Source: Labilibaculum sp.
Lineage (GTDB): Bacteria > Bacteroidota > Bacteroidia > Bacteroidales > Marinifilaceae
Direction: 5' to 3'
DNA: 64,000 nucleotides
Assembly: GCF_963664555.1 (NCBI RefSeq)
Contig: NZ_OY761461.1
Span: 2,170,001 to 2,234,000 of the forward strand
Below are positions 1 to 64,000 of the stretch, piece after piece. Made by a program: the position numbers and the translations under genes. The notes beneath the pieces are model-generated. The model made no database searches. It saw nothing but the letters and a program-made list of their open reading frames with translations, and was not told where the DNA came from. How positions within the stretch are numbered: the stretch's first letter is position 1; each line of letters starts with the position of its first letter.

Positions 1-12
1 TTCTTAAAAAAC

Positions 13-2136
13 ATGAAAAGAACATTTTTAACGGCTTTTGCATTGCTGTCATTATTAAATACTTCAGTAAAAGCTGATGAGATTCCAAATCCTGCCAAAG
101 ATACAACGGCAGTGAAACACCTGAATTTATCAGAAGTTAAGATTAACGCATCACGTGTAAATGCAAAAATGAAGGATCTTCCTCAAAAGGTTGAGGTGCT
201 TACGCGAAGAATGATTGAAGCGACTCCTGCAGTTGATATGGGTGAGTTGTTAAAGAAGACTTCAGGTGTTGATATTATTCAATATCCAGGAATTTCTTCA
301 GCTGTTAGTATGAGAGGTTTTGCACCATCTACATCAAACAAATACAATGTGATTTTAATCGATGGAAAACCTGCAGGAACTACCAATATTGCAACAATAG
401 ATATGTCGAATGTAGAGCGGGTTGAAATTTTAAAAGGCCCTTTTTCAGCACAATATGGCTCTTCGGCTATGGCCGGAGTAATCAATATTGTTACCAAAGA
501 GAGTACGCAAAGTATTACCGGAAATGCAAGTGTTTCTTACGGAAGCTTCGAAACATATACAGGTAGTTTAAATGCCGGTGGTGCTTTATCTGAATCTATG
601 GATTTTGATGTGAGCTGCAATTACCAAAAACAAGGAAAGGATTATAAAATTGGGAAAAATAATATTTATGATAAGGATTATGCAGAAACCATATTAGATC
701 CAACTACCTACGGTGAGAAAATGGAGCACTCGCAATTCGAAAGACAGAATGCAAGTGCACGTTTAGGTTTTATTTTAGATGAGAACTGGAAAATCAATAT
801 ACATCAGTCGGTGTTTATTGCCAATGATGTTGAAACACCAGGTTCTTTTTGGCATGTGAATGGTATGAATTCAAAAGATATGAATAAGTATACAACAAGT
901 GCGGATGTACTGGGAAAAATAGGAAATCATAAGCTTAGTTTATCACCTTTTCATACAAAAGAGGAATCAACTACATTCAATTCTAAATATGGAGATACAG
1001 AAAATATTCATAAAAATTACGGTTTTATTCTTCAGGATGCTTTTAAAGTAGGAGAGCACTCTTTTGCTTTTGGTATTGATAATAAAAATGATGTTTCTGA
1101 AAGTAATAAATGGAATACTTTGGGTGATATTACAGCCCCTTCTACTCCAAAATATAAAAATGTATCGACTGGTATTTTTGGTCAGGTAAATACAAATACT
1201 TTAGATGGAAAATTGAATATTGCCATAGGAGCGAGATATGATTTGGTGAAATTGAAATTGGAAGCAGACGATTTATTAGGAAATGAAGCAAGTTCAGAGG
1301 AATACAACGTGTTTACGCAAAATGTGGGGGTAAAATATGAATTTCTTGAAGGGTTAGCGGTTCATTCAAGTTGGGGAAATGCATTTTATGCTCCTGATGC
1401 TTTTCAAAAGGCAGGAATGTATACCACTGCATATGGAATCACAAAGGGAAATCCAAATTTGAAGGATGAGCAAAGTAATACTTTTGATGTTGGATTTGAA
1501 TATAAGAATTTTGGGAAAGGATTTAATTTCGATTTTACTTATTTTAAAACACATCATAATAACATGATCGTTAGTTATTCTGTAGACCCGGATGGCACAG
1601 CCTGCAATGGTGATGAGTATAAAACATACAAAAATGCCAATTTTGCCGATATGGATGGAATTGAAATTGAATCATCATTTGATTTCGGCGCATTGGCAGA
1701 TTACAATTATTCCTTGAAACTATATGCAAATTATACTCATATCATTGATGCGATAGTAACTCAGCGAGTGAAACAAACTGATGGAACTTATAAAAATGAA
1801 GAAAGTCAGATGAGATATGTTCGCGATAATAATGCCAATTTCGGTATCGAATTCGATAATTTAAATGGACTCTCTACTCGTTTAAATGCGCGTTATATTG
1901 GTCATAGATATGAAGATAATTGGTATACATATTATCCAATTCGTACTAATGTTACTGAAAAAGTTCTTCGTCACCCTGTTTCAATGGTATTTGATTATTC
2001 AGCAAGCTATACAATTAAAGAAAAATATACCATTGGTTTGTCGGTATCTAACTTATTGGATGAAAACTATACCGAAAAAGATGGATACAATATGCCGGGT
2101 AGGGCAATAACTGCTAAGTTCGGTTATAAATTCTAA
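13..2136 (+). CDS. TonB-dependent outer-membrane receptor
   Basis: This is a 707-residue TonB-dependent receptor that should import a ligand across the outer membrane using TonB/ExbBD energy. A signal peptide occupies about residues 1-21 (cleavage near KA/DE). The plug domain (about 45-165) contains the family patterns VSMRGF, VILIDGKPAG and VERVEILKGPFSAQYGSSAMAGVINIVTK. The remainder is a 22-strand-type barrel ending in the aromatic residue expected for BAM-dependent insertion (GYKF). There is no SusC-type N-terminal domain and no SusD partner, so a metal-siderophore, cobalamin or other small ligand is more likely than a glycan. The ATG is 12 bases from the window edge, so upstream regulation is not visible. 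The substrate cannot be read from the sequence. A damaged second copy of its last ~30 codons lies at 2451-2543. Confidence 0.93.
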   Translation: MKRTFLTAFALLSLLNTSVKADEIPNPAKDTTAVKHLNLSEVKINASRVNAKMKDLPQKVEVLTRRMIEATPAVDMGELLKKTSGVDIIQYPGISSAVSMRGFAPSTSNKYNVILIDGKPAGTTNIATIDMSNVERVEILKGPFSAQYGSSAMAGVINIVTKESTQSITGNASVSYGSFETYTGSLNAGGALSESMDFDVSCNYQKQGKDYKIGKNNIYDKDYAETILDPTTYGEKMEHSQFERQNASARLGFILDENWKINIHQSVFIANDVETPGSFWHVNGMNSKDMNKYTTSADVLGKIGNHKLSLSPFHTKEESTTFNSKYGDTENIHKNYGFILQDAFKVGEHSFAFGIDNKNDVSESNKWNTLGDITAPSTPKYKNVSTGIFGQVNTNTLDGKLNIAIGARYDLVKLKLEADDLLGNEASSEEYNVFTQNVGVKYEFLEGLAVHSSWGNAFYAPDAFQKAGMYTTAYGITKGNPNLKDEQSNTFDVGFEYKNFGKGFNFDFTYFKTHHNNMIVSYSVDPDGTACNGDEYKTYKNANFADMDGIEIESSFDFGALADYNYSLKLYANYTHIIDAIVTQRVKQTDGTYKNEESQMRYVRDNNANFGIEFDNLNGLSTRLNARYIGHRYEDNWYTYYPIRTNVTEKVLRHPVSMVFDYSASYTIKEKYTIGLSVSNLLDENYTEKDGYNMPGRAITAKFGYKF

Positions 2137-2146
2137 AGGATAACTT

Positions 2147-2440
2147 GTAAGCTTACACGTATCGTTTTCCAATAATAAAATGATCTATGTAAGCTTACAT
2201 GGCACATTATCAGAAAAAGAAATGGTGTTTGTTTCCTTACAAAGCATACTTTCGAAAAAAGAAATAGCAATTGTAAGCTTGCATGCTATACTTTCTAAAA
2301 AGAAAATGGTAATTGCAACCTTACACAGTATACTTTTAAAAAGAAAAGTGGTAGTTGTAAGCTTACACGGTATACTTTTTAAAAAGGAAATGGTAATTGT
2401 AAGCTTACAAAGCATACTTTTAAAAAAACAGATATATTTT
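2147..2440. repeat. Seven-copy 42-bp tandem array with phased palindromes
   Basis: Seven units begin at 2147, 2189, 2231, 2273, 2315, 2357 and 2399, exactly 42 bp apart. Each opens with GTAAGCTTAC, a perfect 10-bp palindrome, or a close variant of it (GTTTCCTTAC and GCAACCTTAC in units 3 and 5). Units also share a central TATACTTT-like stretch and an A-rich tail. Since 42 bp is about four helical turns, all palindromes face the same side of the helix. The unit is a multiple of three and open on both strands, so + strand reading gives a 14-residue repeat (VSLHxILxKKEMVI type). I see no start signal, export signal or family, and treat it as repetitive DNA rather than a gene. There are no spacers, so it is not CRISPR. 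Confidence 0.9.
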
Positions 2441-2450
2441 GGGACTAATA

Positions 2451-2543
2451 TTGTCAAATTTGCTTGGTGAAAATTACACCGAAAAAGATGGTTATAATAT
2501 GTATGGTCGATTGATAACAGTCAAATTTGCTTATCGATTCTAA
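2451..2543 (+). pseudogene. Duplicated C-terminal fragment of the TonB receptor
   Basis: Read from 2451, this stretch encodes LSNLLGENYTEKDGYNMYGR and then LITVKFAYRF and a stop. It is a diverged copy of the last ~30 residues of the receptor at 13-2136 (VSNLLDENYTEKDGYNMPGR, then AITAKFGYKF). No start codon or preceding barrel sequence remains, because the 42-bp array abuts it directly. It is therefore the 3' stub of a lost or recombined second receptor gene. It is followed by an intrinsic terminator at 2567. Confidence 0.85.
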
Positions 2544-2566
2544 AACAATTTTTATTCAGTATAAAA

Positions 2567-2599
2567 GGGGTGTTCCAGTTTTGGAATGTCCCTTTTTTT
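2567..2599 (+). terminator. Intrinsic terminator after the TonB receptor region
   Basis: An 11-bp stem (2567-2577 with 2582-2592, three G-U pairs) with a four-base loop is followed by seven T. It would end transcription from the first receptor and its duplicated tail. Confidence 0.75.
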
Positions 2600-2690
2600 A
2601 TTATTTACCGGTTATTAGTGGTTGATTTGCAATGTGTTTTATAATATTTTATAAATAAGAGATTCCTAAATCTGATTTTGATTTTTTTTA

Positions 2691-2698
2691 TACATTTG
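2691..2698 (+). promoter_or_regulatory. Bacteroidota-type -7 promoter element
   Basis: TACATTTG fits the Bacteroidota -7 consensus TAnnTTTG and lies about 10 bases before the first conserved bases of the cobalamin riboswitch, where a start site is expected. No convincing -33 element is visible at the usual spacing. Confidence 0.5.
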
Positions 2699-2704
2699 CA
2701 ATGC

Positions 2705-2885
2705 AATTGGTTCTCATATATCTGAATTAATCAGATAGAGATGAAAAGGGAATCCGGTTAAAGTCCGGAACTGTTCCCGTAGCTGTAAGCTCAGAAAAAT
2801 GCTTTTTCACCACAATGCCACTGTTCCGATACCTCGGGATGGGAAGGCCGAAAAAGTTGAGTAAGTCAGAAGACCTGCCAATGCA
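2705..2885 (+). promoter_or_regulatory. Cobalamin (B12) riboswitch
   Basis: Conserved blocks occur in the right order: TTGGTT near 2706, GATGAAAAGGGAATCCGGT, the CCCGTAGCTGTAAGC core near 2777, the B12 box GCCACTG at 2817-2823, GGGAAGGCCG, and AGTCAGAAGACCTGCC near 2864. Such RNAs bind adenosyl- or methylcobalamin and repress downstream import genes when the vitamin is plentiful. Here it precedes the BtuB-like receptor and the BtuG-like lipoprotein, which identifies that pair as a B12 uptake operon. Confidence 0.95.
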
Positions 2886-2986
2886 AACTTAATTTTCAAA
2901 ACATTCGGAGAAGATGTTTGGAAGACGATTGAATCATCTATTTCTTTTGTTCTGTCCTTGTGTTTTCTTCTTTATCAAATTATAAG

Positions 2987-4897
2987 ATGAAGTTGAAATT
3001 TTTATTTACAGTAATTGTAAGCTTTTTGAGTTTCGGTGTTTGGTCGCAAACCTTAGGTGTGGATACCATCCAGATTGAATCCATTGATATTGTGGCGCCA
3101 AGACTTCAACATTTTTCTTCCACCGAAAAAACTGTGCAAATTGATTCTATTCTTATCCAGAGGTACGATGGAAAGGATTTGTCGAGCTTACTTCAGAAAA
3201 CATCTTTGGTAAATATTTCTTCAAATGGTGCGTTTGGGGCTCTTGCTACGGCTGGGATGCGGGGTGCATCAGGAACACATACATCTGTGAATTGGAATGG
3301 GATTCCTGTTAATTCATTAACAACAGGTTCGGCAGATTTATCTTTAATAAATGCGGGTTCTTTTGATCAAGTTCAGGTGATTTACGGTGCCGTAGGATCT
3401 TTATATGGTTCTGGAACATTGGGTGGTGCTATTGAATTGTCAAATAAACCCGATTGGAAGAAAAAGTCGGAAATAGGATTGAGTTCTGAAATAGGCAGCT
3501 TCTCAAATTATAAAACAAAACTTTTTGGGAAATATTCCAACAAGTCAATTTCCTATTCCGGACAAGCTTTTTTTCAATATGGAAAGAATGATTTTTCATA
3601 CACCGATTTTCATGATTTTGGATCGCCCACTGAACGATTAAATAACAATGAAAACAGAGCATTTGGGACGATTCAAGACCTGCATTTAAAAATTAACGAA
3701 CACTATATTGATTTTGGGGTCTGGTATCAGGTGAAAGAGAAGAATATTGGAGGATTAATGGGAATTGGAGCACCAACCAGCTATCAAAAACAACGGGATT
3801 CATCTTTTAAAGCTTATGTGGGATGGAAAAAGTTAATTGGTAAATTTCGGATAGAAGCAAAATCGGCTTATTTATCAGATTATTTGAAATATACCGACAG
3901 AGGAAGTGCAACAAGTACTGGATATAAAATATTTTCAGAGATAGAATCGAGACGTTGGTTAAATGATGTCAACTTGAGATATTATTTCTCAGATAAATGG
4001 AGTGTTGACATAAATGGTAAATACAATTGGTTGAAAGGAATTACCAATAATTACGATGGTAATATTCATGAAAATGAGTCGCGTGCTACACTAGCAACTA
4101 AGTATACACCATTAATTGGAACATTCATTTTTACTTATGCTAAGGAGTGGAATTCGGAGGTTAATCCACCGGAAATGTATTCATTTAGTTCTCTTATTCA
4201 TCTATTTCCTGCTATTATAGATATTCGCAGCAAAGCATCAACTCATTATAAAAGACCAACATTTAATGAACGTTACTGGAATAACTCAGGGAATGTTGAT
4301 TTAAAATCAGAGAATGGATGGAATTACGAATTAGGAGTAGTGATGCTATCACAAAAGGCGTTGTATGGTGATATTACTCTTGATTTTAATGCGTATAAGG
4401 CCCGTAATGATGATTTAATTGCATGGCAACCAGGATCAGGAACACTTTGGAAACCGATCAATATTGGCAAAACAGTAATTCAAGGTGTTGATATTGAGGC
4501 AACTCATTTTCTGAAGGTCAAAAATAATAGTCTTCGAACTTCATTAAAATATGCCTATAACGATGCTTACAATAATGATAAGGAAAGCGATAACTATAAG
4601 AAAACATTGGCCTATCGTCCGCATCACATAGTCAAATTTTCTTCGGATTATTTGTTTGGAAAATGGGAATTTGGAATACTTGGAACGGTTCGCTCCAATA
4701 CCAATACCTGGGAAGGAGATCAGGTTGATGGAAACATGCTGATAGATTTAAATGGAGGATATCGTTTCGATACCAATTTTGCGAAAATAAAACTGACAGG
4801 TAGAGTTGAAAACCTGTTGGATGAATCATATGAAATTGTCAGGTTTTACCCCATGCCTGGCCGAGCTTATTATTTGGGGCTTAATGTAATTTTCTAA
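2987..4897 (+). CDS. btuB: BtuB-like TonB-dependent cobalamin receptor
   Basis: This is a 636-residue TonB-dependent receptor under a B12 riboswitch and 10 bases upstream of a BtuG-like lipoprotein, so vitamin B12 is the very likely ligand. I chose the ATG at 2987 over the in-frame GTG at 2960 because it starts directly with a signal peptide (MKLKFLFTVIVSFLSFGVWS, cleaved before QT). The plug (about 25-150) has IDIVAPRL, a possible TonB box region, then AGMRGASGTHTSVNWNGIPV and VQVIYGAVGSLYGSGTLGGAIEL. The barrel follows and ends in YYLGLNVIF with a terminal Phe. The NLLDESYE...MPGRAY tail is typical of BtuB/FepA-type receptors of this phylum. Regulation is expected at the riboswitch. The receptor family and context are strong; the ligand is inferred from context. 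Confidence 0.9.
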   Translation: MKLKFLFTVIVSFLSFGVWSQTLGVDTIQIESIDIVAPRLQHFSSTEKTVQIDSILIQRYDGKDLSSLLQKTSLVNISSNGAFGALATAGMRGASGTHTSVNWNGIPVNSLTTGSADLSLINAGSFDQVQVIYGAVGSLYGSGTLGGAIELSNKPDWKKKSEIGLSSEIGSFSNYKTKLFGKYSNKSISYSGQAFFQYGKNDFSYTDFHDFGSPTERLNNNENRAFGTIQDLHLKINEHYIDFGVWYQVKEKNIGGLMGIGAPTSYQKQRDSSFKAYVGWKKLIGKFRIEAKSAYLSDYLKYTDRGSATSTGYKIFSEIESRRWLNDVNLRYYFSDKWSVDINGKYNWLKGITNNYDGNIHENESRATLATKYTPLIGTFIFTYAKEWNSEVNPPEMYSFSSLIHLFPAIIDIRSKASTHYKRPTFNERYWNNSGNVDLKSENGWNYELGVVMLSQKALYGDITLDFNAYKARNDDLIAWQPGSGTLWKPINIGKTVIQGVDIEATHFLKVKNNSLRTSLKYAYNDAYNNDKESDNYKKTLAYRPHHIVKFSSDYLFGKWEFGILGTVRSNTNTWEGDQVDGNMLIDLNGGYRFDTNFAKIKLTGRVENLLDESYEIVRFYPMPGRAYYLGLNVIF

Positions 4898-4907
4898 TAT
4901 CGTAACT

Positions 4908-6299
4908 ATGAAAAGGTTTTTAAAATTGGGTTTGGGCTTGTTAATTGCAAGTTCTTTATTCGTATCGTGTTCTGATGACGATGATAATGCAATGCCGAAT
5001 CTGTCGGTGAATAATGGTATTGTTCTTGAAAATAGTGCTACAGCAGCTATTACAGGATCAGAATTAAATGTTGTAGATACTGATACAGATGAAATTGATA
5101 TTATATATACGGTAACAATTGCTCCTGAGAATGGTTTTCTTGCTAATACTGCTGATATTACAACTTCTGTAGCAAACTTTACTCAAGCCGATTTGACTGC
5201 TTCTAAAATTGTATACGTGCACGATGGAAGCCAAGCTTTAACTGATGAGTTTTCTTTTACAGTTACAGATGGAGACAATATATTGACAGGTATTTTTAAT
5301 ATTAGTATTGGTGAAAAGCAGATCGGCTATTTTTATGTGTTGAACGAAGGAAGTTCTAATGGTTCAGTTACAATGATCAATAGAAATAATGAGGTAACCA
5401 ATAATTATTTTTCATCAGTAAATAGTGGAGTTACTTTAGGTCAATATCCTCAATCTATGGCAATTAATGATGAATATGCATTTATTGTTGTAACAACGGC
5501 AAGTGGTGCCGGTTATGTTGAAGTTGTTACTGCTTCCGATTTTGTACATTACGCGACTATTGATGGTTTCTCTTATCCTAGAGAAATTGCTTTTGCAAAT
5601 GGAAAGGCTTACGTTTCAAATGGTAACGGAGCTGATGCTAATTATTCAAAACAGAATAATGAGGTTTACGTTATTGATTTAAAAACAATGACTAAAACCG
5701 GACAAATTGCGGTTGGTGCAGGACCAGAAAAAATGATTGTTTCAGGTGATAAGCTATATGTTGCAAACAGTGGCGGATGGTCGAACGACGACAATACTGT
5801 TTCGGTAATTGATGTTGATACAGATAAAGTCGTTGAAACAGTAACAGTAAAATCTTGTCCTAAAGATCTGGTTGTTGATGCGAATGGAAACGTCTGGGTT
5901 TATTGCGGAGGTGCTCCTGATTATTCAAACTATCCCAATGTGACTTATGTGAATGCTGGAATTTCTAAGATCAACACATCGTCCAGTGCGGTAACATCTT
6001 ATGATCTATCCAATTTAACCACAACAGGAATCAAGAATATTGCGATCAGTAAAGATGAAAAAACAGTATATTATATGTCTGATGCAGTATACGCAATGAA
6101 TATTACCGATACAGCTTTACCAACAACTAAATTTATTGATGCTACTTTCTACGGTATGGATGTTAATTTTGTTAATGGAAACCTTTGGTTGTGTGAAGGA
6201 ACAAATCCTGGAAAAGTAATTGTTTACTCTCCTGCAGGCAACAAATTAAAAGAATTTACCGTTGGGGCAATGCCTAATTCAACTACTTTTTCTTACTAA
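4908..6299 (+). CDS. btuG: BtuG-like surface lipoprotein (cobalamin-binding beta-propeller)
   Basis: This 463-residue lipoprotein probably captures B12 at the cell surface and hands it to the adjacent BtuB-like receptor, as BtuG does in gut Bacteroides. The signal peptide ends in the lipobox LFVSC (Cys21), followed by SDDDDN, an acidic stretch resembling the surface-export signal of Bacteroidota lipoproteins. Residues about 30-135 look like a cadherin/CSPG-type repeat (YVHDGSQALTDEFSFTVTDG). Residues about 145-463 form YncE-like propeller blades (VNNEVYVIDLKTMTKTGQIAVGAGPEKM-type repeats). It starts 10 bases after btuB, so the two are co-transcribed under the riboswitch, and it ends at a terminator. 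The extra cadherin-like N-terminal domain is the unusual part. BtuG identity rests on architecture and context. Confidence 0.85.
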   Translation: MKRFLKLGLGLLIASSLFVSCSDDDDNAMPNLSVNNGIVLENSATAAITGSELNVVDTDTDEIDIIYTVTIAPENGFLANTADITTSVANFTQADLTASKIVYVHDGSQALTDEFSFTVTDGDNILTGIFNISIGEKQIGYFYVLNEGSSNGSVTMINRNNEVTNNYFSSVNSGVTLGQYPQSMAINDEYAFIVVTTASGAGYVEVVTASDFVHYATIDGFSYPREIAFANGKAYVSNGNGADANYSKQNNEVYVIDLKTMTKTGQIAVGAGPEKMIVSGDKLYVANSGGWSNDDNTVSVIDVDTDKVVETVTVKSCPKDLVVDANGNVWVYCGGAPDYSNYPNVTYVNAGISKINTSSSAVTSYDLSNLTTTGIKNIAISKDEKTVYYMSDAVYAMNITDTALPTTKFIDATFYGMDVNFVNGNLWLCEGTNPGKVIVYSPAGNKLKEFTVGAMPNSTTFSY

Positions 6300-6324
6300 G
6301 AAATCGATTTTAATAAGATATTGG

Positions 6325-6358
6325 TGGTATTCCTAAATTTTAGGGATACCATTTTTTT
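6325..6358 (+). terminator. Terminator of the btuB-btuG operon
   Basis: A 10-bp stem (6325-6334 with 6342-6351, one G-U pair) and a seven-base loop are followed by seven T, starting 26 bases after the btuG stop. Confidence 0.85.
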
Positions 6359-6454
6359 ATATATGCTAATTATAAAAATATGGGAAGAGGAGGAATTATT
6401 TGCTTATTTTTAAAGCTCCAAAAGCCTAACACAAACCAATAACCAATTAATTCT

Positions 6455-8707
6455 ATGAGAACTTCTTTATTGTTCTTGCTGCTTTTAAGCGTACAAGTCA
6501 TGAATTCTTTAAATTCCAAAGCTCAATCAAATAGTTTGGTAAGTATTGTTCCCAAACCAGCCAGTATTGTAAGTTCCCAAGGTAGTTTTCTAATTGGGGA
6601 GAATACAAAACTTGTATTTTTTTCCGAGGTAGAAAACAGTGCGGTTTTAGCTGACTATTTGTCCGGTCAGATATCTGAACTTACTGGCTTGAGAATTTCC
6701 AATAAGATCTCTGATAATATATCGTCTGCCAATGTGATTTCTTTTAAACAAGTAAATGATAAACTTTGGGGGAGTGAGGAATATTCAATAATAATTGACG
6801 AAAAAGGAATTGCAATCGAGGCTGCCTCCGGAAACGGATTTTTTTATGGAATTCAATCGTTGTTGCAGTTAATTCCTTTACAAGGTGCTCTGGAATTGCC
6901 TTTTGTTAAAATATTGGATGCGCCGAGATATCCATATAGAGGAATGCATCTGGATGTTTGCCGTCATTTCTTCTCTGTTGATTTTATTAAAAAATACATC
7001 GATTTAATGGCGATGTACAAAATGAATACATTTCATTGGCATTTAACCGAGGATCAGGGGTGGAGAATTGAGATCAAGAAATATCCTAAATTGACAGAAG
7101 TAGGAGCTTGGCGTACCGAAAAAGACGGAAGTCGATATGGCGGGTTTTACACTCAGGAACAAATAAAAGAGATTGTTGCATATGCCTCAGATCGATTCAT
7201 TACGGTAATACCTGAAATTGAACTGCCCGGACATTCTGTTGCAGCATTGGCTGCTTATCCCGAATTGGCTTGTAACAAAGGTCCTTTTGAAGTTGAGAAT
7301 GAATGGGGTGTTTTCGATGATGTTTATTGTGCAGGAAAGGAAAGTACTTTCGAATTTTTGCAAAATGTAATGCTTGAGGTTATTGAATTATTTCCATCTA
7401 AATATATTCACATTGGAGGCGATGAGTGTCCAAAGGCAAGTTGGGAGAAATGTCCTTTGTGTCAAAAGAGAATGAAAGAAGAGGGACTGAAAGACGAACA
7501 TGAACTACAGTCTTATTTTATCCAGCGAATGGAGAAATTTCTTTTGACAAAAGACCGCAAAATAATTGGTTGGGATGAAATTTTAGAAGGCGGGTTGGCA
7601 CCAGAGGCAACCGTAATGTCATGGCGGGGAATTAAAGGAGGAATAGAAGCGGCAAAACAACATCACGATGTAATTATGACTCCGGGAACTCATTGCTATT
7701 TTGACCATTACCAAGATGTGAATTATATTGAACCAACTGCTATTGGAGGCTTTACTTCTCTGCAAAAAGTGTATGAATTTGAACCAACACCTTCTGAATT
7801 AAATGAAGATGAGGCAAAATATATTTTAGGAGCACAAGCAAATGTTTGGACTGAATACATGCAGACTTCTGATCAGGTAGAGTATATGCTTGCTCCAAGG
7901 ATTTGTGCTTTGGCAGAAGTTGTATGGTCGGCTAAAGGTCAACGAAATTGGAATGATTTTCAGGACAGAATGAATCATCAGTACAAATTATTGCATAAAT
8001 ATGAGATAAATACATTCATTCAGGCACCGCATGGAGGAGTTAATAAGAATTTCTTTTTTAATAAGATGGAAATGCCTTTAGAGGTAAAATTGCAGGATGC
8101 TGAAATAAGATACACACTTGATGGTACAGATCCTGATATTTATTCTACAATTTATAAGGAGGCAATAGAATTACAGACAACAACATTGGTTAAAGCTCAG
8201 AGTTTTCATGAATCGGGTGCTAAAAGTAGAATAAGGAATATCGGGTGTATTAAAATTGAGCCTTTGGTATCCGATACCATTTCAGAATTAAATGAAGGTT
8301 TGAAATACAAAATCTTAAAGGGAAAATTTTCTTCGATTCATAATGTGATTGAGGAAGAGGTGATTAATTGTGGAATTGTTGAGGAACTTAAATTTCCGGA
8401 AAATATTGAGGAGGAATTTTATGCCGTTGAAATAACCGGATATCTTACAATTGATGAAAATGCTACCTATACTTTTTATAACTATTCAGTAGATCCGGCT
8501 CTTTTTAGTATTGGTAAGCATGTTGTGATAGAATCGGATGGATTAAATTCAAGATTTGAACGAAGAGGACGCATTTACTTGAAACAAGGAGTGTATCCAA
8601 TCCGGATGTTGTTGGTGAAAAACACACCTTATGCCAATCAAAAATTAACATGGAGTTCAAAATTATTTGATCAAATGTCAATACCCTCAACTCATTTATG
8701 CCATTAG
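6455..8707 (+). CDS. GH20 beta-N-acetylhexosaminidase
   Basis: This exported 750-residue glycoside hydrolase family 20 enzyme should remove terminal GlcNAc or GalNAc from chitooligosaccharides, glycans or glycoconjugates. A signal peptide covers about residues 1-24. A GH20b-type N-terminal domain (about 30-150) precedes the TIM barrel, which starts at the classic YPYRGMHLDVCRHFFSVDFI. The catalytic pair is Asp323-Glu324 in HIGGDECPK, and substrate-assisted catalysis is the known mechanism. After the barrel, about residues 540-620 resemble the CHB_HEX C-terminal module (IRYTLDGTDPDIYS). The final ~130 residues resemble a PA14-like carbohydrate-associated fold, less certainly. It is monocistronic, with a terminator just after it. 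Confidence 0.93.
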   Translation: MRTSLLFLLLLSVQVMNSLNSKAQSNSLVSIVPKPASIVSSQGSFLIGENTKLVFFSEVENSAVLADYLSGQISELTGLRISNKISDNISSANVISFKQVNDKLWGSEEYSIIIDEKGIAIEAASGNGFFYGIQSLLQLIPLQGALELPFVKILDAPRYPYRGMHLDVCRHFFSVDFIKKYIDLMAMYKMNTFHWHLTEDQGWRIEIKKYPKLTEVGAWRTEKDGSRYGGFYTQEQIKEIVAYASDRFITVIPEIELPGHSVAALAAYPELACNKGPFEVENEWGVFDDVYCAGKESTFEFLQNVMLEVIELFPSKYIHIGGDECPKASWEKCPLCQKRMKEEGLKDEHELQSYFIQRMEKFLLTKDRKIIGWDEILEGGLAPEATVMSWRGIKGGIEAAKQHHDVIMTPGTHCYFDHYQDVNYIEPTAIGGFTSLQKVYEFEPTPSELNEDEAKYILGAQANVWTEYMQTSDQVEYMLAPRICALAEVVWSAKGQRNWNDFQDRMNHQYKLLHKYEINTFIQAPHGGVNKNFFFNKMEMPLEVKLQDAEIRYTLDGTDPDIYSTIYKEAIELQTTTLVKAQSFHESGAKSRIRNIGCIKIEPLVSDTISELNEGLKYKILKGKFSSIHNVIEEEVINCGIVEELKFPENIEEEFYAVEITGYLTIDENATYTFYNYSVDPALFSIGKHVVIESDGLNSRFERRGRIYLKQGVYPIRMLLVKNTPYANQKLTWSSKLFDQMSIPSTHLCH

Positions 8708-8712
8708 GTGTA

Positions 8713-8751
8713 AACAATCACCTATTTTCACTTAAATAGGAGGTTGTTTTT
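8713..8751 (+). terminator. Terminator of the GH20 gene
   Basis: CCTATTT (8721-8727) pairs with AAATAGG (8734-8740), extended by AACAA/TTGTT with small bulges, and is followed by a T run. Confidence 0.65.
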
Positions 8752-8826
8752 CTATTAAAAAAAATCATCATTGTCTCATGCTTGTAATTTTCTGATTTTA
8801 TGTATCTTGTATGTAAAAATTGAAAG

Positions 8827-9639
8827 ATGCAGTCTAAAGAAGAAAATACTAGGTTAAGTTCGTTTTATAGAGAAAGGTTTGATTCATTTTTGATTAATTT
8901 GTCCGTGGCCAAACAAATTAAAGAAGAGGACATTCACAAGTTGCGTGTTGATATTAAATACATACGCAGCTTACTGCTATTGATTGAAGAATTTGATTTG
9001 GATACTGATGTAGGCTCGAAGCTATTGAAACAGTTGAAAGGTATATTTAATAGTGCCGGTAAACTTCGTGCGCTTCAAGTTTCTAAATCATTATTGTTAA
9101 ACAGTAATATTGATATACCTTCCGGGATAATGCATGTTTTAGATGATGGGCTGAATTCGAGTGGTGAAAATTTTAAAGATAAATTATCTAAATTCGAGAT
9201 TCTTACGTTTAAAAAAAGAGTAACAAGTTTATGCTCTCTATTAGATCAGGTGAATATTTCAGTGCTGAAAATAAAAGGAGACAGTATTATTCATGATGAA
9301 TTGGAAATAGTAAACAAGTTATTTAATTCATCACAAGGAGAGGAATATCATCATGAAATCAGAAAATTACTTAAGGTTGTTAAGTCTCTACAGCAATTAC
9401 TGCTCACCTTGCAGGACGATGAGAAAAGAAAACAGGCTTTAGAAATTGTAAATTTAACCGAAACATTACTAGGTAATTGGCACAATTACCTGGTAATGGA
9501 TAAGTTCTTGATTAAACTGGACAAGGAATTAACTCAACCTGCTGTGAAGAGAACTCTTAAAAACTTAAAAAATCAGAACAATAAACTAAAGCTGGAATTT
9601 AAAAATGAAGCTGATAAATACTTGAGGAAGCATTTCTAG
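8827..9639 (+). CDS. CHAD domain protein
   Basis: This 270-residue cytosolic, all-helical protein resembles the CHAD family (conserved histidine alpha-helical domain), which binds inorganic polyphosphate. The diagnostic segment DIHKLRVDIKYIRSLLLLIEEF (His37) is followed by an internal second half with HHEIRKLLKVVKSLQQLLL near residue 175. This matches the two-fold repeat of basic and His-rich helices known for the fold. There is no fused CYTH domain and no ppk or ppx gene nearby. It converges with the PBP1A gene and the two reading frames overlap by four bases. The family call is good; a role in polyphosphate metabolism is inference from the family. Confidence 0.85.
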   Translation: MQSKEENTRLSSFYRERFDSFLINLSVAKQIKEEDIHKLRVDIKYIRSLLLLIEEFDLDTDVGSKLLKQLKGIFNSAGKLRALQVSKSLLLNSNIDIPSGIMHVLDDGLNSSGENFKDKLSKFEILTFKKRVTSLCSLLDQVNISVLKIKGDSIIHDELEIVNKLFNSSQGEEYHHEIRKLLKVVKSLQQLLLTLQDDEKRKQALEIVNLTETLLGNWHNYLVMDKFLIKLDKELTQPAVKRTLKNLKNQNNKLKLEFKNEADKYLRKHF

Positions 9640-12032
9640 TTTTTACGTCTAAATATGTTTTTAATTTTTTGATAAATTGATTTTTTCTCATTTCTACGTG
9701 TTTCCCGTCTTGCTTTTCGTTTCATTAATTTATCTTCATCTGTTGTTGCAACACCAAATAAATGATCGAAAAAGTTTGATTCCGGGGGCAAATAGTGCGG
9801 CATATCCAAGTCTGCCAAAATATTACTGTCAGGTTTTGCAATAGATGAATCTGTATAGCGTTTAAAGTTTTTATTTGTGCTTAATTTATTCATGAATTTA
9901 CCGTAAATGGGTAAAGCCATACTTGCTCCTTGTCCAAGGCTTAAAGAGTTAAAATGAATACGCATATCTTCGGCACCAACCCATGCTCCAGCCACTAAAT
10001 TGGAATTGTAACCAATATACCAACCGTCTGCCTGATCTTGTGTAGTACCTGTTTTTCCGGCTAATTCGCCCTTTAATCCATAAACTGAACGAAGTGATTT
10101 TGCCGTACCATCATTTACTACAGCCTGCAGCATATAATTAATAATGTCGGCATTTTGAGGAGATATTACAAACCTGTTTTCTTCCCTTTCAGCCGAAAGG
10201 TCTACAATTAAATTACCCTTGTGATCTTCAATTTTTGATATGTAGTAAGGATCTGTGTGCACACCTCTGTTAGCCAGTGTAGCATAAACCTGAATCATTT
10301 CAAACAAAGAAATATTCGCAGTACCCAAGGCTAGAGATGGTACTTTTGGCAAGCTGCTGTCAATTCCCATTTCTTCAGCCAGCACTATGGTATTGCGTAT
10401 TCCGGTTTCCAAAAGAACATCTACAGCAATTGTGTTTACCGATTCTGCAAGAGCTCCTTCCATGCTGTAACTTCCTTCGTAAAGGTTATCTGCATTACGT
10501 GGCGACCAATTATCGTATTCGTCATAAATTTTGCGTTCGTTGGGAAGGTACTCAAAAGGGGAAATTCCTTCTTCCAAAGCGGCAGTATAAACAATTGGCT
10601 TAAATATCGATCCTACCTGCCGCTTTGCTTTTACATGATCATATTTAAAATGATCAAAATCGATTCCGCCAACCCAGGCTTTAATTTTGCCGGTATGAGG
10701 TTCCATGGCTAAAAATCCGGTATTTAATATTTGGATGTAATGTTTTATAGAGTCAAGAGGAGACATTTTTACAGTTTTATCTCCATTCCAGGTGAAAATT
10801 TTCATGTTCACCTTCTCGGTAAATATTTTATTAATTTCCGATGTTGATTTTCCTTTTAGCTTAAGGGATTTGTAACGGTCAGATCGTAATTTTGCATCCT
10901 CTATTACATCTGTATTTTCTCCCCAGGGAGATTTTTTGCCCCAATGTTGAACGAATTGGGTTTGCAAACCTTTCATGTGTTCTGCAACTGCTTTTTCTGC
11001 ATGCATTTGCATTCTAGCATCTAGTGTAGTAATGATGTTTAGTCCATCACGATAAATATCATAGTAGGTACCATCTTCTTTTGGGTGTTTTTTTAATATT
11101 GTATTTGTTTCAATTCTTATTTTTTCGCGAAGATATGACGCCAGACCTGTTTGTGTTGATTGCTTCTGATAATTGATAATTAATGGCCTGGCCTGAATTT
11201 TATTCAATTCACTATCGGTAATGAACTTATACTTAGCCATTTGACTCAGGACAATATTTCTTCTTTGTTTGGATCTTTCAGTATGAAGTCTTGGATTGTA
11301 GGATGTTGGCGCTTTTAGCATGCCGATAAGTACGGCACATTCATGAATTTCAAGTTTTGATGCCGGTTTACTAAAGAACTGTCGGGATGCACTTTCAATA
11401 CCAAAAACATTTTCGCCAAATGAAACTGTATTTAAATACAACTGAAGTATTTCCTTTTTGGAGTAAATTTTTTCCAGACGAGATGCTGTTATGGTCTCCT
11501 TAATTTTGTTTACCGGCATGCTTAGTGGGCCAAAATTTCCTCTGGGATAAAGATTTTTTGATAGTTGCTGACTCAAAGTACTTCCTCCTCCTGAACTTTT
11601 ATCCCCCAGAACTAAGGATTTTACCAATACGCGCATCAAACTTCTCTGATCAATGCCTTGATGTTGGTAAAAACGGGCATCTTCAGTAGCGATTAAAGCG
11701 TTGATTGCATCTGGAGAAATGTCTTTAAAATTTACATTGGTTCGGTTTTCAGCATAAACTCTTCCCAAAATAACACCATCTTCAGAATAAATTTCAGATG
11801 CATTTGCATTTTTAATGTTTTTAAGAGTATAGTAATCCGGCAATTTACCCCAAAGGCCTATGTATACACTACCGAGTAAAATACCAATAGTTGTCAGGAA
11901 TAATAGTAGCCCGAATCCTAAAAAACGGATTAAGTAATTAGAAAATGAACGTTTTTCAGTGTTCTTTTTGTTACTGTTATTTTTCTTTTTTGAAGTCGTT
12001 TTCCCCTTAAAAGGTTTTTTTGCTGTTGCCAT
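9636..12032 (-). CDS. Class A penicillin-binding protein 1A
   Basis: This bifunctional peptidoglycan synthase has about 798 residues. It has a basic N-terminus (MATAKKPFKGK), one membrane anchor at about 33-57, and a GT51 glycosyltransferase domain with catalytic Glu near residue 117 (EDARFYQHQGID) and STLSQQLSKNLYPR. A transpeptidase domain follows with SxxK near 475 (VGSIFKP), SVN, and KTGT near 659 (LAGKTGTT). It polymerises lipid II and cross-links peptides on the periplasmic face. The frame extends 13 codons upstream of 12032, but the ATG giving MATAKK is the plausible start because the extension begins MRYCNKYDVIKFR without an RBS. The C-terminal tail is Arg/Lys-rich. Confidence 0.95.
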   Translation of the reverse strand: MATAKKPFKGKTTSKKKNNSNKKNTEKRSFSNYLIRFLGFGLLLFLTTIGILLGSVYIGLWGKLPDYYTLKNIKNANASEIYSEDGVILGRVYAENRTNVNFKDISPDAINALIATEDARFYQHQGIDQRSLMRVLVKSLVLGDKSSGGGSTLSQQLSKNLYPRGNFGPLSMPVNKIKETITASRLEKIYSKKEILQLYLNTVSFGENVFGIESASRQFFSKPASKLEIHECAVLIGMLKAPTSYNPRLHTERSKQRRNIVLSQMAKYKFITDSELNKIQARPLIINYQKQSTQTGLASYLREKIRIETNTILKKHPKEDGTYYDIYRDGLNIITTLDARMQMHAEKAVAEHMKGLQTQFVQHWGKKSPWGENTDVIEDAKLRSDRYKSLKLKGKSTSEINKIFTEKVNMKIFTWNGDKTVKMSPLDSIKHYIQILNTGFLAMEPHTGKIKAWVGGIDFDHFKYDHVKAKRQVGSIFKPIVYTAALEEGISPFEYLPNERKIYDEYDNWSPRNADNLYEGSYSMEGALAESVNTIAVDVLLETGIRNTIVLAEEMGIDSSLPKVPSLALGTANISLFEMIQVYATLANRGVHTDPYYISKIEDHKGNLIVDLSAEREENRFVISPQNADIINYMLQAVVNDGTAKSLRSVYGLKGELAGKTGTTQDQADGWYIGYNSNLVAGAWVGAEDMRIHFNSLSLGQGASMALPIYGKFMNKLSTNKNFKRYTDSSIAKPDSNILADLDMPHYLPPESNFFDHLFGVATTDEDKLMKRKARRETRRNEKKSIYQKIKNIFRRKN

Positions 12033-12288
12033 TCTAAATTTAATAACGTCGTATTTATTACAATAACGCATAAATTCCTAAAAGATTATAACCTGAATAA
12101 ATCCATTCCGGAAATTTCGCGTTCAAATGTAAACAATAATACTTATTTTTTTAGTATCTTAATGAAACAGTCTGAATTATTCATCGTATGACATATATTG
12201 ATGAAATAACTTTTAACTGTTGTTAATTGATGTAAATGTGTGATTTATTTGATGCGGTTGGTACGTCTTATTTCTTAAATTTATATAG

Positions 12289-13425
12289 GTGGAGATAGAA
12301 AAAGTAATCATAAGTTCGAAGGGTGAGTTTTCTAAAATAGAAGAAATTCGGCTTGCCGCGGATTTGCTGTTTATTTTTGGCGATGGAGATTTAATGTGCG
12401 AAAAAGAATTTAAGTTAGCAATTAGGAATTCTTTTCCCGACGCAAAGATTTTTGGATGTTCAAGTTCTGGTGAAATTTCAGGTTTGGAGGTATTCGAAAA
12501 CAGTATTTCAGTTGCAGCAGTTAAATTTTCTTCCACAACGATAAGAATAGAATCTGTTGATCTTGCAAAGTATAAGAACAATATTGAATGTGGTGAGAAA
12601 TTGTGTGAGAAATTTCCTCAGAAGGATTTGAAACATTTAATAGTTTTATCCGATGGGATTAATGTTAATGGATGTAATCTTATTGAAGGGATTCAAAATA
12701 AATTGTCGAAGAAAGTTGCAGTTACAGGAGGATTGGCCGGAGATGGGATAAGATTTTCAAAAACCCTTGTGTTTGACGAAAAAGGAGAGGTAAAATCAAA
12801 TTGTGTTTGTGCTTTGGGATTCTATGGAGATTCTATTTCCGTAGGATACGGAACAAATGGTGGATGGGAGAATTTTGGCATTGAACGGCTTGTCACAAAA
12901 TCAAAGAACAATATTTTATACGAATTGGATCATCAACCAGCTCTATTATTATACAAACAATTCTTGGGGGAAAGAGCAAAGGACTTGCCAGTGTCAGGCA
13001 TGTCGTTTCCATTAAGCTGTAGGGTGGGAGATTCTCAAAATGCTGTGGTTCGCACCGTGCATGGAATCAATGAAAAGGATCAAAGCCTCATTTTTGGTGG
13101 TAATATTCCTGATGGAGTATATGTAAAATTGATGAAAGCAAATGTAGATCGATTAATTGCAGGAGCTGAATTATCAGCAAAAGCAAGCACTGATATGATT
13201 CCCAAAGGAGAGTCAGAATTCGCTATTTTGATTAGTTGTGTTGGCCGCAAATTAGTGCTTAAGCAATTGGTTGAAGAAGAAGTTGAAGTTGTTGCTGATG
13301 TGATAGGTAAACAGGCTATTCTTACCGGATTTTATTCTTACGGTGAAATATCTCCGTTTAAAGAAGATAGTCCTAGTTTTCTACACAATCAAACCATGAC
13401 TATAACCACCTTTTCTGAAAAATAA
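12289..13425 (+). CDS. FIST domain sensory protein
   Basis: This 378-residue soluble protein has the FIST_N/FIST_C architecture, predicted to sense small ligands such as amino acids in signalling proteins. Visible hallmarks are FPDAKIFGCSSSGEISG, KVAVTGGLAGDGIRFSKT, and the C-terminal ISCVGRKLVLKQLVEEE and LTGFYSYGEISP (the family's GxYxxGEIxP). The start is GTG at 12289. The stop is six bases before the hybrid kinase gene at 13431, so the two are almost certainly one transcript and the FIST protein is likely an input partner of that kinase. The ligand is unknown. Confidence 0.92.
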   Translation: MEIEKVIISSKGEFSKIEEIRLAADLLFIFGDGDLMCEKEFKLAIRNSFPDAKIFGCSSSGEISGLEVFENSISVAAVKFSSTTIRIESVDLAKYKNNIECGEKLCEKFPQKDLKHLIVLSDGINVNGCNLIEGIQNKLSKKVAVTGGLAGDGIRFSKTLVFDEKGEVKSNCVCALGFYGDSISVGYGTNGGWENFGIERLVTKSKNNILYELDHQPALLLYKQFLGERAKDLPVSGMSFPLSCRVGDSQNAVVRTVHGINEKDQSLIFGGNIPDGVYVKLMKANVDRLIAGAELSAKASTDMIPKGESEFAILISCVGRKLVLKQLVEEEVEVVADVIGKQAILTGFYSYGEISPFKEDSPSFLHNQTMTITTFSEK

Positions 13426-13430
13426 AGCAT

Positions 13431-15569
13431 ATGCATCGATTATTGAAAAGGCAAGTCCGTAAGTATTTATCTACAGAAGATGAAAGTAAATTTAAAGATT
13501 TTCTGAATGCTGTGGAAGAAGCGTATGAGGATTACGATAAAGATATAAAACAGACGGAGAATATTTTAGAAACTTGTTCTCTGGAACTTTTTACGCTTAA
13601 TAAGGAACTGCGAAAAGCGGTTGATAATAAGACACAAGAGGTTGAAGCTACATCCTCTAGAATGGAATCAATTGTAAATAATATCTCAGAGGTTATTTTT
13701 CAAACTAATTTTAACGGAGAATGGCTGTATTTAAATTCAGCATGGACAAAAATTACAGGGTTTAGTATTGAAAAAAGTATTGGCTCCAATGCATTTGAAT
13801 TTGCTCATCCTGATGATATAGAGAGTTGTATGTTGAAATTGAGAACTTTAATTGAGCATAAAACCAGTTTTTGTTTTATTAAAGTTCGGATAGTAACTAA
13901 TAGTGGTAGTTACAAATGGTTCGAAGCTGCAATTAGAGTCACAAGAGGTACTGATGGAAAGAGAAATGGTTTTACAGGCACTTTAAAAGATATTACCGAT
14001 AGAAAAAGACTAGAGGATGAGAAGAAGAAAACAGAAGAAAAATTCAAATTGATATTTGAAAAATCATCTGTTGCCTACCTTCTAATTAAAGAATCCCGAT
14101 TTATTGAATGTAATCAGGCATGTCTTGATTTATTTGGTGTAAGCTCGAAGGAGAATTTTATTGGCAAATATGTAAAAGATTTTTCACCTGAATATCAACC
14201 TGATGGATTGTTGTCTTTGGATAAAGCTAAATTGTTTATTAAAGAAGGTAAGGTTAATGGAAATGCTAAGTTTGATTGGATTCACTGCAAAGAAAATGGA
14301 ATGGAATTTCCTGTTGAAGTTGCATTAAACAAAGTGCCTTTGATGGATGGAAATGTGTTGTTTGTTGTACTAAACGATTTATCGGAAAGAAAACGAGTGG
14401 AACAAGAGTTGATCATTGCCAAAGAGAAGGCAGAGGAGGCAACTTATGCAAAAGCGCAGTTTTTGTCTACTATGTCGCACGAAATACGTACTCCCATGAA
14501 TGCTGTTATAGGAGTTACTCATTTATTGTCGGAGGATAATCCAAGAGAGGATCAAATTCAGAATATCAATATTCTGAAACTATCTGCAGATAATTTAATG
14601 ACTTTAATTAATGATATTTTAGACTTTAGTAAGATTGAGGCTGGTCGTGTTGATATTGAATCGGTAGATTTCAATTTCAGGAATCTGATTCAGAACATAG
14701 CTTCAGGCTTTGATATGAAATCAAAAGAGAAAGGTTTGGATTTTATTGTAGATGTAGATCCTAAAATTCCGGCTTACTTGATTGGTGATCCGACCCGTAT
14801 CTCACAAGTTCTTAATAACTTGTGTGGTAATGCAGTTAAATTTACCGATAAGGGAAATGTTCAGGTGGTAGTTTCTTATCAGGAAAAATATGATGATAAA
14901 GTAAAATTGAAATTTGAAATTAAAGATACAGGTATTGGAATTCCGGAGGATAAACAAGATCAAATATTTCAGTCTTTTTCTCAGGCAGACTCAAATACCA
15001 CTAGATTATATGGAGGAACCGGTCTTGGCTTAACAATTTCAAAAAAGTTAATTGAGATTATGGGTGGCCAGATTAATGTTAAGAGCGATCTTGAATTTGG
15101 AACTACTTTTTCTTTTGATTTGTGTTTGACAATTAGTCATAAGTCAAAATCCAAATTGGATTTTATTACCGAAGGTTATCAAAATAGCGATAAAATGAAA
15201 GGTTTGCATATTTTGCTGGCTGAAGACAATCAGATGAATATATTGATTTTGAGGCAATTCCTTAAAAAATGGGAGATTACCTATGAAATTGCAATGAATG
15301 GACAGATAGCTTTTGAAAAGGTGCAGACGGGCAATTTTGATATGGTGTTGATGGATTTACAGATGCCAATAATGGATGGTTATAAAGCCACACAAAGTAT
15401 TCGGAGTCTGCCCGACGAGAAATACAAAACAATGCCCATTTTAGCAATAACTGCTTCTGCATTTAGCGAAATTCGTAAAAAAGTATTGAATGCAGGAATG
15501 AATGATTTTGTAACCAAGCCAATAAATCCGGAAGACTTGTATCAGAAGATTGAAAAATACATTATCTAA
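13431..15569 (+). CDS. Hybrid sensor histidine kinase, PAS-PAS-HisKA-HATPase-REC
   Basis: This 712-residue cytosolic hybrid kinase has no membrane segment. The order is an N-terminal helical region (about 1-75), PAS at about 80-195 (NFNGEWLYLNSAWTKITGF), a second PAS at about 205-325, and HisKA with His350 in STMSHEIRTPMNAVIG. HATPase_c follows with N box NNLCGNAVKFT, G1 DTGIGIPE and G2 GGTGLGLTISKKL. A C-terminal receiver domain has phospho-acceptor Asp642 (MVLMDLQMPIMDG). Signal input probably comes from the FIST protein encoded six bases upstream. No separate output regulator is nearby, so phosphotransfer to a distant HPt or regulator is expected. It ends one base before the convergent truA stop. 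Confidence 0.95.
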   Translation: MHRLLKRQVRKYLSTEDESKFKDFLNAVEEAYEDYDKDIKQTENILETCSLELFTLNKELRKAVDNKTQEVEATSSRMESIVNNISEVIFQTNFNGEWLYLNSAWTKITGFSIEKSIGSNAFEFAHPDDIESCMLKLRTLIEHKTSFCFIKVRIVTNSGSYKWFEAAIRVTRGTDGKRNGFTGTLKDITDRKRLEDEKKKTEEKFKLIFEKSSVAYLLIKESRFIECNQACLDLFGVSSKENFIGKYVKDFSPEYQPDGLLSLDKAKLFIKEGKVNGNAKFDWIHCKENGMEFPVEVALNKVPLMDGNVLFVVLNDLSERKRVEQELIIAKEKAEEATYAKAQFLSTMSHEIRTPMNAVIGVTHLLSEDNPREDQIQNINILKLSADNLMTLINDILDFSKIEAGRVDIESVDFNFRNLIQNIASGFDMKSKEKGLDFIVDVDPKIPAYLIGDPTRISQVLNNLCGNAVKFTDKGNVQVVVSYQEKYDDKVKLKFEIKDTGIGIPEDKQDQIFQSFSQADSNTTRLYGGTGLGLTISKKLIEIMGGQINVKSDLEFGTTFSFDLCLTISHKSKSKLDFITEGYQNSDKMKGLHILLAEDNQMNILILRQFLKKWEITYEIAMNGQIAFEKVQTGNFDMVLMDLQMPIMDGYKATQSIRSLPDEKYKTMPILAITASAFSEIRKKVLNAGMNDFVTKPINPEDLYQKIEKYII

Positions 15570-16382
15570 TTATAGCGGCACATTATTTATTACTATCCAC
15601 TGATTCATTTTTAATAGGGGACAGAAATCGTTAGTGGGCTCTGTTTTAAAAAAAGGGTATTGAACCTGCGATAGATACAAACCTTGAGGATGTGCTATGT
15701 TTAAAAATTGTTGAGGTGTTTTGTTTTTAATCATTTCTTCGAATTCGTCAATACTCTTTTGCCCTGTTCCGACCTCGATTAATTCGTGAACAAGAATTCG
15801 GATCATCCCTCTTAAAAATCGATTAGCCGATATTTCCAAACGGAAGTTTGTTTTCGAAGCATCGGTAAAAAATTTTACTGAGAATATATTGCAACGTGTG
15901 TGGTTGTGGCTATCCGGTGATTTACACAAAGCTCTAAAATCATTGTATTTTGTAATTATAGAGGACGCTTTAGCCATTTTATCCACATCAGGAGTTATAT
16001 TGTAAAGTGTACTTATTTCATTTAGAAAAGGGTTTTTTTTGGTGTGGATAAAGTAATTGTACGTTCTTTTGCTTGCGCTTGCCTGTGCATGATTGTTGTT
16101 GTCCACTTCAAAAACATCGTAAACCGAAATATCCGATGGAAGGATTTTATTTAAAACAAAAAGATGATGATCGTTCCAGATTTTGTCCGTATTGATATGG
16201 AAAAAATACTGTGAGGAGTGCACGCCAGCATCTGTTCTGCCACATCCAATACAAACGATCTTCTCCTTCAGTAAATTGGATAATTTGTCCTCAATTACCT
16301 CTTGAACACTCATCACATTTTTCTGTCGTTGCCAACCTCTGTATTCGGTTCCCTTGTATCCGATGTGAAAAAAGTACCTCAC
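15570..16382 (-). CDS. truA: tRNA pseudouridine(38-40) synthase TruA
   Basis: This 270-residue TruA converts uridines 38-40 of the tRNA anticodon arm to pseudouridine. The N-terminus MRYFFHIGYKGTEYRGWQRQ and the catalytic loop CGRTDAGVH with Asp51 are diagnostic, as is FLRGMIRILVHELIEVG in the second half. Length is normal for the family. It is convergent with the hybrid kinase with no intergenic space. Confidence 0.97.
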   Translation of the reverse strand: MRYFFHIGYKGTEYRGWQRQKNVMSVQEVIEDKLSNLLKEKIVCIGCGRTDAGVHSSQYFFHINTDKIWNDHHLFVLNKILPSDISVYDVFEVDNNNHAQASASKRTYNYFIHTKKNPFLNEISTLYNITPDVDKMAKASSIITKYNDFRALCKSPDSHNHTRCNIFSVKFFTDASKTNFRLEISANRFLRGMIRILVHELIEVGTGQKSIDEFEEMIKNKTPQQFLNIAHPQGLYLSQVQYPFFKTEPTNDFCPLLKMNQWIVINNVPL

Positions 16383-16593
16383 TCTTATTTGTTTTAGCTT
16401 TTGAAATTTTCAATTCAGCAAAGGTATTAATTCATAGGATCTATTTTTAAAATGATCAGAAATTCTCTAAACTCCTTTTAAATTATCAGCTTATTGCCAA
16501 TAAATATTAGCAATAAGTTATCTTAGAGCTCATTTTTGGAAAAATACGAACACGATTTAATGTTTTTTTGAGCACAAACTAAAACAACAAACA

Positions 16594-18207
16594 ATGAAGA
16601 AATTATTGATTGCCATTTTGGTGATTTTTGCAATTGGTACTCAGCAATCCTATGCTCAGTCGGTATTCGATCAGGTGAACGATCCTTATTTTGGAGAAAG
16701 CTGTACAAGTATTATGGTTGGGAAAAAGGCTACAACAGATGGATCTGTAATTACCAGTCATACTTGTGATGGTAAATACCGAACTTGGTTACAGGTTGAA
16801 AAAGGACAAAAATTTGAGAAGGATACCATCCTTGAAATTTATAAAGGCAGTTTGAAGACAGAAACAGCCTGGGACAGACGAAAAATGTATGTGGCTGGCA
16901 CAATACCTCAGGCAAAGGAAACTTATGCCTATTTAAATACAGCTTATCCCTGTTTGAATGAGAAGCAATTGGCTATTGGCGAAACAACCATTGTTGGTCC
17001 GAAAGAGTTGGTGAATGATAAAGGGATGTTTCTGATTGAAGAGTTGGAGCGTATTGCACTTCAGCGTTGCACAACGGCCCGTGAAGCTATTGCATTGATT
17101 GGAAAATTGATTAAAGATTATGGTTATGGTGATTGGGGTGAATGCATTACGATTGCTGATAAAAAAGAAGTTTGGCAATTGGAAATTTTTGGTGAAGGCC
17201 CGGATAAAGTTGGTGGTGTTTGGGCTGCGCAGCGCATTCCGGATGATCATATAGGTGTATCGGCAAATATATCAAGAATAGGTGTGATTGATAAAAAGAG
17301 TAAAGATTACTTTATGTATTCGGAAAATGTTTTTTCTGCAGCAAAAGAATTAGGCCGGTGGGATGGAGAAGAGGAATTTAAATTCTGGAAGGCTTATGGT
17401 AAGGTTGAAAAGCCATTTAAAATCAGGGAGTTTTTTATTATGAATGCTTTGGCTCCATCGTTAAAATTAGATTTTGAGGCTGAAGAATTACCATTTTCGG
17501 TAAAACCGGATCAAAAAGTTTCAGTACGGGATATTATTGCTTTGTATCGGGAAACCTACGAAGGGACTAAGTATGATATGACTCAGAATTTGAATGTGAT
17601 AAAGAAAAAATACAACGAGGAAAAAGAGGAAATAGGTGCAGATACCATTACTGCACTAAACGCACATCCTTGGCCAAATGGTGACAATCGAAAGCTTTAC
17701 AATTACCTGGAAGATGGATCGGTTGAGTATCAGCGGACAGTTGCCGTATCGTGGTGTTCTTACTCACACATCATTCAATTAAGAGATTGGTTACCTGATG
17801 AAATTGGTGGAAGAGCGTGGTTTTCTTTCGACAATCCAGCTCAAAGCCCTCGTATTCCTATTTACTCAGGAACAAGCGAATTGCCTGAAAGCTTTCAGTA
17901 TTGTGGTCAGCATCGTTACCGCAACGATGCTGCTATTTGGCAATATCGCAAGGCGAACAAATTGGCTACTTTGCAATGGCAAACTACCCGGGAAGGAATG
18001 ATGAAAGAGGTTGCTTATTTTGAGGAGAAAGGTTTTGAGGAGTCGGCTGCGCTTGAAGGACAAATTCAGAAGCTGTTGAAAGATGGTAAAACAAAAGAGG
18101 CAAAAGTATTGTTGAACAAATATACACGCGATTTTACAGGCGCTACCATGTTACGATGGAAAGAGCTGGAAAATGAATATTGGGGAAGGTTCGGTTTGGG
18201 ATTTTAA
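16594..18207 (+). CDS. C69 family dipeptidase, exported
   Basis: This 537-residue Ntn-type peptidase of family C69 (PepD/dipeptidase A) probably cleaves dipeptides in the periplasm. The signal peptide is about residues 1-22 (ends SYAQ). The family block ESCTSIMVGKKATTDGSVITSHTCDG places the nucleophile at Cys37. Other matches are YGYGDWGECITIADKKEVWQLEIFGEG and the C-terminal region with WRKAN-like repeats. In the family the nucleophile is exposed by propeptide removal. It is a single gene ending at a strong terminator. Confidence 0.92.
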   Translation: MKKLLIAILVIFAIGTQQSYAQSVFDQVNDPYFGESCTSIMVGKKATTDGSVITSHTCDGKYRTWLQVEKGQKFEKDTILEIYKGSLKTETAWDRRKMYVAGTIPQAKETYAYLNTAYPCLNEKQLAIGETTIVGPKELVNDKGMFLIEELERIALQRCTTAREAIALIGKLIKDYGYGDWGECITIADKKEVWQLEIFGEGPDKVGGVWAAQRIPDDHIGVSANISRIGVIDKKSKDYFMYSENVFSAAKELGRWDGEEEFKFWKAYGKVEKPFKIREFFIMNALAPSLKLDFEAEELPFSVKPDQKVSVRDIIALYRETYEGTKYDMTQNLNVIKKKYNEEKEEIGADTITALNAHPWPNGDNRKLYNYLEDGSVEYQRTVAVSWCSYSHIIQLRDWLPDEIGGRAWFSFDNPAQSPRIPIYSGTSELPESFQYCGQHRYRNDAAIWQYRKANKLATLQWQTTREGMMKEVAYFEEKGFEESAALEGQIQKLLKDGKTKEAKVLLNKYTRDFTGATMLRWKELENEYWGRFGLGF

Positions 18208-18238
18208 TAAAATCAGATTTATTCAAAAGCATAAAAAA

Positions 18239-18272
18239 GCCGGTTGAGCATCTGTCTCAACCGGCTTTTTTT
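18239..18272 (+). terminator. Strong terminator of the C69 dipeptidase gene
   Basis: A perfect 10-bp GC-rich stem, GCCGGTTGAG (18239-18248) with CTCAACCGGC (18256-18265), has a seven-base loop and seven T. It is flanked by A6 on the other side, so it may work in both directions. Confidence 0.93.
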
Positions 18273-18429
18273 ATAGTGAAAAAAATCAAAATTGGAATCC
18301 AAATCCATAATCCCAATACAAGGAACCTGATTCTATACTTAGTATATAGAAAAAGCATAATCTGCTATTTGATGGAATTGACAGGCATGTGAAATGAATG
18401 TGCATAATGGGAAGATTCTTGAATGGATA

Positions 18430-18819
18430 TTAAAACTGTAACAGGCTTATGAGTTTGGGAATGAAAATCAGTAATCCTATAATTACTGAAGAGAGTGAGC
18501 TCAATAAAACGGCACCAGCAGATAGATCTTTTATTTTTTTTTATGTGATAGTTGTTTTCTAGAGTAAGAAAATCTGCCATATTTTCAATGGCAGAATTAA
18601 TCGTCTCAACAGTTATTACCAATGCAATAGAAAAAATAATGAAGCCCCATTCAATAGGATTGATATCCAGTACAATCGATAGAATTATGACTGTTAATCC
18701 CAAAAAAATGTGAATTCTGGAATTGTGCTCTTCCTTGAGTAGAATTCTTAATCCGCTGAAAGCGTATTTAAAACTTTTTAAGCGATCAATTATCGAGAAT
18801 TTTTGTTCTGCTTTTTCAT
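18430..18819 (-). pseudogene. dgkA: Diacylglycerol kinase family gene (DgkA-like) with frame breaks
   Basis: The minus strand encodes a DgkA / undecaprenol kinase-type membrane protein in three frames that join smoothly. The pieces are FSIIDRLKSFKYAFSGLRI and LLKEEHNSRIHIFLGLTVII, then the catalytic-helix region VETINSAIENMADFL, and then DLSAGAVLLSSLSSVIIGLL. The last switch of frame falls in a run of nine A (minus strand; plus 18534-18542), where one A fewer restores H-I-K-K-I-K-D-L-S-A-G-A to the stop at 18430. Near the start, the only ATG (18819) is out of frame unless an A5 run gained one A. It may be a decayed gene, a gene relying on A-run slippage, or a homopolymer sequencing error. The protein would phosphorylate diacylglycerol or undecaprenol at the inner membrane. 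Confidence 0.75.
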
Positions 18820-18841
18820 TTTATATTGCATTGGTAATAAT

Positions 18842-20185
18842 TTACTCAGTCTTCATATTCAACTTGTACCAGTTAATATTTCTAGTGAAGTACATGGTGA
18901 CTCCCAGTATTAATGCTAAGCCAATACTTCCCATTAATAAAGCATAATCGGCTAATTGCAGGGTGACAAATAAAAAGCCGTAAATACCCAGTATGGTGGC
19001 TGTTAAAACTCCTGTGAATTTGCCAGATTTAAATACACTTTTGGCATAAATTAATATCATCAGTGATGTTATGCCTGCTGAAATTAAATAGGCAATGTTA
19101 AAATTTGAATGCTCCGATATGGATATCAGTAAGATGTAGAAAAGACAAAGAGCCAGACCAACCAAAGTGTACTGAAATGGGTGAATTTTCCGTCCATTCA
19201 AAATCTCGACTAAGAAGAATACCAAGAATATTAAGGCAATGGTCATAACTGCATATTTGGAGGAGCGCATGGATTTTTGATAATCGTCCAGAGGCATAAT
19301 CAGATCAACACCCAAGGCTGAATACAGCATTTCGTTTCGCATATTTTTATCGATCCATGTTTGTGGATAGTTTCGGTTTAGTTGCAGAATTTTCCAGTCG
19401 GCAGAAAAACCTTCATCGCTTACTTCTCGGTTGTCGGGAAGAAAGTTGCCATTAAAACTTGGCGAAGACCAGGTGGAAGATAGTTTCACTTTTGTAGTGC
19501 TGCCTAGCGGTATAAAGGAAAGGTTCTGGCTTCCCTGTAAATTTAATTGGAATGAGAAATCAATAGTTGAGTTGATTTGTTCCCTCAAATCAGGCAAATC
19601 GATACTTATGCCGGAGGAGACCATTTCGCTTAGTTTAGAACCGGCTTGTACATCCAGTTTTTGATTCCCCCAGTTCAGGGTAATCTGATCTTTTATGCCT
19701 CGAAGATCCGATATTCCAACAGTTAAGAAAGCTTTGTCGTAATTAATTTCTTTCAATCCATTTTGATCAATTTTGGTATTTGGTTTAAATTGACCCTTGA
19801 AGTCTAAAATACTTTTGTATACGACTACTTCGTAGATTCCTCTTTTTAGTTTTTCCGGTTCAATGTCTCCGTTTATGTTAATCTTTTCGGGTAGTATGTA
19901 TAAATATTTCGTTTCCGTAATTGTTTTATTATCCTCAGAGCTGTGTTCGTAAGTTAAAGGTATTGTTAGGATTGGGCCGTTAATTTGCTGTTTGCCAGCC
20001 CATTTTTGACTGACTTCGTTTAATACCGACTGATTGAGCATTTCTCTTTCGCTGATGATTGATTTAATCATGCTGGCAGGAATCAGCAGTAAGAGCATTA
20101 AAATGGTGATGGTACCTAGTTTTAGTCCAACCGAATTCTTAATCCAGCTGTTTACTTTGTCGAATGGTGATTGGGTATTGTTCAT
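18842..20185 (-). CDS. creD: CreD family inner-membrane protein
   Basis: This 447-residue CreD-type protein has an N-terminal transmembrane helix (LGTITILMLLLLIPASMI), a large periplasmic domain starting with QKWAGKQQINGPILTIPL, and a cluster of five or six C-terminal helices. The motif LVGLALCLFYILLISISEHSNFNIAYLISA is typical of the family. The biochemical role of CreD is not well defined; in enterobacteria it belongs to the CreBC regulon and affects envelope physiology. An operator-like sequence at 20203-20223 lies 18 bases upstream, matching the one before the regulator operon. Its 3' neighbour is the broken dgkA. Confidence 0.92.
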   Translation of the reverse strand: MNNTQSPFDKVNSWIKNSVGLKLGTITILMLLLLIPASMIKSIISEREMLNQSVLNEVSQKWAGKQQINGPILTIPLTYEHSSEDNKTITETKYLYILPEKININGDIEPEKLKRGIYEVVVYKSILDFKGQFKPNTKIDQNGLKEINYDKAFLTVGISDLRGIKDQITLNWGNQKLDVQAGSKLSEMVSSGISIDLPDLREQINSTIDFSFQLNLQGSQNLSFIPLGSTTKVKLSSTWSSPSFNGNFLPDNREVSDEGFSADWKILQLNRNYPQTWIDKNMRNEMLYSALGVDLIMPLDDYQKSMRSSKYAVMTIALIFLVFFLVEILNGRKIHPFQYTLVGLALCLFYILLISISEHSNFNIAYLISAGITSLMILIYAKSVFKSGKFTGVLTATILGIYGFLFVTLQLADYALLMGSIGLALILGVTMYFTRNINWYKLNMKTE

Positions 20186-20202
20186 TTTTATTTTGTTTTA
20201 AA

Positions 20203-20223
20203 AGTACTCTGAAATTCAAAGTA
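20203..20223. promoter_or_regulatory. Candidate operator upstream of creD
   Basis: The sequence has arms TACTCTG and CAAAGTA separated by AAATT. It matches 19 of 21 positions of the site at 21148-21168. It is 18 bases before the creD start. Read on the coding strand it contains TACTTTG, close to the Bacteroidota -7 element, so a bound protein would block the promoter. The likely binder is the winged-helix protein encoded at 20239-20529. Confidence 0.65.
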
Positions 20224-20238
20224 GATAATGAAAAAAAA

Positions 20239-20529
20239 TTATTTAAGCAGTTGCTCTATGGCCTTTATGTGTTTGATAAAGGCCTGTTTGCCTTCATCCG
20301 AAGCAGAATATTTAGTGTTGGGTTTCCGATCCATAAACTCTTTTTGTACACGAATGTACCCGCTTTTTTCAAGCGACTTTAAATGGCTCGCTAAATTACC
20401 ATCAGTAACGCCCAACAGGTTTTTAAGGGCATTAAAATCGAGGTAATCGTTTACCACCAAAGCCGACATGATTCCCAGCCGGATTCGGTTTTCAAAAGCT
20501 TTATTTAAATCTTTAAGCAGTTCTTTCAC
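20239..20529 (-). CDS. Winged-helix transcriptional regulator (ArsR/MarR-like fold)
   Basis: This 96-residue DNA-binding protein has a single winged-helix domain: ENRIRLGIMSALVVNDYLDFNALKNLL, then recognition helix GVTDGNLASHLKSLEKSGYI and wing KEFMDRKPNTKYSASDEGKQAF. It belongs to the small Bacteroidota transcriptional regulator group with a full-length winged-helix domain (often PF13601-like). I chose the GTG at 20529 because it overlaps the TGA of the upstream membrane protein gene as GTGA, indicating translational coupling. The longer frame to 20595 would read through that gene. It probably represses its own operon and creD through the shared inverted repeat. Confidence 0.87.
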   Translation of the reverse strand: MKELLKDLNKAFENRIRLGIMSALVVNDYLDFNALKNLLGVTDGNLASHLKSLEKSGYIRVQKEFMDRKPNTKYSASDEGKQAFIKHIKAIEQLLK

Positions 20530-21143
20530 GATTTGTATTTTAACTCCATTACTATCCCATAAATGATATGTAGCAGACCGAATCCGATGCACCAAAAGAT
20601 TAAACCATATCCGATGAAATAAGTGGCGGTCAAACCTAGTAAAATTTCAAGTATTCCCAAACTGCGGATTTCGCTTATTGTGTATTTACTGGCATTTACC
20701 AGTGCCAAACCATAAAATAGTAAGGTTAGTGGTGCAATCAATCCAATGTATCCTTTCATCAAAAGGAGAAGGCAAAATATACCACCGCTAATCAATGGAA
20801 TTAACAAATTAATTAGAAGTGTTTTGGTTTGAGAATCCCACACTTTTTGTTTCAATTTTTTTGTCTTTAATCTGGTAAAAAACAGTCCAAAACTTAATGC
20901 GAGTATCAAGGTTACAAAACCAATGGTCAGCAATTCTATCAACTGATCAATATTTAAAAGGGTTCGGTTAAAGTCTTGATATTCAGATCTGGAATAAATT
21001 GTTGCCCAGGCAAAATAAGCACCAATAAGTGCAATTATACCTGCTGAGATACCAGATAAACCACTCAAAGAGATGAATTTAGACGATTTGTTCATCATTT
21101 CTTTGATGTCCTTTAAGTCTTCGATGTATTTTTGCTGATTCAT
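20526..21143 (-). CDS. Four-to-five-helix membrane protein, regulator partner
   Basis: This 205-residue protein starts with a soluble helix (MNQQKYIEDLKDIKEMMNKSS) followed by hydrophobic segments at about 22-45, 70-95, 110-150 and 160-195. I do not recognise a characterised family; similar proteins commonly accompany small winged-helix regulators in Bacteroidota. The ATG at 21143 was chosen over the one at 21164 because the latter lies inside the operator. It is translationally coupled to the regulator by a four-base overlap. It may be a sensor or target that titrates or informs the regulator; this is inference. Confidence 0.75.
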   Translation of the reverse strand: MNQQKYIEDLKDIKEMMNKSSKFISLSGLSGISAGIIALIGAYFAWATIYSRSEYQDFNRTLLNIDQLIELLTIGFVTLILALSFGLFFTRLKTKKLKQKVWDSQTKTLLINLLIPLISGGIFCLLLLMKGYIGLIAPLTLLFYGLALVNASKYTISEIRSLGILEILLGLTATYFIGYGLIFWCIGFGLLHIIYGIVMELKYKS

Positions 21144-21147
21144 AAAA

Positions 21148-21168
21148 AGTACTTTGTAATTCAAAGTA
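21148..21168. promoter_or_regulatory. Candidate operator upstream of the membrane protein-regulator operon
   Basis: This near-perfect inverted repeat has TACTTTG and CAAAGTA separated by TAATT, five bases before the start codon at 21143. It is shared with the site before creD (two mismatches in 21 positions). Its position overlapping a -7-like TACTTTG suggests repression, most simply autorepression by the product of 20239-20529. Confidence 0.7.
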
Positions 21169-21209
21169 AATATAAGGGAAAAATATGAATTTGAAATATT
21201 TTACTAAAA

Positions 21210-21248
21210 AAAAAGTGGTTTTATTTTAGTTCTGACACCACTTTTTTA
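21210..21248. terminator. Orphan bidirectional terminator-like hairpin
   Basis: AAAAAGTGGT (21210-21219) pairs with ACCACTTTTT (21237-21246) around a 17-base loop, with T and A runs outside, so it could terminate in either direction. It lies between two divergent genes where no known gene ends. It could insulate them or end a small unannotated transcript. Confidence 0.55.
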
Positions 21249-21306
21249 TTGTATCTATTTGATTTTAAAGATATATACGTACAAAAACCTATTCTCATAA
21301 TACGCT

Positions 21307-21377
21307 CATAAGCTGTTTCTTCTGATTGGAATAAGCTTGAACTTTGTTCCATATCAATTTGAACGGAGTAGCTTATG
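21307..21377 (+). promoter_or_regulatory. Structured leader sequestering the start codon of the ABC ATPase
   Basis: CATAAGCT (21307-21314) is the exact complement of AGCTTATG (21370-21377), which contains the ATG at 21375. Inside, TGAT-T-GGAA (21323-21331) pairs with TTCC-AT-ATCA (21347-21356) around a 15-base loop. The two nested helices would form a closed multi-stem leader with the start codon paired. This is the arrangement expected of a translational switch. It matches no riboswitch class I know. Confidence 0.45.
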
Positions 21378-22178
21378 GAAATACATCAGATTACAATACA
21401 GGCAGGTATTGACAAGTTAGGCAATACGGAACGTTTGCCCGATTTGCGAATCAATAAAGGTGAAATATATGGAATTGTGGGACCTACCGGGAGTGGGAAA
21501 AGTCAGCTGATTGCAGATATTGAGCAGTTGGCACAAGGAGATACGGCGAGTAAACGCAAAATTTTAATTAATGGTGAAATTCCTTCCCATGAACTTCGGA
21601 GCGATCCCAGAAAGAAAATGGTGGCGCAATTGTCACAGAATATGAATTTTTTTGCAGACATGCCCGTTGCCGATTTTTTGAAACTTCACGCCAAGTGCAG
21701 AGGGAAAAAAAATATTGATGTAAAACACGTAATTTCTATTGCCAACACTCTTACGGGCGAGCCAATCAACGCAGGCGATAATCTAACAATTTTGAGTGGA
21801 GGACAAACCAGGGCTCTAATGGTCGCAGATGTTGCTATTATCAGCGAATCGCCGATTGTTTTAATCGATGAAATTGAAAATGCAGGGATTAAAAAGCACG
21901 AAGCTTTGCAGTTGCTGTCGGGCGAGGGGAAAATAATTCTTGTGGTTACCCACGATCCGGTTTTGGCTTTAAGCGCCCAAAAAAGAATTATTATGAGGAA
22001 TGGCGGCATGCGCGATATTATAGAAAGTACTTACCGTGAGAAACAAATTTCTCTGCAATTAAATGATATCGATCAGTATATCTTGACTTTGAGAGAGGAT
22101 GTGCGGGCGGGTAAAAAAATAGAAGAAGTCAATTTTGATGCATTGCTTCACGAATCGAGTTTTTTGAAATGCTTATAA
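21375..22178 (+). CDS. ABC-type ATPase of an uncharacterised metallo-cofactor module
   Basis: This 267-residue stand-alone ABC ATPase has Walker A GPTGSGKS (36-43), signature LSGGQ (140-144), Walker B IVLIDE (161-166) and H-loop His193 (VVTHDP). No permease domain is present in it or nearby. It heads a three-gene operon with a UreG/HypB-type GTPase and an Fe-S protein, a combination that points to ATP/GTP-driven maturation or reactivation of a metalloenzyme rather than transport. The 5' leader can pair across the start codon. Family membership is certain; the function in the module is inference. Confidence 0.8.
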
Positions 22179-22299
22179 TCGATGAGTGATTGAGTTGTAC
22201 ATGTGGAAATAACAGATTAGTGAAACGAGCCATGCAAAATCATTTACTGCAACGAATAATGATTGCCAAGCTGTTTTCAAAGGTCTTAATTAAAAAAAT

Positions 22300-23001
22300 A
22301 TGAAATTTATTATTGTTGCCGGAACACCTGGTGCCGGAAAAACGGCTGTTCTGATTCACACCCTAAAAATATTATTGCAACAGAATGTAAAGCCATCGGT
22401 TGTAAAGATCGACTGTTTGTATTCTGATGATCCCAAACGCTTTGCAAAATTGGGCATTCCGGTTCAATTGGGTTTGTCGATGGACATGTGTCCCGATCAT
22501 TTTTCGATTTATAATACCGATGCAATTCTGGAATTTGCCAGAGCACAAAATTCTGAGTTTCTGTTTATGGAGACGGCAGGTTTGTGTCACCGATGTGCGC
22601 CTTATACCGATAATAGTTTGGGTGTTTGTGTGATTGATGCTACCAGCGGTCCCAATAATCCTATGAAGGTGGGCCCTTTTCTCAGTTGTGCCGATATTGT
22701 GGTGATTACCAAAGGAGATATGATATCGCAGGCGGAGCGGGAGATATTTCGGGAATGTATTTTGGAAACCAATCCGAATTGTTCAATCATAGAGGCGAAT
22801 GGATTAAGCGGGCAAGGAGCTTCAGAACTGGCCCTGCAAATTAAAAGTACCGAAAATAATGTGTCTGAAAATGAAAGTTTGCGGCACAATGCACCTTTTG
22901 CGGTTTGCACGCTTTGTGCAGGTGAAAAAAGAGTTGGAGCTGAACACCACCGTGGATTGTTACGGAAAATGAACGGCATGCAGGAATATGTTGGCGAATA
23001 A
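22300..23001 (+). CDS. CobW/HypB/UreG-like GTPase with Cys motifs
   Basis: This 233-residue P-loop GTPase is related to metal-chaperone GTPases. It has Walker A GTPGAGKT (8-15), ETAG (91-94) as in HypB/UreG switch regions, and the NKxD position as TKGD (137-140). Unusual for the family are CHRC (96-99) beside the switch and CTLC (203-206) followed by His216-His217 near the C-terminus, giving potential metal or Fe-S ligands at both sites. It is second in the operon, 121 bases after the ABC ATPase and 27 before the Fe-S protein. It probably couples GTP hydrolysis to metal or cluster transfer. The client enzyme is unknown. Confidence 0.82.
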
Positions 23002-23028
23002 GTTGTTGCCACTTTAAGGAGTAGAAAT

Positions 23029-23688
23029 ATGGAAAAAAAGATGATAGAGTTTCTTCCCGGGTTCAATTGCGGGCGTTGCGGCTTTGGTTCATGTATTGAT
23101 TTTGCTGAAGCAATTCAAACAAAATCGGAAAGCATAGATTTATGTCCCTTTTTAACACAGGAACGATTTATTGCTAATAAAGTAGAAATTGAGAGATTAG
23201 TAACCAGCCGGGTGAATGCTTGTCAGAAAAAAATAGCAGGAGTAATTGATGCTTACGAAGCTGATATTGTTTTGGATCCATTGAAAGGAGAGATTTCATG
23301 CCGGGAAGTGTTGATGCCTATGGCTTTAGTTAAATTACAGATAGGGGAAGTGATTGAGTACAGACCCTTGGGATGTCCGATAGTACATTACGGAAAAGTG
23401 ATAAAGATTGATCATTTGTTGGTTACTGTACACCTGATTGGGCCGTGCAGAAGGAGAGAAAGCGAGACTAAGTTTACACCGGTGGGTTGTTGTATGGTCA
23501 TTGCTTTTGAGGGACGGTTTCATGGGAAAAATGTAAAAGTGGGTGAAACGGTGAGGTTTTTACCAAAACATTGCATGATGCAAAAGGTTCACTCAGGAGT
23601 AGTGGTTAAAATTGAAGATGAGAATGTCCTGATTGAAGGAATTGACTTGAAAGTGTGGCAGCCACCTGTTGTTCATGCTATTAAATAA
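23029..23688 (+). CDS. 4Fe-4S domain protein, third gene of the ATPase/GTPase module
   Basis: This 219-residue protein has an N-terminal four-Cys Fe-S domain (Cys14, 17, 22, 39; pattern CxxCxxxxC-x16-C) of the type found in RnfB and corrinoid-protein partners. It is followed by a ~150-residue all-beta region with further Cys (GCPIVHYGK, GPCRRRE, GCCMVI, HCMMQ) that I cannot assign. The domain order is Fe-S followed by an SH3-like beta-rich region. It is co-transcribed with the GTPase, and the operon ends at the terminator at 23695. A scaffold or electron-donor role in cofactor maturation is plausible, not shown. Confidence 0.8.
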   Translation: MEKKMIEFLPGFNCGRCGFGSCIDFAEAIQTKSESIDLCPFLTQERFIANKVEIERLVTSRVNACQKKIAGVIDAYEADIVLDPLKGEISCREVLMPMALVKLQIGEVIEYRPLGCPIVHYGKVIKIDHLLVTVHLIGPCRRRESETKFTPVGCCMVIAFEGRFHGKNVKVGETVRFLPKHCMMQKVHSGVVVKIEDENVLIEGIDLKVWQPPVVHAIK

Positions 23689-23694
23689 ATTTTT

Positions 23695-23734
23695 AAGCGC
23701 TCTTCGAGTTTTTTTAATCGCTTAGAGCGCTTTT
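23695..23734 (+). terminator. Terminator of the ATPase/GTPase/Fe-S operon
   Basis: AAGCGCTCT (23695-23703) pairs with AGAGCGCTT (23724-23732). The loop of about 20 bases contains its own T7, and a short T run follows. Confidence 0.7.
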
Positions 23735-24096
23735 GAATTTTATGCTTATAAATCAATATTGTCCAATTTGTTTTTTTGTATTGGGCTGTCCGCCCAAACC
23801 CGACTTCATTTTTTTGGCTTGATCCAAAAAACGAAGCAAAAAAAATCAAGGCTACTTTTTAAATAACTTCCTTATTTATCTCACACTTAAGTGCGGTCGG
23901 GCGATTTTCGAACAAGTTCTCAACTTCCCGGTCTTACTAAAGCGTCGAGTTAAAACAAAAGCTATTTAAAAAAATGCCAAAAAATCATGGCGCAAAAAAG
24001 CGAGACCTACAAAACATTACATCGGCATTAGACTAATACCTCATCTAAATAAAAATACAATATTTAAAAAGAATCTCATATCTCACGATCTATTGC
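23735..24096. other. Non-coding interval with A-rich inverted motifs
   Basis: No gene is supported here. The interval contains a GGCTTGATCC ... AAATCAAGGCT pair around A-rich sequence (about 23817-23854), resembling interspersed non-coding repeats common in Bacteroidota genomes. I see only one copy in this window. Confidence 0.4.
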
Positions 24097-25122
24097 TTAT
24101 AAATGAATGAGTCCCATTATATCCAGCAGATAGGTGAACAACATCGACAAAGAAAAAGCAACAATGGGAGCAATGATCCACATTACAAAAAAACGATCGA
24201 CTTCGGTTTTACGAAATATATTTCGGAATCCCAGTTTCGCGACACCAATTCCTATAATAGCACCAACATTAAGCTGTACCAGTGAAGTTGGAATCCCTTT
24301 GATTAGTGACGCGCTAAGTAACAGACTTGCTGAGATAAAAGCGATGATGACTGCTTCGATTCTTCCAAACAGCACGATTTCTTTGCCCGTATTCTGCAAT
24401 ATTTTATCTCCAAAAATTGAGCTGCCAATTGAGAAACTTGGCGCAACGATTAGTGTGGCCAGTATCATTACATGCAAGTAGTGATTTTTGGTTACCATTA
24501 ACTCGTTGCAGGCCATTGATGATAAGGGACCGGCGGCATTTGCAACATTATTGGTTCCTATGGAAAAGGCTGCGTATAAGGACATGATTACGATTAAACC
24601 TTTTAACAGATAACTGTCGTTTACTTTTTTGGAGATGGTGTAACCACGTTTTCGTATGGGTTTGTAAATGTATTTGCCAATAAAAAATGCCAGGGCAAAA
24701 GCTGCAATTGGCATAATGAACCAGGTTGGGAGTATTTCGAATAACAGTTTATCGGTATTTAGTGAATTGAAATAGATGGCCGGTGCAGTTACGGCCATTA
24801 CTGTTGACTGACTGGTTGATTGAGGGATACCAAAGAGATTGGCAATTAGTAAGGAAACAGCCACGGCCAATAATATGGCTGAGACAACCGAAAAACTCAT
24901 TAATTGTGGATTCAGAAGGCCTTTTCCAACGGTTCGGGCAGTTTCTTTACCGCCAACAATGGCGCCAATAAAAACCATCAGCCCAAATAAACCGGGAATC
25001 AGACTCTTTTTGATTACATTAGAACCATAGGCTGCAGAAAAGGCTGGTCCGGTACCACTTCCCCCCATATTTACAGATAAAAAAATGGCGATTACAAAAG
25101 GAATTAAAAAAGGGATCAGCAT
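24097..25122 (-). CDS. PiT family inorganic phosphate (anion) permease
   Basis: This 341-residue integral membrane protein has about ten helices and is related to PiT phosphate transporters. The second family repeat is clear (FSIGTNNVANAAGPLSSMACNELM). The first repeat, normally GANDxANA, is here NMGGSGTGPAFSAAYGSNVI and lacks the usual Asn-Asp, placing it in a divergent subgroup for which phosphate specificity is not assured. It stands alone, with 156 bases before the next gene. Its helices reach close to the C-terminus at 24097. Confidence 0.85.
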   Translation of the reverse strand: MLIPFLIPFVIAIFLSVNMGGSGTGPAFSAAYGSNVIKKSLIPGLFGLMVFIGAIVGGKETARTVGKGLLNPQLMSFSVVSAILLAVAVSLLIANLFGIPQSTSQSTVMAVTAPAIYFNSLNTDKLLFEILPTWFIMPIAAFALAFFIGKYIYKPIRKRGYTISKKVNDSYLLKGLIVIMSLYAAFSIGTNNVANAAGPLSSMACNELMVTKNHYLHVMILATLIVAPSFSIGSSIFGDKILQNTGKEIVLFGRIEAVIIAFISASLLLSASLIKGIPTSLVQLNVGAIIGIGVAKLGFRNIFRKTEVDRFFVMWIIAPIVAFSLSMLFTYLLDIMGLIHL

Positions 25123-25278
25123 AGCAGAATGTTTTGATTTGTTATCATCAAAAGTATTTCATCTGTAAGCTATATATCAGCGTATAAAAACGTAATTGCG
25201 CAATAGGTATTTGTACGTAGTGTGTCTGAAGTAAAAGGAATGTCTTTATCCTTTTTCAGATTTTTGGGTCACTCTTTT

Positions 25279-25923
25279 TTACACCTCAAAAATGTGATTT
25301 TTAATGGCATAAATAACTAAAGATGCTGTGTTTTTCGATTGGGTTTTTAGCAGGATGTTTTCGCGGTGTTTGTCAACCGTGCGTTTGCTGATAAAGAGCA
25401 TTCCGGCTATTTCCTGATTCGATAAGCCCTTGCAAATGTTGTATAGAATTTCAACTTCCCGCTGTGTTAAATCAGATTTTGAGGGCTGATTTTTTTTTCG
25501 GTTCAAATTGGCAATAATACTTTCCAATATTTCGGGTGAAAAATAGTTTCGTCCCTCCATAACGGCTTCGATGGCTTGCTGAACTTCTTCGAAACTGGAA
25601 TTTTTCAGCAAAAAGGCTTTGGCTCCGGCATCTATCATCTCCGAATAATAATTCTCATTGGCATGCATCGAGAGAGCAATTATTTTGGAGGCTGGATATT
25701 TTTTCATCACCTCATTACTTGCCTCTATTCCATTCATTACCGGCATTTCAATATCCATAAGAATAATGTCAGCCTGCCAGTTGGCCAGCAAATCCAATAA
25801 TTCCTGACCATTACTTACTTCCTTAATTTCAGGTTTGCTGTTTTGATTGTTGAGAAGAAAGGATAGCCCTTCACGAAACAAATCGTGATCATCAACCAGT
25901 GCCAATTTTAAAGCTTCAGTCAT
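25279..25923 (-). CDS. NarL/FixJ-type response regulator
   Basis: This 214-residue regulator has a receiver domain with DDHD at the N-terminus, phospho-acceptor Asp57 (IILMDIEMPVMNG) and Lys in LLKNSS, and a C-terminal LuxR helix-turn-helix (LTQREVEILYNICKGLSNQEIAGMLFISKRTVDKHRENI). Its start overlaps the stop of the sensor kinase by four bases (ATGA), so the two form a cognate pair. Targets are unknown; the adjacent ammonium transporter operon and PiT permease are candidates only by proximity. Confidence 0.95.
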   Translation of the reverse strand: MTEALKLALVDDHDLFREGLSFLLNNQNSKPEIKEVSNGQELLDLLANWQADIILMDIEMPVMNGIEASNEVMKKYPASKIIALSMHANENYYSEMIDAGAKAFLLKNSSFEEVQQAIEAVMEGRNYFSPEILESIIANLNRKKNQPSKSDLTQREVEILYNICKGLSNQEIAGMLFISKRTVDKHRENILLKTQSKNTASLVIYAIKNHIFEV

Positions 25924-26861
25924 GATATAGGTATTTCAATTTTGAGATAAACCCCTTCATTTTTCCTGCTGTTTATTTCAATGGTTCCGTCCAACGATTT
26001 TACCCTCGTGTGGATGTTCGATAAGCCCATTCCTTTTACAGGATCCGATCCCGGGGAAAAGCCGATCCCATTATCACTGTACATTAATTCTAATTTTTGA
26101 TGATAGCTAAGGAGTGAAAGGTCGATTTTAGATGCCGAAGCATGTTTTATGGTGTTGCTGAACAATTCTCCGATGATCCGATAGAGGATTAATTCAACGT
26201 TGTAGTCGAAACGTTTTCCGCACAATTGAATATTCAATTGAATCCGGTATTGATCTGTCAGCTGAATTCCCCCTATAAATGTTTTAATGGCTTTTTCCAA
26301 ACCATATCGTTCCAAAATATGCGGGCTCAACTTGTTCGATATCTCCTTAACGGTGATAATGGCTTCGTTGATGGCCTGATCTGTTTTTTGAATGATTTGC
26401 AGGTTATTTGAATTTTCAGCAGATTTATTTAAAGCGGAATTTGTCATTTTAATAGTGGAGAGAATCGGCCCCAATCCATCGTGCAATTCTTTGGCAAAGC
26501 GGTAGCGTTCCTGTTCTTCGGTCTTGATAACTGCACTCAGCACTTTTGCTTCATTTTCTTTTCTCTCTTTATCTACCTTATCCTGCAGTTGAAAAATACG
26601 CCGAATGTAAAAAGCACCCAAAAACATGAGCAATGAAATTACGACAGCCATCCAGTTGGTGATGAATGTTTCCGATTTGCTTTGGTTTGCAGTGAACACA
26701 TTAAAAAGTTCTGTAAATCTGCGCACAGCCATTAGCAAGAAACCCATGGAAACCATAATCCAGGAGCTGTTGAAGCGTGTTTTTGGAATCAGGCTAATGG
26801 TAATGAAAAAAGCTCCGAATTGTAATAGAACAGATATTATTAGTGCAATTTGTAAAAACAT
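25920..26861 (-). CDS. Membrane sensor histidine kinase (HisKA_3 type)
   Basis: This 313-residue kinase has three hydrophobic segments (about 5-25, 33-48, 69-88) and short extracytoplasmic loops, so it may sense within the membrane. A coiled linker leads to the dimerisation/phosphoacceptor helix RFAKELHDGLGPILSTIK with His127. The HATPase domain has NGIGFSP and GMGLSNIHTRVKSLDG. It pairs with the overlapping NarL-type regulator. Confidence 0.93.
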   Translation of the reverse strand: MFLQIALIISVLLQFGAFFITISLIPKTRFNSSWIMVSMGFLLMAVRRFTELFNVFTANQSKSETFITNWMAVVISLLMFLGAFYIRRIFQLQDKVDKERKENEAKVLSAVIKTEEQERYRFAKELHDGLGPILSTIKMTNSALNKSAENSNNLQIIQKTDQAINEAIITVKEISNKLSPHILERYGLEKAIKTFIGGIQLTDQYRIQLNIQLCGKRFDYNVELILYRIIGELFSNTIKHASASKIDLSLLSYHQKLELMYSDNGIGFSPGSDPVKGMGLSNIHTRVKSLDGTIEINSRKNEGVYLKIEIPIS

Positions 26862-27008
26862 AAAACAAGAATAAGAATTCTGTTGTTTTGAAATATACGC
26901 TTAAAACCGTATTTTATGATCTTCACATGATAAGCCAGACATCTGTTCAGATTACCATGTGAAGTTTCTTGTTCTGAAAATGCAGTTAATTTGTTACCGG
27001 AACGTTTT

Positions 27009-27308
27009 TTACTGGATATTCTCTTTTTTGATAATTCGTTTGTATCCGGTATAGGCATTAAGCTGCATGATTTTAAATTTGATCAGCTTTTCTTTCACCA
27101 AGGGAAGCTCATCTAAAATTTCTTTTGCGTGTTCCAGACTCTTGCATTCCATTATTAAAACAGCATTATTGTGCTCGTTAAAATAGATTTCGCGCAGGTA
27201 TTCCGATATGTATAATTGGTGAACATGGTGGGCTTCCTGCTCTAAAATGTAGCTTTTGTTGCTCCAGTCAACATCTTTAAATTCTTTTTCTATAGCTAAT
27301 ATTTTCAT
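27009..27308 (-). CDS. Small dimeric alpha/beta-barrel-like protein
   Basis: This 99-residue protein resembles the YciI / muconolactone-isomerase type of ferredoxin-like dimers, judging from NAVLIMECKSLEHAKEILDELPLVKEKLIKFKIMQL and the following YTGYKRI. No enzyme activity can be assigned. It lies 147 bases upstream of the sensor kinase on the same strand and may share its transcript. Confidence 0.65.
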   Translation of the reverse strand: MKILAIEKEFKDVDWSNKSYILEQEAHHVHQLYISEYLREIYFNEHNNAVLIMECKSLEHAKEILDELPLVKEKLIKFKIMQLNAYTGYKRIIKKENIQ

Positions 27309-27498
27309 AATTACAGTTTTATGTATTTTGGGTTTAAGAATGGGCAGTTACAACGAACTGCAGGTCTTATTGCAATTTGCTTCTGTGATGATCAAAGAAA
27401 CTGATACACTAATGTATTAAAATATATTTCAATGCAAACAGAAAAATTTACACTTTTATTTCGTTTGATTGATTTCTGTTTTTAATACCTGTTCAATA

Positions 27499-27532
27499 GA
27501 AAAAAGCAGCTCCCAAAAGAAGCTGCTTTGAA
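27499..27532 (-). terminator. Terminator of the ammonium transporter operon
   Basis: AAAGCAGCT (27503-27511) pairs with AGCTGCTTT (27521-27529), loop of nine. On the minus strand it ends in a T6 run, 24 bases beyond the amt stop. Confidence 0.85.
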
Positions 27533-27555
27533 TCAATTTAAATGTAATAATATGA

Positions 27556-28773
27556 TTAAAGGGCTCCTTCATCATATGCTTTTTCGCCATGCAGGGATGC
27601 ATCCAAGCCCAGGTCTTCGTCAATTTGATTCACCTTTACCGGAGTAATGTAGTTGATGATTGCCAGCATTAAATAGGTAAATACAAATGCATAACTGGCA
27701 CTTATCAGCACTGCAGCAAGTTCTTTCAGAAAGAAGGCACTGTCGCCTTCGAGCAGGCCTGCCTGGGTGTTAACCGTTGCAGATGCAAAAATACCTAATG
27801 CGATGGTTCCAAAAACACCACCCATACCGTGAACCCCCCAAACATCGAGAGCATCATCCCAGCCCCATTTGTTTTTAAGCTGCACAGCAAAATAGCAAAG
27901 AGCACCTGCAGCGATTCCAATAATCATGGCTGCCCACAATGGAACAAATCCTGCCGCAGGAGTGATGGTTGCCAAACCGGCAACAGCACCCGTTAAAAGT
28001 CCTACGAATTTTGGCTTTCCTTCGCGTGCCCATTCAATAATCAACCAGGTAATGGCAGCAAACGAAGCCGCTACATCTGTATTTAAAAAAGAAAGAGTTG
28101 AAATGGCATCTACATCCAATTCGCTGCCGGCATTAAATCCATACCATCCGAACCAAAGCAAACCGGTGCCAATTGCAACCAAAGGAATGCTGTTTGGAGG
28201 AGTTTGATTGTCGCGGCGTTTGCCAACGTAGAATACAGATGCCAAGGCTGCAAAACCTGCTGTTGCGTGCACCACAACACCACCGGCAAAATCAAGAACA
28301 CCCCATTGGGCAAGAATACCGCCCCCCCAAATCATATGTACAAATGGGTAGTAAACAAATAATTGCCACAATACCAGAAAGATGAGGTAAGCTTTAAAAG
28401 TTACACGATTCACAAATGCTCCTGTTATCAGCGCAGGTGTAATAATGGCAAACATCATCTGATAAGAGATGAAAATATAAGTTGGATATTTGCCACCGGC
28501 TCCGGCAAAGGGAGAATTGAAATCAATTCCATTTAAAAAAGCAAGATCGAGGTTTCCGATGATTCCTCCTTCGCCGCCGCTAAAGCATAGGGAATAGCCA
28601 AGAGTTACCCACATAATTGTGGTGATACCTAATGATACAAAGGTTTGCATCATTACGCCTAAAATATTTCGTTTTCCGGCTAATCCGCCGTAGAAAAAGG
28701 CCAGTCCTGGTGTCATTAACATCACCAGACTGGTACATAAAATCATAAAAGTAGTTGATCCTGTATCAAACAT
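27556..28773 (-). CDS. amt: Ammonium transporter (Amt family)
   Basis: This 405-residue channel-like transporter moves NH4+/NH3 across the inner membrane. Eleven helices are visible, with the family blocks MLMTPGLAFFYGGLAGKRNILGVM, FAGGVVVHATAGFAALASVFYVGKR (pore His) and DDALDVWGVHGMGGVFGTIALGIFA (second pore His). It lacks a cleaved signal peptide. No glnK/PII gene is adjacent. It lies 22 bases downstream of the outer-membrane protein gene 28796-29605, so the two form an operon (outer-membrane protein first), ended by the hairpin at 27499. Confidence 0.96.
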   Translation of the reverse strand: MFDTGSTTFMILCTSLVMLMTPGLAFFYGGLAGKRNILGVMMQTFVSLGITTIMWVTLGYSLCFSGGEGGIIGNLDLAFLNGIDFNSPFAGAGGKYPTYIFISYQMMFAIITPALITGAFVNRVTFKAYLIFLVLWQLFVYYPFVHMIWGGGILAQWGVLDFAGGVVVHATAGFAALASVFYVGKRRDNQTPPNSIPLVAIGTGLLWFGWYGFNAGSELDVDAISTLSFLNTDVAASFAAITWLIIEWAREGKPKFVGLLTGAVAGLATITPAAGFVPLWAAMIIGIAAGALCYFAVQLKNKWGWDDALDVWGVHGMGGVFGTIALGIFASATVNTQAGLLEGDSAFFLKELAAVLISASYAFVFTYLMLAIINYITPVKVNQIDEDLGLDASLHGEKAYDEGAL

Positions 28774-28795
28774 GATAGTTAGGTTTTAGTGTTTG

Positions 28796-29605
28796 TTAAA
28801 AAGAAAATCCAAAAACAAAATAGATTTTTTCATCTGCCGGATTGGTTATGACTGAAGCTGAAAGGGGGAAAGAAAGTTTTTCGTTGACGGCAACTTCTTT
28901 TGAAAGAGTTACACCCAGATTAACAACACCTGCTTTGCTTCCATAGTAACCGCTCTCGCCATTAAATCCTGTAGAGGTTTTTGCTTCAGCAGGTTTGGTC
29001 AGATTCATACCTAAAAAGGCATCGAGAGTTACGTCGTTTGCCATTTTATGACTGTATGACAACTCTGTGTAAGTGGAGTACTGGAGTCCGGTTTTCTGAT
29101 TGAAATCAGCTGCGTTTGGATGATCTCCAAGTGTAACAGCATCTGCTCCCCAGAAGTTAACTGCGACCATTAATCCAAATGGAATTTTGCTGCTGCCGTT
29201 AAAACTGAAGCTTCCTTCCAGAACATGACCTGTATGATCATTGTTGAATTCAAAATACCTGTAATCTTCGCCTTCGTTTGGGAAGAAGTAATCTGTTAGC
29301 GTAAGACTAAACTGATCTTTTGCAAAAGTATAGCTCAAATACAGGTCGAATTCCTGACCTGCATTGTTTCCGCCTAAGGAATAAGCTCCCCATGCACCCA
29401 ATTCCCAACCTTTGCAGCTAAGGCTTGCAGATGGCTGAAGACTCGGACTTGTGCCTCCAAATTGTGTTCCCCGCCAAATATAGCGGCTCATTACATCGGC
29501 ACCAAAGTCAAGTACCGCTTTCTCTTTTTGTCCAAAGGAATAGCTGCTAATGCTCAGCATAAAAGCCAATAGCAGATATACGCCTGATCGTTTCATAGAA
29601 TTCAT
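28796..29605 (-). CDS. TorF-type outer-membrane channel-like protein, first gene of the amt operon
   Basis: This 269-residue exported protein (signal peptide about 1-25, ending SYSFGQ) is predicted to form a 12-strand or similar beta barrel. It begins with VLDFGADVMSRYIWRGTQFGG, typical of the Gcw_chp/TorF family, and ends in IYFVFGFSF with terminal Phe. The alternative start three codons in (MKRSG) is equally good. Location upstream of amt suggests a role in outer-membrane passage during nitrogen acquisition; this is inference. Confidence 0.82.
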   Translation of the reverse strand: MNSMKRSGVYLLLAFMLSISSYSFGQKEKAVLDFGADVMSRYIWRGTQFGGTSPSLQPSASLSCKGWELGAWGAYSLGGNNAGQEFDLYLSYTFAKDQFSLTLTDYFFPNEGEDYRYFEFNNDHTGHVLEGSFSFNGSSKIPFGLMVAVNFWGADAVTLGDHPNAADFNQKTGLQYSTYTELSYSHKMANDVTLDAFLGMNLTKPAEAKTSTGFNGESGYYGSKAGVVNLGVTLSKEVAVNEKLSFPLSASVITNPADEKIYFVFGFSF

Positions 29606-29832
29606 GTTAGTTTGTTATTGTGTGAATTATACTATGACGAATATAGGAGAGAGCAAATCAGCCCGAAATAGAGAATTACCCCTAAAATGCATTACTGAAA
29701 ATGGCGGTACACTAGGAAAATTACCTAGTGTGGGAATAAAGTAGAATCAGGAGATAATTTAGGTCACTTTAATAATCAGGCATAAATTTTAGTTCATCTA
29801 CATCCTCGAAAGATTGAGACCTTGAATATTCA

Positions 29833-29895
29833 AAGAACAGAGGGGTGTATGTTTACAATCAAATTCTTGTCTGGGAAAGCGAATATTTGTGTATA
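29833..29895. repeat. 63-bp direct repeat, left copy
   Basis: It is identical to 30135-30197 at 60 of 63 positions; both start AAGAACAGAGGGGTGTATG and end GCGAATATTTGTGTATA. The copies are offset by 302 bp. Confidence 0.85.
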
Positions 29896-30134
29896 AAGAG
29901 TAGCTCCCAAAGGAGAAGGGAAAACAGCTTCATTTTTTTTGTTTGTTGGATTTGTAAAGCTCCTTCTCCTTTAGGAGAGGATTGGGATGAGGTTTTTAAA
30001 AGTCTGTTAAGCAGTAAATAATTCTGATAATTGTAATTTTTACAATGCACCCTTTTGCCTGTCGGCACCTTCCCTTAAAAAGGAAGGATTCATTTATTTA
30101 AGGTGTTTCTCCCTTTTTTAAGGGGAGATGTTTG

Positions 30135-30197
30135 AAGAACAGAGGGGTGTATGTTTATAATTAAACTCTTGTCTGGGAAAGCGAATATTTGTGTATA
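30135..30197. repeat. 63-bp direct repeat, right copy
   Basis: This is the partner of 29833-29895. It ends five bases before the stop of the response regulator at 30203, so it lies in that gene's 3' untranslated region. Confidence 0.85.
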
Positions 30198-30202
30198 TTT
30201 TG

Positions 30203-30856
30203 CTAATTAAGTTCCAATTCGATGATGTGGTTTATGATGGCATATTTCACCAATTCGGCAGTGGTGTTTAAACTTAATTTGCTCATAATGTTGTTTTTAT
30301 GGCAATCAACAGTGCGGACACTGATGTTGAGTTGATCAGCCACTTCTTTATTCATGAATCCATCAGCCACCAGACGAAGAACTTCGGTTTCGCGTTTGGT
30401 TAGTTCTCCGTGATTTTTGTCGTCTTTATTGCTTCGCATAAGGCTTCTCATCACAATATTACTGATTACCTGATTAAAGTATTCGTTGCCCTTGTTCACT
30501 TCATGAATGGCCTGGCTAAGTTCATCGCCTGCGATATCTTTGGGCAAATACGCTTTGGCTCCTGCATCCATGGCACTTAAAATAAATTCCTTATTGTTGT
30601 GCATGGATAGAATGATGGTTTTTATGCAGGGATGTTTTTTTGCCAGATATTGAGTGAGTTCAATGCCATTAATTCCAGGCATGCTAATATCAGTAATGAT
30701 AATTTGAGCAGCCAATTGATCCAATTTTTCAATCAAATCATTTGCGTTTCCAAATTCTCCAATAACATTTATGTCTTTGCTGTTGTGCAGTAAGGATTTT
30801 AATCCGTCGCGAAACAATTTGTGATCGTCAACCAAAACAACATTAATCTTATTCAT
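30203..30856 (-). CDS. NarL/FixJ-type response regulator
   Basis: This 217-residue regulator has receiver phospho-acceptor Asp56 (IIITDISMPGINGIELT), DDHKLF at the start and LPKD for the conserved Lys. The LuxR-type HTH is LTKRETEVLRLVADGFMNKEVADQLNISVRTVDCHKNNI. It lies 107 bases downstream of the large sensor kinase and is its likely partner. A perfect palindrome sits in the gap between them. Targets are unknown. Confidence 0.95.
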   Translation of the reverse strand: MNKINVVLVDDHKLFRDGLKSLLHNSKDINVIGEFGNANDLIEKLDQLAAQIIITDISMPGINGIELTQYLAKKHPCIKTIILSMHNNKEFILSAMDAGAKAYLPKDIAGDELSQAIHEVNKGNEYFNQVISNIVMRSLMRSNKDDKNHGELTKRETEVLRLVADGFMNKEVADQLNISVRTVDCHKNNIMSKLSLNTTAELVKYAIINHIIELELN

Positions 30857-30887
30857 ATGTTTATAATTTTAAGTTTTTGCCATATGG

Positions 30888-30905
30888 TCCCGAAAGCTTT
30901 CGGGA
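30888..30905. repeat. 18-bp perfect palindrome between kinase and regulator genes
   Basis: TCCCGAAAGCTTTCGGGA is a perfect palindrome, extended by TGG/CCA-like flanks. It resembles other CCCGA...TCGGG palindromes in this window (48880-48895 and 49195-49209), suggesting a family of small mobile palindromes. Confidence 0.65.
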
Positions 30906-30963
30906 TTACCATGCACGGAATAATCATCTCCCTGTGTGTAAAAACACCTTTGGAATGGACGTT

Positions 30964-32730
30964 TCATACTGATATTTTTACTAATGGAATTTTACATTGT
31001 ACCTTTAAGCCATGAGGATATTCTTCCTCTAAAAATACATTTCCTCCTAATATGGAAATGCGTTCTGTAATATTTGATAAGCCGTTGCCGTTTTTAGGAA
31101 TTCCATTCAGAGGCAATCCGATGCCATCATCTTTTATTTCGAAAAACAGGTAATCTGCTTTTTGCGTTAACTGGATGTTGATATTTTTAGCCTGGCCGTG
31201 TTTTATGATATTGTTAGTTGCTTCCTGTGCAATTCGGTAGAGGTAGGTCTCTGTTTTTTTGCTGATTTCAGGTAAATCGCCCTGAATCTGTAAATCAGTT
31301 TGTAATAAGCTGTTTTCTTCAATTCGCTGCAGCAGACTGCCAAGAGCATGATTCAATCCGAATTCCCGTAAAACAGCAGGCATTAAATCATTTGACATGC
31401 TCCGGATCTCTGTCATTAAATCGGTAAACATTTCCCGCGATTCCCCCAATACGGCAGCTGCATTTTCCGGAGCCGTGTTTTCCAGCCGCATTTTAATGGC
31501 CAAAATAGTTTGAGCCAATCCATCATGCAGTTCCCTGGCCAACCGGCTTCGTTCTGCTTCCTGTCCATCTATCATCGATGAAATACTTTGGTCTTTGGCA
31601 ATTTGAAGGTTCTCCTGCTGTTCTTTAATTTTCCGGGTCATTTGGTTGAAAGCCGCAAGCAATTCCATGATTTCGCCATCGGCTTTTATATCGGTAACCT
31701 GTTCGTAAATTCCCGATGAAATTTTCTCCGTTTCGGCCCGCAGTTTCCGGATAGGAGCTGTTATGGTGTTGGCAATTATGGCAACAACACCCAGCAGCAA
31801 CAAACTTAGAATAATCAGAATGTAAAACATAGAGTTTCCGTAATTCCGAATGGGAATCATGGCTTCGTGTTGATCTATTTCAGCAAGAATCACCCAATTT
31901 AAATCCGGCAGATTCATTTTGCTGTAAGAGCTTAGCACCTGAACGCCTCGGTAATCTTTAAAAATATCGGAACCAATACTATCCTGAAATGCCAGTTTTA
32001 CACCTTTGGTTGAGGCTTTAAGCGCGTAAGTAGAATTTTCCTGAAAGCGGCTTGTACTTCTCAACAGATGATCTTCTCCCACCAGATAAGCTTCGCCGGA
32101 TTTACCCAATCCGTTCAACGGATTTCGATCGAGCATAATGGAATTGATAATTTCTGTATTGATACTAAAAGCCACAACGGCCTTTTGCTCTTGAAAGCTG
32201 ATTGTTCGGCAAATAAGGATTTCTGTTTTTGACTGATCTTTTGTGTTGAGCAGTTCCCGAACCGAAATTTCATTTTTAGGAAGCAGACCGGCAAACAATT
32301 GAAGATGCTCAGGCTGTAATTTTGTTTGGCTCAGATCACCGGTTTTTGGCTTGATTTGGAAACCCGAAGAAACTGTATTCGACTGATAGATGTAAATGCT
32401 TTTATAATTTTGTTTGCCGGTAAGTAAGGAAGCAAAACCAGTTTTAAAAATGCGATGATCACTAATGAAATGGGAGAGATTCACCTTACTTTTTTCAGGA
32501 GGGAAACTGAATGTAAGAGTACTGATTGCTTCTATTTCATGAATGCATTGCCGGAAAAAATCTTCAACGCGCTTTTTCTTTTCAATCCGCACGGATGTAA
32601 GCTGGTTAAAGGTGCGTAAAATAAGAGCATCTTTTGCCTGTGTATAGGCAAATATACCAACAATAAGTATTGATAATAAGTTGAGTACGACAAAGTATAT
32701 CAGGAGCTTGTTAGCTAAAGATTTCCTCAT
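30964..32730 (-). CDS. Membrane sensor histidine kinase with Cache-like sensor and HAMP
   Basis: This 588-residue kinase has a first transmembrane helix at about 9-30, a ~260-residue extracytoplasmic Cache-like sensor (with GKSGEAYLVGEDHLLRSTSRF and FKDYRGVQVLSSYSKM), a second helix at about 297-318, and a HAMP domain. A coiled coil leads to the HisKA_3 phosphoacceptor (RLARELHDGLAQTILAIK, His near 397) and a HATPase domain (DDGIGLP, NGNGLSNITERISILGG). The dCache fold usually binds small organic ligands. Cognate regulator: 30203-30856. Confidence 0.94.
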   Translation of the reverse strand: MRKSLANKLLIYFVVLNLLSILIVGIFAYTQAKDALILRTFNQLTSVRIEKKKRVEDFFRQCIHEIEAISTLTFSFPPEKSKVNLSHFISDHRIFKTGFASLLTGKQNYKSIYIYQSNTVSSGFQIKPKTGDLSQTKLQPEHLQLFAGLLPKNEISVRELLNTKDQSKTEILICRTISFQEQKAVVAFSINTEIINSIMLDRNPLNGLGKSGEAYLVGEDHLLRSTSRFQENSTYALKASTKGVKLAFQDSIGSDIFKDYRGVQVLSSYSKMNLPDLNWVILAEIDQHEAMIPIRNYGNSMFYILIILSLLLLGVVAIIANTITAPIRKLRAETEKISSGIYEQVTDIKADGEIMELLAAFNQMTRKIKEQQENLQIAKDQSISSMIDGQEAERSRLARELHDGLAQTILAIKMRLENTAPENAAAVLGESREMFTDLMTEIRSMSNDLMPAVLREFGLNHALGSLLQRIEENSLLQTDLQIQGDLPEISKKTETYLYRIAQEATNNIIKHGQAKNINIQLTQKADYLFFEIKDDGIGLPLNGIPKNGNGLSNITERISILGGNVFLEEEYPHGLKVQCKIPLVKISV

Positions 32731-32915
32731 ACCGGTTTCTGTAAGTTAGTGTGTTTGTTGCTGTCAAAGGTATTATTTCTCCTCAAATCAGGCTTTCGAA
32801 AACGATTGTTTTTATTGAAAGAAGTTATTTTTATAATGAATCCACATTAAGCCGGGGGCAATTGTTACCTATCTGAAGTATTGCTTTTTGTTCTTTACTG
32901 CAGAAAGTAACTGTT

Positions 32916-33614
32916 TTAGTTGGATTTGCTGATCAACAGCAAACTTCGGTCAATTTCCTGAAGCAATCGAAGCGTATTAATTTGTTGTTTTTGATCCAGC
33001 AGGAAGGTTTTGCTTTCAGGAAATCCACTCATGGCGCGAATAATTTTCCACTGAAGTAAGTTGTTGTCCATATATTGACGATAACATTCCAGCAGGTGTT
33101 TCAATAGTTCTGGTTCGGAATCGTAAAAGTTAATAAATCCAATGGCATCAATGGCTTCGGAAATTTGTTTCGGTTTATTTGCTTCGAGTACAGTAAGCAG
33201 CAGCGGAAGAGCTTTTTTTCCGAAACGAATAAGAGTACGGGCAGCAATATCCCTTGGCAAAGGATAACTGATTTTTTTGAATTCCTTTGCCGGGATTTCC
33301 TGATGTTGATTGCTTCCTATTTTGCCTAATTGTGCCAGTAAAGGCTCAATAGACAAAGAACCTATCTTTACCAGCGAATCGCAGATTTCAAGTTTAGAAT
33401 ACAGCTTTGTTTCTACCTGCAGTGCCGAAATCAGAGCAAATACAGATTCTTGAGTTTGGTGTTTCGCAAGTAAATTGGCAGCAATGGTTCTTTCGCCTGC
33501 AATTGAACTGCTGATAAGCGCAGTTAGTTCCTTACATGTTAGATGATCAAATTTTGTTTTTTCGGCATTTGATGCGTAACCACGGGATATTTTTTGAGCT
33601 TCTTTTAGGTTCAT
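32916..33614 (-). CDS. HEAT-repeat-like protein
   Basis: This 232-residue soluble helical protein has repeats of the HEAT type (ERTIAANLLAKHQTQESVFALISALQ; DIAARTLIRFGKKALPLLLTVLE; ISEAIDAIGFINF). It is probably a protein-protein interaction scaffold. No enzymatic motif is present. It stands 185 bases from the kinase gene on the same strand and could be its upstream operon partner. Confidence 0.7.
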   Translation of the reverse strand: MNLKEAQKISRGYASNAEKTKFDHLTCKELTALISSSIAGERTIAANLLAKHQTQESVFALISALQVETKLYSKLEICDSLVKIGSLSIEPLLAQLGKIGSNQHQEIPAKEFKKISYPLPRDIAARTLIRFGKKALPLLLTVLEANKPKQISEAIDAIGFINFYDSEPELLKHLLECYRQYMDNNLLQWKIIRAMSGFPESKTFLLDQKQQINTLRLLQEIDRSLLLISKSN

Positions 33615-33804
33615 TAAGCTTTATAAATCGATTCTGTTTTTTGCAAAAGTATTTAATTTGGAGGAGTAAAAGCCAAAATAGGATGCGGTTTCGTGATGCA
33701 TGCTGCCAAATTGGTTTTCAGTTCGCAGATCGCGTCTTTTTGATTCGGTCGGTGCGCTCGTTTTTTTTCGCTTTTAATTTTGCCTGAATGCCGCAACACA
33801 TTGC

Positions 33805-34224
33805 TTAGTTCGCAATTTTTATATCGATTAATTTTTCGATGTTGTTGATCGGTTTGGCATTGTGAACCTCAATTGAAAGGCCGCGTCCTTCGGCATATTT
33901 TTTAGCACCAGCCAAATCTTCTTTTATGGCTGCATCGATATCGCCCGCCATAACCTGATCCATTGCTTTTTGTCCAAAAACAAAGGCCGCTTTAAAATAC
34001 CCTTGCCGGGGAAGAAGGTAAATAATCGCCCGTTTTTTATCTTTTAGGCGAAAGCTCCATCCGTAATTTTTACCGGGATAGTTCCACTCTTCTTTTGGGT
34101 TTGGATATTTTTTTCGAACACTTTCGGCAATCTGTTCCCATAAAGGATAAAGCGAAGCCAATTGTTCCTGTAAACCTTTCTGTGTGGGTTCTGCTGTTTT
34201 GTCGGTAAAAATGCTGATGTCCAT
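33805..34224 (-). CDS. DUF3788 family protein
   Basis: This 139-residue cytosolic protein matches the DUF3788 family (EEWNYPGKNYGWSFRLKDKKRAIIYLLPRQGYFKAAFVFGQKA). These are small alpha/beta proteins related to the YdhG/DUF1801 fold, without an assigned function. It is monocistronic, the last recognisable gene before a 1.45-kb gene-free region and the cassette array. Confidence 0.85.
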   Translation of the reverse strand: MDISIFTDKTAEPTQKGLQEQLASLYPLWEQIAESVRKKYPNPKEEWNYPGKNYGWSFRLKDKKRAIIYLLPRQGYFKAAFVFGQKAMDQVMAGDIDAAIKEDLAGAKKYAEGRGLSIEVHNAKPINNIEKLIDIKIAN

Positions 34225-34342
34225 CGTATTTTTGAATTAGCTGGTTTCTATTTTTGATTGATAGTTTGATCAACTAAAGTTAAATAAGATTTGAACGCCA
34301 ACAAAAAAACAAATAAAGAGGCGAAAAATGGTGAAGTGCTTG

Positions 34343-34362
34343 CTGTGAGAGGCTTAGGGTGA
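34343..34362 (+). repeat. 20-nt match to the group II intron 3' terminus
   Basis: CTGTGAGAGGCTTAGGGTGA is identical to 40285-40304 and to the same segment of the second intron, where it spans the end of domain V and the start of domain VI. Flanking sequence does not match, so it is at most an intron relic. Confidence 0.5.
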
Positions 34363-34980
34363 ATTGAAATTGCAAAGCCTGTTTTGCTGCCAAAACAGAA
34401 TTTTTTTTCATTTCAATTGAGGCACCTTGGCAAAAAAAATGTCTCATAGTATTCGATAAAATCTTTTTTTAATGATTGTCTGTGCCATGTTACTAATTTT
34501 TATTGGTTGAATATATTGTTTGGGATCCTGTATTAAAGCTAGGAAAGATTTTTTAGTAAAAATGCTTTTTTTTTGATGTTTTTTTCTCAGGAGACTTAAC
34601 ATCGCAAAAATACTGGGCTTACAGGATGAAAATTAATTGTATTGATAGAGTGTTTGTTACTGAATTTTGAATGTTTTTTTATAAATCAAAAAGCAAAATA
34701 ATATATGGTTAAGTTTAAATAAAGCCTAAACAGGGCGAAGTTCAAAAAATCACCCCTTTTGTTTTGTGTTGCTGCTATTTAATAAACAGGTTTTTGCATG
34801 TGCTTTAAGCGAAAGGATAAAAAAATGACGTTTTGCTATATTTAATTTGTTTTGTTAATTATTTTGTGTGTGGTGATTGGTTTGAAATACCTGTTTTTAT
34901 TGTCTTCTTACTGCAAATTTTGTTTTTGTGAAAAATATGGCGTGTAAGTGTTTTTCGGAACAAATTGTATCATGCAGCAA

Positions 34981-35165
34981 TTTGCAAAAGACATTTTACA
35001 ATTTGCAAAAGACCCGTTTGCGTTTGCAAAAGACGTTTTGGAAGTTAATTTTGGCAATTTTGGCGCTTCAAATGAGCCAAATTGTGCCCGTTTTCGTCTC
35101 AGAAAAATCCCAACATGCATTTTGAAACTCCCAACATGCATTTTGGAAATTGCAAAATGCCATTT
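34981..35165. repeat. 21-bp heptad-coding repeats
   Basis: TTTGCAAAAGAC recurs at 34981, 35002 and 35023 (21-bp period). CCCAACATGCATTTTGAAA occurs twice at 21-bp spacing near 35108 and 35129, and related ATTGCAAAATGCCATTTGAAA follows. Each unit is seven codons long and open on both strands, giving heptads of the FAKDxLx or PTCILxL kind. There is no credible start or homology, so I treat it as repetitive DNA, possibly related in origin to the 42-bp array at 2147. Confidence 0.75.
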
Positions 35166-35707
35166 GAAAGTTTCCTGAAAGCCAGATTAAAATGCAATGG
35201 ATCGTTTCTGATCGGCAAAATGCATCCTCTTCTGCGGAGGTTCTGAACGAAACCAATCAATCAATTTCAAAAAATTACTTTGTTGTTTTCTTGCCTAGAA
35301 ATATCAGAACACAAAATAGTGTAAACATATTTTTTATGATTTCCTGTTACAATTAAAAAAAGATAAGTACATTCGGTTTCTAGTAACGATAAGTAATTAC
35401 AAATTAGTCTTGTTATTGGGAGGAGTAAGAACAATATTCTTACTGGAAACTAATTTAGGATGTATTTGAGAGCTGAACATCTAAGCGGACTATTGAAAAA
35501 TGAGTTCAATAAAAGTAGGCCTTACTGCCTGTATTTTGGGAAATGTGGATAATGGTGAATAAAACCGGCAAATTAAGACTCAAAACATAATATGTGTACA
35601 TTACTGCCCAATATGGGTCGGTAAATACACTTTTGCAATAAATATAAACGAAATAAAGCCCATTGCTTTATTTAAGAGTTGGGCACAAGCAAAAAACAAA
35701 TCTAAAA

Positions 35708-35959
35708 ATGAATAAGAGATTCTATTATATACTGATGGTTTTATGTATTTGTGGAATTCCTTTTTTCGGGTTTGGAATAATAAATACATTGGTCAGTTTA
35801 AAATACGAGACAGAAGGAGTAAATGAGTGCATTTCTTTGACGACAAGCTATGACTTGTGTTTGACACTGAATATTCTGAAAGGATTGACATTATTATGTA
35901 CTATATCATTATTCATTTTAATAGTATTTAAGCAAAAATTAATTAAAACAAGAAAATAA
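35708..35959 (+). CDS. Small two-helix membrane protein (cassette 1)
   Basis: This 83-residue protein has two hydrophobic helices (YYILMVLCICGIPFFGFGII and LNILKGLTLLCTISLFILIVF) separated by a polar segment with two Cys. I recognise no family. The ATG at 35708 is preferred over the frame opening at 35663, which would start inside the recombination boundary. It is the first gene of cassette 1, nine bases before the second. Confidence 0.65.
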   Translation: MNKRFYYILMVLCICGIPFFGFGIINTLVSLKYETEGVNECISLTTSYDLCLTLNILKGLTLLCTISLFILIVFKQKLIKTRK

Positions 35960-35968
35960 AGCTGACCT

Positions 35969-36319
35969 ATGACTGAATTAGTAAAACTCTATTGGAAAGT
36001 TTATCGATTAAAAATAGCAATTGTAATTACATTAATAATAATCGGGGCAACATTATTGCTACCGTTGTTAAAGGTGGAAACATTTGATTTAGTTGAATCA
36101 TTGATCCAAAGCGTAATCGCAATAGGATTATATATAATTATGACTCCTGTTTTTGTGATTGGTTATTATTTCTATAAAAAACAGCAACAGGACAGAAATC
36201 CTGGATATAAGATGGAATTGCCAGACATATATAGCCTTGACATATATTTAAGTGTTTATACTGTTTATGCGACTTTAGCTTTTATAGCAAGTCTCTTTAT
36301 GGACAATATATTTCATTAA
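35969..36319 (+). CDS. Three-helix membrane protein (cassette 1)
   Basis: This 116-residue protein has hydrophobic segments at about 13-33, 40-66 and 88-114 and no recognised family. It is co-transcribed with the preceding small protein. Two-gene cassettes of membrane proteins are sometimes toxin/immunity-like, but nothing here shows that. It ends 11 bases before R'' of attC1. Confidence 0.65.
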   Translation: MTELVKLYWKVYRLKIAIVITLIIIGATLLLPLLKVETFDLVESLIQSVIAIGLYIIMTPVFVIGYYFYKKQQQDRNPGYKMELPDIYSLDIYLSVYTVYATLAFIASLFMDNIFH

Positions 36320-36330
36320 AATAAATGCCA

Positions 36331-36525
36331 GTGCCCAACAATGCATAATAAGGCATGTGGGGAGCAGTGCTTCGCGAGCGGTGGTGATTTCTATTTGACC
36401 GCCTAATACTTTTAAAGTTACTTTGTTTTGTTAAATTAGTCCCTTGTAAAAGCATTAGGCTCAGTGTGGTTTTGGAAAGGCAGACAATTTCAATCCCCAC
36501 ACAGCCTCATATGCCAACGTTGTGG
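36331..36525 (+). other. attC-like site 1 (between cassettes 1 and 2)
   Basis: R'' GTGCCCAAC (36331-36339) pairs with the cassette 1 start, and R' is GTTGTGGGG at 36519. The inner arms are imperfectly complementary (GCATAATAAGGC...GTGGGGA against TCCCCACA...GCCTCATATGC). The centre holds a second hairpin (CCTAATACTTTTA / TAAAAGCATTAGG). At 195 bp it is long for an attC. Confidence 0.7.
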
Positions 36526-36595
36526 GGCATGCAAAAAAAGACCTCGTTATAATCTTATGGGAGATTAATATAAAAATTGTCATTAGAGAAAAACT

Positions 36596-37312
36596 ATGAA
36601 AAAATTGATTTCAACATTAATCCTGACATTTATAATCTTGACTGGATACGGACAAGAAACGGGAAAGAATTTTATCGACCAAAATTACATTGAAGTAACT
36701 GGGCATGCTGACAACGAAGTCGTCCCGGACAAGATTTTTCTGAAATTTTTCATAAACGAGAAAGATTTTAAGAATCAAACACTTTCTGAAGTTGAAGCAA
36801 AAATGATTCAAAAGCTTAAAGAAATCGGGATTGACGTTGACAAAAAACTAGCGGTTAAAGACTTTGTTAGTAATTTCCAAAACTATTGGATTCTAAAACC
36901 AGACATTAGACTAATCAAAGAATATGAACTATTAGTAAATGATGCGAAAACTGCGGGAACTGTTTTTCTTGAGTTTGAAAAAATCGGGATTTCGAGCATT
37001 TCAATTGATAAACTCGAAAATAGTGAAATTGACAAATACGAACTCGAAGTCAAAGTTAAAGCCATGAAATCAGCACAAGAAAAAGCTAAAGCTATTGCCA
37101 CTTCAATTAATCAAGATATTGGAAGAGCGATATTGATTCAAGAGAATCCAAATTTTGTGAGAGTTGAGAATGCTATTCAAGGCAGAGTAGCAGGAATTCA
37201 GATAAGGGGTGTTTCATCGCTAAAAAAGTCATCGAGCGTTGGGGGAGCAAACATTGAATTTGAAAAGATTAAACTAGAATATAACATAATTGCAAGATTT
37301 GAATTAAAATAA
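36596..37312 (+). CDS. SIMPL domain (DUF541) protein, exported (cassette 2)
   Basis: This 238-residue periplasmic protein has a signal peptide at about 1-19 (ends TGYGQ) and a SIMPL/DUF541 domain typified by YIEVTGHADNEVVPDKIFLKFFI and EKAKAIATSINQDIGRAILIQE. Family members (for example BP26/Omp28) form oligomeric beta/alpha assemblies at the envelope. Unusually, residues about 196-208 read AIQGRVAGIQIRG, nearly identical to the plug signature of SusC-type TonB receptors. It is the only gene in cassette 2. Confidence 0.85.
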   Translation: MKKLISTLILTFIILTGYGQETGKNFIDQNYIEVTGHADNEVVPDKIFLKFFINEKDFKNQTLSEVEAKMIQKLKEIGIDVDKKLAVKDFVSNFQNYWILKPDIRLIKEYELLVNDAKTAGTVFLEFEKIGISSISIDKLENSEIDKYELEVKVKAMKSAQEKAKAIATSINQDIGRAILIQENPNFVRVENAIQGRVAGIQIRGVSSLKKSSSVGGANIEFEKIKLEYNIIARFELK

Positions 37313-37319
37313 TGCACGA

Positions 37320-37398
37320 CCCCACAACACGTCGTATACTGCATAGCCTGCCGCAGGCGCAACACAGGCTACGCAGCATACGACCATCCGTTACCTGC
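37320..37398 (+). other. attC-like site 2 (between cassettes 2 and 3)
   Basis: This is the cleanest site in the array. R'' CCCCACAAC (37320-37328) is followed by GTCGTATACTGCATAGCCTG, which is complementary to CAGGCTACGCAGCATACGAC across a short loop, then CATCC and R' GTTACCTGC (37390). It has the AAC-AC-L''...L'-CATCC-GTT layout. The mismatched R'' and R' are expected because they belong to different cassettes. Confidence 0.87.
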
Positions 37399-37483
37399 AA
37401 GCTTAAAAGAGCCGCAGTCCAATAATGAGAATAGAGATTAAATTATGATATGACTAACATTAATAATAGGATTTCTAATCAGT

Positions 37484-37855
37484 ATGATTCTTTTTACTCT
37501 GTTCATAATGAATCTGGGATACAAACAAGGTAATCCTGAACTTTTGTATTTAGGATTAGGACTACCACTTTGGTTTTATTTCTTGATAATCTATGCAAAA
37601 TGGCTTAATCGAATTGAAGTGGAACAAGAATACTTTAAGATTAAGAATTTAATTTTTGGACAGAGAATTATAGACTACAAGGATATTGAACAATGGGAAG
37701 TAATTCAAACGACAAGAATCTCTCAGCAAAACTTATTAATAAGAGTAAAAGGAAAAAAGTTAGTTATTTCTAATATGATTGATACGGAGAATTATGAAAC
37801 TCTGCGCCATAGATTGAGAACTAATTGGACTGAATTAGAAAGGGAATATAAATAA
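37484..37855 (+). CDS. Membrane-anchored PH-like hypothetical protein (cassette 3)
   Basis: This 123-residue protein has two hydrophobic segments in the first 45 residues, then a beta-rich domain (EYFKIKNLIFGQRIIDYKDIEQWEVIQ ... LLIRVKGKKLVISN) reminiscent of bacterial PH-like domains. The function is unknown. Its TAA overlaps the next ATG (TAATG at 37853), so translation of the two genes in cassette 3 is coupled. Confidence 0.7.
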   Translation: MILFTLFIMNLGYKQGNPELLYLGLGLPLWFYFLIIYAKWLNRIEVEQEYFKIKNLIFGQRIIDYKDIEQWEVIQTTRISQQNLLIRVKGKKLVISNMIDTENYETLRHRLRTNWTELEREYK

Positions 37856-38280
37856 TGAAACGAATTATAGTAATACTTGGATTCTTAATTAGCATCAATT
37901 GTCTTGCTCAAGATAGCATACAGATTGATTCAATAAATAATGAAGAGATAGTTGATATTTTTAATACAATCCAACTTCTCAAAGAATTTAAAACTGAGAA
38001 TCTAATGATTCGTTTGTTTAGTTACGGGAATGAATCAGGAAGCGCTGGGTTTAATAATGGAGAGATTACAGATGATATTTATTTTGCAGTTTCTGAAATT
38101 GATGAATTGCCCAAACAATCGCTTTTTAGGATTAAAAATCTATACTCAACTGAGATTGTAAGCATTGTTGATTCTAAAAATGACAAAGTTCTAATTGCAT
38201 TAACACATATTGAGAATAAGACTAAAAAAACATTGAAATTAGAATTGACAATTAATGAATTAACAAAAGCCAGCAGGTAA
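37855..38280 (+). CDS. Exported hypothetical protein (cassette 3)
   Basis: This 141-residue protein has a signal peptide (MKRIIVILGFLISINCLAQ) and a short alpha/beta domain with no recognised family. It is coupled to the preceding gene through TAATG. Its stop codon is part of the R'' sequence GCAGGTAAC at 38273, a tight packing often seen in cassettes. Confidence 0.65.
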   Translation: MKRIIVILGFLISINCLAQDSIQIDSINNEEIVDIFNTIQLLKEFKTENLMIRLFSYGNESGSAGFNNGEITDDIYFAVSEIDELPKQSLFRIKNLYSTEIVSIVDSKNDKVLIALTHIENKTKKTLKLELTINELTKASR

Positions 38281-38391
38281 CAAAGTATATAACTAATGGC
38301 AGTATTCATACGGGTTTCAGCGGTTTTAACCCGCATTAATTTTGGCTACGGGCTGACAAGAAATTGCGCCGCAAACTGCCCACTAGTCATA

Positions 38392-40329
38392 GTGTGCCAA
38401 GAAGCTGCACATCGGCATAAAACAGTGCAGCATGCTTTATTTGAGATGGTGGATAGCAGTTGTAAGCTAGACCCACCGGTGTCGTTTTACAGGAAAGGGC
38501 ATCAAACCACCTAAAGGTGCTGTGGTAAAGAGCCATGGTATTGAGCGTTTAGGAGAATCTATACCGAGAGTATAGCAGGTATTAATAGAAGAGATGAACG
38601 AAAGTGAACCACTGATGAGGTATCGAGAAGTGGATAAATTCTGTCAAAAGTCGCAAAGTATGTTATGCGATGATAAGTGCAACGGAAACCTGTTTATTGG
38701 TTGCACGGCAGGCGGGTTATTCCCTTCGGTCATGATCTCCACTTCGTTACGGTACAGGTGGCATGACTTCTATTTAGGCTCATATAAGGAACTTGGGAGC
38801 CTGTGTTGTAATGTGAAGTGAAAGGCGCAATAAGTACAACTTAGAGGCCGAATAGCAATGTACAACAACAGGGACGGATCTATCCGTAGTAGTGTTGATG
38901 TTTCTGTAATGGAAATGGAGCAAAGGGATAGAGTCGTATGGTTTTAGAACAGAAATCAACTCGATAAGAGGATGAATCTATGGAATGAAACGAAATCGGT
39001 ACCAATAAGTCGTACCATGATATGGAATGCTTACAAACAAGTGAAATCCAATAAAGGAAGTGCTGGAGTTGATGAGATTGGTTGGGATGAATTTGAATCC
39101 AACCGATCACAACAACTCTACAAACTCTGGAATCGTATGGCATCGGGGAGTTATCTTCCACCGCCAGTAAAAGAGGTTGAAATTCCGAAAAAGGATGGAA
39201 AAATGCGTAAGCTAGGAATTCCTACTATTGTCGATCGCATCGGTCAACAAGTGGTCAAGAATTATCTAGAACCAAGATTTGAATTAATTTTCAGCAACAA
39301 CAGTTATGGCTATCGACCTAGTCGAAATGCGCATCAAGCATTAGAGGAGGTTCAGCGTAATTGTTGGAAAAACGACTGGGTAATTGATTTAGACATCAAA
39401 GGGTTTTTCGATAATATTGATCATGCAAAACTGATGCTGGCGGTACGAAAGCATGTAGCCGAGAATTGGGCGTGTGTGTACATCGAAAGATGGTTGCATA
39501 TGCCAATTCAACGAAGAAATGGGGAATTGATACAAAAACAAGGAAAAGGCACACCGCAAGGTGGCGTTATCAGTCCATTGTTGGCGAATCTGTTTCTACA
39601 TTATGCTTTCGATAAATGGTTAGAGAATCTAAATTCCAATGTGAAATTTGAGCGTTATGCTGATGATGCCATAATTCACTGTAGAACCAAAAGGCAAGCA
39701 GATTGGCTGCTGAACAAATTGCACGAAAGAATGGCTGAATGTCATCTTGAATTGCATCCCGAAAAGACCAAGCTGGTTTATTGCAGAGATTACCGCAGGC
39801 AAGAGAAACATAAGAATGTCAAGTTCGATTTCTTAGGTTATAGCTTTCAGCCACGCAGTAGTAAATCGCAGAAAACAGGAAATCTTTTTCAAGGTTACGG
39901 TTGTGCAATCAGCATTTCTTCACGTAAGAAGATCGCTGAAAAGTTAGCCATTTCGCTAGAAGAAAGTAAAACGTGTAGAAGTATTGTGGGAATAGCACAA
40001 CGGCTTAATCCTCAAATAAGAGGCTGGCTTAATTATTACGGCAAATTCCGCATGTGGGAAATGCATCATGTTTTCCGCTTACTACACTCTCGCTTGGTTC
40101 GATGGGCACGACGAAAGTACAAACGTTACAAGAATAGTATTTGTCGCGCTTATGCGTGGCTTAAGAGAATAAAGAAACAGTTTCCATATTTGTTTTATCA
40201 CTGGAAATTGAATTTTTCTATTTAACTTGTAACTCGATTTATATACGACAAGAGCCGTGTGATGGGAGACTATCAAGCACGGTTCTGTGAGAGGCTTAGG
40301 GTGAGACTCCCTTTGCCTACTCGACTACT
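38392..40329 (+). mobile_element. Group II intron, copy 1 (full length)
   Basis: It starts GTGTGCCAAG, fitting the GUGYG 5' end, and ends in a domain V/VI region. Domain V is GAGCCGTGTG...CACGGTTCT at 40252-40286, and domain VI is GAGAGGCTTAGGG...CTCCC up to the CTACTCGACTACT end. The reverse transcriptase ORF lies between them. Length is about 1,938 bp. Copy 2 (46200-48102) is 35 bp shorter owing to one deletion near 46523 and has only a few other differences. The shared 3' boundary was located by comparing the two copies. Confidence 0.92.
38972..40225 (+). CDS. ltrA: Group II intron reverse transcriptase/maturase (copy 1)
   Basis: This 417-residue intron-encoded protein promotes splicing and retrohoming. 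The RT domain has KKDGKMRKLGIPTIVDRIGQ, GYRPSRNAHQAL, DIKGFFDNIDH, GTPQGGVISPLLANLFLHYAFD and catalytic YADD (229-232). The C-terminal maturase X domain has IRGWLNYYGKFRMWEMHHVFR. There is no HNH endonuclease domain. The protein is identical to that of copy 2, implying recent duplication. Confidence 0.96.
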   Translation: MNLWNETKSVPISRTMIWNAYKQVKSNKGSAGVDEIGWDEFESNRSQQLYKLWNRMASGSYLPPPVKEVEIPKKDGKMRKLGIPTIVDRIGQQVVKNYLEPRFELIFSNNSYGYRPSRNAHQALEEVQRNCWKNDWVIDLDIKGFFDNIDHAKLMLAVRKHVAENWACVYIERWLHMPIQRRNGELIQKQGKGTPQGGVISPLLANLFLHYAFDKWLENLNSNVKFERYADDAIIHCRTKRQADWLLNKLHERMAECHLELHPEKTKLVYCRDYRRQEKHKNVKFDFLGYSFQPRSSKSQKTGNLFQGYGCAISISSRKKIAEKLAISLEESKTCRSIVGIAQRLNPQIRGWLNYYGKFRMWEMHHVFRLLHSRLVRWARRKYKRYKNSICRAYAWLKRIKKQFPYLFYHWKLNFSI

Positions 40330-40628
40330 AACCGTTGTAAGCAAGTGTGGAAAACGCAACTCGACACATTGAAACTTGATTGAAATAATTACAAAAAACG
40401 GGTTGATTAGTTTTGTTCTCCGTTGATAGGGCGGTGCAGTTTGTTGGGAATTTATTTTGTTTTTTCTCCTCCCGCGCAAAGAAAAAGAAAACCCCACCCA
40501 CAAAACAACACATTTGCAAACCGCTGCAAGCCAGCCCTGCAAACCAAAGTATGCAAAAGAGTTGTTTTTTGCCAGCGCACACGTGCATTTTTGTTACATT
40601 TATGGGTTTTATAAATAATGGTATTATC
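40330..40628. other. 5' region of cassette 4 with promoter-like element
   Basis: From the GTT boundary at 40334 to the first gene there is no supported coding sequence. TACATTTA (40595-40602) is close to the Bacteroidota -7 consensus, 27 bases before the start at 40629, so this cassette may carry its own promoter. Confidence 0.4.
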
Positions 40629-42017
40629 ATGTTAAAGAACTATTTAAAAATCATTCTAATCTTTATTATGGTTCCTGTATTTGCAAAGCAGAAACAGGAT
40701 GTGAAATCATTAAAACCACGCATCGTAGTTCTAACTGATGTCTCAACATGGGAAACTGACGATAGTGAATCTTTGGTGAGGCTGCTAGTGCATGCCGACA
40801 TGTTTGAAATTGAAGGAATCATTTTTACAACTGGTTGGAGTCTTGATAAAACTCGTGATGACTTTTTTCAATTGATTCATGATGCCATTGATGCATACGA
40901 AAAAGATTTGCCAAATCTCATGAAACGGTCAAATCAGGTTGATTTCAAGACAGATGAAACACAACAATTTATAGGTTATTGGCCAAGTGCAGATTATCTG
41001 CGAAAACAAACTGTATTTGGCAGTAAACAAAGAGGAATCGACAAAATTGGTGTAAATAACATCTCTGATGGTAGCAATCTGATAATTGAGCTTGCTGATG
41101 AAAACGACGATAGACCTCTTTGGATTTTACTTTGGGGAGGCGGGAACACATTGGCTCAAGCTATTTGGCAAGTACAACAGGATAGAAATGAAGCTGAATT
41201 AAAAACTTTTTTGCATAAAATACCTACCTATGCAATTACCGACCAAGACAGAGGTTATGAAAAAGGAACTCCTTACAACATTAGTTCACATCAATGGATA
41301 CGTAAAGAATTTGAGAAAGACCTTATGTTCCTTTGGGATGAGTGTGCATGGAAATATCAAAATGGAACAGGTCGTGAAAAATGGGATGAATATGCGCTTA
41401 ATATCCAGAGTCATGGAAATCTCGGGAAAGTTTATCCCAAATATAAGTATGGTGTAGAAGGAGATACCCCTTCATTCCTTTATTTAATGCCAAATGGTTT
41501 AAGTAGCCCCCTTGTTTCAAATCAGGTTAACTGGGGTGGTTATTTTGAATGGGGTATTTGTCCGGATGATACTACTTTTGCATTTACTAATCATGCTGGA
41601 AAAGCTTATGATATCTGCAACAAATATCAAGCTTGTTTCTATTTAGCCACTTTCAACAATTTTGCCGCCCGTATGGATTGGGCAGCTTACGGTAAGGGCA
41701 ATCGAAACCCTATTGTAATTATTAATGATAATGGTGGCACAGAACCCATTTCTATTGAACTGAAACAGGGAAAAGAGGTTTCTCTTGATGCTTTAAAATC
41801 TTATGACCCCGAAAATGATAATTTAAGTTTTAAATGGTGGATACAGCCCGAAGCTGGAACCTATAAGCAGGAGATTGTCATTAACAACAAAAATTCCAGC
41901 AAAATCAACATTAAAATTCCTCAGGAAATACATGGGAAAAGTATTCATGTGATTTGCGAAGTAACTGATAATGGAGAACCAAATCTCACGAGTTACCGAA
42001 GGATAATCATACAATAA
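40629..42017 (+). CDS. Sde182-like nucleoside-hydrolase-fold protein (DUF1593), exported (cassette 4)
   Basis: This protein has 462 residues from the ATG at 40629, chosen because it begins a signal peptide (LKNYLKIILIFIMVPVFA). The frame extends upstream through low-complexity sequence without one. The N-terminal domain (about 28-360) is nucleoside-hydrolase-like, with RIVVLTDVSTWETDDSESLVRLLVHADMFEIEGII holding the Asp-rich metal-binding motif. The C-terminal ~95 residues form a PKD/Ig-like module (LDALKSYDPENDNLSFKWWIQPEAGTY). Such proteins are called cellulose-binding Sde182 homologues and occur in plant-polysaccharide loci. It is followed after 42 bases by a GH115 gene, suggesting xylan or related glycan metabolism. 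Confidence 0.85.
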   Translation: MLKNYLKIILIFIMVPVFAKQKQDVKSLKPRIVVLTDVSTWETDDSESLVRLLVHADMFEIEGIIFTTGWSLDKTRDDFFQLIHDAIDAYEKDLPNLMKRSNQVDFKTDETQQFIGYWPSADYLRKQTVFGSKQRGIDKIGVNNISDGSNLIIELADENDDRPLWILLWGGGNTLAQAIWQVQQDRNEAELKTFLHKIPTYAITDQDRGYEKGTPYNISSHQWIRKEFEKDLMFLWDECAWKYQNGTGREKWDEYALNIQSHGNLGKVYPKYKYGVEGDTPSFLYLMPNGLSSPLVSNQVNWGGYFEWGICPDDTTFAFTNHAGKAYDICNKYQACFYLATFNNFAARMDWAAYGKGNRNPIVIINDNGGTEPISIELKQGKEVSLDALKSYDPENDNLSFKWWIQPEAGTYKQEIVINNKNSSKINIKIPQEIHGKSIHVICEVTDNGEPNLTSYRRIIIQ

Positions 42018-42059
42018 ATAATTATAAGATTTTATTAAATCATAAAACACATTAACAGG

Positions 42060-44921
42060 ATGAAGAAATTCTTTTTTATTGCTCTATTACTTCCACAAGT
42101 TTTGTTTGCACAAATTCAAGTAATCCATCAATCTGCCAAAAATGATGACTGTTTTACAATTGTAAATCAAAAAATAAGTGCTTCAATTTATTTCGATACT
42201 ACAGATTATGAAGTTGTTCATAAAACAGCTCAATTATTTGCTTCAGATATTGAGATGATTTCAAATAAGAAACCGTTGATACTAACTGATAGTAAAAAAC
42301 TAAAAGGTAATATAATTATTGTAGGAACAATTGGTAAAAATCAATTGATAGATAGACTCATTGCTGAAAAACGACTAATTGTTGATAGTATACAAAACCA
42401 ATGGGAGCGATTCATCATTGAAACAATTGATAAGCCCTTCAAAGGAGTAAAAAAAGCATTAGTCATTGCAGGTAGTGACAGAAGAGGAACTTCTTATGGC
42501 ACCTTTACCCTGTCGGAAAAAATGGGTGTTTCACCCTGGTATTGGTGGGCGGATGTACCGGTGAATAAAAGAAAGGAGTTGTATATCAAAAATACATCAT
42601 ATACCTCTAAGGCTCCATCGGTAGAGTATCGGGGCATCTTTTTAAACGATGAAGACTGGGGCCTTCACCCATGGGCTGCAAAAAATATTGACCCCGAAGT
42701 TGGAGATATTGGCTCCAAAACCTACGAAAAGATTTTTGAATTATTGTTGCGTTTAAAAGCAAACATGGTAGCTCCTGCCATGCACGAATGCACAAAAGCT
42801 TTCTATACCGTACCCGGAAACATGGAAATGGCAGATGCTTATGGTATCATGGTTACCACCAGTCATTGCGAACCTCTTTTATACAACAACGCAAGTGAGT
42901 GGAATAAAAAAACACAAGGTGAGTGGAACTACGCAACCAACAAAGCGCAAATAGTTGAAGTGCTTGACAGTCGTGTTAAGCAGGCTCATGAAAACGAAAA
43001 TATATACACCATTGCTTTGAGGGGTATGCACGATGAGGGCATGAAAGGTGACTCGGACAATGATAAATTGAAAATGCTTGATGAGGCAATAAACGACCAA
43101 CGTTTTATATTATCAAAATATATCGACAAACCGCTATCTGAAATTCCACAGATTTTTGTCCCATACAAGGAAGTTCTGGGACTTTACGAAAAAGGCCTTG
43201 AAGTACCGGAAGAAATTACTATTGTTTGGCCCGATGACAATTATGGATACATTAAAAAACTAAGCAATCCAGATGAACAAAAGCGAAAAGGCGGTTCAGG
43301 GGTGTATTATCATCAGTCATACCTTGGATGGCCTAACGATTATCTATGGTTAAATTCCACTCCACCGGCATTAATGTACACCGAAATGCAAAAAGCTTAT
43401 TCCTTGGGAGCCGATAAATACTGGCTTTTAAATGTTGGGGATATTAAACCGGGAGAAATGGGGATGCAACTTTTTTTAGATATGGCATGGGATTTTAGCC
43501 GATTTAATTTCGATAATATCAATCAGTATCAGGTAGAAAAACTTTCTGCAATTTTTGGTGATGAGTATCAAGATCAGTTGGATTTCATTCTGGATAGATA
43601 TTATTACCATGGTTTTACCCGGAAACCCGAATACATGACCTGGGACTGGCGATGGAACAGTCTATTTCAGGTAGAAAATGTAAAAGACACGGAATTTTCA
43701 TTTATTAATTACAAAGAAGCCGAAAACCGACTTGCCGAATACAACAAAATTTCAGAAATGGGAAAAGCCATTATGAATGAATTGCCAGAAGAAAAGAAAG
43801 CTGCATTTTTCGAGTTAGTATATTATCCAGTAAAAGGCGCATCGTTGTATAACCACGAAATGTTAACAGGACAAAAAAACAGATGGTATGCTTCACAAGG
43901 CAGGGCTTTAACAAATGTATTGGCAAATGATGTTAAATTGTATCACGACAGCCTGGCTTCACTAACTGCTGAATTCAATAATTTGCTTGATGGTAAATGG
44001 AATGGTATGATGACTGCTCCGGGTTTTTTGCCTAAAGAACAATTATCTCCGACAAAGACAATAGAGTTGCCTGACACATCAGGTATGGCATTATTCGTAG
44101 AAGGTCAGTCCTCAGATTCTGCAATCTACTTGACCTTGCCAAAGTTTAATAGCCTCTTTAATGAAACTCATTTTTTTGAAGTTTATAATATAGGTAACAT
44201 CCCATTCTCATATAATGTAAATACAACATCATCCTGGATTCTGCTTGATAAAAACAAAGGGGATGTTAAAGAACAACAACGTGTTAATGTATCCATCGAT
44301 TGGGATTTAATCCAATATGATACGGAGGTCAATGGAGAAATTATTATTTCAGATGGAAAGGCCACAAAAACCATTCAGGTTACAGCTGTCCGACCTGAAA
44401 AGAACTTCAAAAATGTTTTTATTGAAAACAACGGGGCAATTAGCATTCGTCCAACAGATTTTCAACACAAAACAGAAAATGGGAACATTCAATTTCAGTC
44501 GATTGAAGGTTTGGGTTATTCAAATACCTCCCTTCAATTAGGCAATGCAAAGTATGATTCCGGTAACGGGTCATATGTGGAATATGATTTTTTTGTAACA
44601 GATACAGGTGATATTACTATTTTTACATATATGCTGCCATTGTTTGCTAAAGATAAATCTCATAGCACACAATATGGCGTGCAGGTTGACAATATGGATA
44701 TGGTTTTGCTCCATAATGACGTTAAAGAATATTCGAGAGAATGGGCTGCAAATGTGATAAGGAACAGTGCTATTAATAAAACAAGTGTAACAATAAATCA
44801 ACCCGGTAAGCATACACTTCGCATTTATTCAGTTGATTCGGGAATGATAATTCAAAAAATTGTAATTGACACAGGAGGTCTTAAGGATTCATATTTAGGC
44901 CCTATACCTGGTAAATTTTAA
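42060..44921 (+). CDS. GH115 alpha-glucuronidase (cassette 4)
   Basis: This exported 953-residue glycoside hydrolase family 115 enzyme removes (4-O-methyl)glucuronic acid from xylan, including internal positions. The signal peptide is about 1-17 (ends LLPQVLFAQ). The family core includes GTSYGTFTLSEKMGVSPWYWWADVPV, EYRGIFLNDEDWGLHPWA, LLRLKANMVAPAMHECTKAFY and ALRGMHDEGMKGD. A C-terminal beta-sandwich of about 150 residues (GNGSYVEYDFFVTDTGDITIFTYMLPLF) closes the protein. It is co-transcribed with the Sde182-like gene. A catabolic gene of this size is rare cargo for an integron-type cassette. Confidence 0.95.
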   Translation: MKKFFFIALLLPQVLFAQIQVIHQSAKNDDCFTIVNQKISASIYFDTTDYEVVHKTAQLFASDIEMISNKKPLILTDSKKLKGNIIIVGTIGKNQLIDRLIAEKRLIVDSIQNQWERFIIETIDKPFKGVKKALVIAGSDRRGTSYGTFTLSEKMGVSPWYWWADVPVNKRKELYIKNTSYTSKAPSVEYRGIFLNDEDWGLHPWAAKNIDPEVGDIGSKTYEKIFELLLRLKANMVAPAMHECTKAFYTVPGNMEMADAYGIMVTTSHCEPLLYNNASEWNKKTQGEWNYATNKAQIVEVLDSRVKQAHENENIYTIALRGMHDEGMKGDSDNDKLKMLDEAINDQRFILSKYIDKPLSEIPQIFVPYKEVLGLYEKGLEVPEEITIVWPDDNYGYIKKLSNPDEQKRKGGSGVYYHQSYLGWPNDYLWLNSTPPALMYTEMQKAYSLGADKYWLLNVGDIKPGEMGMQLFLDMAWDFSRFNFDNINQYQVEKLSAIFGDEYQDQLDFILDRYYYHGFTRKPEYMTWDWRWNSLFQVENVKDTEFSFINYKEAENRLAEYNKISEMGKAIMNELPEEKKAAFFELVYYPVKGASLYNHEMLTGQKNRWYASQGRALTNVLANDVKLYHDSLASLTAEFNNLLDGKWNGMMTAPGFLPKEQLSPTKTIELPDTSGMALFVEGQSSDSAIYLTLPKFNSLFNETHFFEVYNIGNIPFSYNVNTTSSWILLDKNKGDVKEQQRVNVSIDWDLIQYDTEVNGEIIISDGKATKTIQVTAVRPEKNFKNVFIENNGAISIRPTDFQHKTENGNIQFQSIEGLGYSNTSLQLGNAKYDSGNGSYVEYDFFVTDTGDITIFTYMLPLFAKDKSHSTQYGVQVDNMDMVLLHNDVKEYSREWAANVIRNSAINKTSVTINQPGKHTLRIYSVDSGMIIQKIVIDTGGLKDSYLGPIPGKF

Positions 44922-45197
44922 TTTGTTTAAAAATTGTAATTTTTCGATATGTCAATTAAATGCCAACCCTATTTCTTAGCACATTGGCAAGTCACACGAG
45001 CCAGGCTCAGACCAAAACTTGCCAAAGAGCTAACAAATGCCAGCCCTGTTACCGCCTTTAAGGGCGGTTTGGGGTTTGCCCACCCACAAAAAACAAAATA
45101 AATTCGTGCTCCGTAGCAAGGTCAGTGCAGATTGATTAAGATAAAATATTAGATTTGTAAAAACTTGTAACAGATTGACTTTGAAGAATGAACACCA
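44922..45197. other. 3' non-coding part of cassette 4
   Basis: There is no gene. It contains a long inverted repeat at 44976-45033: TTAGC...TTGGCAAGT...GAGCC with GGCTC...ACTTGCCAA...GCTAA. A small ACCGCC/GGGCGGT hairpin near 45050 may act as a terminator for the GH115 transcript. Confidence 0.5.
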
Positions 45198-45333
45198 GCT
45201 TACAACACGCGGTAAAAAACATTGGGGGGTGCAGTGTGTCAGTCAACATACTGTCTCGCCCCAGCATCAGTAACGGTGGATACGAACGCAGCCCGTTCAC
45301 CCCAACGATTTCTTACCGCCATCCGTTGTACGG
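45198..45333 (+). other. attC-like site 4 (between cassettes 4 and 5)
   Basis: R'' GCTTACAAC (45198-45206) matches the cassette 4 start 4.9 kb upstream. GCGGTAA-aaaACATTGGGG pairs with CCCCAACG-atttc-TTACCGC. Then CATCC and R' GTTGTACGG (45325) follow. The layout is the same as site 2. At 136 bp it is similar in size to long attC sites. Confidence 0.87.
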
Positions 45334-45479
45334 CATTCCCCACATCAGACGAGCCGATTAATTTCTATCGCTAACGTCAATAATTGAGAGGGAATAAAGG
45401 TGAGAATGAAGAGTTTTTAAAACATTGAATATTAGCAATAAAATTTGACGTTAGTCAGAATTTGAGAGAACCTGCAAAC

Positions 45480-46127
45480 ATGAAAATAATAGATATGATT
45501 AAAAAACAAAACATGACCAGATTGTCATCCTTGATTGGATTGAGTATAATCTTGATTCTGAGTTCTTGTCAATCAAATAAAAAGAGTAAGACAGATTACC
45601 AAATTGACACTAAAGACAGTATTGCTAAAATTGAAAGCCATGAACTTGTTCAAGAATCTGAGATAACAGAGATTGACACATTAACGGTTCAAGACAGAAA
45701 ATTAGAAGGTGGCAATTTTCATAGTCATATAAAACTGGATTTTGCATTATCAAAAACTCAAATTAAGGACACCGCACAGATACGATTGATAAATAAAATA
45801 TGTGCGATTTCTGTGATTCCTGATACATCGTGGATTAATAAACAGCAGATTGAGATGGGTGACGATTGGAACGAAGTGGTGAGTGACAATCAATATTATG
45901 ACCAGTTAGCGATTGATACATTGGAAAAACTAGATATCCCAACATTTTTCGCACCCAGAGAAAAAAGATTTATCAATTTTGTTAAGACTGATAAGTCAAG
46001 CTATATGATTGATTTGACAAAAATGAAAGATGCTTGGGGATTGATTTTATTCAACGGGATTGATAATCCAGTTTTATGGAGTAATACCGATATTGACAGT
46101 GAATTGAAAGAAATATATAAAAAATAA
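45480..46127 (+). CDS. Hypothetical lipoprotein (cassette 5)
   Basis: This protein has 215 residues from the ATG at 45480; a start at 45513 (MTRLSSLIGLSIILILSSC) would give a tighter lipoprotein signal. The lipobox is LSSC followed by QSNKKSK. The mature domain is charged, with no recognised family. It is the single gene of cassette 5. Confidence 0.65.
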   Translation: MKIIDMIKKQNMTRLSSLIGLSIILILSSCQSNKKSKTDYQIDTKDSIAKIESHELVQESEITEIDTLTVQDRKLEGGNFHSHIKLDFALSKTQIKDTAQIRLINKICAISVIPDTSWINKQQIEMGDDWNEVVSDNQYYDQLAIDTLEKLDIPTFFAPREKRFINFVKTDKSSYMIDLTKMKDAWGLILFNGIDNPVLWSNTDIDSELKEIYKK

Positions 46128-46199
46128 ACGCCGTACAATCGAATAGCCCGCCCCGCTAGTAATCACTAGCAGGGAGAGGCTTTCACACCACTGTACGTA

Positions 46200-48102
46200 G
46201 TGTGCCAAGAAGCTGCACATCGGCATAAAACAGTGCAGCATGCTTTATTTGAGATGGTGGATAGCATTTGTAAGCTAGACCCACCGGTGTCGTTTTACAG
46301 GAAAGGGCATCAAACCACCTAAAGGTGCTGTGGTAAAGAGCCATGGTATTGAGCGTTTAGGAGAATCTATACCGAGAGTATAGCAGGTATTAATAGAAGA
46401 GATGAACGAAAGTGAACCACTGATGAGGTATCGAGAAGTGGATAAATTCTGTCAAAAGTCGCAAAGTATGTTATGCGATGATAAGTGCAACGGAAACCTG
46501 TTTATTGGTTGCACGGCAGGCGGTGTTCAGGTGGCATGACTTCTATTTAGGCTCATATAAGGAACTTGGGAACCTGTGTTGTAATGTGAAGTGAAAGGCG
46601 CAATAAGTACAACTTAGAGGCCGAATAGCAATGTACAACAACAGGGACGGATCTATCCGTAGTAGTGTTGATGTTTCTGTAATGGAAATGGAGCAAAGGG
46701 ATAGAGTCGTAAGGTTTTAGAACAGAAATCAACTCGATAAGAGGATGAATCTATGGAATGAAACGAAATCGGTACCAATAAGTCGTACCATGATATGGAA
46801 TGCTTACAAACAAGTGAAATCCAATAAAGGAAGTGCTGGAGTTGATGAGATTGGTTGGGATGAATTTGAATCCAACCGATCACAACAACTCTACAAACTC
46901 TGGAATCGTATGGCATCGGGGAGTTATCTTCCACCGCCAGTAAAAGAGGTTGAAATTCCGAAAAAGGATGGAAAAATGCGTAAGCTAGGAATTCCTACTA
47001 TTGTCGATCGCATCGGTCAACAAGTGGTCAAGAATTATCTAGAACCAAGATTTGAATTAATTTTCAGCAACAACAGTTATGGCTATCGACCTAGTCGAAA
47101 TGCGCATCAAGCATTAGAGGAGGTTCAGCGTAATTGTTGGAAAAACGACTGGGTAATTGATTTAGACATCAAAGGGTTTTTCGATAATATTGATCATGCA
47201 AAACTGATGCTGGCGGTACGAAAGCATGTAGCCGAGAATTGGGCGTGTGTGTACATCGAAAGATGGTTGCATATGCCAATTCAACGAAGAAATGGGGAAT
47301 TGATACAAAAACAAGGAAAAGGCACACCGCAAGGTGGCGTTATCAGTCCATTGTTGGCGAATCTGTTTCTACATTATGCTTTCGATAAATGGTTAGAGAA
47401 TCTAAATTCCAATGTGAAATTTGAGCGTTATGCTGATGATGCCATAATTCACTGTAGAACCAAAAGGCAAGCAGATTGGCTGCTGAACAAATTGCACGAA
47501 AGAATGGCTGAATGTCATCTTGAATTGCATCCCGAAAAGACCAAGCTGGTTTATTGCAGAGATTACCGCAGGCAAGAGAAACATAAGAATGTCAAGTTCG
47601 ATTTCTTAGGTTATAGCTTTCAGCCACGCAGTAGTAAATCGCAGAAAACAGGAAATCTTTTTCAAGGTTACGGTTGTGCAATCAGCATTTCTTCACGTAA
47701 GAAGATCGCTGAAAAGTTAGCCATTTCGCTAGAAGAAAGTAAAACGTGTAGAAGTATTGTGGGAATAGCACAACGGCTTAATCCTCAAATAAGAGGCTGG
47801 CTTAATTATTACGGCAAATTCCGCATGTGGGAAATGCATCATGTTTTCCGCTTACTACACTCTCGCTTGGTTCGATGGGCACGACGAAAGTACAAACGTT
47901 ACAAGAATAGTATTTGTCGCGCTTATGCGTGGCTTAAGAGAATAAAGAAACAGTTTCCATATTTGTTTTATCACTGGAAATTGAATTTTTCTATTTAACT
48001 TGTAACTCGATTTATATACGACAAGAGCCGTGTGATGGGAGACTATCAAGCACGGTTCTGTGAGAGGCTTAGGGTGAGACTCCCTTTGCCTACTCGACTA
48101 CT
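46200..48102 (+). mobile_element. Group II intron, copy 2 (full length)
   Basis: About 1,903 bp, near-identical to copy 1. It starts GTGTGCCAAG and has domain V at 48025-48059 and the same CTACTCGACTACT end. Differences are a 35-bp deletion beside 46523 in the RNA portion before the ORF and a few substitutions. It is inserted in domain V of a minus-strand intron remnant. Confidence 0.92.
46745..47998 (+). CDS. ltrA: Group II intron reverse transcriptase/maturase (copy 2)
   Basis: This 417-residue protein is identical in sequence to the product of 38972-40225: RT domain with YADD at 229-232, X domain, no endonuclease. The two genes being unchanged while flanks differ shows recent mobility or gene conversion. 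Both copies appear intact and potentially active. Confidence 0.96.
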   Translation: MNLWNETKSVPISRTMIWNAYKQVKSNKGSAGVDEIGWDEFESNRSQQLYKLWNRMASGSYLPPPVKEVEIPKKDGKMRKLGIPTIVDRIGQQVVKNYLEPRFELIFSNNSYGYRPSRNAHQALEEVQRNCWKNDWVIDLDIKGFFDNIDHAKLMLAVRKHVAENWACVYIERWLHMPIQRRNGELIQKQGKGTPQGGVISPLLANLFLHYAFDKWLENLNSNVKFERYADDAIIHCRTKRQADWLLNKLHERMAECHLELHPEKTKLVYCRDYRRQEKHKNVKFDFLGYSFQPRSSKSQKTGNLFQGYGCAISISSRKKIAEKLAISLEESKTCRSIVGIAQRLNPQIRGWLNYYGKFRMWEMHHVFRLLHSRLVRWARRKYKRYKNSICRAYAWLKRIKKQFPYLFYHWKLNFSI

Positions 48103-48195
48103 CAACGTTAGCCTTAATTGGATAGATTGTTGTAAAAATGAAAACAATAAGTATTAATCAATATATAATATCATTTAAATATATATATAGCGGAG

Positions 48196-48750
48196 ATGAG
48201 TAGAACTTTAATATTTCTTGTATTTAGTTGCATGACTTCTTTTTTATATGCACAGACTTATAATCAATTGGTTTCTGATAAACGCATGAATGAATTTTTG
48301 GATAGCTACTTAAATGATTTCTCCAAGACCTTGAATAATTACTCAAATCAAGAATTGACAATTGATATTTGTCCAATGCGATTTAATAATCCAGATTCTC
48401 TACTAAAATACTTTTATGACTGGAATAGTTTGTTGGACTGTTCAGACTTTGACTTAGATTCACTTTTAAAAGAACATGACAAAACTGATATCGTGAATCA
48501 AATAAAATCTCAGAAAGAATTTACTTGGAGAATAACTCATTCGGCATTTTCCTTCGCTAAGATTAGGGAACCTAAATGGACAGATTTATATTACAGATTG
48601 AGTATGCCGATATTTTCAAAATCAAGAGAAGTTGCTATTATTAAGCAGACTAGAGAATGCGGAGACGATTGTGGAGAATTAATGATTAATGTTTATCTGA
48701 AAAAAGAGAATAAATGGATTTTAATAGCTGGATGGGGATATGTTATATGA
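48196..48750 (+). CDS. Exported hypothetical protein (cassette 6)
   Basis: This 184-residue protein has a signal peptide ending in SFLYAQ. The mature part is alpha/beta with a Cys pair near the end (ECGDDCGELMINVYLKKENKWILIAGWGYVI), reminiscent of NTF2-like or DUF4348-type folds, though I cannot place it firmly. It is the single gene of cassette 6, 17 bases from R''. Confidence 0.6.
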   Translation: MSRTLIFLVFSCMTSFLYAQTYNQLVSDKRMNEFLDSYLNDFSKTLNNYSNQELTIDICPMRFNNPDSLLKYFYDWNSLLDCSDFDLDSLLKEHDKTDIVNQIKSQKEFTWRITHSAFSFAKIREPKWTDLYYRLSMPIFSKSREVAIIKQTRECGDDCGELMINVYLKKENKWILIAGWGYVI

Positions 48751-48776
48751 AAAAATAAAAAAACAACTAAGGCTAA

Positions 48777-49556
48777 TCGAATAGCCCGCCCCGCTAGTAA
48801 TCACTAGCAGGGAGAGGCTTTCACACCACCAGATACTTCGCAAGCTCAGCATAAACCAAGCGGGTCTCGTATACAGTCCCGAGGAATCGGGATTAAGTTG
48901 TGGGGAAATTTTCTTGTAAATGTCGAGCATAGATTCATAACCACGTTTCCGCAATCTTTCAAGAGTAATAGTAGTTACCAAAATAGGACTCTGAGCTATG
49001 ACTCATAAAATCATTTTATAGTAAGGTATTCGAGAGGGCTTCGCCGTAGCCCAACCACCCATGATTCATAAAGTACTTATTTTTATGGGCATTCATGAAT
49101 TCGTTCCTCATTACGTGAACGAGACCATGCATAGGCTTGTCCTTGCTGAACGCCCAAACGGATAAGGCTTCGCCTTTTCTTTTCGGGTTTCTTCTCCCGA
49201 GGATCGGGACCATATACAATACCTGAGCCTGTTGCGCAGCCAACCGTCGAGATCTTGAAGTTTGACTAAAATACTTGCCATACGGAAGTTATTTACCCAA
49301 CCCCGCTGAACCTCATTCAGTTTTTGGATGCGTTCTTCGAGCCTGTTCAAACTGTAAAGTAAAAAGACTAATGCTGTAAGGCTGTCTGTGAGGCAATCAC
49401 CCCATCTTCTTAATCGTAATGCTAGAGTTAAAAGTAGCCCAAATAATAACCTCAATTCTATTTCCAAATAAAAGGATTTTCAATTTTCAGGTATCCTTAA
49501 AACCGCTATATTTAACACTTCATTGAGCAGTTTGATGAGTTTTTAGACGGACTGCC
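48777..49556 (-). mobile_element. Intercassette module A: decayed group II intron in an attC-like site
   Basis: On the minus strand this 780-bp module ends with a group II intron 3' end (domain VI CCTCTCCCTGCTAGTG/ATTACTAGCGGGGCGGG, then CTATTCGA). The 3' exon is TTAGCCTTA, the complement of R'' of cassette 6. Upstream is the maturase C-terminus (EERIQKLNEVQRGWVNNFRM, LQDLDGWLRNRLRYCIW, VTTITLERLRKRGYESMLDI) in broken frames. The intron is truncated at about 49350; the rest (49353-49556) is unrelated and ends GACGGACTGCC before R' GTTACCAGC. It is nearly identical to module B. Small palindromic inserts interrupt the maturase frame. Confidence 0.85.
49195..49209. repeat. Palindromic micro-insert in the maturase relic of module A
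   Basis: TCCCGAGGATCGGGA interrupts the minus-strand maturase frame. Removing 16 bases rejoins YCIW to KKPEKKRRSLIRLGV, the expected continuation in this protein family. It is present in all three modules. Confidence 0.75.
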
Positions 49557-49571
49557 GTTACCAGCAACTTT

Positions 49572-50297
49572 ATGAAGACAGCAACTGACATACAAAATAT
49601 CATTGAAAAATATAAAGAAGGACACCGTCATTTTATAAACCTTGACTTTGATAAAGGTGAAAAATTGACTGGACAAATTCTTGCTGATTCGACATTTGAT
49701 AACTGTTGCTTCTCGGTTGACTTTTCACAAACGAACTTTTCAAATGCAAAGTTTACTAACTGTAATTTAAAATGTTGTGATTTTATAAACTGTAACTTGA
49801 CTAATTCAAGATTTGAAAATTGCTCACTCGAAAGCACAGATTTTAAAAATGCACTGATTGAGGGAATAAGTATGATTAATTGCTATTGTTATGGACAATT
49901 AGTTTCAGTAAACAACGAGTCAGGAGAACTTGAAACTGTCAAAGATGATTTGGTTAAAGAACTTTATGACCATATTCCTGAATTAAAAAAATTAACAGAC
50001 CAATCGAATGATGACCAATCTTATTTAGTATATGGCGAATTAAGTCTAAAACTATTTGAGGACATTAAAAATAATTCAGAAATTACGGACTTTACTAAAA
50101 AGGCTTTTCAGTTTTTTAATAAACTTGGCAATCGAAATGACTCTGAAATTGATAATTTACTAGTAGTTGGAATTTATGAAGGACTTTATGCGGATAAAAA
50201 ATGTAATCGAATAGCAAGACAACTTTTATTAGACAGAAATAAAGAAGTTTATGAATATTGGATGATTAATGGAAACATTCGTTCTGACTATGAATAA
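49572..50297 (+). CDS. Pentapeptide-repeat protein (cassette 7)
   Basis: This 241-residue protein has pentapeptide (A(D/N)LxX-type) repeats at about residues 20-100 (ADSTFDNCCFSVDFSQTNFSNAKFTNCNLKCCDFINCNL) forming a right-handed quadrilateral beta-helix. A helical C-terminal half follows (SLKLFEDIKNNSEITDFTKKAFQFF). There is no signal peptide. Related proteins protect gyrase or act as effectors, but nothing here fixes the role. It is the single gene of cassette 7. Confidence 0.85.
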   Translation: MKTATDIQNIIEKYKEGHRHFINLDFDKGEKLTGQILADSTFDNCCFSVDFSQTNFSNAKFTNCNLKCCDFINCNLTNSRFENCSLESTDFKNALIEGISMINCYCYGQLVSVNNESGELETVKDDLVKELYDHIPELKKLTDQSNDDQSYLVYGELSLKLFEDIKNNSEITDFTKKAFQFFNKLGNRNDSEIDNLLVVGIYEGLYADKKCNRIARQLLLDRNKEVYEYWMINGNIRSDYE

Positions 50298-50314
50298 TAA
50301 AAAGCAGCTGGTAA

Positions 50315-51093
50315 TCGAATAGCCCGCCCCGCTAGTAATCACTAGCAGGGAGAGGCTTTCACACCACCAGATACTTCGCAAGCTCAGCATAAACCAAGCG
50401 GGTCTCGTATACAGTCCCGAGGAATCGGGATTAAGTTGTGGGGAAATTTTCTTGTAAATGTCGAGCATAGATTCATAACCACGTTTCCGCAATCTTTCAA
50501 GAGTAATAGTAGTTACCAAAATAGGACTCTGAGCTATGACTCATAAAATCATTTTATAGTAAGGTATTCGAGAGGGCTTCGCCGTAGCCCATCCCCCCAT
50601 GATTCATAAATACTTATTTTTATGGGCATTCATGAATTCGTTCCTCATTGTGTGAACGAGACCATGCATAGGCTTGTCCTTGCTGAACGCCCAAACGGAT
50701 AAGGCTTCGCCTTTTCTTTTCGGGTTTCTTCTCCCGAGGATCGGGACCATATACAATACCTGAGCCTGTTGCGCAGCCAACCGTCGAGATCTTGAAGTTT
50801 GACTAAAATACTTGCCATACGGAAGTTATTTACCCAACCCCGCTGAACCTCATTCAGTTTTTGGATGCGTTCTTCGAGCCTGTTCAAACTGTAAAGTAAA
50901 AAGACTAATGCTGTAAGGCTGTCTGTGAGGCAATCACCCCATCTTCTTAATCGTAATGCTAGAGTTAAAAGTAGCCCAAATAAGAACCCAAATTCTATTT
51001 CCAAATAAAAGCATTTTCAATTTTCAGGTATCCCTAAAACCACTATATTTAACACTTCATTGAGCAGTTTGATGAGTTTTTAGACGGACTGCC
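50315..51093 (-). mobile_element. Intercassette module B: decayed group II intron in an attC-like site
   Basis: This 779-bp near-copy of module A has the same domain VI, the same altered domain V, the same maturase fragments and the same palindromic inserts. It differs at a few positions (for example one base lost near 50606). It lies between R'' GCTGGTAAT (50307) of cassette 7 and R' GTTAGTCAG (51094). Confidence 0.85.
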
Positions 51094-51135
51094 GTTAGTC
51101 AGAATTAAGTCAACGACACCGATAAACAATACTAA

Positions 51136-51903
51136 ATGAAAAAAATACTGATTTTCATCCTTCTGATAAGTAGTTTTGAGATTTACGGACAAAACTCGGA
51201 TTTTGAGAAACTTATTTTAAAATATGGGCAAAGTGACAATGAATTGGATACTGTCTTATTAAAAAAATATTTCGACGTTTACTTGCATCCCGATTTTGCT
51301 CCATCAGGATATGCAGATAAAATAATATTCAGAAAACCCTATATGATTGGATTATCATGCAATGTGCCATGTACTGCGGGAGGAATGTGTGAATCAAGTA
51401 AATTCAGGATTTTTGATTACCAAGGTAACATCATTGATAAACTTGATAGATTTGAGTATGTTTTCGCCGATTGTCAAGATAATAGCGAAAGATACTGTGC
51501 TTATCAGTCTGACTCTTTACTTATTTTAGTTGAGGAGAAAAGTGAAACAGATTGCGATACTGATTCTCTTTTAAAACTTGATATTTCATTCTGTACCTAT
51601 AAAATTGATATAGATGGCAAGATTACTGAATTAAATAAAAATCACATTGATTCAAAACGTGATTATTTTATTGCCTCAATACAATTGCTCACAGATTCAG
51701 ATTTGCAAAATAAAAATAAACAGGATTTGGCAACAATGAGAAATGAGATATTTGCAGCTCATGGATACATTTTTAAAACTGATAAATGGAGTGATTTTTT
51801 TAAGACAAAGGAATGGTATTCTCCAAGATTTGATAATGTAGATAAATATCTGACTATTATTGAGAGAGAAAATATTAAGATGATTATGAAACATGAAAAA
51901 TAA
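51136..51903 (+). CDS. Exported YARHG domain protein (cassette 8)
   Basis: This 255-residue protein has a signal peptide (MKKILIFILLISSFEIYGQ) and a C-terminal YARHG domain (about 180-250: LATMRNEIFAAHGYIFKTDKWSDFFKTKEWYSP). The YARHG domain is extracellular in many bacteria, of unknown function. The middle is Cys-rich (SCNVPCTAGGMCES, DCQDNSERYC). It is the single gene of cassette 8. Confidence 0.85.
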   Translation: MKKILIFILLISSFEIYGQNSDFEKLILKYGQSDNELDTVLLKKYFDVYLHPDFAPSGYADKIIFRKPYMIGLSCNVPCTAGGMCESSKFRIFDYQGNIIDKLDRFEYVFADCQDNSERYCAYQSDSLLILVEEKSETDCDTDSLLKLDISFCTYKIDIDGKITELNKNHIDSKRDYFIASIQLLTDSDLQNKNKQDLATMRNEIFAAHGYIFKTDKWSDFFKTKEWYSPRFDNVDKYLTIIERENIKMIMKHEK

Positions 51904-51916
51904 TAACGTTTACTAA

Positions 51917-52673
51917 TCGAATAGCCCGTCCCGCTAGTAATCACTAGCAGGGAGAGGCTTTCACACCACTGTATGTACGGGTCTCGTATACGGTCCCGAG
52001 GAATCGGGATTAAGTTGTGGGGAAATTTTTTTGTAAATGTCGAGCATAGATTCATAACCACGTTTCCGCAATCTTTCAAGAGTAATAGTAGTTACCAAAA
52101 TAGGACTCTGAGCTATGACTCATAAAATCATTTTATAGTAAGGTATTCGAGAGGGCTTCGCCGTAGCCCAACCACCCATGATTCATAAAGTACTTATTTT
52201 TATGGGCATTCATGAATTCGTTCCTCATTACGTGAACGAGACCATGCATAGGCTTGTCCTTGCTGAACGCCCAAACGGATAAGGCTTCGCCTTTTCTTTT
52301 CGGGTTTCTTCTCCCGAGGATCGGGACCATATACAATACCTGAGCCTGTTGCGCAGCCAACCGTCGAGATCTTGAAGTTTGACTAAAATACTTGCCATAC
52401 GGAAGTTATTTACCCAACCCCGCTGAACCTCATTCAGTTTTTGGATGCGTTCTTCGAGCCTGTTCAAACTGTAAAGTAAAAAGACTAATGCTGTAAGGCT
52501 GTCTGTGAGGCAATCACCCCATCTTCTTAATCGTAATGCTAGAGTTAAAAGTAGCCCAAATAAGAACCCAAATTCTATTTCCAAATAAAAGGATTTTCAA
52601 TTTTCAGGTATCCTTAAAACCGCTATATTTAACACTTCATTGAGCAGTTTGATGAGTTTTTAGACGGACTGCC
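51917..52673 (-). mobile_element. Intercassette module C: decayed group II intron with canonical domain V
   Basis: This 757-bp module is almost identical to A and B except in domain V. On the minus strand it keeps the textbook form GACCGTATACGAGACCCGTA...TACAGTGGTGTG, where A and B carry a ~22-bp longer substituted segment. It lies between ACTAAT (51912, a weak R'' of cassette 8) and R' GTTAGTGGC (52674). It carries the same maturase relic and palindromic inserts. Confidence 0.87.
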
Positions 52674-52737
52674 GTTAGTGGCAAGGACTAGGAGACCGAA
52701 TTTACAAATGATTAACCATAAATTGAAACTGAAAATC

Positions 52738-53502
52738 ATGAAGAATTTGACTTTAGTCTTGATTAGTTTAATACTAATAGGTGGGTGCCAAAATTCACCT
52801 GAGATTGTTAAGGAATCCTGGATTGGGAATTCTGTTTCATCTTGGCCAGATTTTGCATTAACCAATGAAATAAGTTTTACCGACAAAACCTATTATGATG
52901 TTGCGAACTCATTCATAGTAAATACAGGATTTGATACAATCGGCGTTTCATGTAAGCATCTATTTATGGTTTTTGAAAATCAACTTGGATTAAACAGTAT
53001 TGATTTGGGTAATAAATTCAATTATTGGAATATGTACCCCAAGAATCATAAAGAAAAAACTGTGACTGTAAAACGATTAATAAATGAGAACTCAAACGAA
53101 CAGATTGGTCAGTTTAATACATTAAAAGTCCGTGATTGGATTCTGTTTGAATTAGAAGGACATAATAATCAGCTTTACCCATTGAAGATTAGATACACAC
53201 CAGTAAAAAGCAATGAGATAGTATATGCAGTAGGGTGGGGAATGAAACAGGTAGACAATAGTATTCCAGCATTGATAAAATTACAATGTGTCAATAATTT
53301 AGGAGATTATTTTTATATAAAACCATTAAAAACAGATACTCATCCAGCAGGAAGAAGTGGTTCTCCAGTTATAGACAAAAATGGATATTTAGTTGGTATC
53401 GTATCAGGACAAGAAGGGAATTTAGGAGTAATTGGCGGAATTAAATATTTGGTGACATTATTCGACAAATATAATGTTGATTATAAAAATCCCAGCCACT
53501 AA
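52738..53502 (+). CDS. Trypsin-like serine protease lipoprotein (cassette 9)
   Basis: This 254-residue protein starts at the ATG at 52738 with lipoprotein signal MKNLTLVLISLILIGGC. A chymotrypsin-fold protease domain is indicated by the nucleophile motif HPAGRSGSPVIDKNGYLVGIVSG. His in VSCKHLFMVF and Asp in VRDWILFELEG occupy the expected order for a His-Asp-Ser triad. It is anchored on the envelope, perhaps as a quality-control or surface protease. The frame extends upstream to 52678 without a signal. Its stop overlaps R'' GCCACTAAC. Confidence 0.75.
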   Translation: MKNLTLVLISLILIGGCQNSPEIVKESWIGNSVSSWPDFALTNEISFTDKTYYDVANSFIVNTGFDTIGVSCKHLFMVFENQLGLNSIDLGNKFNYWNMYPKNHKEKTVTVKRLINENSNEQIGQFNTLKVRDWILFELEGHNNQLYPLKIRYTPVKSNEIVYAVGWGMKQVDNSIPALIKLQCVNNLGDYFYIKPLKTDTHPAGRSGSPVIDKNGYLVGIVSGQEGNLGVIGGIKYLVTLFDKYNVDYKNPSH

Positions 53503-53520
53503 CAATTGTAACCGTTACAC
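53495..53520 (+). other. Terminal attC-like remnant (right end of the array)
   Basis: R'' GCCACTAAC (53495-53503) exactly complements the cassette 9 start GTTAGTGGC. Only 10 bases later comes CC-GTTACACAAC, so the hairpin arms are missing or deleted. I found no later unit whose 3' end complements this GTT. Confidence 0.6.
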
Positions 53521-53710
53521 AACCATTTACTATTTCTAAAAAATAAGATGGAGGCTTTAAAAAAATGCTGCTTAGCGGACTTTTAAAGCTTCTTTTTTAG
53601 GTCGAAAATCCCCAAGCTTTAAATTTTTGAAGGCTTAAAAGGAGTTGAATGAGCCAAATTGGTTCTTTACAATAGAAAACAAGTAATAAGCACACGATGC
53701 AATCATGCGG

Positions 53711-55141
53711 TCAATGTCATTAAGTTAAGCCTTTTTCACAATGCATTTCTTTGATTTTTAGTCACCTTGGGAACTGCTCTATTTCTGTATTTATCTTTGT
53801 GTCTTTCAAACTTTCTATTCGGTCTTATTGGAATCAAATGATTTCGAAAAATATCTTTCAACTCAGAAAAAACTAGATCAATATCCTTATTTGAAAGTAG
53901 TAACTCTACAATACGATCTTTCAAAAATCCATAAGATAAATTGGTATTTACTTTATATTTATACTGAGTCGTCTGGTTTTCTTGCAGTTCTTCATTTAAT
54001 TCAGCTACCATAAGAGTTTGAGTATTTGAAATAAATAATGCTGCATAAAAATCCTGTTGGATACATTGATCCGAATAACCCGAAAAGAGTTCCACTTTTA
54101 TTTTGTTTTTCAATTCATCGTAGTAGATTTCAACTCCCCAACGCTTTAAGTATAAATCCTTAAAGATTCCTGTAGGGTAGGTTTTACTGCTCAATAAAGT
54201 AGTTATTAGTATTTCTGTTGTTCCATCAGGGAGATCTACCCTAATTAGTCTAACTTTTATGGAGTCATTTTTTGAATAATTCTTATTTTTCAGCGACACA
54301 TTCTTGCCTGGTTTCATGTCAATTACCTTAGAATATTTACCACTTTCAAGGAAATCTTTGGTAGCGCCACTAAAACTAACTTTCACCCGGATTAAACAAT
54401 CTATCTTTACTTGTAAATGCTCATAAATCAAGTCAAAAGAAGGATATCCACGATCGTAAATTACCAGATCTTTACTTGTTGCATGCGCTAAATGCTCTAT
54501 TGCCAATGACTTTTCTCCTGTTGCTAAAGGAGCTATTTTTCCATCAATCACATAATTGTTTAGTACATCATAAAGAACAGATAGACGGCCTTGAACAACA
54601 CTTGTTGTTGATTGATTTTTTGTTGCTCCATATATTCCTCTGAGCTCTTTAGTGTCGGGTAATGTAATTCTTGATCCATCAACAGCTAACAATCGAAAGC
54701 CTTTCCAAAGTTTTACTGATTCATCGTTATCGGTATAAAATTCATGGGTTAGAACCTGTGATAGTTCTTTAAATACGAGAGGATTAATTTTCTTTCGACA
54801 CTGTACGAATGCACTTTTTGAAAATGATTTAACTTTGATATTCTTAACAAAGTTAAAAATCTCTAGGGCAAGGCTTTTTCGTAAAAAATTCATCATGAAA
54901 AGTAATGTGATTGAGAAGGTTAAAACTCTATCTCTAGTGAAATCTTTTTCATTCATTCGGAACTTAAACTTTAATTGTTCTGAAAATAAATGTTCTCGTA
55001 TTTTTTCTACAATAAATCTAGTTGTTTTTTTTCATCATAATAACTCTCTGAATACTATATAAATATAGCAAGAAAATAGCACACATCCTTGTCATTTGTG
55101 CTGTATTTCAAGCACTTACACCCTTAACTTAATGACATTGA
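53711..55141 (-). mobile_element. IS4-type insertion sequence with complete ends
   Basis: Perfect 19-bp inverted repeats TCAATGTCATTAAGTTAAG (53711-53729) and its complement (55123-55141) bound a 1,431-bp element. It is flanked by an 8-bp target duplication TCATGCGG (53703-53710 and 55142-55149). It encodes one transposase. Confidence 0.95.
53736..54956 (-). CDS. IS4 family DDE transposase
   Basis: The transposase has 406 residues from the ATG at 54956. DDE motifs are AVDGSRITLPDTKELRGIYG (first Asp), LVIYDRGYPSFDLI (second Asp) and LYLKRWGVEIYYDELKNKIKVELFSG (the YREK region with catalytic Glu). The open frame continues upstream (EKIREHLFSEQLKFKFR), as expected of the family N-terminus. It meets a stop just before an A8 run (plus 55025-55032), where one A fewer would connect it to an ATG. 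So the full product may need slippage, or the read has a homopolymer error. Confidence 0.92.
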   Translation of the reverse strand: MNEKDFTRDRVLTFSITLLFMMNFLRKSLALEIFNFVKNIKVKSFSKSAFVQCRKKINPLVFKELSQVLTHEFYTDNDESVKLWKGFRLLAVDGSRITLPDTKELRGIYGATKNQSTTSVVQGRLSVLYDVLNNYVIDGKIAPLATGEKSLAIEHLAHATSKDLVIYDRGYPSFDLIYEHLQVKIDCLIRVKVSFSGATKDFLESGKYSKVIDMKPGKNVSLKNKNYSKNDSIKVRLIRVDLPDGTTEILITTLLSSKTYPTGIFKDLYLKRWGVEIYYDELKNKIKVELFSGYSDQCIQQDFYAALFISNTQTLMVAELNEELQENQTTQYKYKVNTNLSYGFLKDRIVELLLSNKDIDLVFSELKDIFRNHLIPIRPNRKFERHKDKYRNRAVPKVTKNQRNAL

Positions 55142-55324
55142 TCATGCGGTAGCGGGGGGCATTGTTCAATTCTATTTTATCCCTTATTTGGAATTATTCT
55201 CGAATCGTATTGAGCGATGGAAAATAATCTTTTGTTAACTTTAAAAACGAAAGGATAAAACACTTTTACCTTATGGGCAAGGTTAACAGATGGTTAATGA
55301 TATTTTAGCAGACAATAAAAAATA
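55142..55324. other. Interval between IS and HAD gene
   Basis: It contains the right target duplication and then AT-rich sequence. No gene, hairpin or cassette boundary that passes the complement test was found. Confidence 0.4.
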
Positions 55325-55963
55325 ATGAATAAAGCAATTATATTTGATATGGACGGAGTCTTAATTGACTCAGAAAGATTATGGAAACAGGCGGAGAAAG
55401 AGGTGTTTACATCTTTGGGTGTAAAAGTAACTGATGAATATTCTAAACAAACAAAGTCAATGACGACCTCTGATGTTACTCAGTTTTGGTATGATAAAAA
55501 TCCTTGGGAAAACAGAGACCTAAATACTGCAGAAGAAATGGTTATTTCACGTGTTATTGAATTGATAAAAACGGAAAATTGTCAAATTAAAGGAGTAAAA
55601 CCATTTATTGAGAAACTAAAAACACAGAAGCTCAAAATTGGATTGGCAACAAATTCACCAAATGCAATAATTCCTGTGGTTTTAAAGAAATTAGATATTT
55701 TTCATTTATTTGATTCCATTTCATCTGCGGAGTTTGAAATAAAAGGTAAGCCTGACCCTGCGATTTATTTTAAAGCCGCAGATAAATTAGGGGTTAAACC
55801 TGAAGATTGCATCGTTATTGAAGATTCTTTTACAGGTATGTTGGCAGCAAAAAATGCAAGAATGACTGTTGTTGCTTTCACCAATGGAAATAAAGAATGT
55901 GATTTTGAAATAGCAGACTATATAATAGAAAACTTTGACGATAAAGAAATTGAATTCATCTAA
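55325..55963 (+). CDS. HAD-superfamily sugar-phosphate phosphatase
   Basis: This 212-residue HAD subfamily IA phosphatase resembles 2-deoxyglucose-6-phosphate/hexitol phosphatases (YniC/HxpB, beta-phosphoglucomutase-like). Motif I is FDMDGVLIDSE (Asp8, Asp10), motif II LATNS, motif III Lys in KGKPDPAIYFKAA, and motif IV IEDSFTGMLAAKNA. A helical cap occupies about 15-85. It lies alone between the IS and a zone of array relics. It could once have been a cassette, but no matching boundary sequences are visible. Confidence 0.9.
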   Translation: MNKAIIFDMDGVLIDSERLWKQAEKEVFTSLGVKVTDEYSKQTKSMTTSDVTQFWYDKNPWENRDLNTAEEMVISRVIELIKTENCQIKGVKPFIEKLKTQKLKIGLATNSPNAIIPVVLKKLDIFHLFDSISSAEFEIKGKPDPAIYFKAADKLGVKPEDCIVIEDSFTGMLAAKNARMTVVAFTNGNKECDFEIADYIIENFDDKEIEFI

Positions 55964-56494
55964 ATGACAAACAACAAAAAGATAATTAATTTACAATCGA
56001 AAAAATCGACGAAAATATACTTCACTACCACACAATTTTATCGGGTGGTAAGTAATAAAAACAATAAGTTTCAGTAGTTAAAAGTTCACTATAGGTTTGT
56101 TATGAGTCGTGCATTATAAATGTTACAATCCTGAGGAGTCAACCTTGTAAGTTTTGCTGTAGTAGAATTTTTGGATGTGTTTCCCAGGCGTGATTGAGGT
56201 GATGCAGTAAACAGATGATAAAATAGTGGGGCAGTGAGGGCTGTTAGAGTTTAAGTGTTCCAAATAAGTACCTCAATTCTATTTGTAAATAAAAGTATTT
56301 TCAATTTTCAGATATCCACAAAAGCGCTGAATAAAACTGACTGAAGACAAAGCGTTTTCTGTGCAGTTACAAGACAAAATGATAAAAAATTAAACGCACA
56401 AAAGGTTGTTGCGTTTGACATTTACCTATGATAAGCAAACCGGAAGAATTGAGTGAAATTTTGAATAACTTCATCAATGAAATAAATTACCAAT
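55964..56494. other. Gene-free zone with a relic of the intercassette module
   Basis: No convincing gene is present; a 35-codon frame at 56429-56536 overlaps the next gene. At about 56255-56325 the sequence matches the non-intron end of modules A-C over roughly 60 bases (TTCTATTT.CAAATAAAAG.ATTTTCAATTTTCAG.TATCC), showing that the array or its module once extended here. Confidence 0.6.
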
Positions 56495-57061
56495 TTGAAA
56501 ACAGACAAGATACTACACATAAAAACAAGGACTGAATGGAGAAACTGGCTTCAGCAAAATTTCAATATTAAAAATGAGGTTTGGTTGGTCTACGCTAAAA
56601 AGTCAACCGGAGAACAACGGATTCAATACAATGATGCGGTTGAAGAAGCTCTCTGTTTTGGTTGGATCGACAGCACAAATAAAACCCTTGACAAAGACCA
56701 CACAATTCAGCGGTTTACTCCCAGACAATCGAAGAGCAGTTATTCACAGCCCAACAAAGAACGGCTGAAATGGTTAGCTGAAAAAAATCTGATTCATCAT
56801 TCCTTTCTTAAAACGGTTCAGGAAATTATTTCAAAAGAGTTTGTTTTTCCTTTGGACATTTTAGATGAAATAAAAAAAGACAAAACAGCCTGGGAAAACT
56901 TTAAAGATTTTTCGGACTGTTACAAACGAATACGAATTGCATACATTGATAGTGCCAGAAAACGACCCGAAGAATTTACCAAACGACTGACAAATTTTAT
57001 TCAAAAAACACATAACAACAAACTTATTTCAGGATTCGGAGGAATTGACAAATATTATTAA
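56495..57061 (+). CDS. YdeI/OmdA-like protein
   Basis: This 188-residue cytosolic protein of the YdeI (bacteriocin-protection / OmpD-associated) family has LHIKTRTEWRNWLQQNFNIKNEVWLVYAKKSTG, YNDAVEEALCFGWIDSTNKTLD and IQRFTPRQSKSSYSQPNKERL. The only available start is TTG at 56495, since an in-frame stop lies 10 bases upstream, which is weak. The name reflects one early report; its molecular function is not established. It lies between two relics of the cassette array. Confidence 0.85.
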   Translation: MKTDKILHIKTRTEWRNWLQQNFNIKNEVWLVYAKKSTGEQRIQYNDAVEEALCFGWIDSTNKTLDKDHTIQRFTPRQSKSSYSQPNKERLKWLAEKNLIHHSFLKTVQEIISKEFVFPLDILDEIKKDKTAWENFKDFSDCYKRIRIAYIDSARKRPEEFTKRLTNFIQKTHNNKLISGFGGIDKYY

Positions 57062-57129
57062 ATCGTACAATGACAGACTTTACCAGATGATCGAAAAGTG
57101 GAACCTAAAGACAACGAACCGCCAATACA

Positions 57130-57245
57130 TGGTATAGCGCATGCGGGTTTCAGAGCTTTTCGAAGCTTTGTGACCCGTAAAAAGCTTAATGTAGACTGAT
57201 CAGAAATCACTTCGTACTTTCTTGCGGCAACGGGGTAAATTCAGG
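57130..57245 (+). repeat. Degenerate copy of an attC3-like sequence
   Basis: CATGCGGGTTTCAGAG...ACCCG...TAATG...CTGATCAGAAAT...CGGCAACGGGG follows, in order, the segment of site 3 at 38309-38386 (CATACGGGTTTCAGCG...AACCCGCATTAAT...CTGACAAGAAAT...CCGCAAACTGCCC). It probably is the eroded right-hand edge of the array. Confidence 0.45.
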
Positions 57246-57294
57246 CAATTGTACCAGACAAGCAGGAACAACACTCCCAGGAACCTAAGGCAGG

Positions 57295-57606
57295 CTAGTT
57301 AAATTTATCAGATTTATTGAATTTTGCTGCCAGTTTACTCAATACAATTACGGCAGCAAGACCACCGCAAAATGATACCAAAGAATTAAGTGCAAACAAG
57401 TAAGTATCTACACTACCGGTTTGCATGATGTCTTGGGGCGAAAATCCTAAGCGGCCTATCGATTTAATGAAAAACACACTGCCGAAAACCCCGGCAATGG
57501 TATTTCCAATTAATCCAAACGAATATTTTTTGAAGAATAGGCCAGTGCTGTTGGCTCCGATTATTCCAATAAGAATGCTTAGTAAAGAAATCAGCGTATC
57601 TGTCAT
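57295..57606 (-). CDS. Small membrane protein downstream of cydAB (GlsB/YeaQ-like)
   Basis: This 103-residue protein starts at the ATG at 57606 (a longer frame reaches 57648 inside cydB). Three to four hydrophobic segments include KKYSFGLIGNTIAGVFGSVFF, similar to the Gly-rich helices of the GlsB/YeaQ transglycosylase-associated family. It follows cydB by 16 bases, so it is the third gene of the cyd operon. It could be an accessory of the oxidase, but it does not resemble CydX. Confidence 0.72.
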   Translation of the reverse strand: MTDTLISLLSILIGIIGANSTGLFFKKYSFGLIGNTIAGVFGSVFFIKSIGRLGFSPQDIMQTGSVDTYLFALNSLVSFCGGLAAVIVLSKLAAKFNKSDKFN

Positions 57607-57622
57607 AAATTGGCCCGAATAA

Positions 57623-58696
57623 TTAATGTCCGTAATCCATCTTATCAATTTTTCCGCCCATCAATCTCTTCTGAACAATAAAGTAAACCAAAAGAAGAGC
57701 AAAGCCAGCAATACTCCATCCAAAGGCAACCGACAAAGCATATTCGGTTGTGGCGGTGTTGTATATAGTTAAAGACTCGTTTATACTATTGGTTGAAGGC
57801 AGAATTACCGGAAACATCGATGCCAATGAAGAGGTTATTCCACCAACAATAATCAGCGACGAGCAGGCAAAGGCATAAACATCTTTTTTAAATTTTTTAA
57901 CTAAAAAAGTGCCAAACAATCCGCTAAGGTAGATCATCGGAAAAATGAGCAGAAGCGGACGATCTGTAAAATTCGAAAATGGCTGAGGTTTAATGATGTG
58001 CCAAATGGATATTGAGAAAACAGTAAGTAGTAAAAGCACAATATTCAAATTGAAAACTACTGACTTCAGTTTTTCATTAATCGATGACTCTGTTTTTAAG
58101 ATGATCCAGTTGGCACCATGAATGGATAAGGTAACAACGGCAATTATACCAATAACAATTGTGAACCAATCGATAACTCCCGGGTGAATGCCTGCAGGGC
58201 TAAAACTGCTGTTCCACAGGGGTAGGAAAAAGTAGTGTGCTTCGTAAGCCGAAACACCATTTTCGACACCGCCCAAGTTTACACCTCTGATTACATTGCC
58301 CAGTGCAATACCAAAAAACAGCGTTAGCAACAGGCTCGAAACACCAAATGATTTATCCCAAATATCCTTCCACATCTGAAAGTGAAACTGACTTCGTAAC
58401 TCCAAACCGATTGCTCTGAAAATAATAAACCACAGAACAATGATTAAAGGAAGATAGAAACCACTAAAAACAGAGGCGTAAAAGGTAGGAAAAGCCATAA
58501 ACAGCAATCCTCCGGCTGCTACCAGCCAAACTTCATTCGAGTCCCAGAAAAGTCCTGCGGCTTTTGCAATTACTTCTTTGTCTTTTTCCTTTTCAGCAAA
58601 AAACAAATGAATAATTCCTGTTCCAAAATCGTAACCGTCCAATATGAAGAATACAGCCAAAACAATAGCTATCATTGTGTACCAAAATAATTCCAT
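57623..58696 (-). CDS. cydB: Cytochrome bd oxidase subunit II
   Basis: This 357-residue membrane subunit has about nine helices. It starts MELFWYTMIAIVLAVFFILDGYDFGTGIIHLF, the family signature, with LFWDSNEVWLVAAGGLLFMAFP and FRAIGLELRSQ following. With CydA it forms the high-affinity, CO/NO-resistant quinol oxidase used at low oxygen. It starts two bases after the cydA stop. Confidence 0.97.
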   Translation of the reverse strand: MELFWYTMIAIVLAVFFILDGYDFGTGIIHLFFAEKEKDKEVIAKAAGLFWDSNEVWLVAAGGLLFMAFPTFYASVFSGFYLPLIIVLWFIIFRAIGLELRSQFHFQMWKDIWDKSFGVSSLLLTLFFGIALGNVIRGVNLGGVENGVSAYEAHYFFLPLWNSSFSPAGIHPGVIDWFTIVIGIIAVVTLSIHGANWIILKTESSINEKLKSVVFNLNIVLLLLTVFSISIWHIIKPQPFSNFTDRPLLLIFPMIYLSGLFGTFLVKKFKKDVYAFACSSLIIVGGITSSLASMFPVILPSTNSINESLTIYNTATTEYALSVAFGWSIAGFALLLVYFIVQKRLMGGKIDKMDYGH

Positions 58697-58698
58697 AG

Positions 58699-60030
58699 TT
58701 AATGTGTTTGAGTTTCGGGTCCTTTGTGAATTGTTTTACCAACCAAGACCAGGAACAGTAAGCCCAGCAGCATGTATAAACCAACAAATCCCAATAGGGT
58801 AAATAAAGTATTTCCTGATGAAACGGTTGGTGAGATTCCATCAACGGTTTTTAATAAACCGTAAACCAGGTAGGGTTGTCGTCCCAGTTCGGCAACATAC
58901 CATCCGGTCATGTTTGCGATATACGGAAAAGGGAATGCAAACATAATGGCCCAAAGCAGAGTATTCATTGTATAGAGTTTTTTTCTCCATAAAAATAAAA
59001 GTGCCAGGCCCATTAATCCAATAAAAATGGTGCCCAATCCTACCATTATATGATAGGAGTAGTAGAGAGCAGGAATATTATCGGGTAATTCTTCTTTTTT
59101 AAATTGATCCATTCCCGGAATTTGCCTGTTCCAATCCTGATAAGTTAAAAAACTTAAGATGTTGGGAACGGCAATTTTGTTGTCTATTTTTTTTTCAACC
59201 ATATTGGGTTGACCAATAAGTACGATTTCGGCACCTGCTTCCTGGGTTTCAAAAATACCCTCCATGGCGGCAAAGGAAGCAGGTTGATATTTGGCTACAT
59301 TTTTCGCATTCCAATCGCCTGTTGGTACAGCCACCAGCATGCTCGAAACAAAACCGAAAATAACACCGGTCTTTAAAAATAACTTTCCGTATTCCAGATT
59401 CTTATTGCTCAATACATAAAAAGCACCAATAGCGGCAACAACAAATGATGAGGTGACAACGGATGCAAACTGATTGTGCAAAAAGGCTGGCAGCAACCAA
59501 GGATTACTGAATAGGGCTGAGAAATTCGTTAATACGTATTTGCCATTCGCTAAAATTTCGTAACCAACAGGATTTTGCATCCAGGCATTGGTTGCTAAAA
59601 TAAAGTAGCCACTGGCCCAGGAACCTAAAAAGACTAAAAACCCTGTTAGAAGGTGCAGTTTTTGCCCCATTAGCTTTTCTCCAAAAATAAAAAGCGCCAA
59701 AAAAGAAGATTCGAGGAAAAATGAAAACAAACCTTCCATCGCCAGGGTTTGTCCGATAATTCCTCCGGTTAATTCCGAGAATTTAGCCCAATTGGTACCA
59801 AACTGAAATTCCATTGGAATCCCTGTTACCACACCCATGGTGAAATTAATGGCAAATATCTTCATGAAGAATTTTGCCGCATTGTTAAACTTTTCAAGTT
59901 TAGTTCTTAAATATTTCCATTTAAAATAGACAATCATTAAAGATAGTCCCATTGTTAATTGTGGAAATATATAGTGAAATGTGATAGTAAATGCGAACTG
60001 CAGCCTATCATAAAATATCATGTCATCCAT
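58699..60030 (-). CDS. cydA: Cytochrome bd oxidase subunit I
   Basis: This 443-residue haem-bearing subunit oxidises quinol and reduces O2. It has YDRLQFAFTITFHYIFPQLTMGLS with the haem His near 19, IPMEFQFGTNWAKFSELTGGIIGQTLAMEGLFSFFLESSFLALF, FLHNQFASVVTSSFVVAAIGAFY with the second His, and the GWYVAELGRQPYLVYG signature. The Q-loop is short, as usual in this phylum. It is the first gene of a cydA-cydB-membrane protein operon. An 11-bp-arm inverted repeat lies four bases before its start and may be regulatory. Confidence 0.98.
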   Translation of the reverse strand: MDDMIFYDRLQFAFTITFHYIFPQLTMGLSLMIVYFKWKYLRTKLEKFNNAAKFFMKIFAINFTMGVVTGIPMEFQFGTNWAKFSELTGGIIGQTLAMEGLFSFFLESSFLALFIFGEKLMGQKLHLLTGFLVFLGSWASGYFILATNAWMQNPVGYEILANGKYVLTNFSALFSNPWLLPAFLHNQFASVVTSSFVVAAIGAFYVLSNKNLEYGKLFLKTGVIFGFVSSMLVAVPTGDWNAKNVAKYQPASFAAMEGIFETQEAGAEIVLIGQPNMVEKKIDNKIAVPNILSFLTYQDWNRQIPGMDQFKKEELPDNIPALYYSYHIMVGLGTIFIGLMGLALLFLWRKKLYTMNTLLWAIMFAFPFPYIANMTGWYVAELGRQPYLVYGLLKTVDGISPTVSSGNTLFTLLGFVGLYMLLGLLFLVLVGKTIHKGPETQTH

Positions 60031-60033
60031 ATT

Positions 60034-60058
60034 CTTATTTTTAAACGTTAAAAATAAG
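60034..60058. promoter_or_regulatory. Inverted repeat at the cydA translation start
   Basis: CTTATTTTTAA (60034-60044) and TTAAAAATAAG (60048-60058) are perfect complements around ACG, ending four bases before the cydA start codon. It may be an operator or an mRNA hairpin limiting initiation. It does not resemble an FNR or CRP box. Confidence 0.55.
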
Positions 60059-60279
60059 GGTTTTTATTCGTTTTACAGCCAATGGAAAATGATATTTTTT
60101 CATTTTATAAACTATCTGCCTATTGCCCAGCGGTACTAAGTTTGTATAGGTGACGGATTGTTTTTTTGAATGTGACAGCAGTCTGCTATTTTGTAATTGA
60201 TTGGGAAGGTTTTTTTGCAAACTCTCCTTATTTTTTTAGATAATAAGGAGAGTTCGATGGAGGTGTTATCAGGACTTAC

Positions 60280-61281
60280 TTATAAGGCTTCCAAATTTCC
60301 AAGTATTTTATCCATAACCCAACTGGTGTGGGCTGCAGTTTCTCCGGTAGATGGATGCTGAATGTTGCCCAACAAATGCTCCCTCATGTTTTGAACATGG
60401 TAAAGCTGTATGTTTTCTGGATTTTCAATGAATAGTTCTTTCGTACTATTTTCATTTTTTAGCAAGAGTGGGGCATCATCGAATACCGAAAATTCAATTT
60501 TACCGCTACTGCCAAATATTTCCACTCGATCTTCTCTTTGGCTGCAGCCAAAATTCCAGCTTCCTGTTCCGGTAATGCCACTTTCATGCAACCAGCAAGC
60601 ACTAACCGCATCTTTCGCATCATAAAGGCCTTGCTGGTTTGTGCTGAGGCCAGCTACTGTTTTTATATTCCCCAGCAAATGAATAAATAAGTCGATTCCA
60701 TGGCTGGCTAAATCGTCGAAGTAGCCACCTGCCGCTATTTTCGGATCGGTTCGCCAATTGTATTTACCAGACAGATCCATTTCGTTTGCCGGTTTGCTTA
60801 AATGCCAGTTTACATGCCTTATTTTACCGATTGAATCGTTTTCAAGCCATGTTTTAATTTGCTGGAAACGAGGCAGGGAACGGCGGTAGTAGGCTGCAAA
60901 TAGAGGCAGATTTTTGGCTTGAAAAGCATCACAGATTTCAAGACAGTCTTTATGGCTCGGCGCCAATGGTTTTTCAATGCAGCAGATTTTTCCTGCAGAG
61001 GCAATTTTAAGTGCATAATATTTGTGCGAATCGGGTGGGGTTGCAATATAAATTGCGTCAATTTCCTGATCATTAATTAGTTCGTCTGCATTAGCATAGT
61101 GTTTGTCAATGTTATGTCTTTGGGCGTAATCTTTAGCTTTGTTTGCATCACGGCGCATAACAGCATTAATTTCGAATCCTCTTGTTTTTTGATAAGCCGG
61201 CCCGCTTTTAACTTCAGTTACATCTCCACATCCTAATATTCCCCAGCGAATAGGGTTTGTCTGTATGTCTTTATTGGTCAT
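60280..61281 (-). CDS. Gfo/Idh/MocA family NAD(P)-dependent oxidoreductase
   Basis: This 333-residue sugar or inositol dehydrogenase-like enzyme has a Rossmann domain with WGILGCGDVTEVKSGPAYQK, IYIATPPDSHKYYAL and the catalytic-site motif CIEKPLAPSHKDC. The C-terminal alpha/beta domain has GGGYFDDLASHGID-like sequence (AAGGYFDDLASHGIDLFIHLLG). There is no Tat or Sec signal, so it is cytosolic. The substrate is not predictable. It is monocistronic and divergent from the FucI-like gene. Confidence 0.93.
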   Translation of the reverse strand: MTNKDIQTNPIRWGILGCGDVTEVKSGPAYQKTRGFEINAVMRRDANKAKDYAQRHNIDKHYANADELINDQEIDAIYIATPPDSHKYYALKIASAGKICCIEKPLAPSHKDCLEICDAFQAKNLPLFAAYYRRSLPRFQQIKTWLENDSIGKIRHVNWHLSKPANEMDLSGKYNWRTDPKIAAGGYFDDLASHGIDLFIHLLGNIKTVAGLSTNQQGLYDAKDAVSACWLHESGITGTGSWNFGCSQREDRVEIFGSSGKIEFSVFDDAPLLLKNENSTKELFIENPENIQLYHVQNMREHLLGNIQHPSTGETAAHTSWVMDKILGNLEAL

Positions 61282-61487
61282 TTTATTTTTTTATAAATAT
61301 TTGCAACAAGATAAGGGTTTTTGTTGTGGGAAAATAAGTTGCTTCTTTTTCTTGTTTTTGAATTGTGAGCTGCGAAGCTTACAATTTAGAATGAGTTAAA
61401 CGATACAAATATTATATGTTTTGTATATTTGAGCGCAACCATTCGTAAATCCCGAAAATCACATTAAAAAAACAATAAACTATTCTA

Positions 61488-62657
61488 ATGATTCAATTAC
61501 GAGTAAAAATTTTAGCTTTTAAAGAGGCTGATGCTAAATACCTTGATCTGGGAAAGAAAAGACTTTTAAATATGCTTCCTGAATTTGCAGACCATTTTCA
61601 ATTTGTTGATGGTGATGCAAATATCCTGTTTGTTTTGAGTGGTGGGAGTGAGTACGCTGCAACACAATTGGTTGAGAAGGGAAAGTTTTATCTTATTCTG
61701 TCGAATGAATTGGATAATTCGAATGCGGCGGCATTGGAAATTAAAGCGTGGATGAACCGCGAAGGGATTGGTTCTGTATTGCTGTCGAATCCGGAGGAAA
61801 TGAAGGCATACATGTCTAGTTACCTGAAAGTAGTTTCGGCCATTGAGGCGTTAAAGGGAAAACAACTTGGTTTAATTGGAAATGTTTCCGATTGGTTGAT
61901 AGCTTCGGGTGTTGAGAGGAATGTTTTGATGAGTAAGTTGGGCATCAATTTGAAACAAATTGATTGGAAAAGTCTTTGCAGCTTCGAGGATGCTGAAACC
62001 AATGCTGACTTTCTGGGAGAATTTGAATATAATAATGAGGAAGAAAAAGTTAATGCATCAAAAATTTATAACATCTTAAATGATTGTATCAAAAAGGAAA
62101 AGCTGGATGCAATAACAGTAGAGTGTTTTCCTTTGGTTCGTCAGAAATCGGTAACAGCTTGTTTGGCCTTGTCGCTCTTAAACGATCAGCAAATACCTGC
62201 AGGTTGCGAAGGCGATTTAGCCAGTATTGTGGGAATGATGTTTGCCAAAGAAATTTCCGGATCTATTCCGTGGATGGCAAACGTGGCCAAAATATCTGAA
62301 GAATCTACTTTGTTTGCTCATTGTACCATAGGCACTAATTTATTGTCTGATTATAAGGTAACAACTCATTTCGAGACAGGTTTGGGAACGGCAATTCAAG
62401 GTATGTACCGTTACAATGACATTACCGTTTTCCGTTTCAACAGTGAATTAAACAAGGCTTTTATTACCACTGGCGAGGTTTTGGACCGCCCGAGGTATGC
62501 AACAGCATGCCGCACGCAAATTGAGGTAAAGCTTTCTCTGTCAGCAATAACCAAATTAAAGAAAAACCCTTTGGGCAATCATCACCTGATTCTACAGGGT
62601 AATCAGCTTGAAAAACTACAATTGGCTTGTGGTTTGTTGGGAATTGAATTGGTATAG
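61488..62657 (+). CDS. L-fucose/L-arabinose isomerase-like protein
   Basis: This 389-residue protein is related to the FucI/AraA C-terminal-domain-like family (YAIVFILFANMP-type folds): KLDAITVECFPLVRQKSVTACLALSLLNDQQIPAGCEGDLASIVGMMF matches the metal-site region. It is shorter than classical FucI (about 590). These short homologues occur in many Bacteroidota as uncharacterised sugar-isomerase-like proteins. A strong terminator follows. Confidence 0.85.
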   Translation: MIQLRVKILAFKEADAKYLDLGKKRLLNMLPEFADHFQFVDGDANILFVLSGGSEYAATQLVEKGKFYLILSNELDNSNAAALEIKAWMNREGIGSVLLSNPEEMKAYMSSYLKVVSAIEALKGKQLGLIGNVSDWLIASGVERNVLMSKLGINLKQIDWKSLCSFEDAETNADFLGEFEYNNEEEKVNASKIYNILNDCIKKEKLDAITVECFPLVRQKSVTACLALSLLNDQQIPAGCEGDLASIVGMMFAKEISGSIPWMANVAKISEESTLFAHCTIGTNLLSDYKVTTHFETGLGTAIQGMYRYNDITVFRFNSELNKAFITTGEVLDRPRYATACRTQIEVKLSLSAITKLKKNPLGNHHLILQGNQLEKLQLACGLLGIELV

Positions 62658-62672
62658 ATAATTCAAAATAAG

Positions 62673-62703
62673 AAAAAGGAACACCATTGGGATGTTCCTT
62701 TTT
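62673..62703 (+). terminator. Terminator of the FucI-like gene
   Basis: AAAAAGGAACA (62673-62683) pairs with TGTTCCTTTTT (62693-62703) around a nine-base loop and continues into T. It is also usable from the minus side. Confidence 0.85.
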
Positions 62704-62748
62704 TCAATTAAAACAGTCTGTTTTTTTTGAGAGCAGTCGTTTTTACTT

Positions 62749-63255
62749 TTATGAATGATGATTTACGAGACTGCTTATTTTTTCTTTGACAGTAACTAAT
62801 TCTGTGATGTCTTCCAAAATCATAATAATGTATTTTTCTTTCTGATAGGGAAATAATCGAGTGGAAAACTGTAAATGTTTGTCAACCTTTACACCTTCGA
62901 AATTGAAAAATGGTTTCGTGATTTTCTCATTAAAAATAGCCTCATTCCTTACGTAAGAGTTAAGAGCTGAAATTCGTAATTCACAGCTTCTGCACATGCT
63001 GGTATTACCACATAGCTTTTGTTCTTCTATTTGATAGGCACAACCTATTACTTCACCGCATTTACGATACATTAAATTTTCATTTCTTTTATTGGAAAAT
63101 ATGCTTAGTAATGGCTCGTTGTAAGCTCTCAGCATAAGATCCTTATCCAAGAGCATAATGCACGAATTAATGTTGTTTAAAATCAAATTTAGAAATTCAC
63201 TTGATTTGCTTAGTGCGCTAAATTGCTCATTTGTATGTGTTATGTCTGTTTCCAT
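62749..63255 (-). CDS. Cys-rich PAS domain protein
   Basis: This 168-residue single PAS domain starts at ATG 63255; the frame to 63342 would need TTG. After NSCIMLLDKDLMLRAYNEPLLSIF comes the cluster CGEVIGCAYQIEEQKLCGNTSMCRSCELR, four or five Cys in a pattern seen in PAS sensors that bind a metal or redox cofactor. There is no output domain, so it must act through a partner or as a stand-alone sensor. It lies next to a YeiH-type exporter. Confidence 0.8.
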   Translation of the reverse strand: METDITHTNEQFSALSKSSEFLNLILNNINSCIMLLDKDLMLRAYNEPLLSIFSNKRNENLMYRKCGEVIGCAYQIEEQKLCGNTSMCRSCELRISALNSYVRNEAIFNEKITKPFFNFEGVKVDKHLQFSTRLFPYQKEKYIIMILEDITELVTVKEKISSLVNHHS

Positions 63256-63530
63256 TGCAATTTTTTTATCAATAAAATCATTTGATTTATATCTAATTCG
63301 AATAGTTCTATCCAAATTATGAAATTTTATGATGATTTCCAAAATATTAATTGTGAATACAACGGGTTGAGATTGATCTTACATAAGTGTAGGTTTGTAT
63401 TTTTTGTAAACCAAGCCTTATTAAATTTGATTGGCAGGCTTTCCCAATCATTTGAATTTTGTGCTTGTCGACTTGTGATTTATTGCATCCTTGATTACCG
63501 ATCCGGATAAATTTGTATGGATTGTTTGAT

Positions 63531-64000
63531 CTAAAACTGCAGGAAATAAAGTGATGTTCCACCGATTATTACCCAAAGAACAATTCCCAATATAAAAGTA
63601 TTACTACCTGTTTCCTTAATTTCAGAAACTGAAATATTTGAACCGATAAACAGCAAAGCGATAATCATTCCTTTTTTGCCTAACAGGTTTAGTTGAGCAA
63701 AGACATCCTGCCATTGTGGAAGCAGGTGAGCAAGTATAATGGCCAATACAAACACACCAATGAACCATGGTATTTTTATTTTTCCTGATTCAGTGTTTTT
63801 ATTGAAAATTGCAAATACAATTGAGACTGGAATGATCCAAAGTGCACGAGTTAGTTTAACAGTAGTGGCAATTTCCAATGCCTTTTCTCCATATGCCGCT
63901 GATGCACCTACTACTGAGCTGGTATCGTGAATGGCAATGGCAGACCAAAAGCCAAATGTCTCCTGACTCATTTCAAAATAATGACCGATAATAGGAAACA
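63531..64000 (-). CDS. YeiH family putative sulfate exporter (C-terminal part, runs off the window)
   Basis: This is the C-terminal ~156 residues of a YeiH/PSE family inner-membrane protein. The frame stays open to the window edge (FPIIGHYFEMSQETFGFWSAIAIHDTSSVVGASAAYG, the family signature). Four to five helices are visible. Family members are annotated as sulfate exporters, but few are tested. The start codon lies beyond position 64000. Confidence 0.9.
   Translation of the reverse strand, partial: FPIIGHYFEMSQETFGFWSAIAIHDTSSVVGASAAYGEKALEIATTVKLTRALWIIPVSIVFAIFNKNTESGKIKIPWFIGVFVLAIILAHLLPQWQDVFAQLNLLGKKGMIIALLFIGSNISVSEIKETGSNTFILGIVLWVIIGGTSLYFLQF

Follow-up and report, generated by a model that had tools for sequence, protein, structure and literature searches.

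Does a group II intron that lies inside an attC site of a cassette array find that site by the hairpin into which it folds, as group IIC-attC introns do, or by the base sequence of one strand? The question is raised by two near-identical + strand introns (1934 nt and 1899 nt) in the window, meaning the whole 64-kb stretch of DNA analysed here. Their alignment has 1894 identical columns, 5 mismatches and 35 gap columns in one gap, and their reverse transcriptase (RT) proteins are identical, so that the near-identity claimed in the first-pass annotation holds. The two introns and their parts are as follows.

38392..40325, + strand: intron copy 1 (GTGTG...TCGAC), ends placed by comparison with copy 3 and relatives; Rfam RF01999 and RF00029
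38972..40225, + strand: RT/maturase ORF of copy 1, 417 aa; RVT_1 and GIIM, TIGR04416
40252..40285, + strand: domain V of copy 1 (GAGCCG..., AGC triad), from sequence and RF00029
46200..48098, + strand: intron copy 2, ends placed in the same way; RF01999 and RF00029
46745..47998, + strand: RT/maturase ORF of copy 2, protein as in copy 1; RVT_1 and GIIM, TIGR04416

By their GUGYG...AY ends, domain V and RT/maturase, both are mobile group II introns, with splicing and mobility as predicted properties. A domain search of the two RTs returned RVT_1 and GIIM only, and no endonuclease domain. The 3' ends are at 40325 and 48098, reading ...CTACTCGAC|. Earlier 3' ends that included TACT were rejected, because similarity to the third genomic copy and to the relatives stops after CTCGAC, or after a variant of it (CTTGAC, CTCTAC or CTCGAT). 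TACT is thus 3' exon, common to both copies by chance, and the following GTT therefore lies 8 nt away in both, not 4-5 bases as first proposed. The predicted spliced-exon junction for the insertion is CTAGTCATA/TACTAACC.

Both introns lie within an integron-type cassette array for which no integrase was recognised; these elements of it bear on the two insertions.

35678..53503, + strand: cassette array; its R' and R'' boxes match in five chained pairs, each exact over 9 nt
38273..38281, + strand: R'' box GCAGGTAAC of the cassette starting at R' 37390 (GTTACCTGC), exact complement pair
38284..38303, + strand: L'' arm of the attC into which copy 1 is inserted, from arm complementarity
38375..38391, + strand: L' arm of attC (ACTGCCCACTAGTCATA), the 5' exon of copy 1, from sequence and arm complementarity
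40334..40342, + strand: R' box GTTGTAAGC, 8 nt past copy 1, with its match GCTTACAAC at 45198, from box pairing
48107..48109, + strand: GTT of the R' box, 8 nt past copy 2, from sequence
46139..46199, - strand: decayed IIC remnant (domain V/VI end), the 5' exon of copy 2, with the same sequence as the start of the three units below
48777..49556, - strand: first decayed IIC unit, on the bottom strand of an attC, with approximate borders; full-length IIC copies match it in two blocks
50315..51093, - strand: decayed IIC unit 2, from unit-to-unit identity
51917..52673, - strand: decayed IIC unit 3, from unit-to-unit identity

The cassettes carry R''/R' boxes and paired arms, as in an integron or CALIN array, and matched cassette boxes flank copy 1. 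Nothing scored above the TIGR02249 cut-off for an integron integrase; the best-scoring ORF, 189 kb away, reached 197.4 bits against 265 (TIGR02249) and 216.9 against 220 (NF040815). A complete integron was accordingly rejected, and a divergent integrase may exist. The sequence just before copy 1, which begins at 38392, is ACTGCCCACTAGTCATA; it is complementary to AGTATATAACTAATGGCAGT (38284-38303), with a pairing score of 26 versus 14.3 ± 2.4 for shuffled sequences (0/60 shuffles as high); the attC arm pairing upstream that had been noted there is thus confirmed. The sites are attC-like as originally described, with the exception of the 5' flank of copy 2, which is a strand of IIC domain V mimicking L' and not an attC arm. 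The intact family is indeed found on the top strand and reads the same way as the cassette genes, and the second, decayed family on the bottom strand is represented by the three units and the remnant before copy 2.

The candidate guide sequences of the intact family are located here.

38629..38633, + strand: EBS2 of copy 1 (AGTGG), pairing with IBS2 CCACT at 38380-38384, from RmInt1 alignment, pairing and permutation
38659..38662, + strand: EBS1 of copy 1 (TATG), pairing with IBS1 CATA at 38388-38391
46437-46441, + strand: EBS2 of copy 2 (AGTGG), pairing with IBS2 at 46188-46192
46467-46470, + strand: EBS1 of copy 2, pairing with CGTA at 46196-46199, one G-U

Aligned with RmInt1, EBS1 and EBS2 occupy the same loops as the tested guides of that intron, and both pair with the L' box. 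Across introns, changes in either guide match changes in the exon. For EBS1, whose mapping against the exons the first-pass annotation had suggested, pairing with IBS1 was 90.0 versus 64.1 ± 5.4 permuted (0/5000 permutations as good), and EBS2/IBS2 pairing was 80.0 versus 66.1 ± 4.2 permuted (5/5000). These permutations overstate independence because the introns are related; with the EBS2 test restricted to the 12 introns that have different guides, the figure was 38/5000. EBS2 pairing is poor in c3, L028, L029, L039 and L172, and EBS1 pairing is imperfect in c4, L029 and L039.

It is highly probable, judging from the sequences, that these are RmInt1-like (class D-like, IIB-type) mobile introns specialised in attC, whose top strand is recognised by EBS base-pairing. 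The spliced intron RNA and its endonuclease-less RT would recognise that strand at two points: EBS2 would pair with NCMAC, a C-rich part of the L' box at about -14 to -8, and EBS1 with CATA/CTTA at -4 to -1, a pairing that often reaches 5-6 bp. Reverse splicing would insert the intron in the cassette-gene direction, into the L'-R' interval and 7-9 nt ahead of the R' GTT, with priming presumably from the replication fork, as in RmInt1. Such an insertion would split attC and may therefore freeze the cassette.

The hairpin itself could instead be the target, the RNP reading the folded top strand of attC and inserting after the stem in the IIC manner, with EBS1 as a minor aid. A role of this kind for IIB introns has been speculated on (PMC7923331). 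All 5' exons except that of copy 2 are attC-like arms, usually with the facing arm upstream, and the 5' exon of copy 2 is itself part of a hairpin, being within a domain V strand. However, EBS2 covaries with the exon, whereas IIC introns are said, in the portion of PMC7923331 that deals with them, to lack EBS2-IBS2, and the insertions fall within attC, in its L'-R' interval. Of the 15 joined sites, 12 fold slightly better as the bottom strand, and the Watson-Crick arm score is clearly above shuffles (beating all but at most one of 60) in only 7/16 loci; arm complementarity was also rejected, as weak, for sole proof of attC. We thus regard hairpin recognition as improbable. The idea that both families exploit the hairpin fails for the top-strand one: the covariation of EBS1 and EBS2 with the L' box, together with the folding preference, argues for homing by sequence.

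The same choice of site recurs in other genomes. Relatives with RT identity of at least 63% (16 RTs) form one clade with support of 100/100, and its members elsewhere use the same spot, that is, the L'-R' interval of the attC top strand, co-oriented with the genes. GTT occurs 7-9 nt past 18/19 of the clade's 3' ends and past 6/55 of those in other relatives; the CGTT form at that offset is found in 18/19 and 0/55 3' ends, respectively, as C precedes GTT in 18/18 clade cases versus 0/6 of the others, three of these six being copies of one intron (L152, L162 and L165). An earlier, smaller count had given 0/19 for GTT in other relatives; since the fuller count gave 6/55, it is used here with the CGTT form, and GTT at 7-9 nt was rejected as sole proof of attC. 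In the fuller count no 3' end was found for 42 loci, including the clade's L028, L035 and L039 (the ends of L035 and L039 were read by hand); L109, L167 and L168, which are the same sites as L034, L031 and L032, were not counted again. Copies at sites without hairpins or GTT had been named as evidence against attC targeting; in this check GTT stood at 7-9 nt in all but one of the 19 3' ends, the exception being L034, which has none, and the 5' flank of copy 2 is no attC arm. No close relative came from plasmids (266 records, all below 60% identity) or from viral contigs (36 loci, best 49%).

Recurrence could also arise passively, if cassette shuffling and homologous recombination, and not homing, had spread one old attC insertion. 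The three decayed IIC units do show intron-bearing attC sites common to different cassettes, and the flanks of copy 2 do not belong together. However, neither the L' arms nor the 3' exons are the same across copies and genomes, empty versions of the sites exist in same-genus genomes, and the guides change with the exons, which speaks directly against passive carriage; we consider it very unlikely.

The homing reading is in keeping with the class of the introns. RF01999, an Rfam D1-D4 model, fits the window copies, RmInt1 and RmInt2, whereas the genome's IIC intron fits RF02001. Like class D introns, they combine an RmInt1-type ribozyme and guides placed as in RmInt1 with an RT lacking the endonuclease domain. 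In the RT tree, which left out L168, L098, L083, L058 and L170 (near-copies of kept rows) and RTs below 300 aa, the window RTs split from the IIC rows at 100/100, and the clade lies outside a 41-row group holding RmInt1/2 (the references being RmInt1/2 and IIC only, with no class E). Frameshifts affect the RTs of L034 (34 X, end branch 10) and L039 (13 X); each was read in a single frame, which makes the later part of its sequence noise. The lineage thus appears RmInt1-like (class D-like, IIB-type), the class letter being relative to RmInt1/2 and IIC references only. RmInt1 and RmInt2 of Sinorhizobium meliloti (class D, IIB3) share the AGC domain V and En-minus RT (46-48% identical), with EBS1/EBS2 in the same loops and IBS2 at about -13 to -9, but their target, in the part of PMC5894124 concerned, is insertion sequences, and that of the window clade is the attC L' box.

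The decayed units (97.8-98.5% identical: 777/789, 753/765 and 748/765) are, by sequence, IIC introns in the usual IIC-attC place. A full-length RT relative of this family matches the GsI-IIC RT at 352 bits, against 154.9 for the top-strand family, whose RT is 38% identical to the genome's IIC RT; the two families are indeed unrelated, as first suspected, and RT phylogeny and domain V, the checks then suggested, place the intact one outside IIC. That the intact family is nevertheless group IIC(-attC), on the top strand by chance like an Enterobacter cloacae intron cited in a section of PMC7923331, would suit the En-minus RT of about 420 aa and the attC location, but it is contradicted by the RT split, the Rfam model, the AGC triad and the EBS2, and has almost no probability left.

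Group IIC-attC introns (S.ma.I2 and others), as presented in that section of PMC7923331, have CGC in domain V and no EBS2, use the bottom-strand hairpin and insert at TTGT/T in R'', opposite to the genes. They resemble the window introns in targeting integron attC and in being En-minus, but the latter have AGC, a covarying EBS2 and the top strand; the decayed family is of the IIC-attC kind. The Enterobacter intron shares the top strand and cassette direction but is IIC and a single case. UHB.I2 (CL1, IIB1; soda-lake contig) is IIB-type and adjoins attC in the cassette direction, but it has another RT class, lies just after attC, and is one case with no exon sequence conservation reported (PMC7923331). 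H.ha.F1 and H.ha.F2 of Halorhodospira halochloris (class E, IIB) lie in an integrase-less array (PMC7923331) but are 5'-truncated, with guides not mapped. The targeting route of the window lineage appears to differ from those of known integron-associated introns, its guides being seemingly tuned to one attC strand.

Another class D-like clade is found on the bottom strand of attC. Class D-like introns have probably adopted attC as a homing site on at least two occasions, and perhaps on three, by adjusting EBS1/EBS2 to different attC boxes on both strands: on the top strand at the L' box, between L' and R'; on the bottom strand just after the reverse complement of R'', with EBS2 TAAC facing GTTR; and on the top strand just after R', with EBS2 AACG facing CGTT (L111 and L157). 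If so, attC targeting is a niche that unrelated intron classes have reached by different chemistry, and not a property of IIC hairpin recognition. A 2015 review, in the part bearing on this, treats attC insertion as a class C trait and homing as a trait of all lineages except class C (PMC4424553); the window lineage, in contrast, has IIB-type guides and appears to home to attC. The strand question becomes testable, since IIC-attC introns use the recombinogenic bottom hairpin and the window lineage pairs with the top strand. Co-oriented introns are predicted to split and freeze cassette arrays, and may splice out of cassette transcripts. The guide sets of these introns fit integron boxes naturally and could serve in retargeting RmInt1-type introns. 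Lastly, although given no weight because n = 4 and arrays have their own orientation, all four genomic copies are co-directional with the replication fork (GC skew, 20 samples), which would make the sense strand the lagging template, the one preferred by RmInt1.

The genome of Labilibaculum sp. is a single contig of 4.97 Mb, in which the window spans C1:2170001-2234000. Besides the two near-identical group II introns of the window, two further copies exist in the genome, one full-length and one a 5' fragment.

Copies of the intron (window positions unless stated otherwise)
38392-40325, + strand: copy 1 (comparison of copies; Rfam)
46200-48098, + strand: copy 2 (comparison of copies; Rfam)
genome position 835466: copy 3, full-length, with the reverse transcriptase (RT) frame split
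genome position 4083578, - strand: 5' fragment of the intron (genome search)

The alignment of copies 1 and 2 has 1894 identical columns, 5 mismatches and 35 gap columns; both code for one and the same RT of 417 aa. An Rfam search recognized RF01999 (D1-D4-2) and RF00029 in both; the Pfam search of the RT gave RVT_1 and a maturase domain, beyond which nothing matched, and the nearest named matches among those listed are from Marinifilaceae (100%) and Labilibaculum (92%). Short insertions of GATCATGA-like or related sequence distinguish intron copies (copy 1 at about 38717-38752, the further genomic copy c4, and the related loci L036 and L147); one of them is common to copy 1 and c4, and absent from copies 2 and 3.

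The introns lie in an array of cassettes (35678-53503) whose end boxes are exact 9-nt complements.

Box pairs of the cassettes, each an exact 9-nt complement
35678 and 36331: GTTGGGCAC and GTGCCCAAC
36519 and 37320: GTTGTGGGG and CCCCACAAC
37390 and 38273: GTTACCTGC and GCAGGTAAC
40334 and 45198: GTTGTAAGC and GCTTACAAC
52674 and 53495: GTTAGTGGC and GCCACTAAC

A sixth pair (40938/46725) was without chaining and was ascribed to chance. After the R'' of each of the first four pairs, the next R' comes at an attC-sized distance when the intron is discounted, so that the R' 3' of copy 1 opens the next cassette and the R'' on its 5' side closes the previous one; as judged from these boxes, copy 1 splits one attC, between L' and R'. 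The profile search of this genome found no integron integrase above the TIGR02249 cut-off, and all 14 control genomes also gave only below-cut-off matches. The best integrase-like ORF, 189 kb distant, scored 197.4 bits (cut-off 265) and, for the Xer/integron-integrase model, 216.9 (cut-off 220). Because all candidates are below cut-off, the most fitting label for the array is CALIN (a cassette array without a recognised integrase), possibly with a divergent integrase. The cassette following copy 1 (40334-45206) is unusually long, 4.9 kb, with ORFs of 534 and 953 aa that have no NCBIfam match. An IS4-family transposase (53736-54956, - strand) lies just past the last matched cassette, and a cobalamin riboswitch is found at 2691-2896 (+ strand).

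Copies 1 and 2 have CTACTCGACTACT in common and only then diverge, and the first-pass annotation let the intron run through TACT. This boundary has to be moved, because copy 3 and the relatives part ways after CTCGAC (in variant form CTTGAC, CTCTAC or CTCGAT); TACT is thus exon, and the intron 3' end is AY. Group II introns end in AY. The GTT of R' begins 8 nt 3' of both copies. The attC upstream of copy 1 is present intron-free in two genomes of the same genus, as CTAGTCATA CACGCACC GTTCATTGG in G005 and CTAGTCATA TACGCACC GTCAGACTG in G003; in both, the distance from CATA to the G of the R' position is 8 nt, as in copy 1. A third genome, G004, has the empty sites CGCAACTTA GCAAGACC GTTATGC and CGAAACTTA GCAAGACC GTTAGGC and, elsewhere, the occupied site CGAAACTTA / GCAAGACC GTTAGGTG (locus L118; the slash marks the intron). 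By comparison of these sites, insertion is exact, with no loss of site sequence.

The two flanks of copy 2 (46139-46199 and 48099-48110) are, by their sequences, not from one attC. Upstream lies the domain V end of a decayed IIC intron, whose + strand (CACACCACTGTACGTA) resembles an L' box and is paired by the same guides (EBS1 and EBS2); downstream, TACTCAACGTTAGCC is a normal R' side. The R'' of the cassette ending at GCCGTACAA (46130) contains the IIC remnant. The mismatch of the flanks indicates recombination between intron copies: insertion into the IIC remnant, then recombination with another copy, would explain it.

Relatives were collected from genome contigs (best 80 of 583) and 96 related genomes, and from genomes of the class (395), order (393) and phylum (395), plasmids and viral contigs; the search for intron ends covered 105 loci, 10 more or repeated ones and 16 re-oriented loci. 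The site set (RT identity of at least 63%, 3' exon of 10 nt or more) comprises 19 different sites, including the window copies and copy 3. The GTT boundary noticed in the window recurs at offset 7, 8 or 9 from the 3' end in 18 of the 19, preceded by C in 18/18; the remaining locus, L034, has neither GTT nor CGTT at these offsets. Among other relatives, the control (0/19 before a recheck) gave GTT at offset 7-9 in 6/55 (L042, L102, L152, L162, L165 and L213) and CGTT in none of those six; this set required a 3' exon of 12 nt or more, its ends were called automatically, and no end could be called at 42 further loci. An L'-like arm forms the 5' exon in 17/18, the exception being copy 2. At loci with both ends, 15/16 have a + ORF that terminates no more than 400 nt upstream (none for L031) and 14/16 have one that begins within 250 nt downstream (the exceptions are L029, at a contig end, and L166, with a minus ORF); these ORFs were called mechanically (at least 60 aa), and minus ORFs overlap in several loci as well.

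In an alignment of the 5' region with RmInt1 and RmInt2, the RmInt1 guides EBS2 (ATGAA) and EBS1 (TTTCGTC) share two loops with GTGG/GTTGC and TATG/TAAG of the attC clade, the EBS2 position being shifted by about two bases.

Guide/exon pairings
L030: EBS2 GTTGC/GCAAC; EBS1 TAAGTT/AACTTA
L031: EBS2 GTTGG/CCAAC
L032: EBS2 AGTTGC/GCAACT
L108: EBS2 AGTGGC/GCCACT
L034: EBS2 GTGGGT/GCCCAC
L107: EBS2 CGTGG/CCACG
L036: EBS2 GGATGG/CCATCT, with an unusual exon

The best EBS1 register is identical across 18/18 introns and RmInt1/2. When exons were swapped among the introns, which are related, with register freedom kept equal, EBS1 pairing was 90.0 against 64.1 ± 5.4 (0/5000 permutations as high) and EBS2 pairing 80.0 against 66.1 ± 4.2 (5/5000); for 12 introns with different guides the values were 61.0 against 41.6 ± 4.6 (0/5000) and 54.0 against 44.7 ± 3.6 (38/5000). 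EBS2 pairs poorly in copy 3, L028, L029, L039, L172 and also the RmInt2 control, and EBS1 is mismatched in c4, L029 and L039. Guides and exon boxes are arranged as in RmInt1, where mutations have tested this geometry (IBS2 at -13 to -9, IBS1 at -7 to -1). Because of this pairing and geometry, the top-strand L' box is most likely the homing target, recognized by sequence. A facing attC arm is usually present upstream, but its Watson-Crick score is only moderately above shuffles, at most 1/60 shuffles being as high at 7/16 loci. In several arms, top-strand A-C juxtapositions are G-T wobbles on the bottom strand, and of 15 joined sites, excluding copy 2, 12 fold more stably on the bottom strand with DNA parameters (mean 1.3 kcal/mol; reversed in L032, L035 and L036), as do 5/5 empty sites. 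Since the bottom strand folds better at most sites, the strand used by the intron is the less folded one, consistent with pairing to an open L' box; structure may still play a role. That an RmInt1-like lineage homes to integron attC sites, at the L' box of their top strand, is very probably a real and recurrent specificity.

The RT is 48% and 46% identical to those of two S. meliloti GR4 families, whose copy numbers on the two plasmids (4 + 3 and 5) are those for RmInt2 and RmInt1 in part of PMC5894124; one family exon, TTCAT-C-GATGAGA, equals the RmInt1 IBS2, linker and IBS1 in an excerpt of PMC3123198. RF01999 fits RmInt1, RmInt2, those attC top-strand introns that were tested, and a second, bottom-strand class D-like clade, whereas the IIC intron of this genome fits RF02001. 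Domain V starts with GAGCCG in the window copies, GAGCGG in RmInt1 and AACCGCC in the IIC copy, as read from the sequences. A tree of 72 RTs placed the 16 attC top-strand rows in a single clade (100/100) and separated 70 non-IIC rows from two IIC rows (100/100). Because the clade falls outside the 41-row group containing RmInt1/2 (97/96) in a tree without a class E reference, and classes D and E are probable sisters (a passage of PMC3552965), these introns are termed only class D-like.

Three decayed IIC units in the same array, 97.8-98.5% identical, extend from inside R'' (...GGCTAA, ...CTGGTAA, ...ACTAA) to R'.

Shared attC segments carrying the decayed IIC units (pairwise identity)
48771-49560: holds unit 1 (- strand)
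50309-51098: holds unit 2 (- strand)
51913-52680: holds unit 3 (- strand)

Only two blocks of unit 1 (227 and 92 nt) match the full-length IIC copies compared. The units occupy rc(R'') on the bottom strand, the place described for IIC-attC introns (TTGT/T; part of PMC7923331). The first-pass annotation had put this family on the bottom strand and raised the idea of two unrelated introns on opposite strands. Within the window, two unrelated families do lie on opposite strands of one attC array: the RT of the full-length relative of the bottom-strand family is 38% identical to the top-strand RT, the Rfam models differ (RF02001 and RF01999), and the match to the GsI-IIC RT is 352 bits for that relative and 154.9 for the top-strand family. 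A 790-nt attC carrying the decayed intron is common to three adjacent cassettes with different genes, as though several genes had received copies of one intron-bearing attC.

Sections of PMC4424553 tie attC insertion to class C. Those of PMC7923331 describe, as the first integron-tied IIB introns, a CL1 intron just past an attC in cassette direction and truncated class E pieces, and cite one IIC intron on an attC top strand. Listings of open-licence literature that combine integrons with class D introns or RmInt1 contained no description of a class D intron inserted in an attC.

The second class D-like clade (L060, L082, L088, L090, L095, L096 and L115, with L160; fork 98/87) lies mostly on the attC bottom strand, directly past rc(R''), its 5' exons ending in GTTAGGGGCTGGCT, GTTACCTGCTGGGCT, GTTGGCGGTTCGGCT, GTTGTAAGCAGGCT, GTTGTGCACAGGCG and GTTGGCAATAGTT. 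By eye, a whole attC is upstream in L060, L082, L088, L090 and L115, while L096 and L160 are ambiguous sites; minus ORFs flank L060, L082, L088 and L115 on both sides, and L090 on the upstream side only. The EBS2 loop contains TAAC in the six introns with the region aligned and in L160, and, as judged from few sequences, seems fit to pair with GTTR. Two other introns, L111 and L157, are on the top strand 12 nt past the R' start (after CCGTTAGCAGTAAT and CCGTTGGGCGAGAT); their EBS2 loop AACG and EBS1 (ATTGCTG with CAGTAAT, ATTTCGA with GCGAGAT) appear, in these two sequences, to fit a site after R'. Class D-like introns have thus probably made attC their homing site at least twice, perhaps three times. 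At other loci, at least 18 of 105 by eye, the 5' exon resembles TATGCGGATGACT, which encodes YADD in another RT gene (L041, L042, L044, L045, L048, L051, L053-L057, L059, L063, L066, L069, L070, L072 and L077). In another genome, G408, three copies of one intron (L152, L162 and L165) abut the 3' end of an apparent IIC-type intron (...CGTCTACTCGAT).
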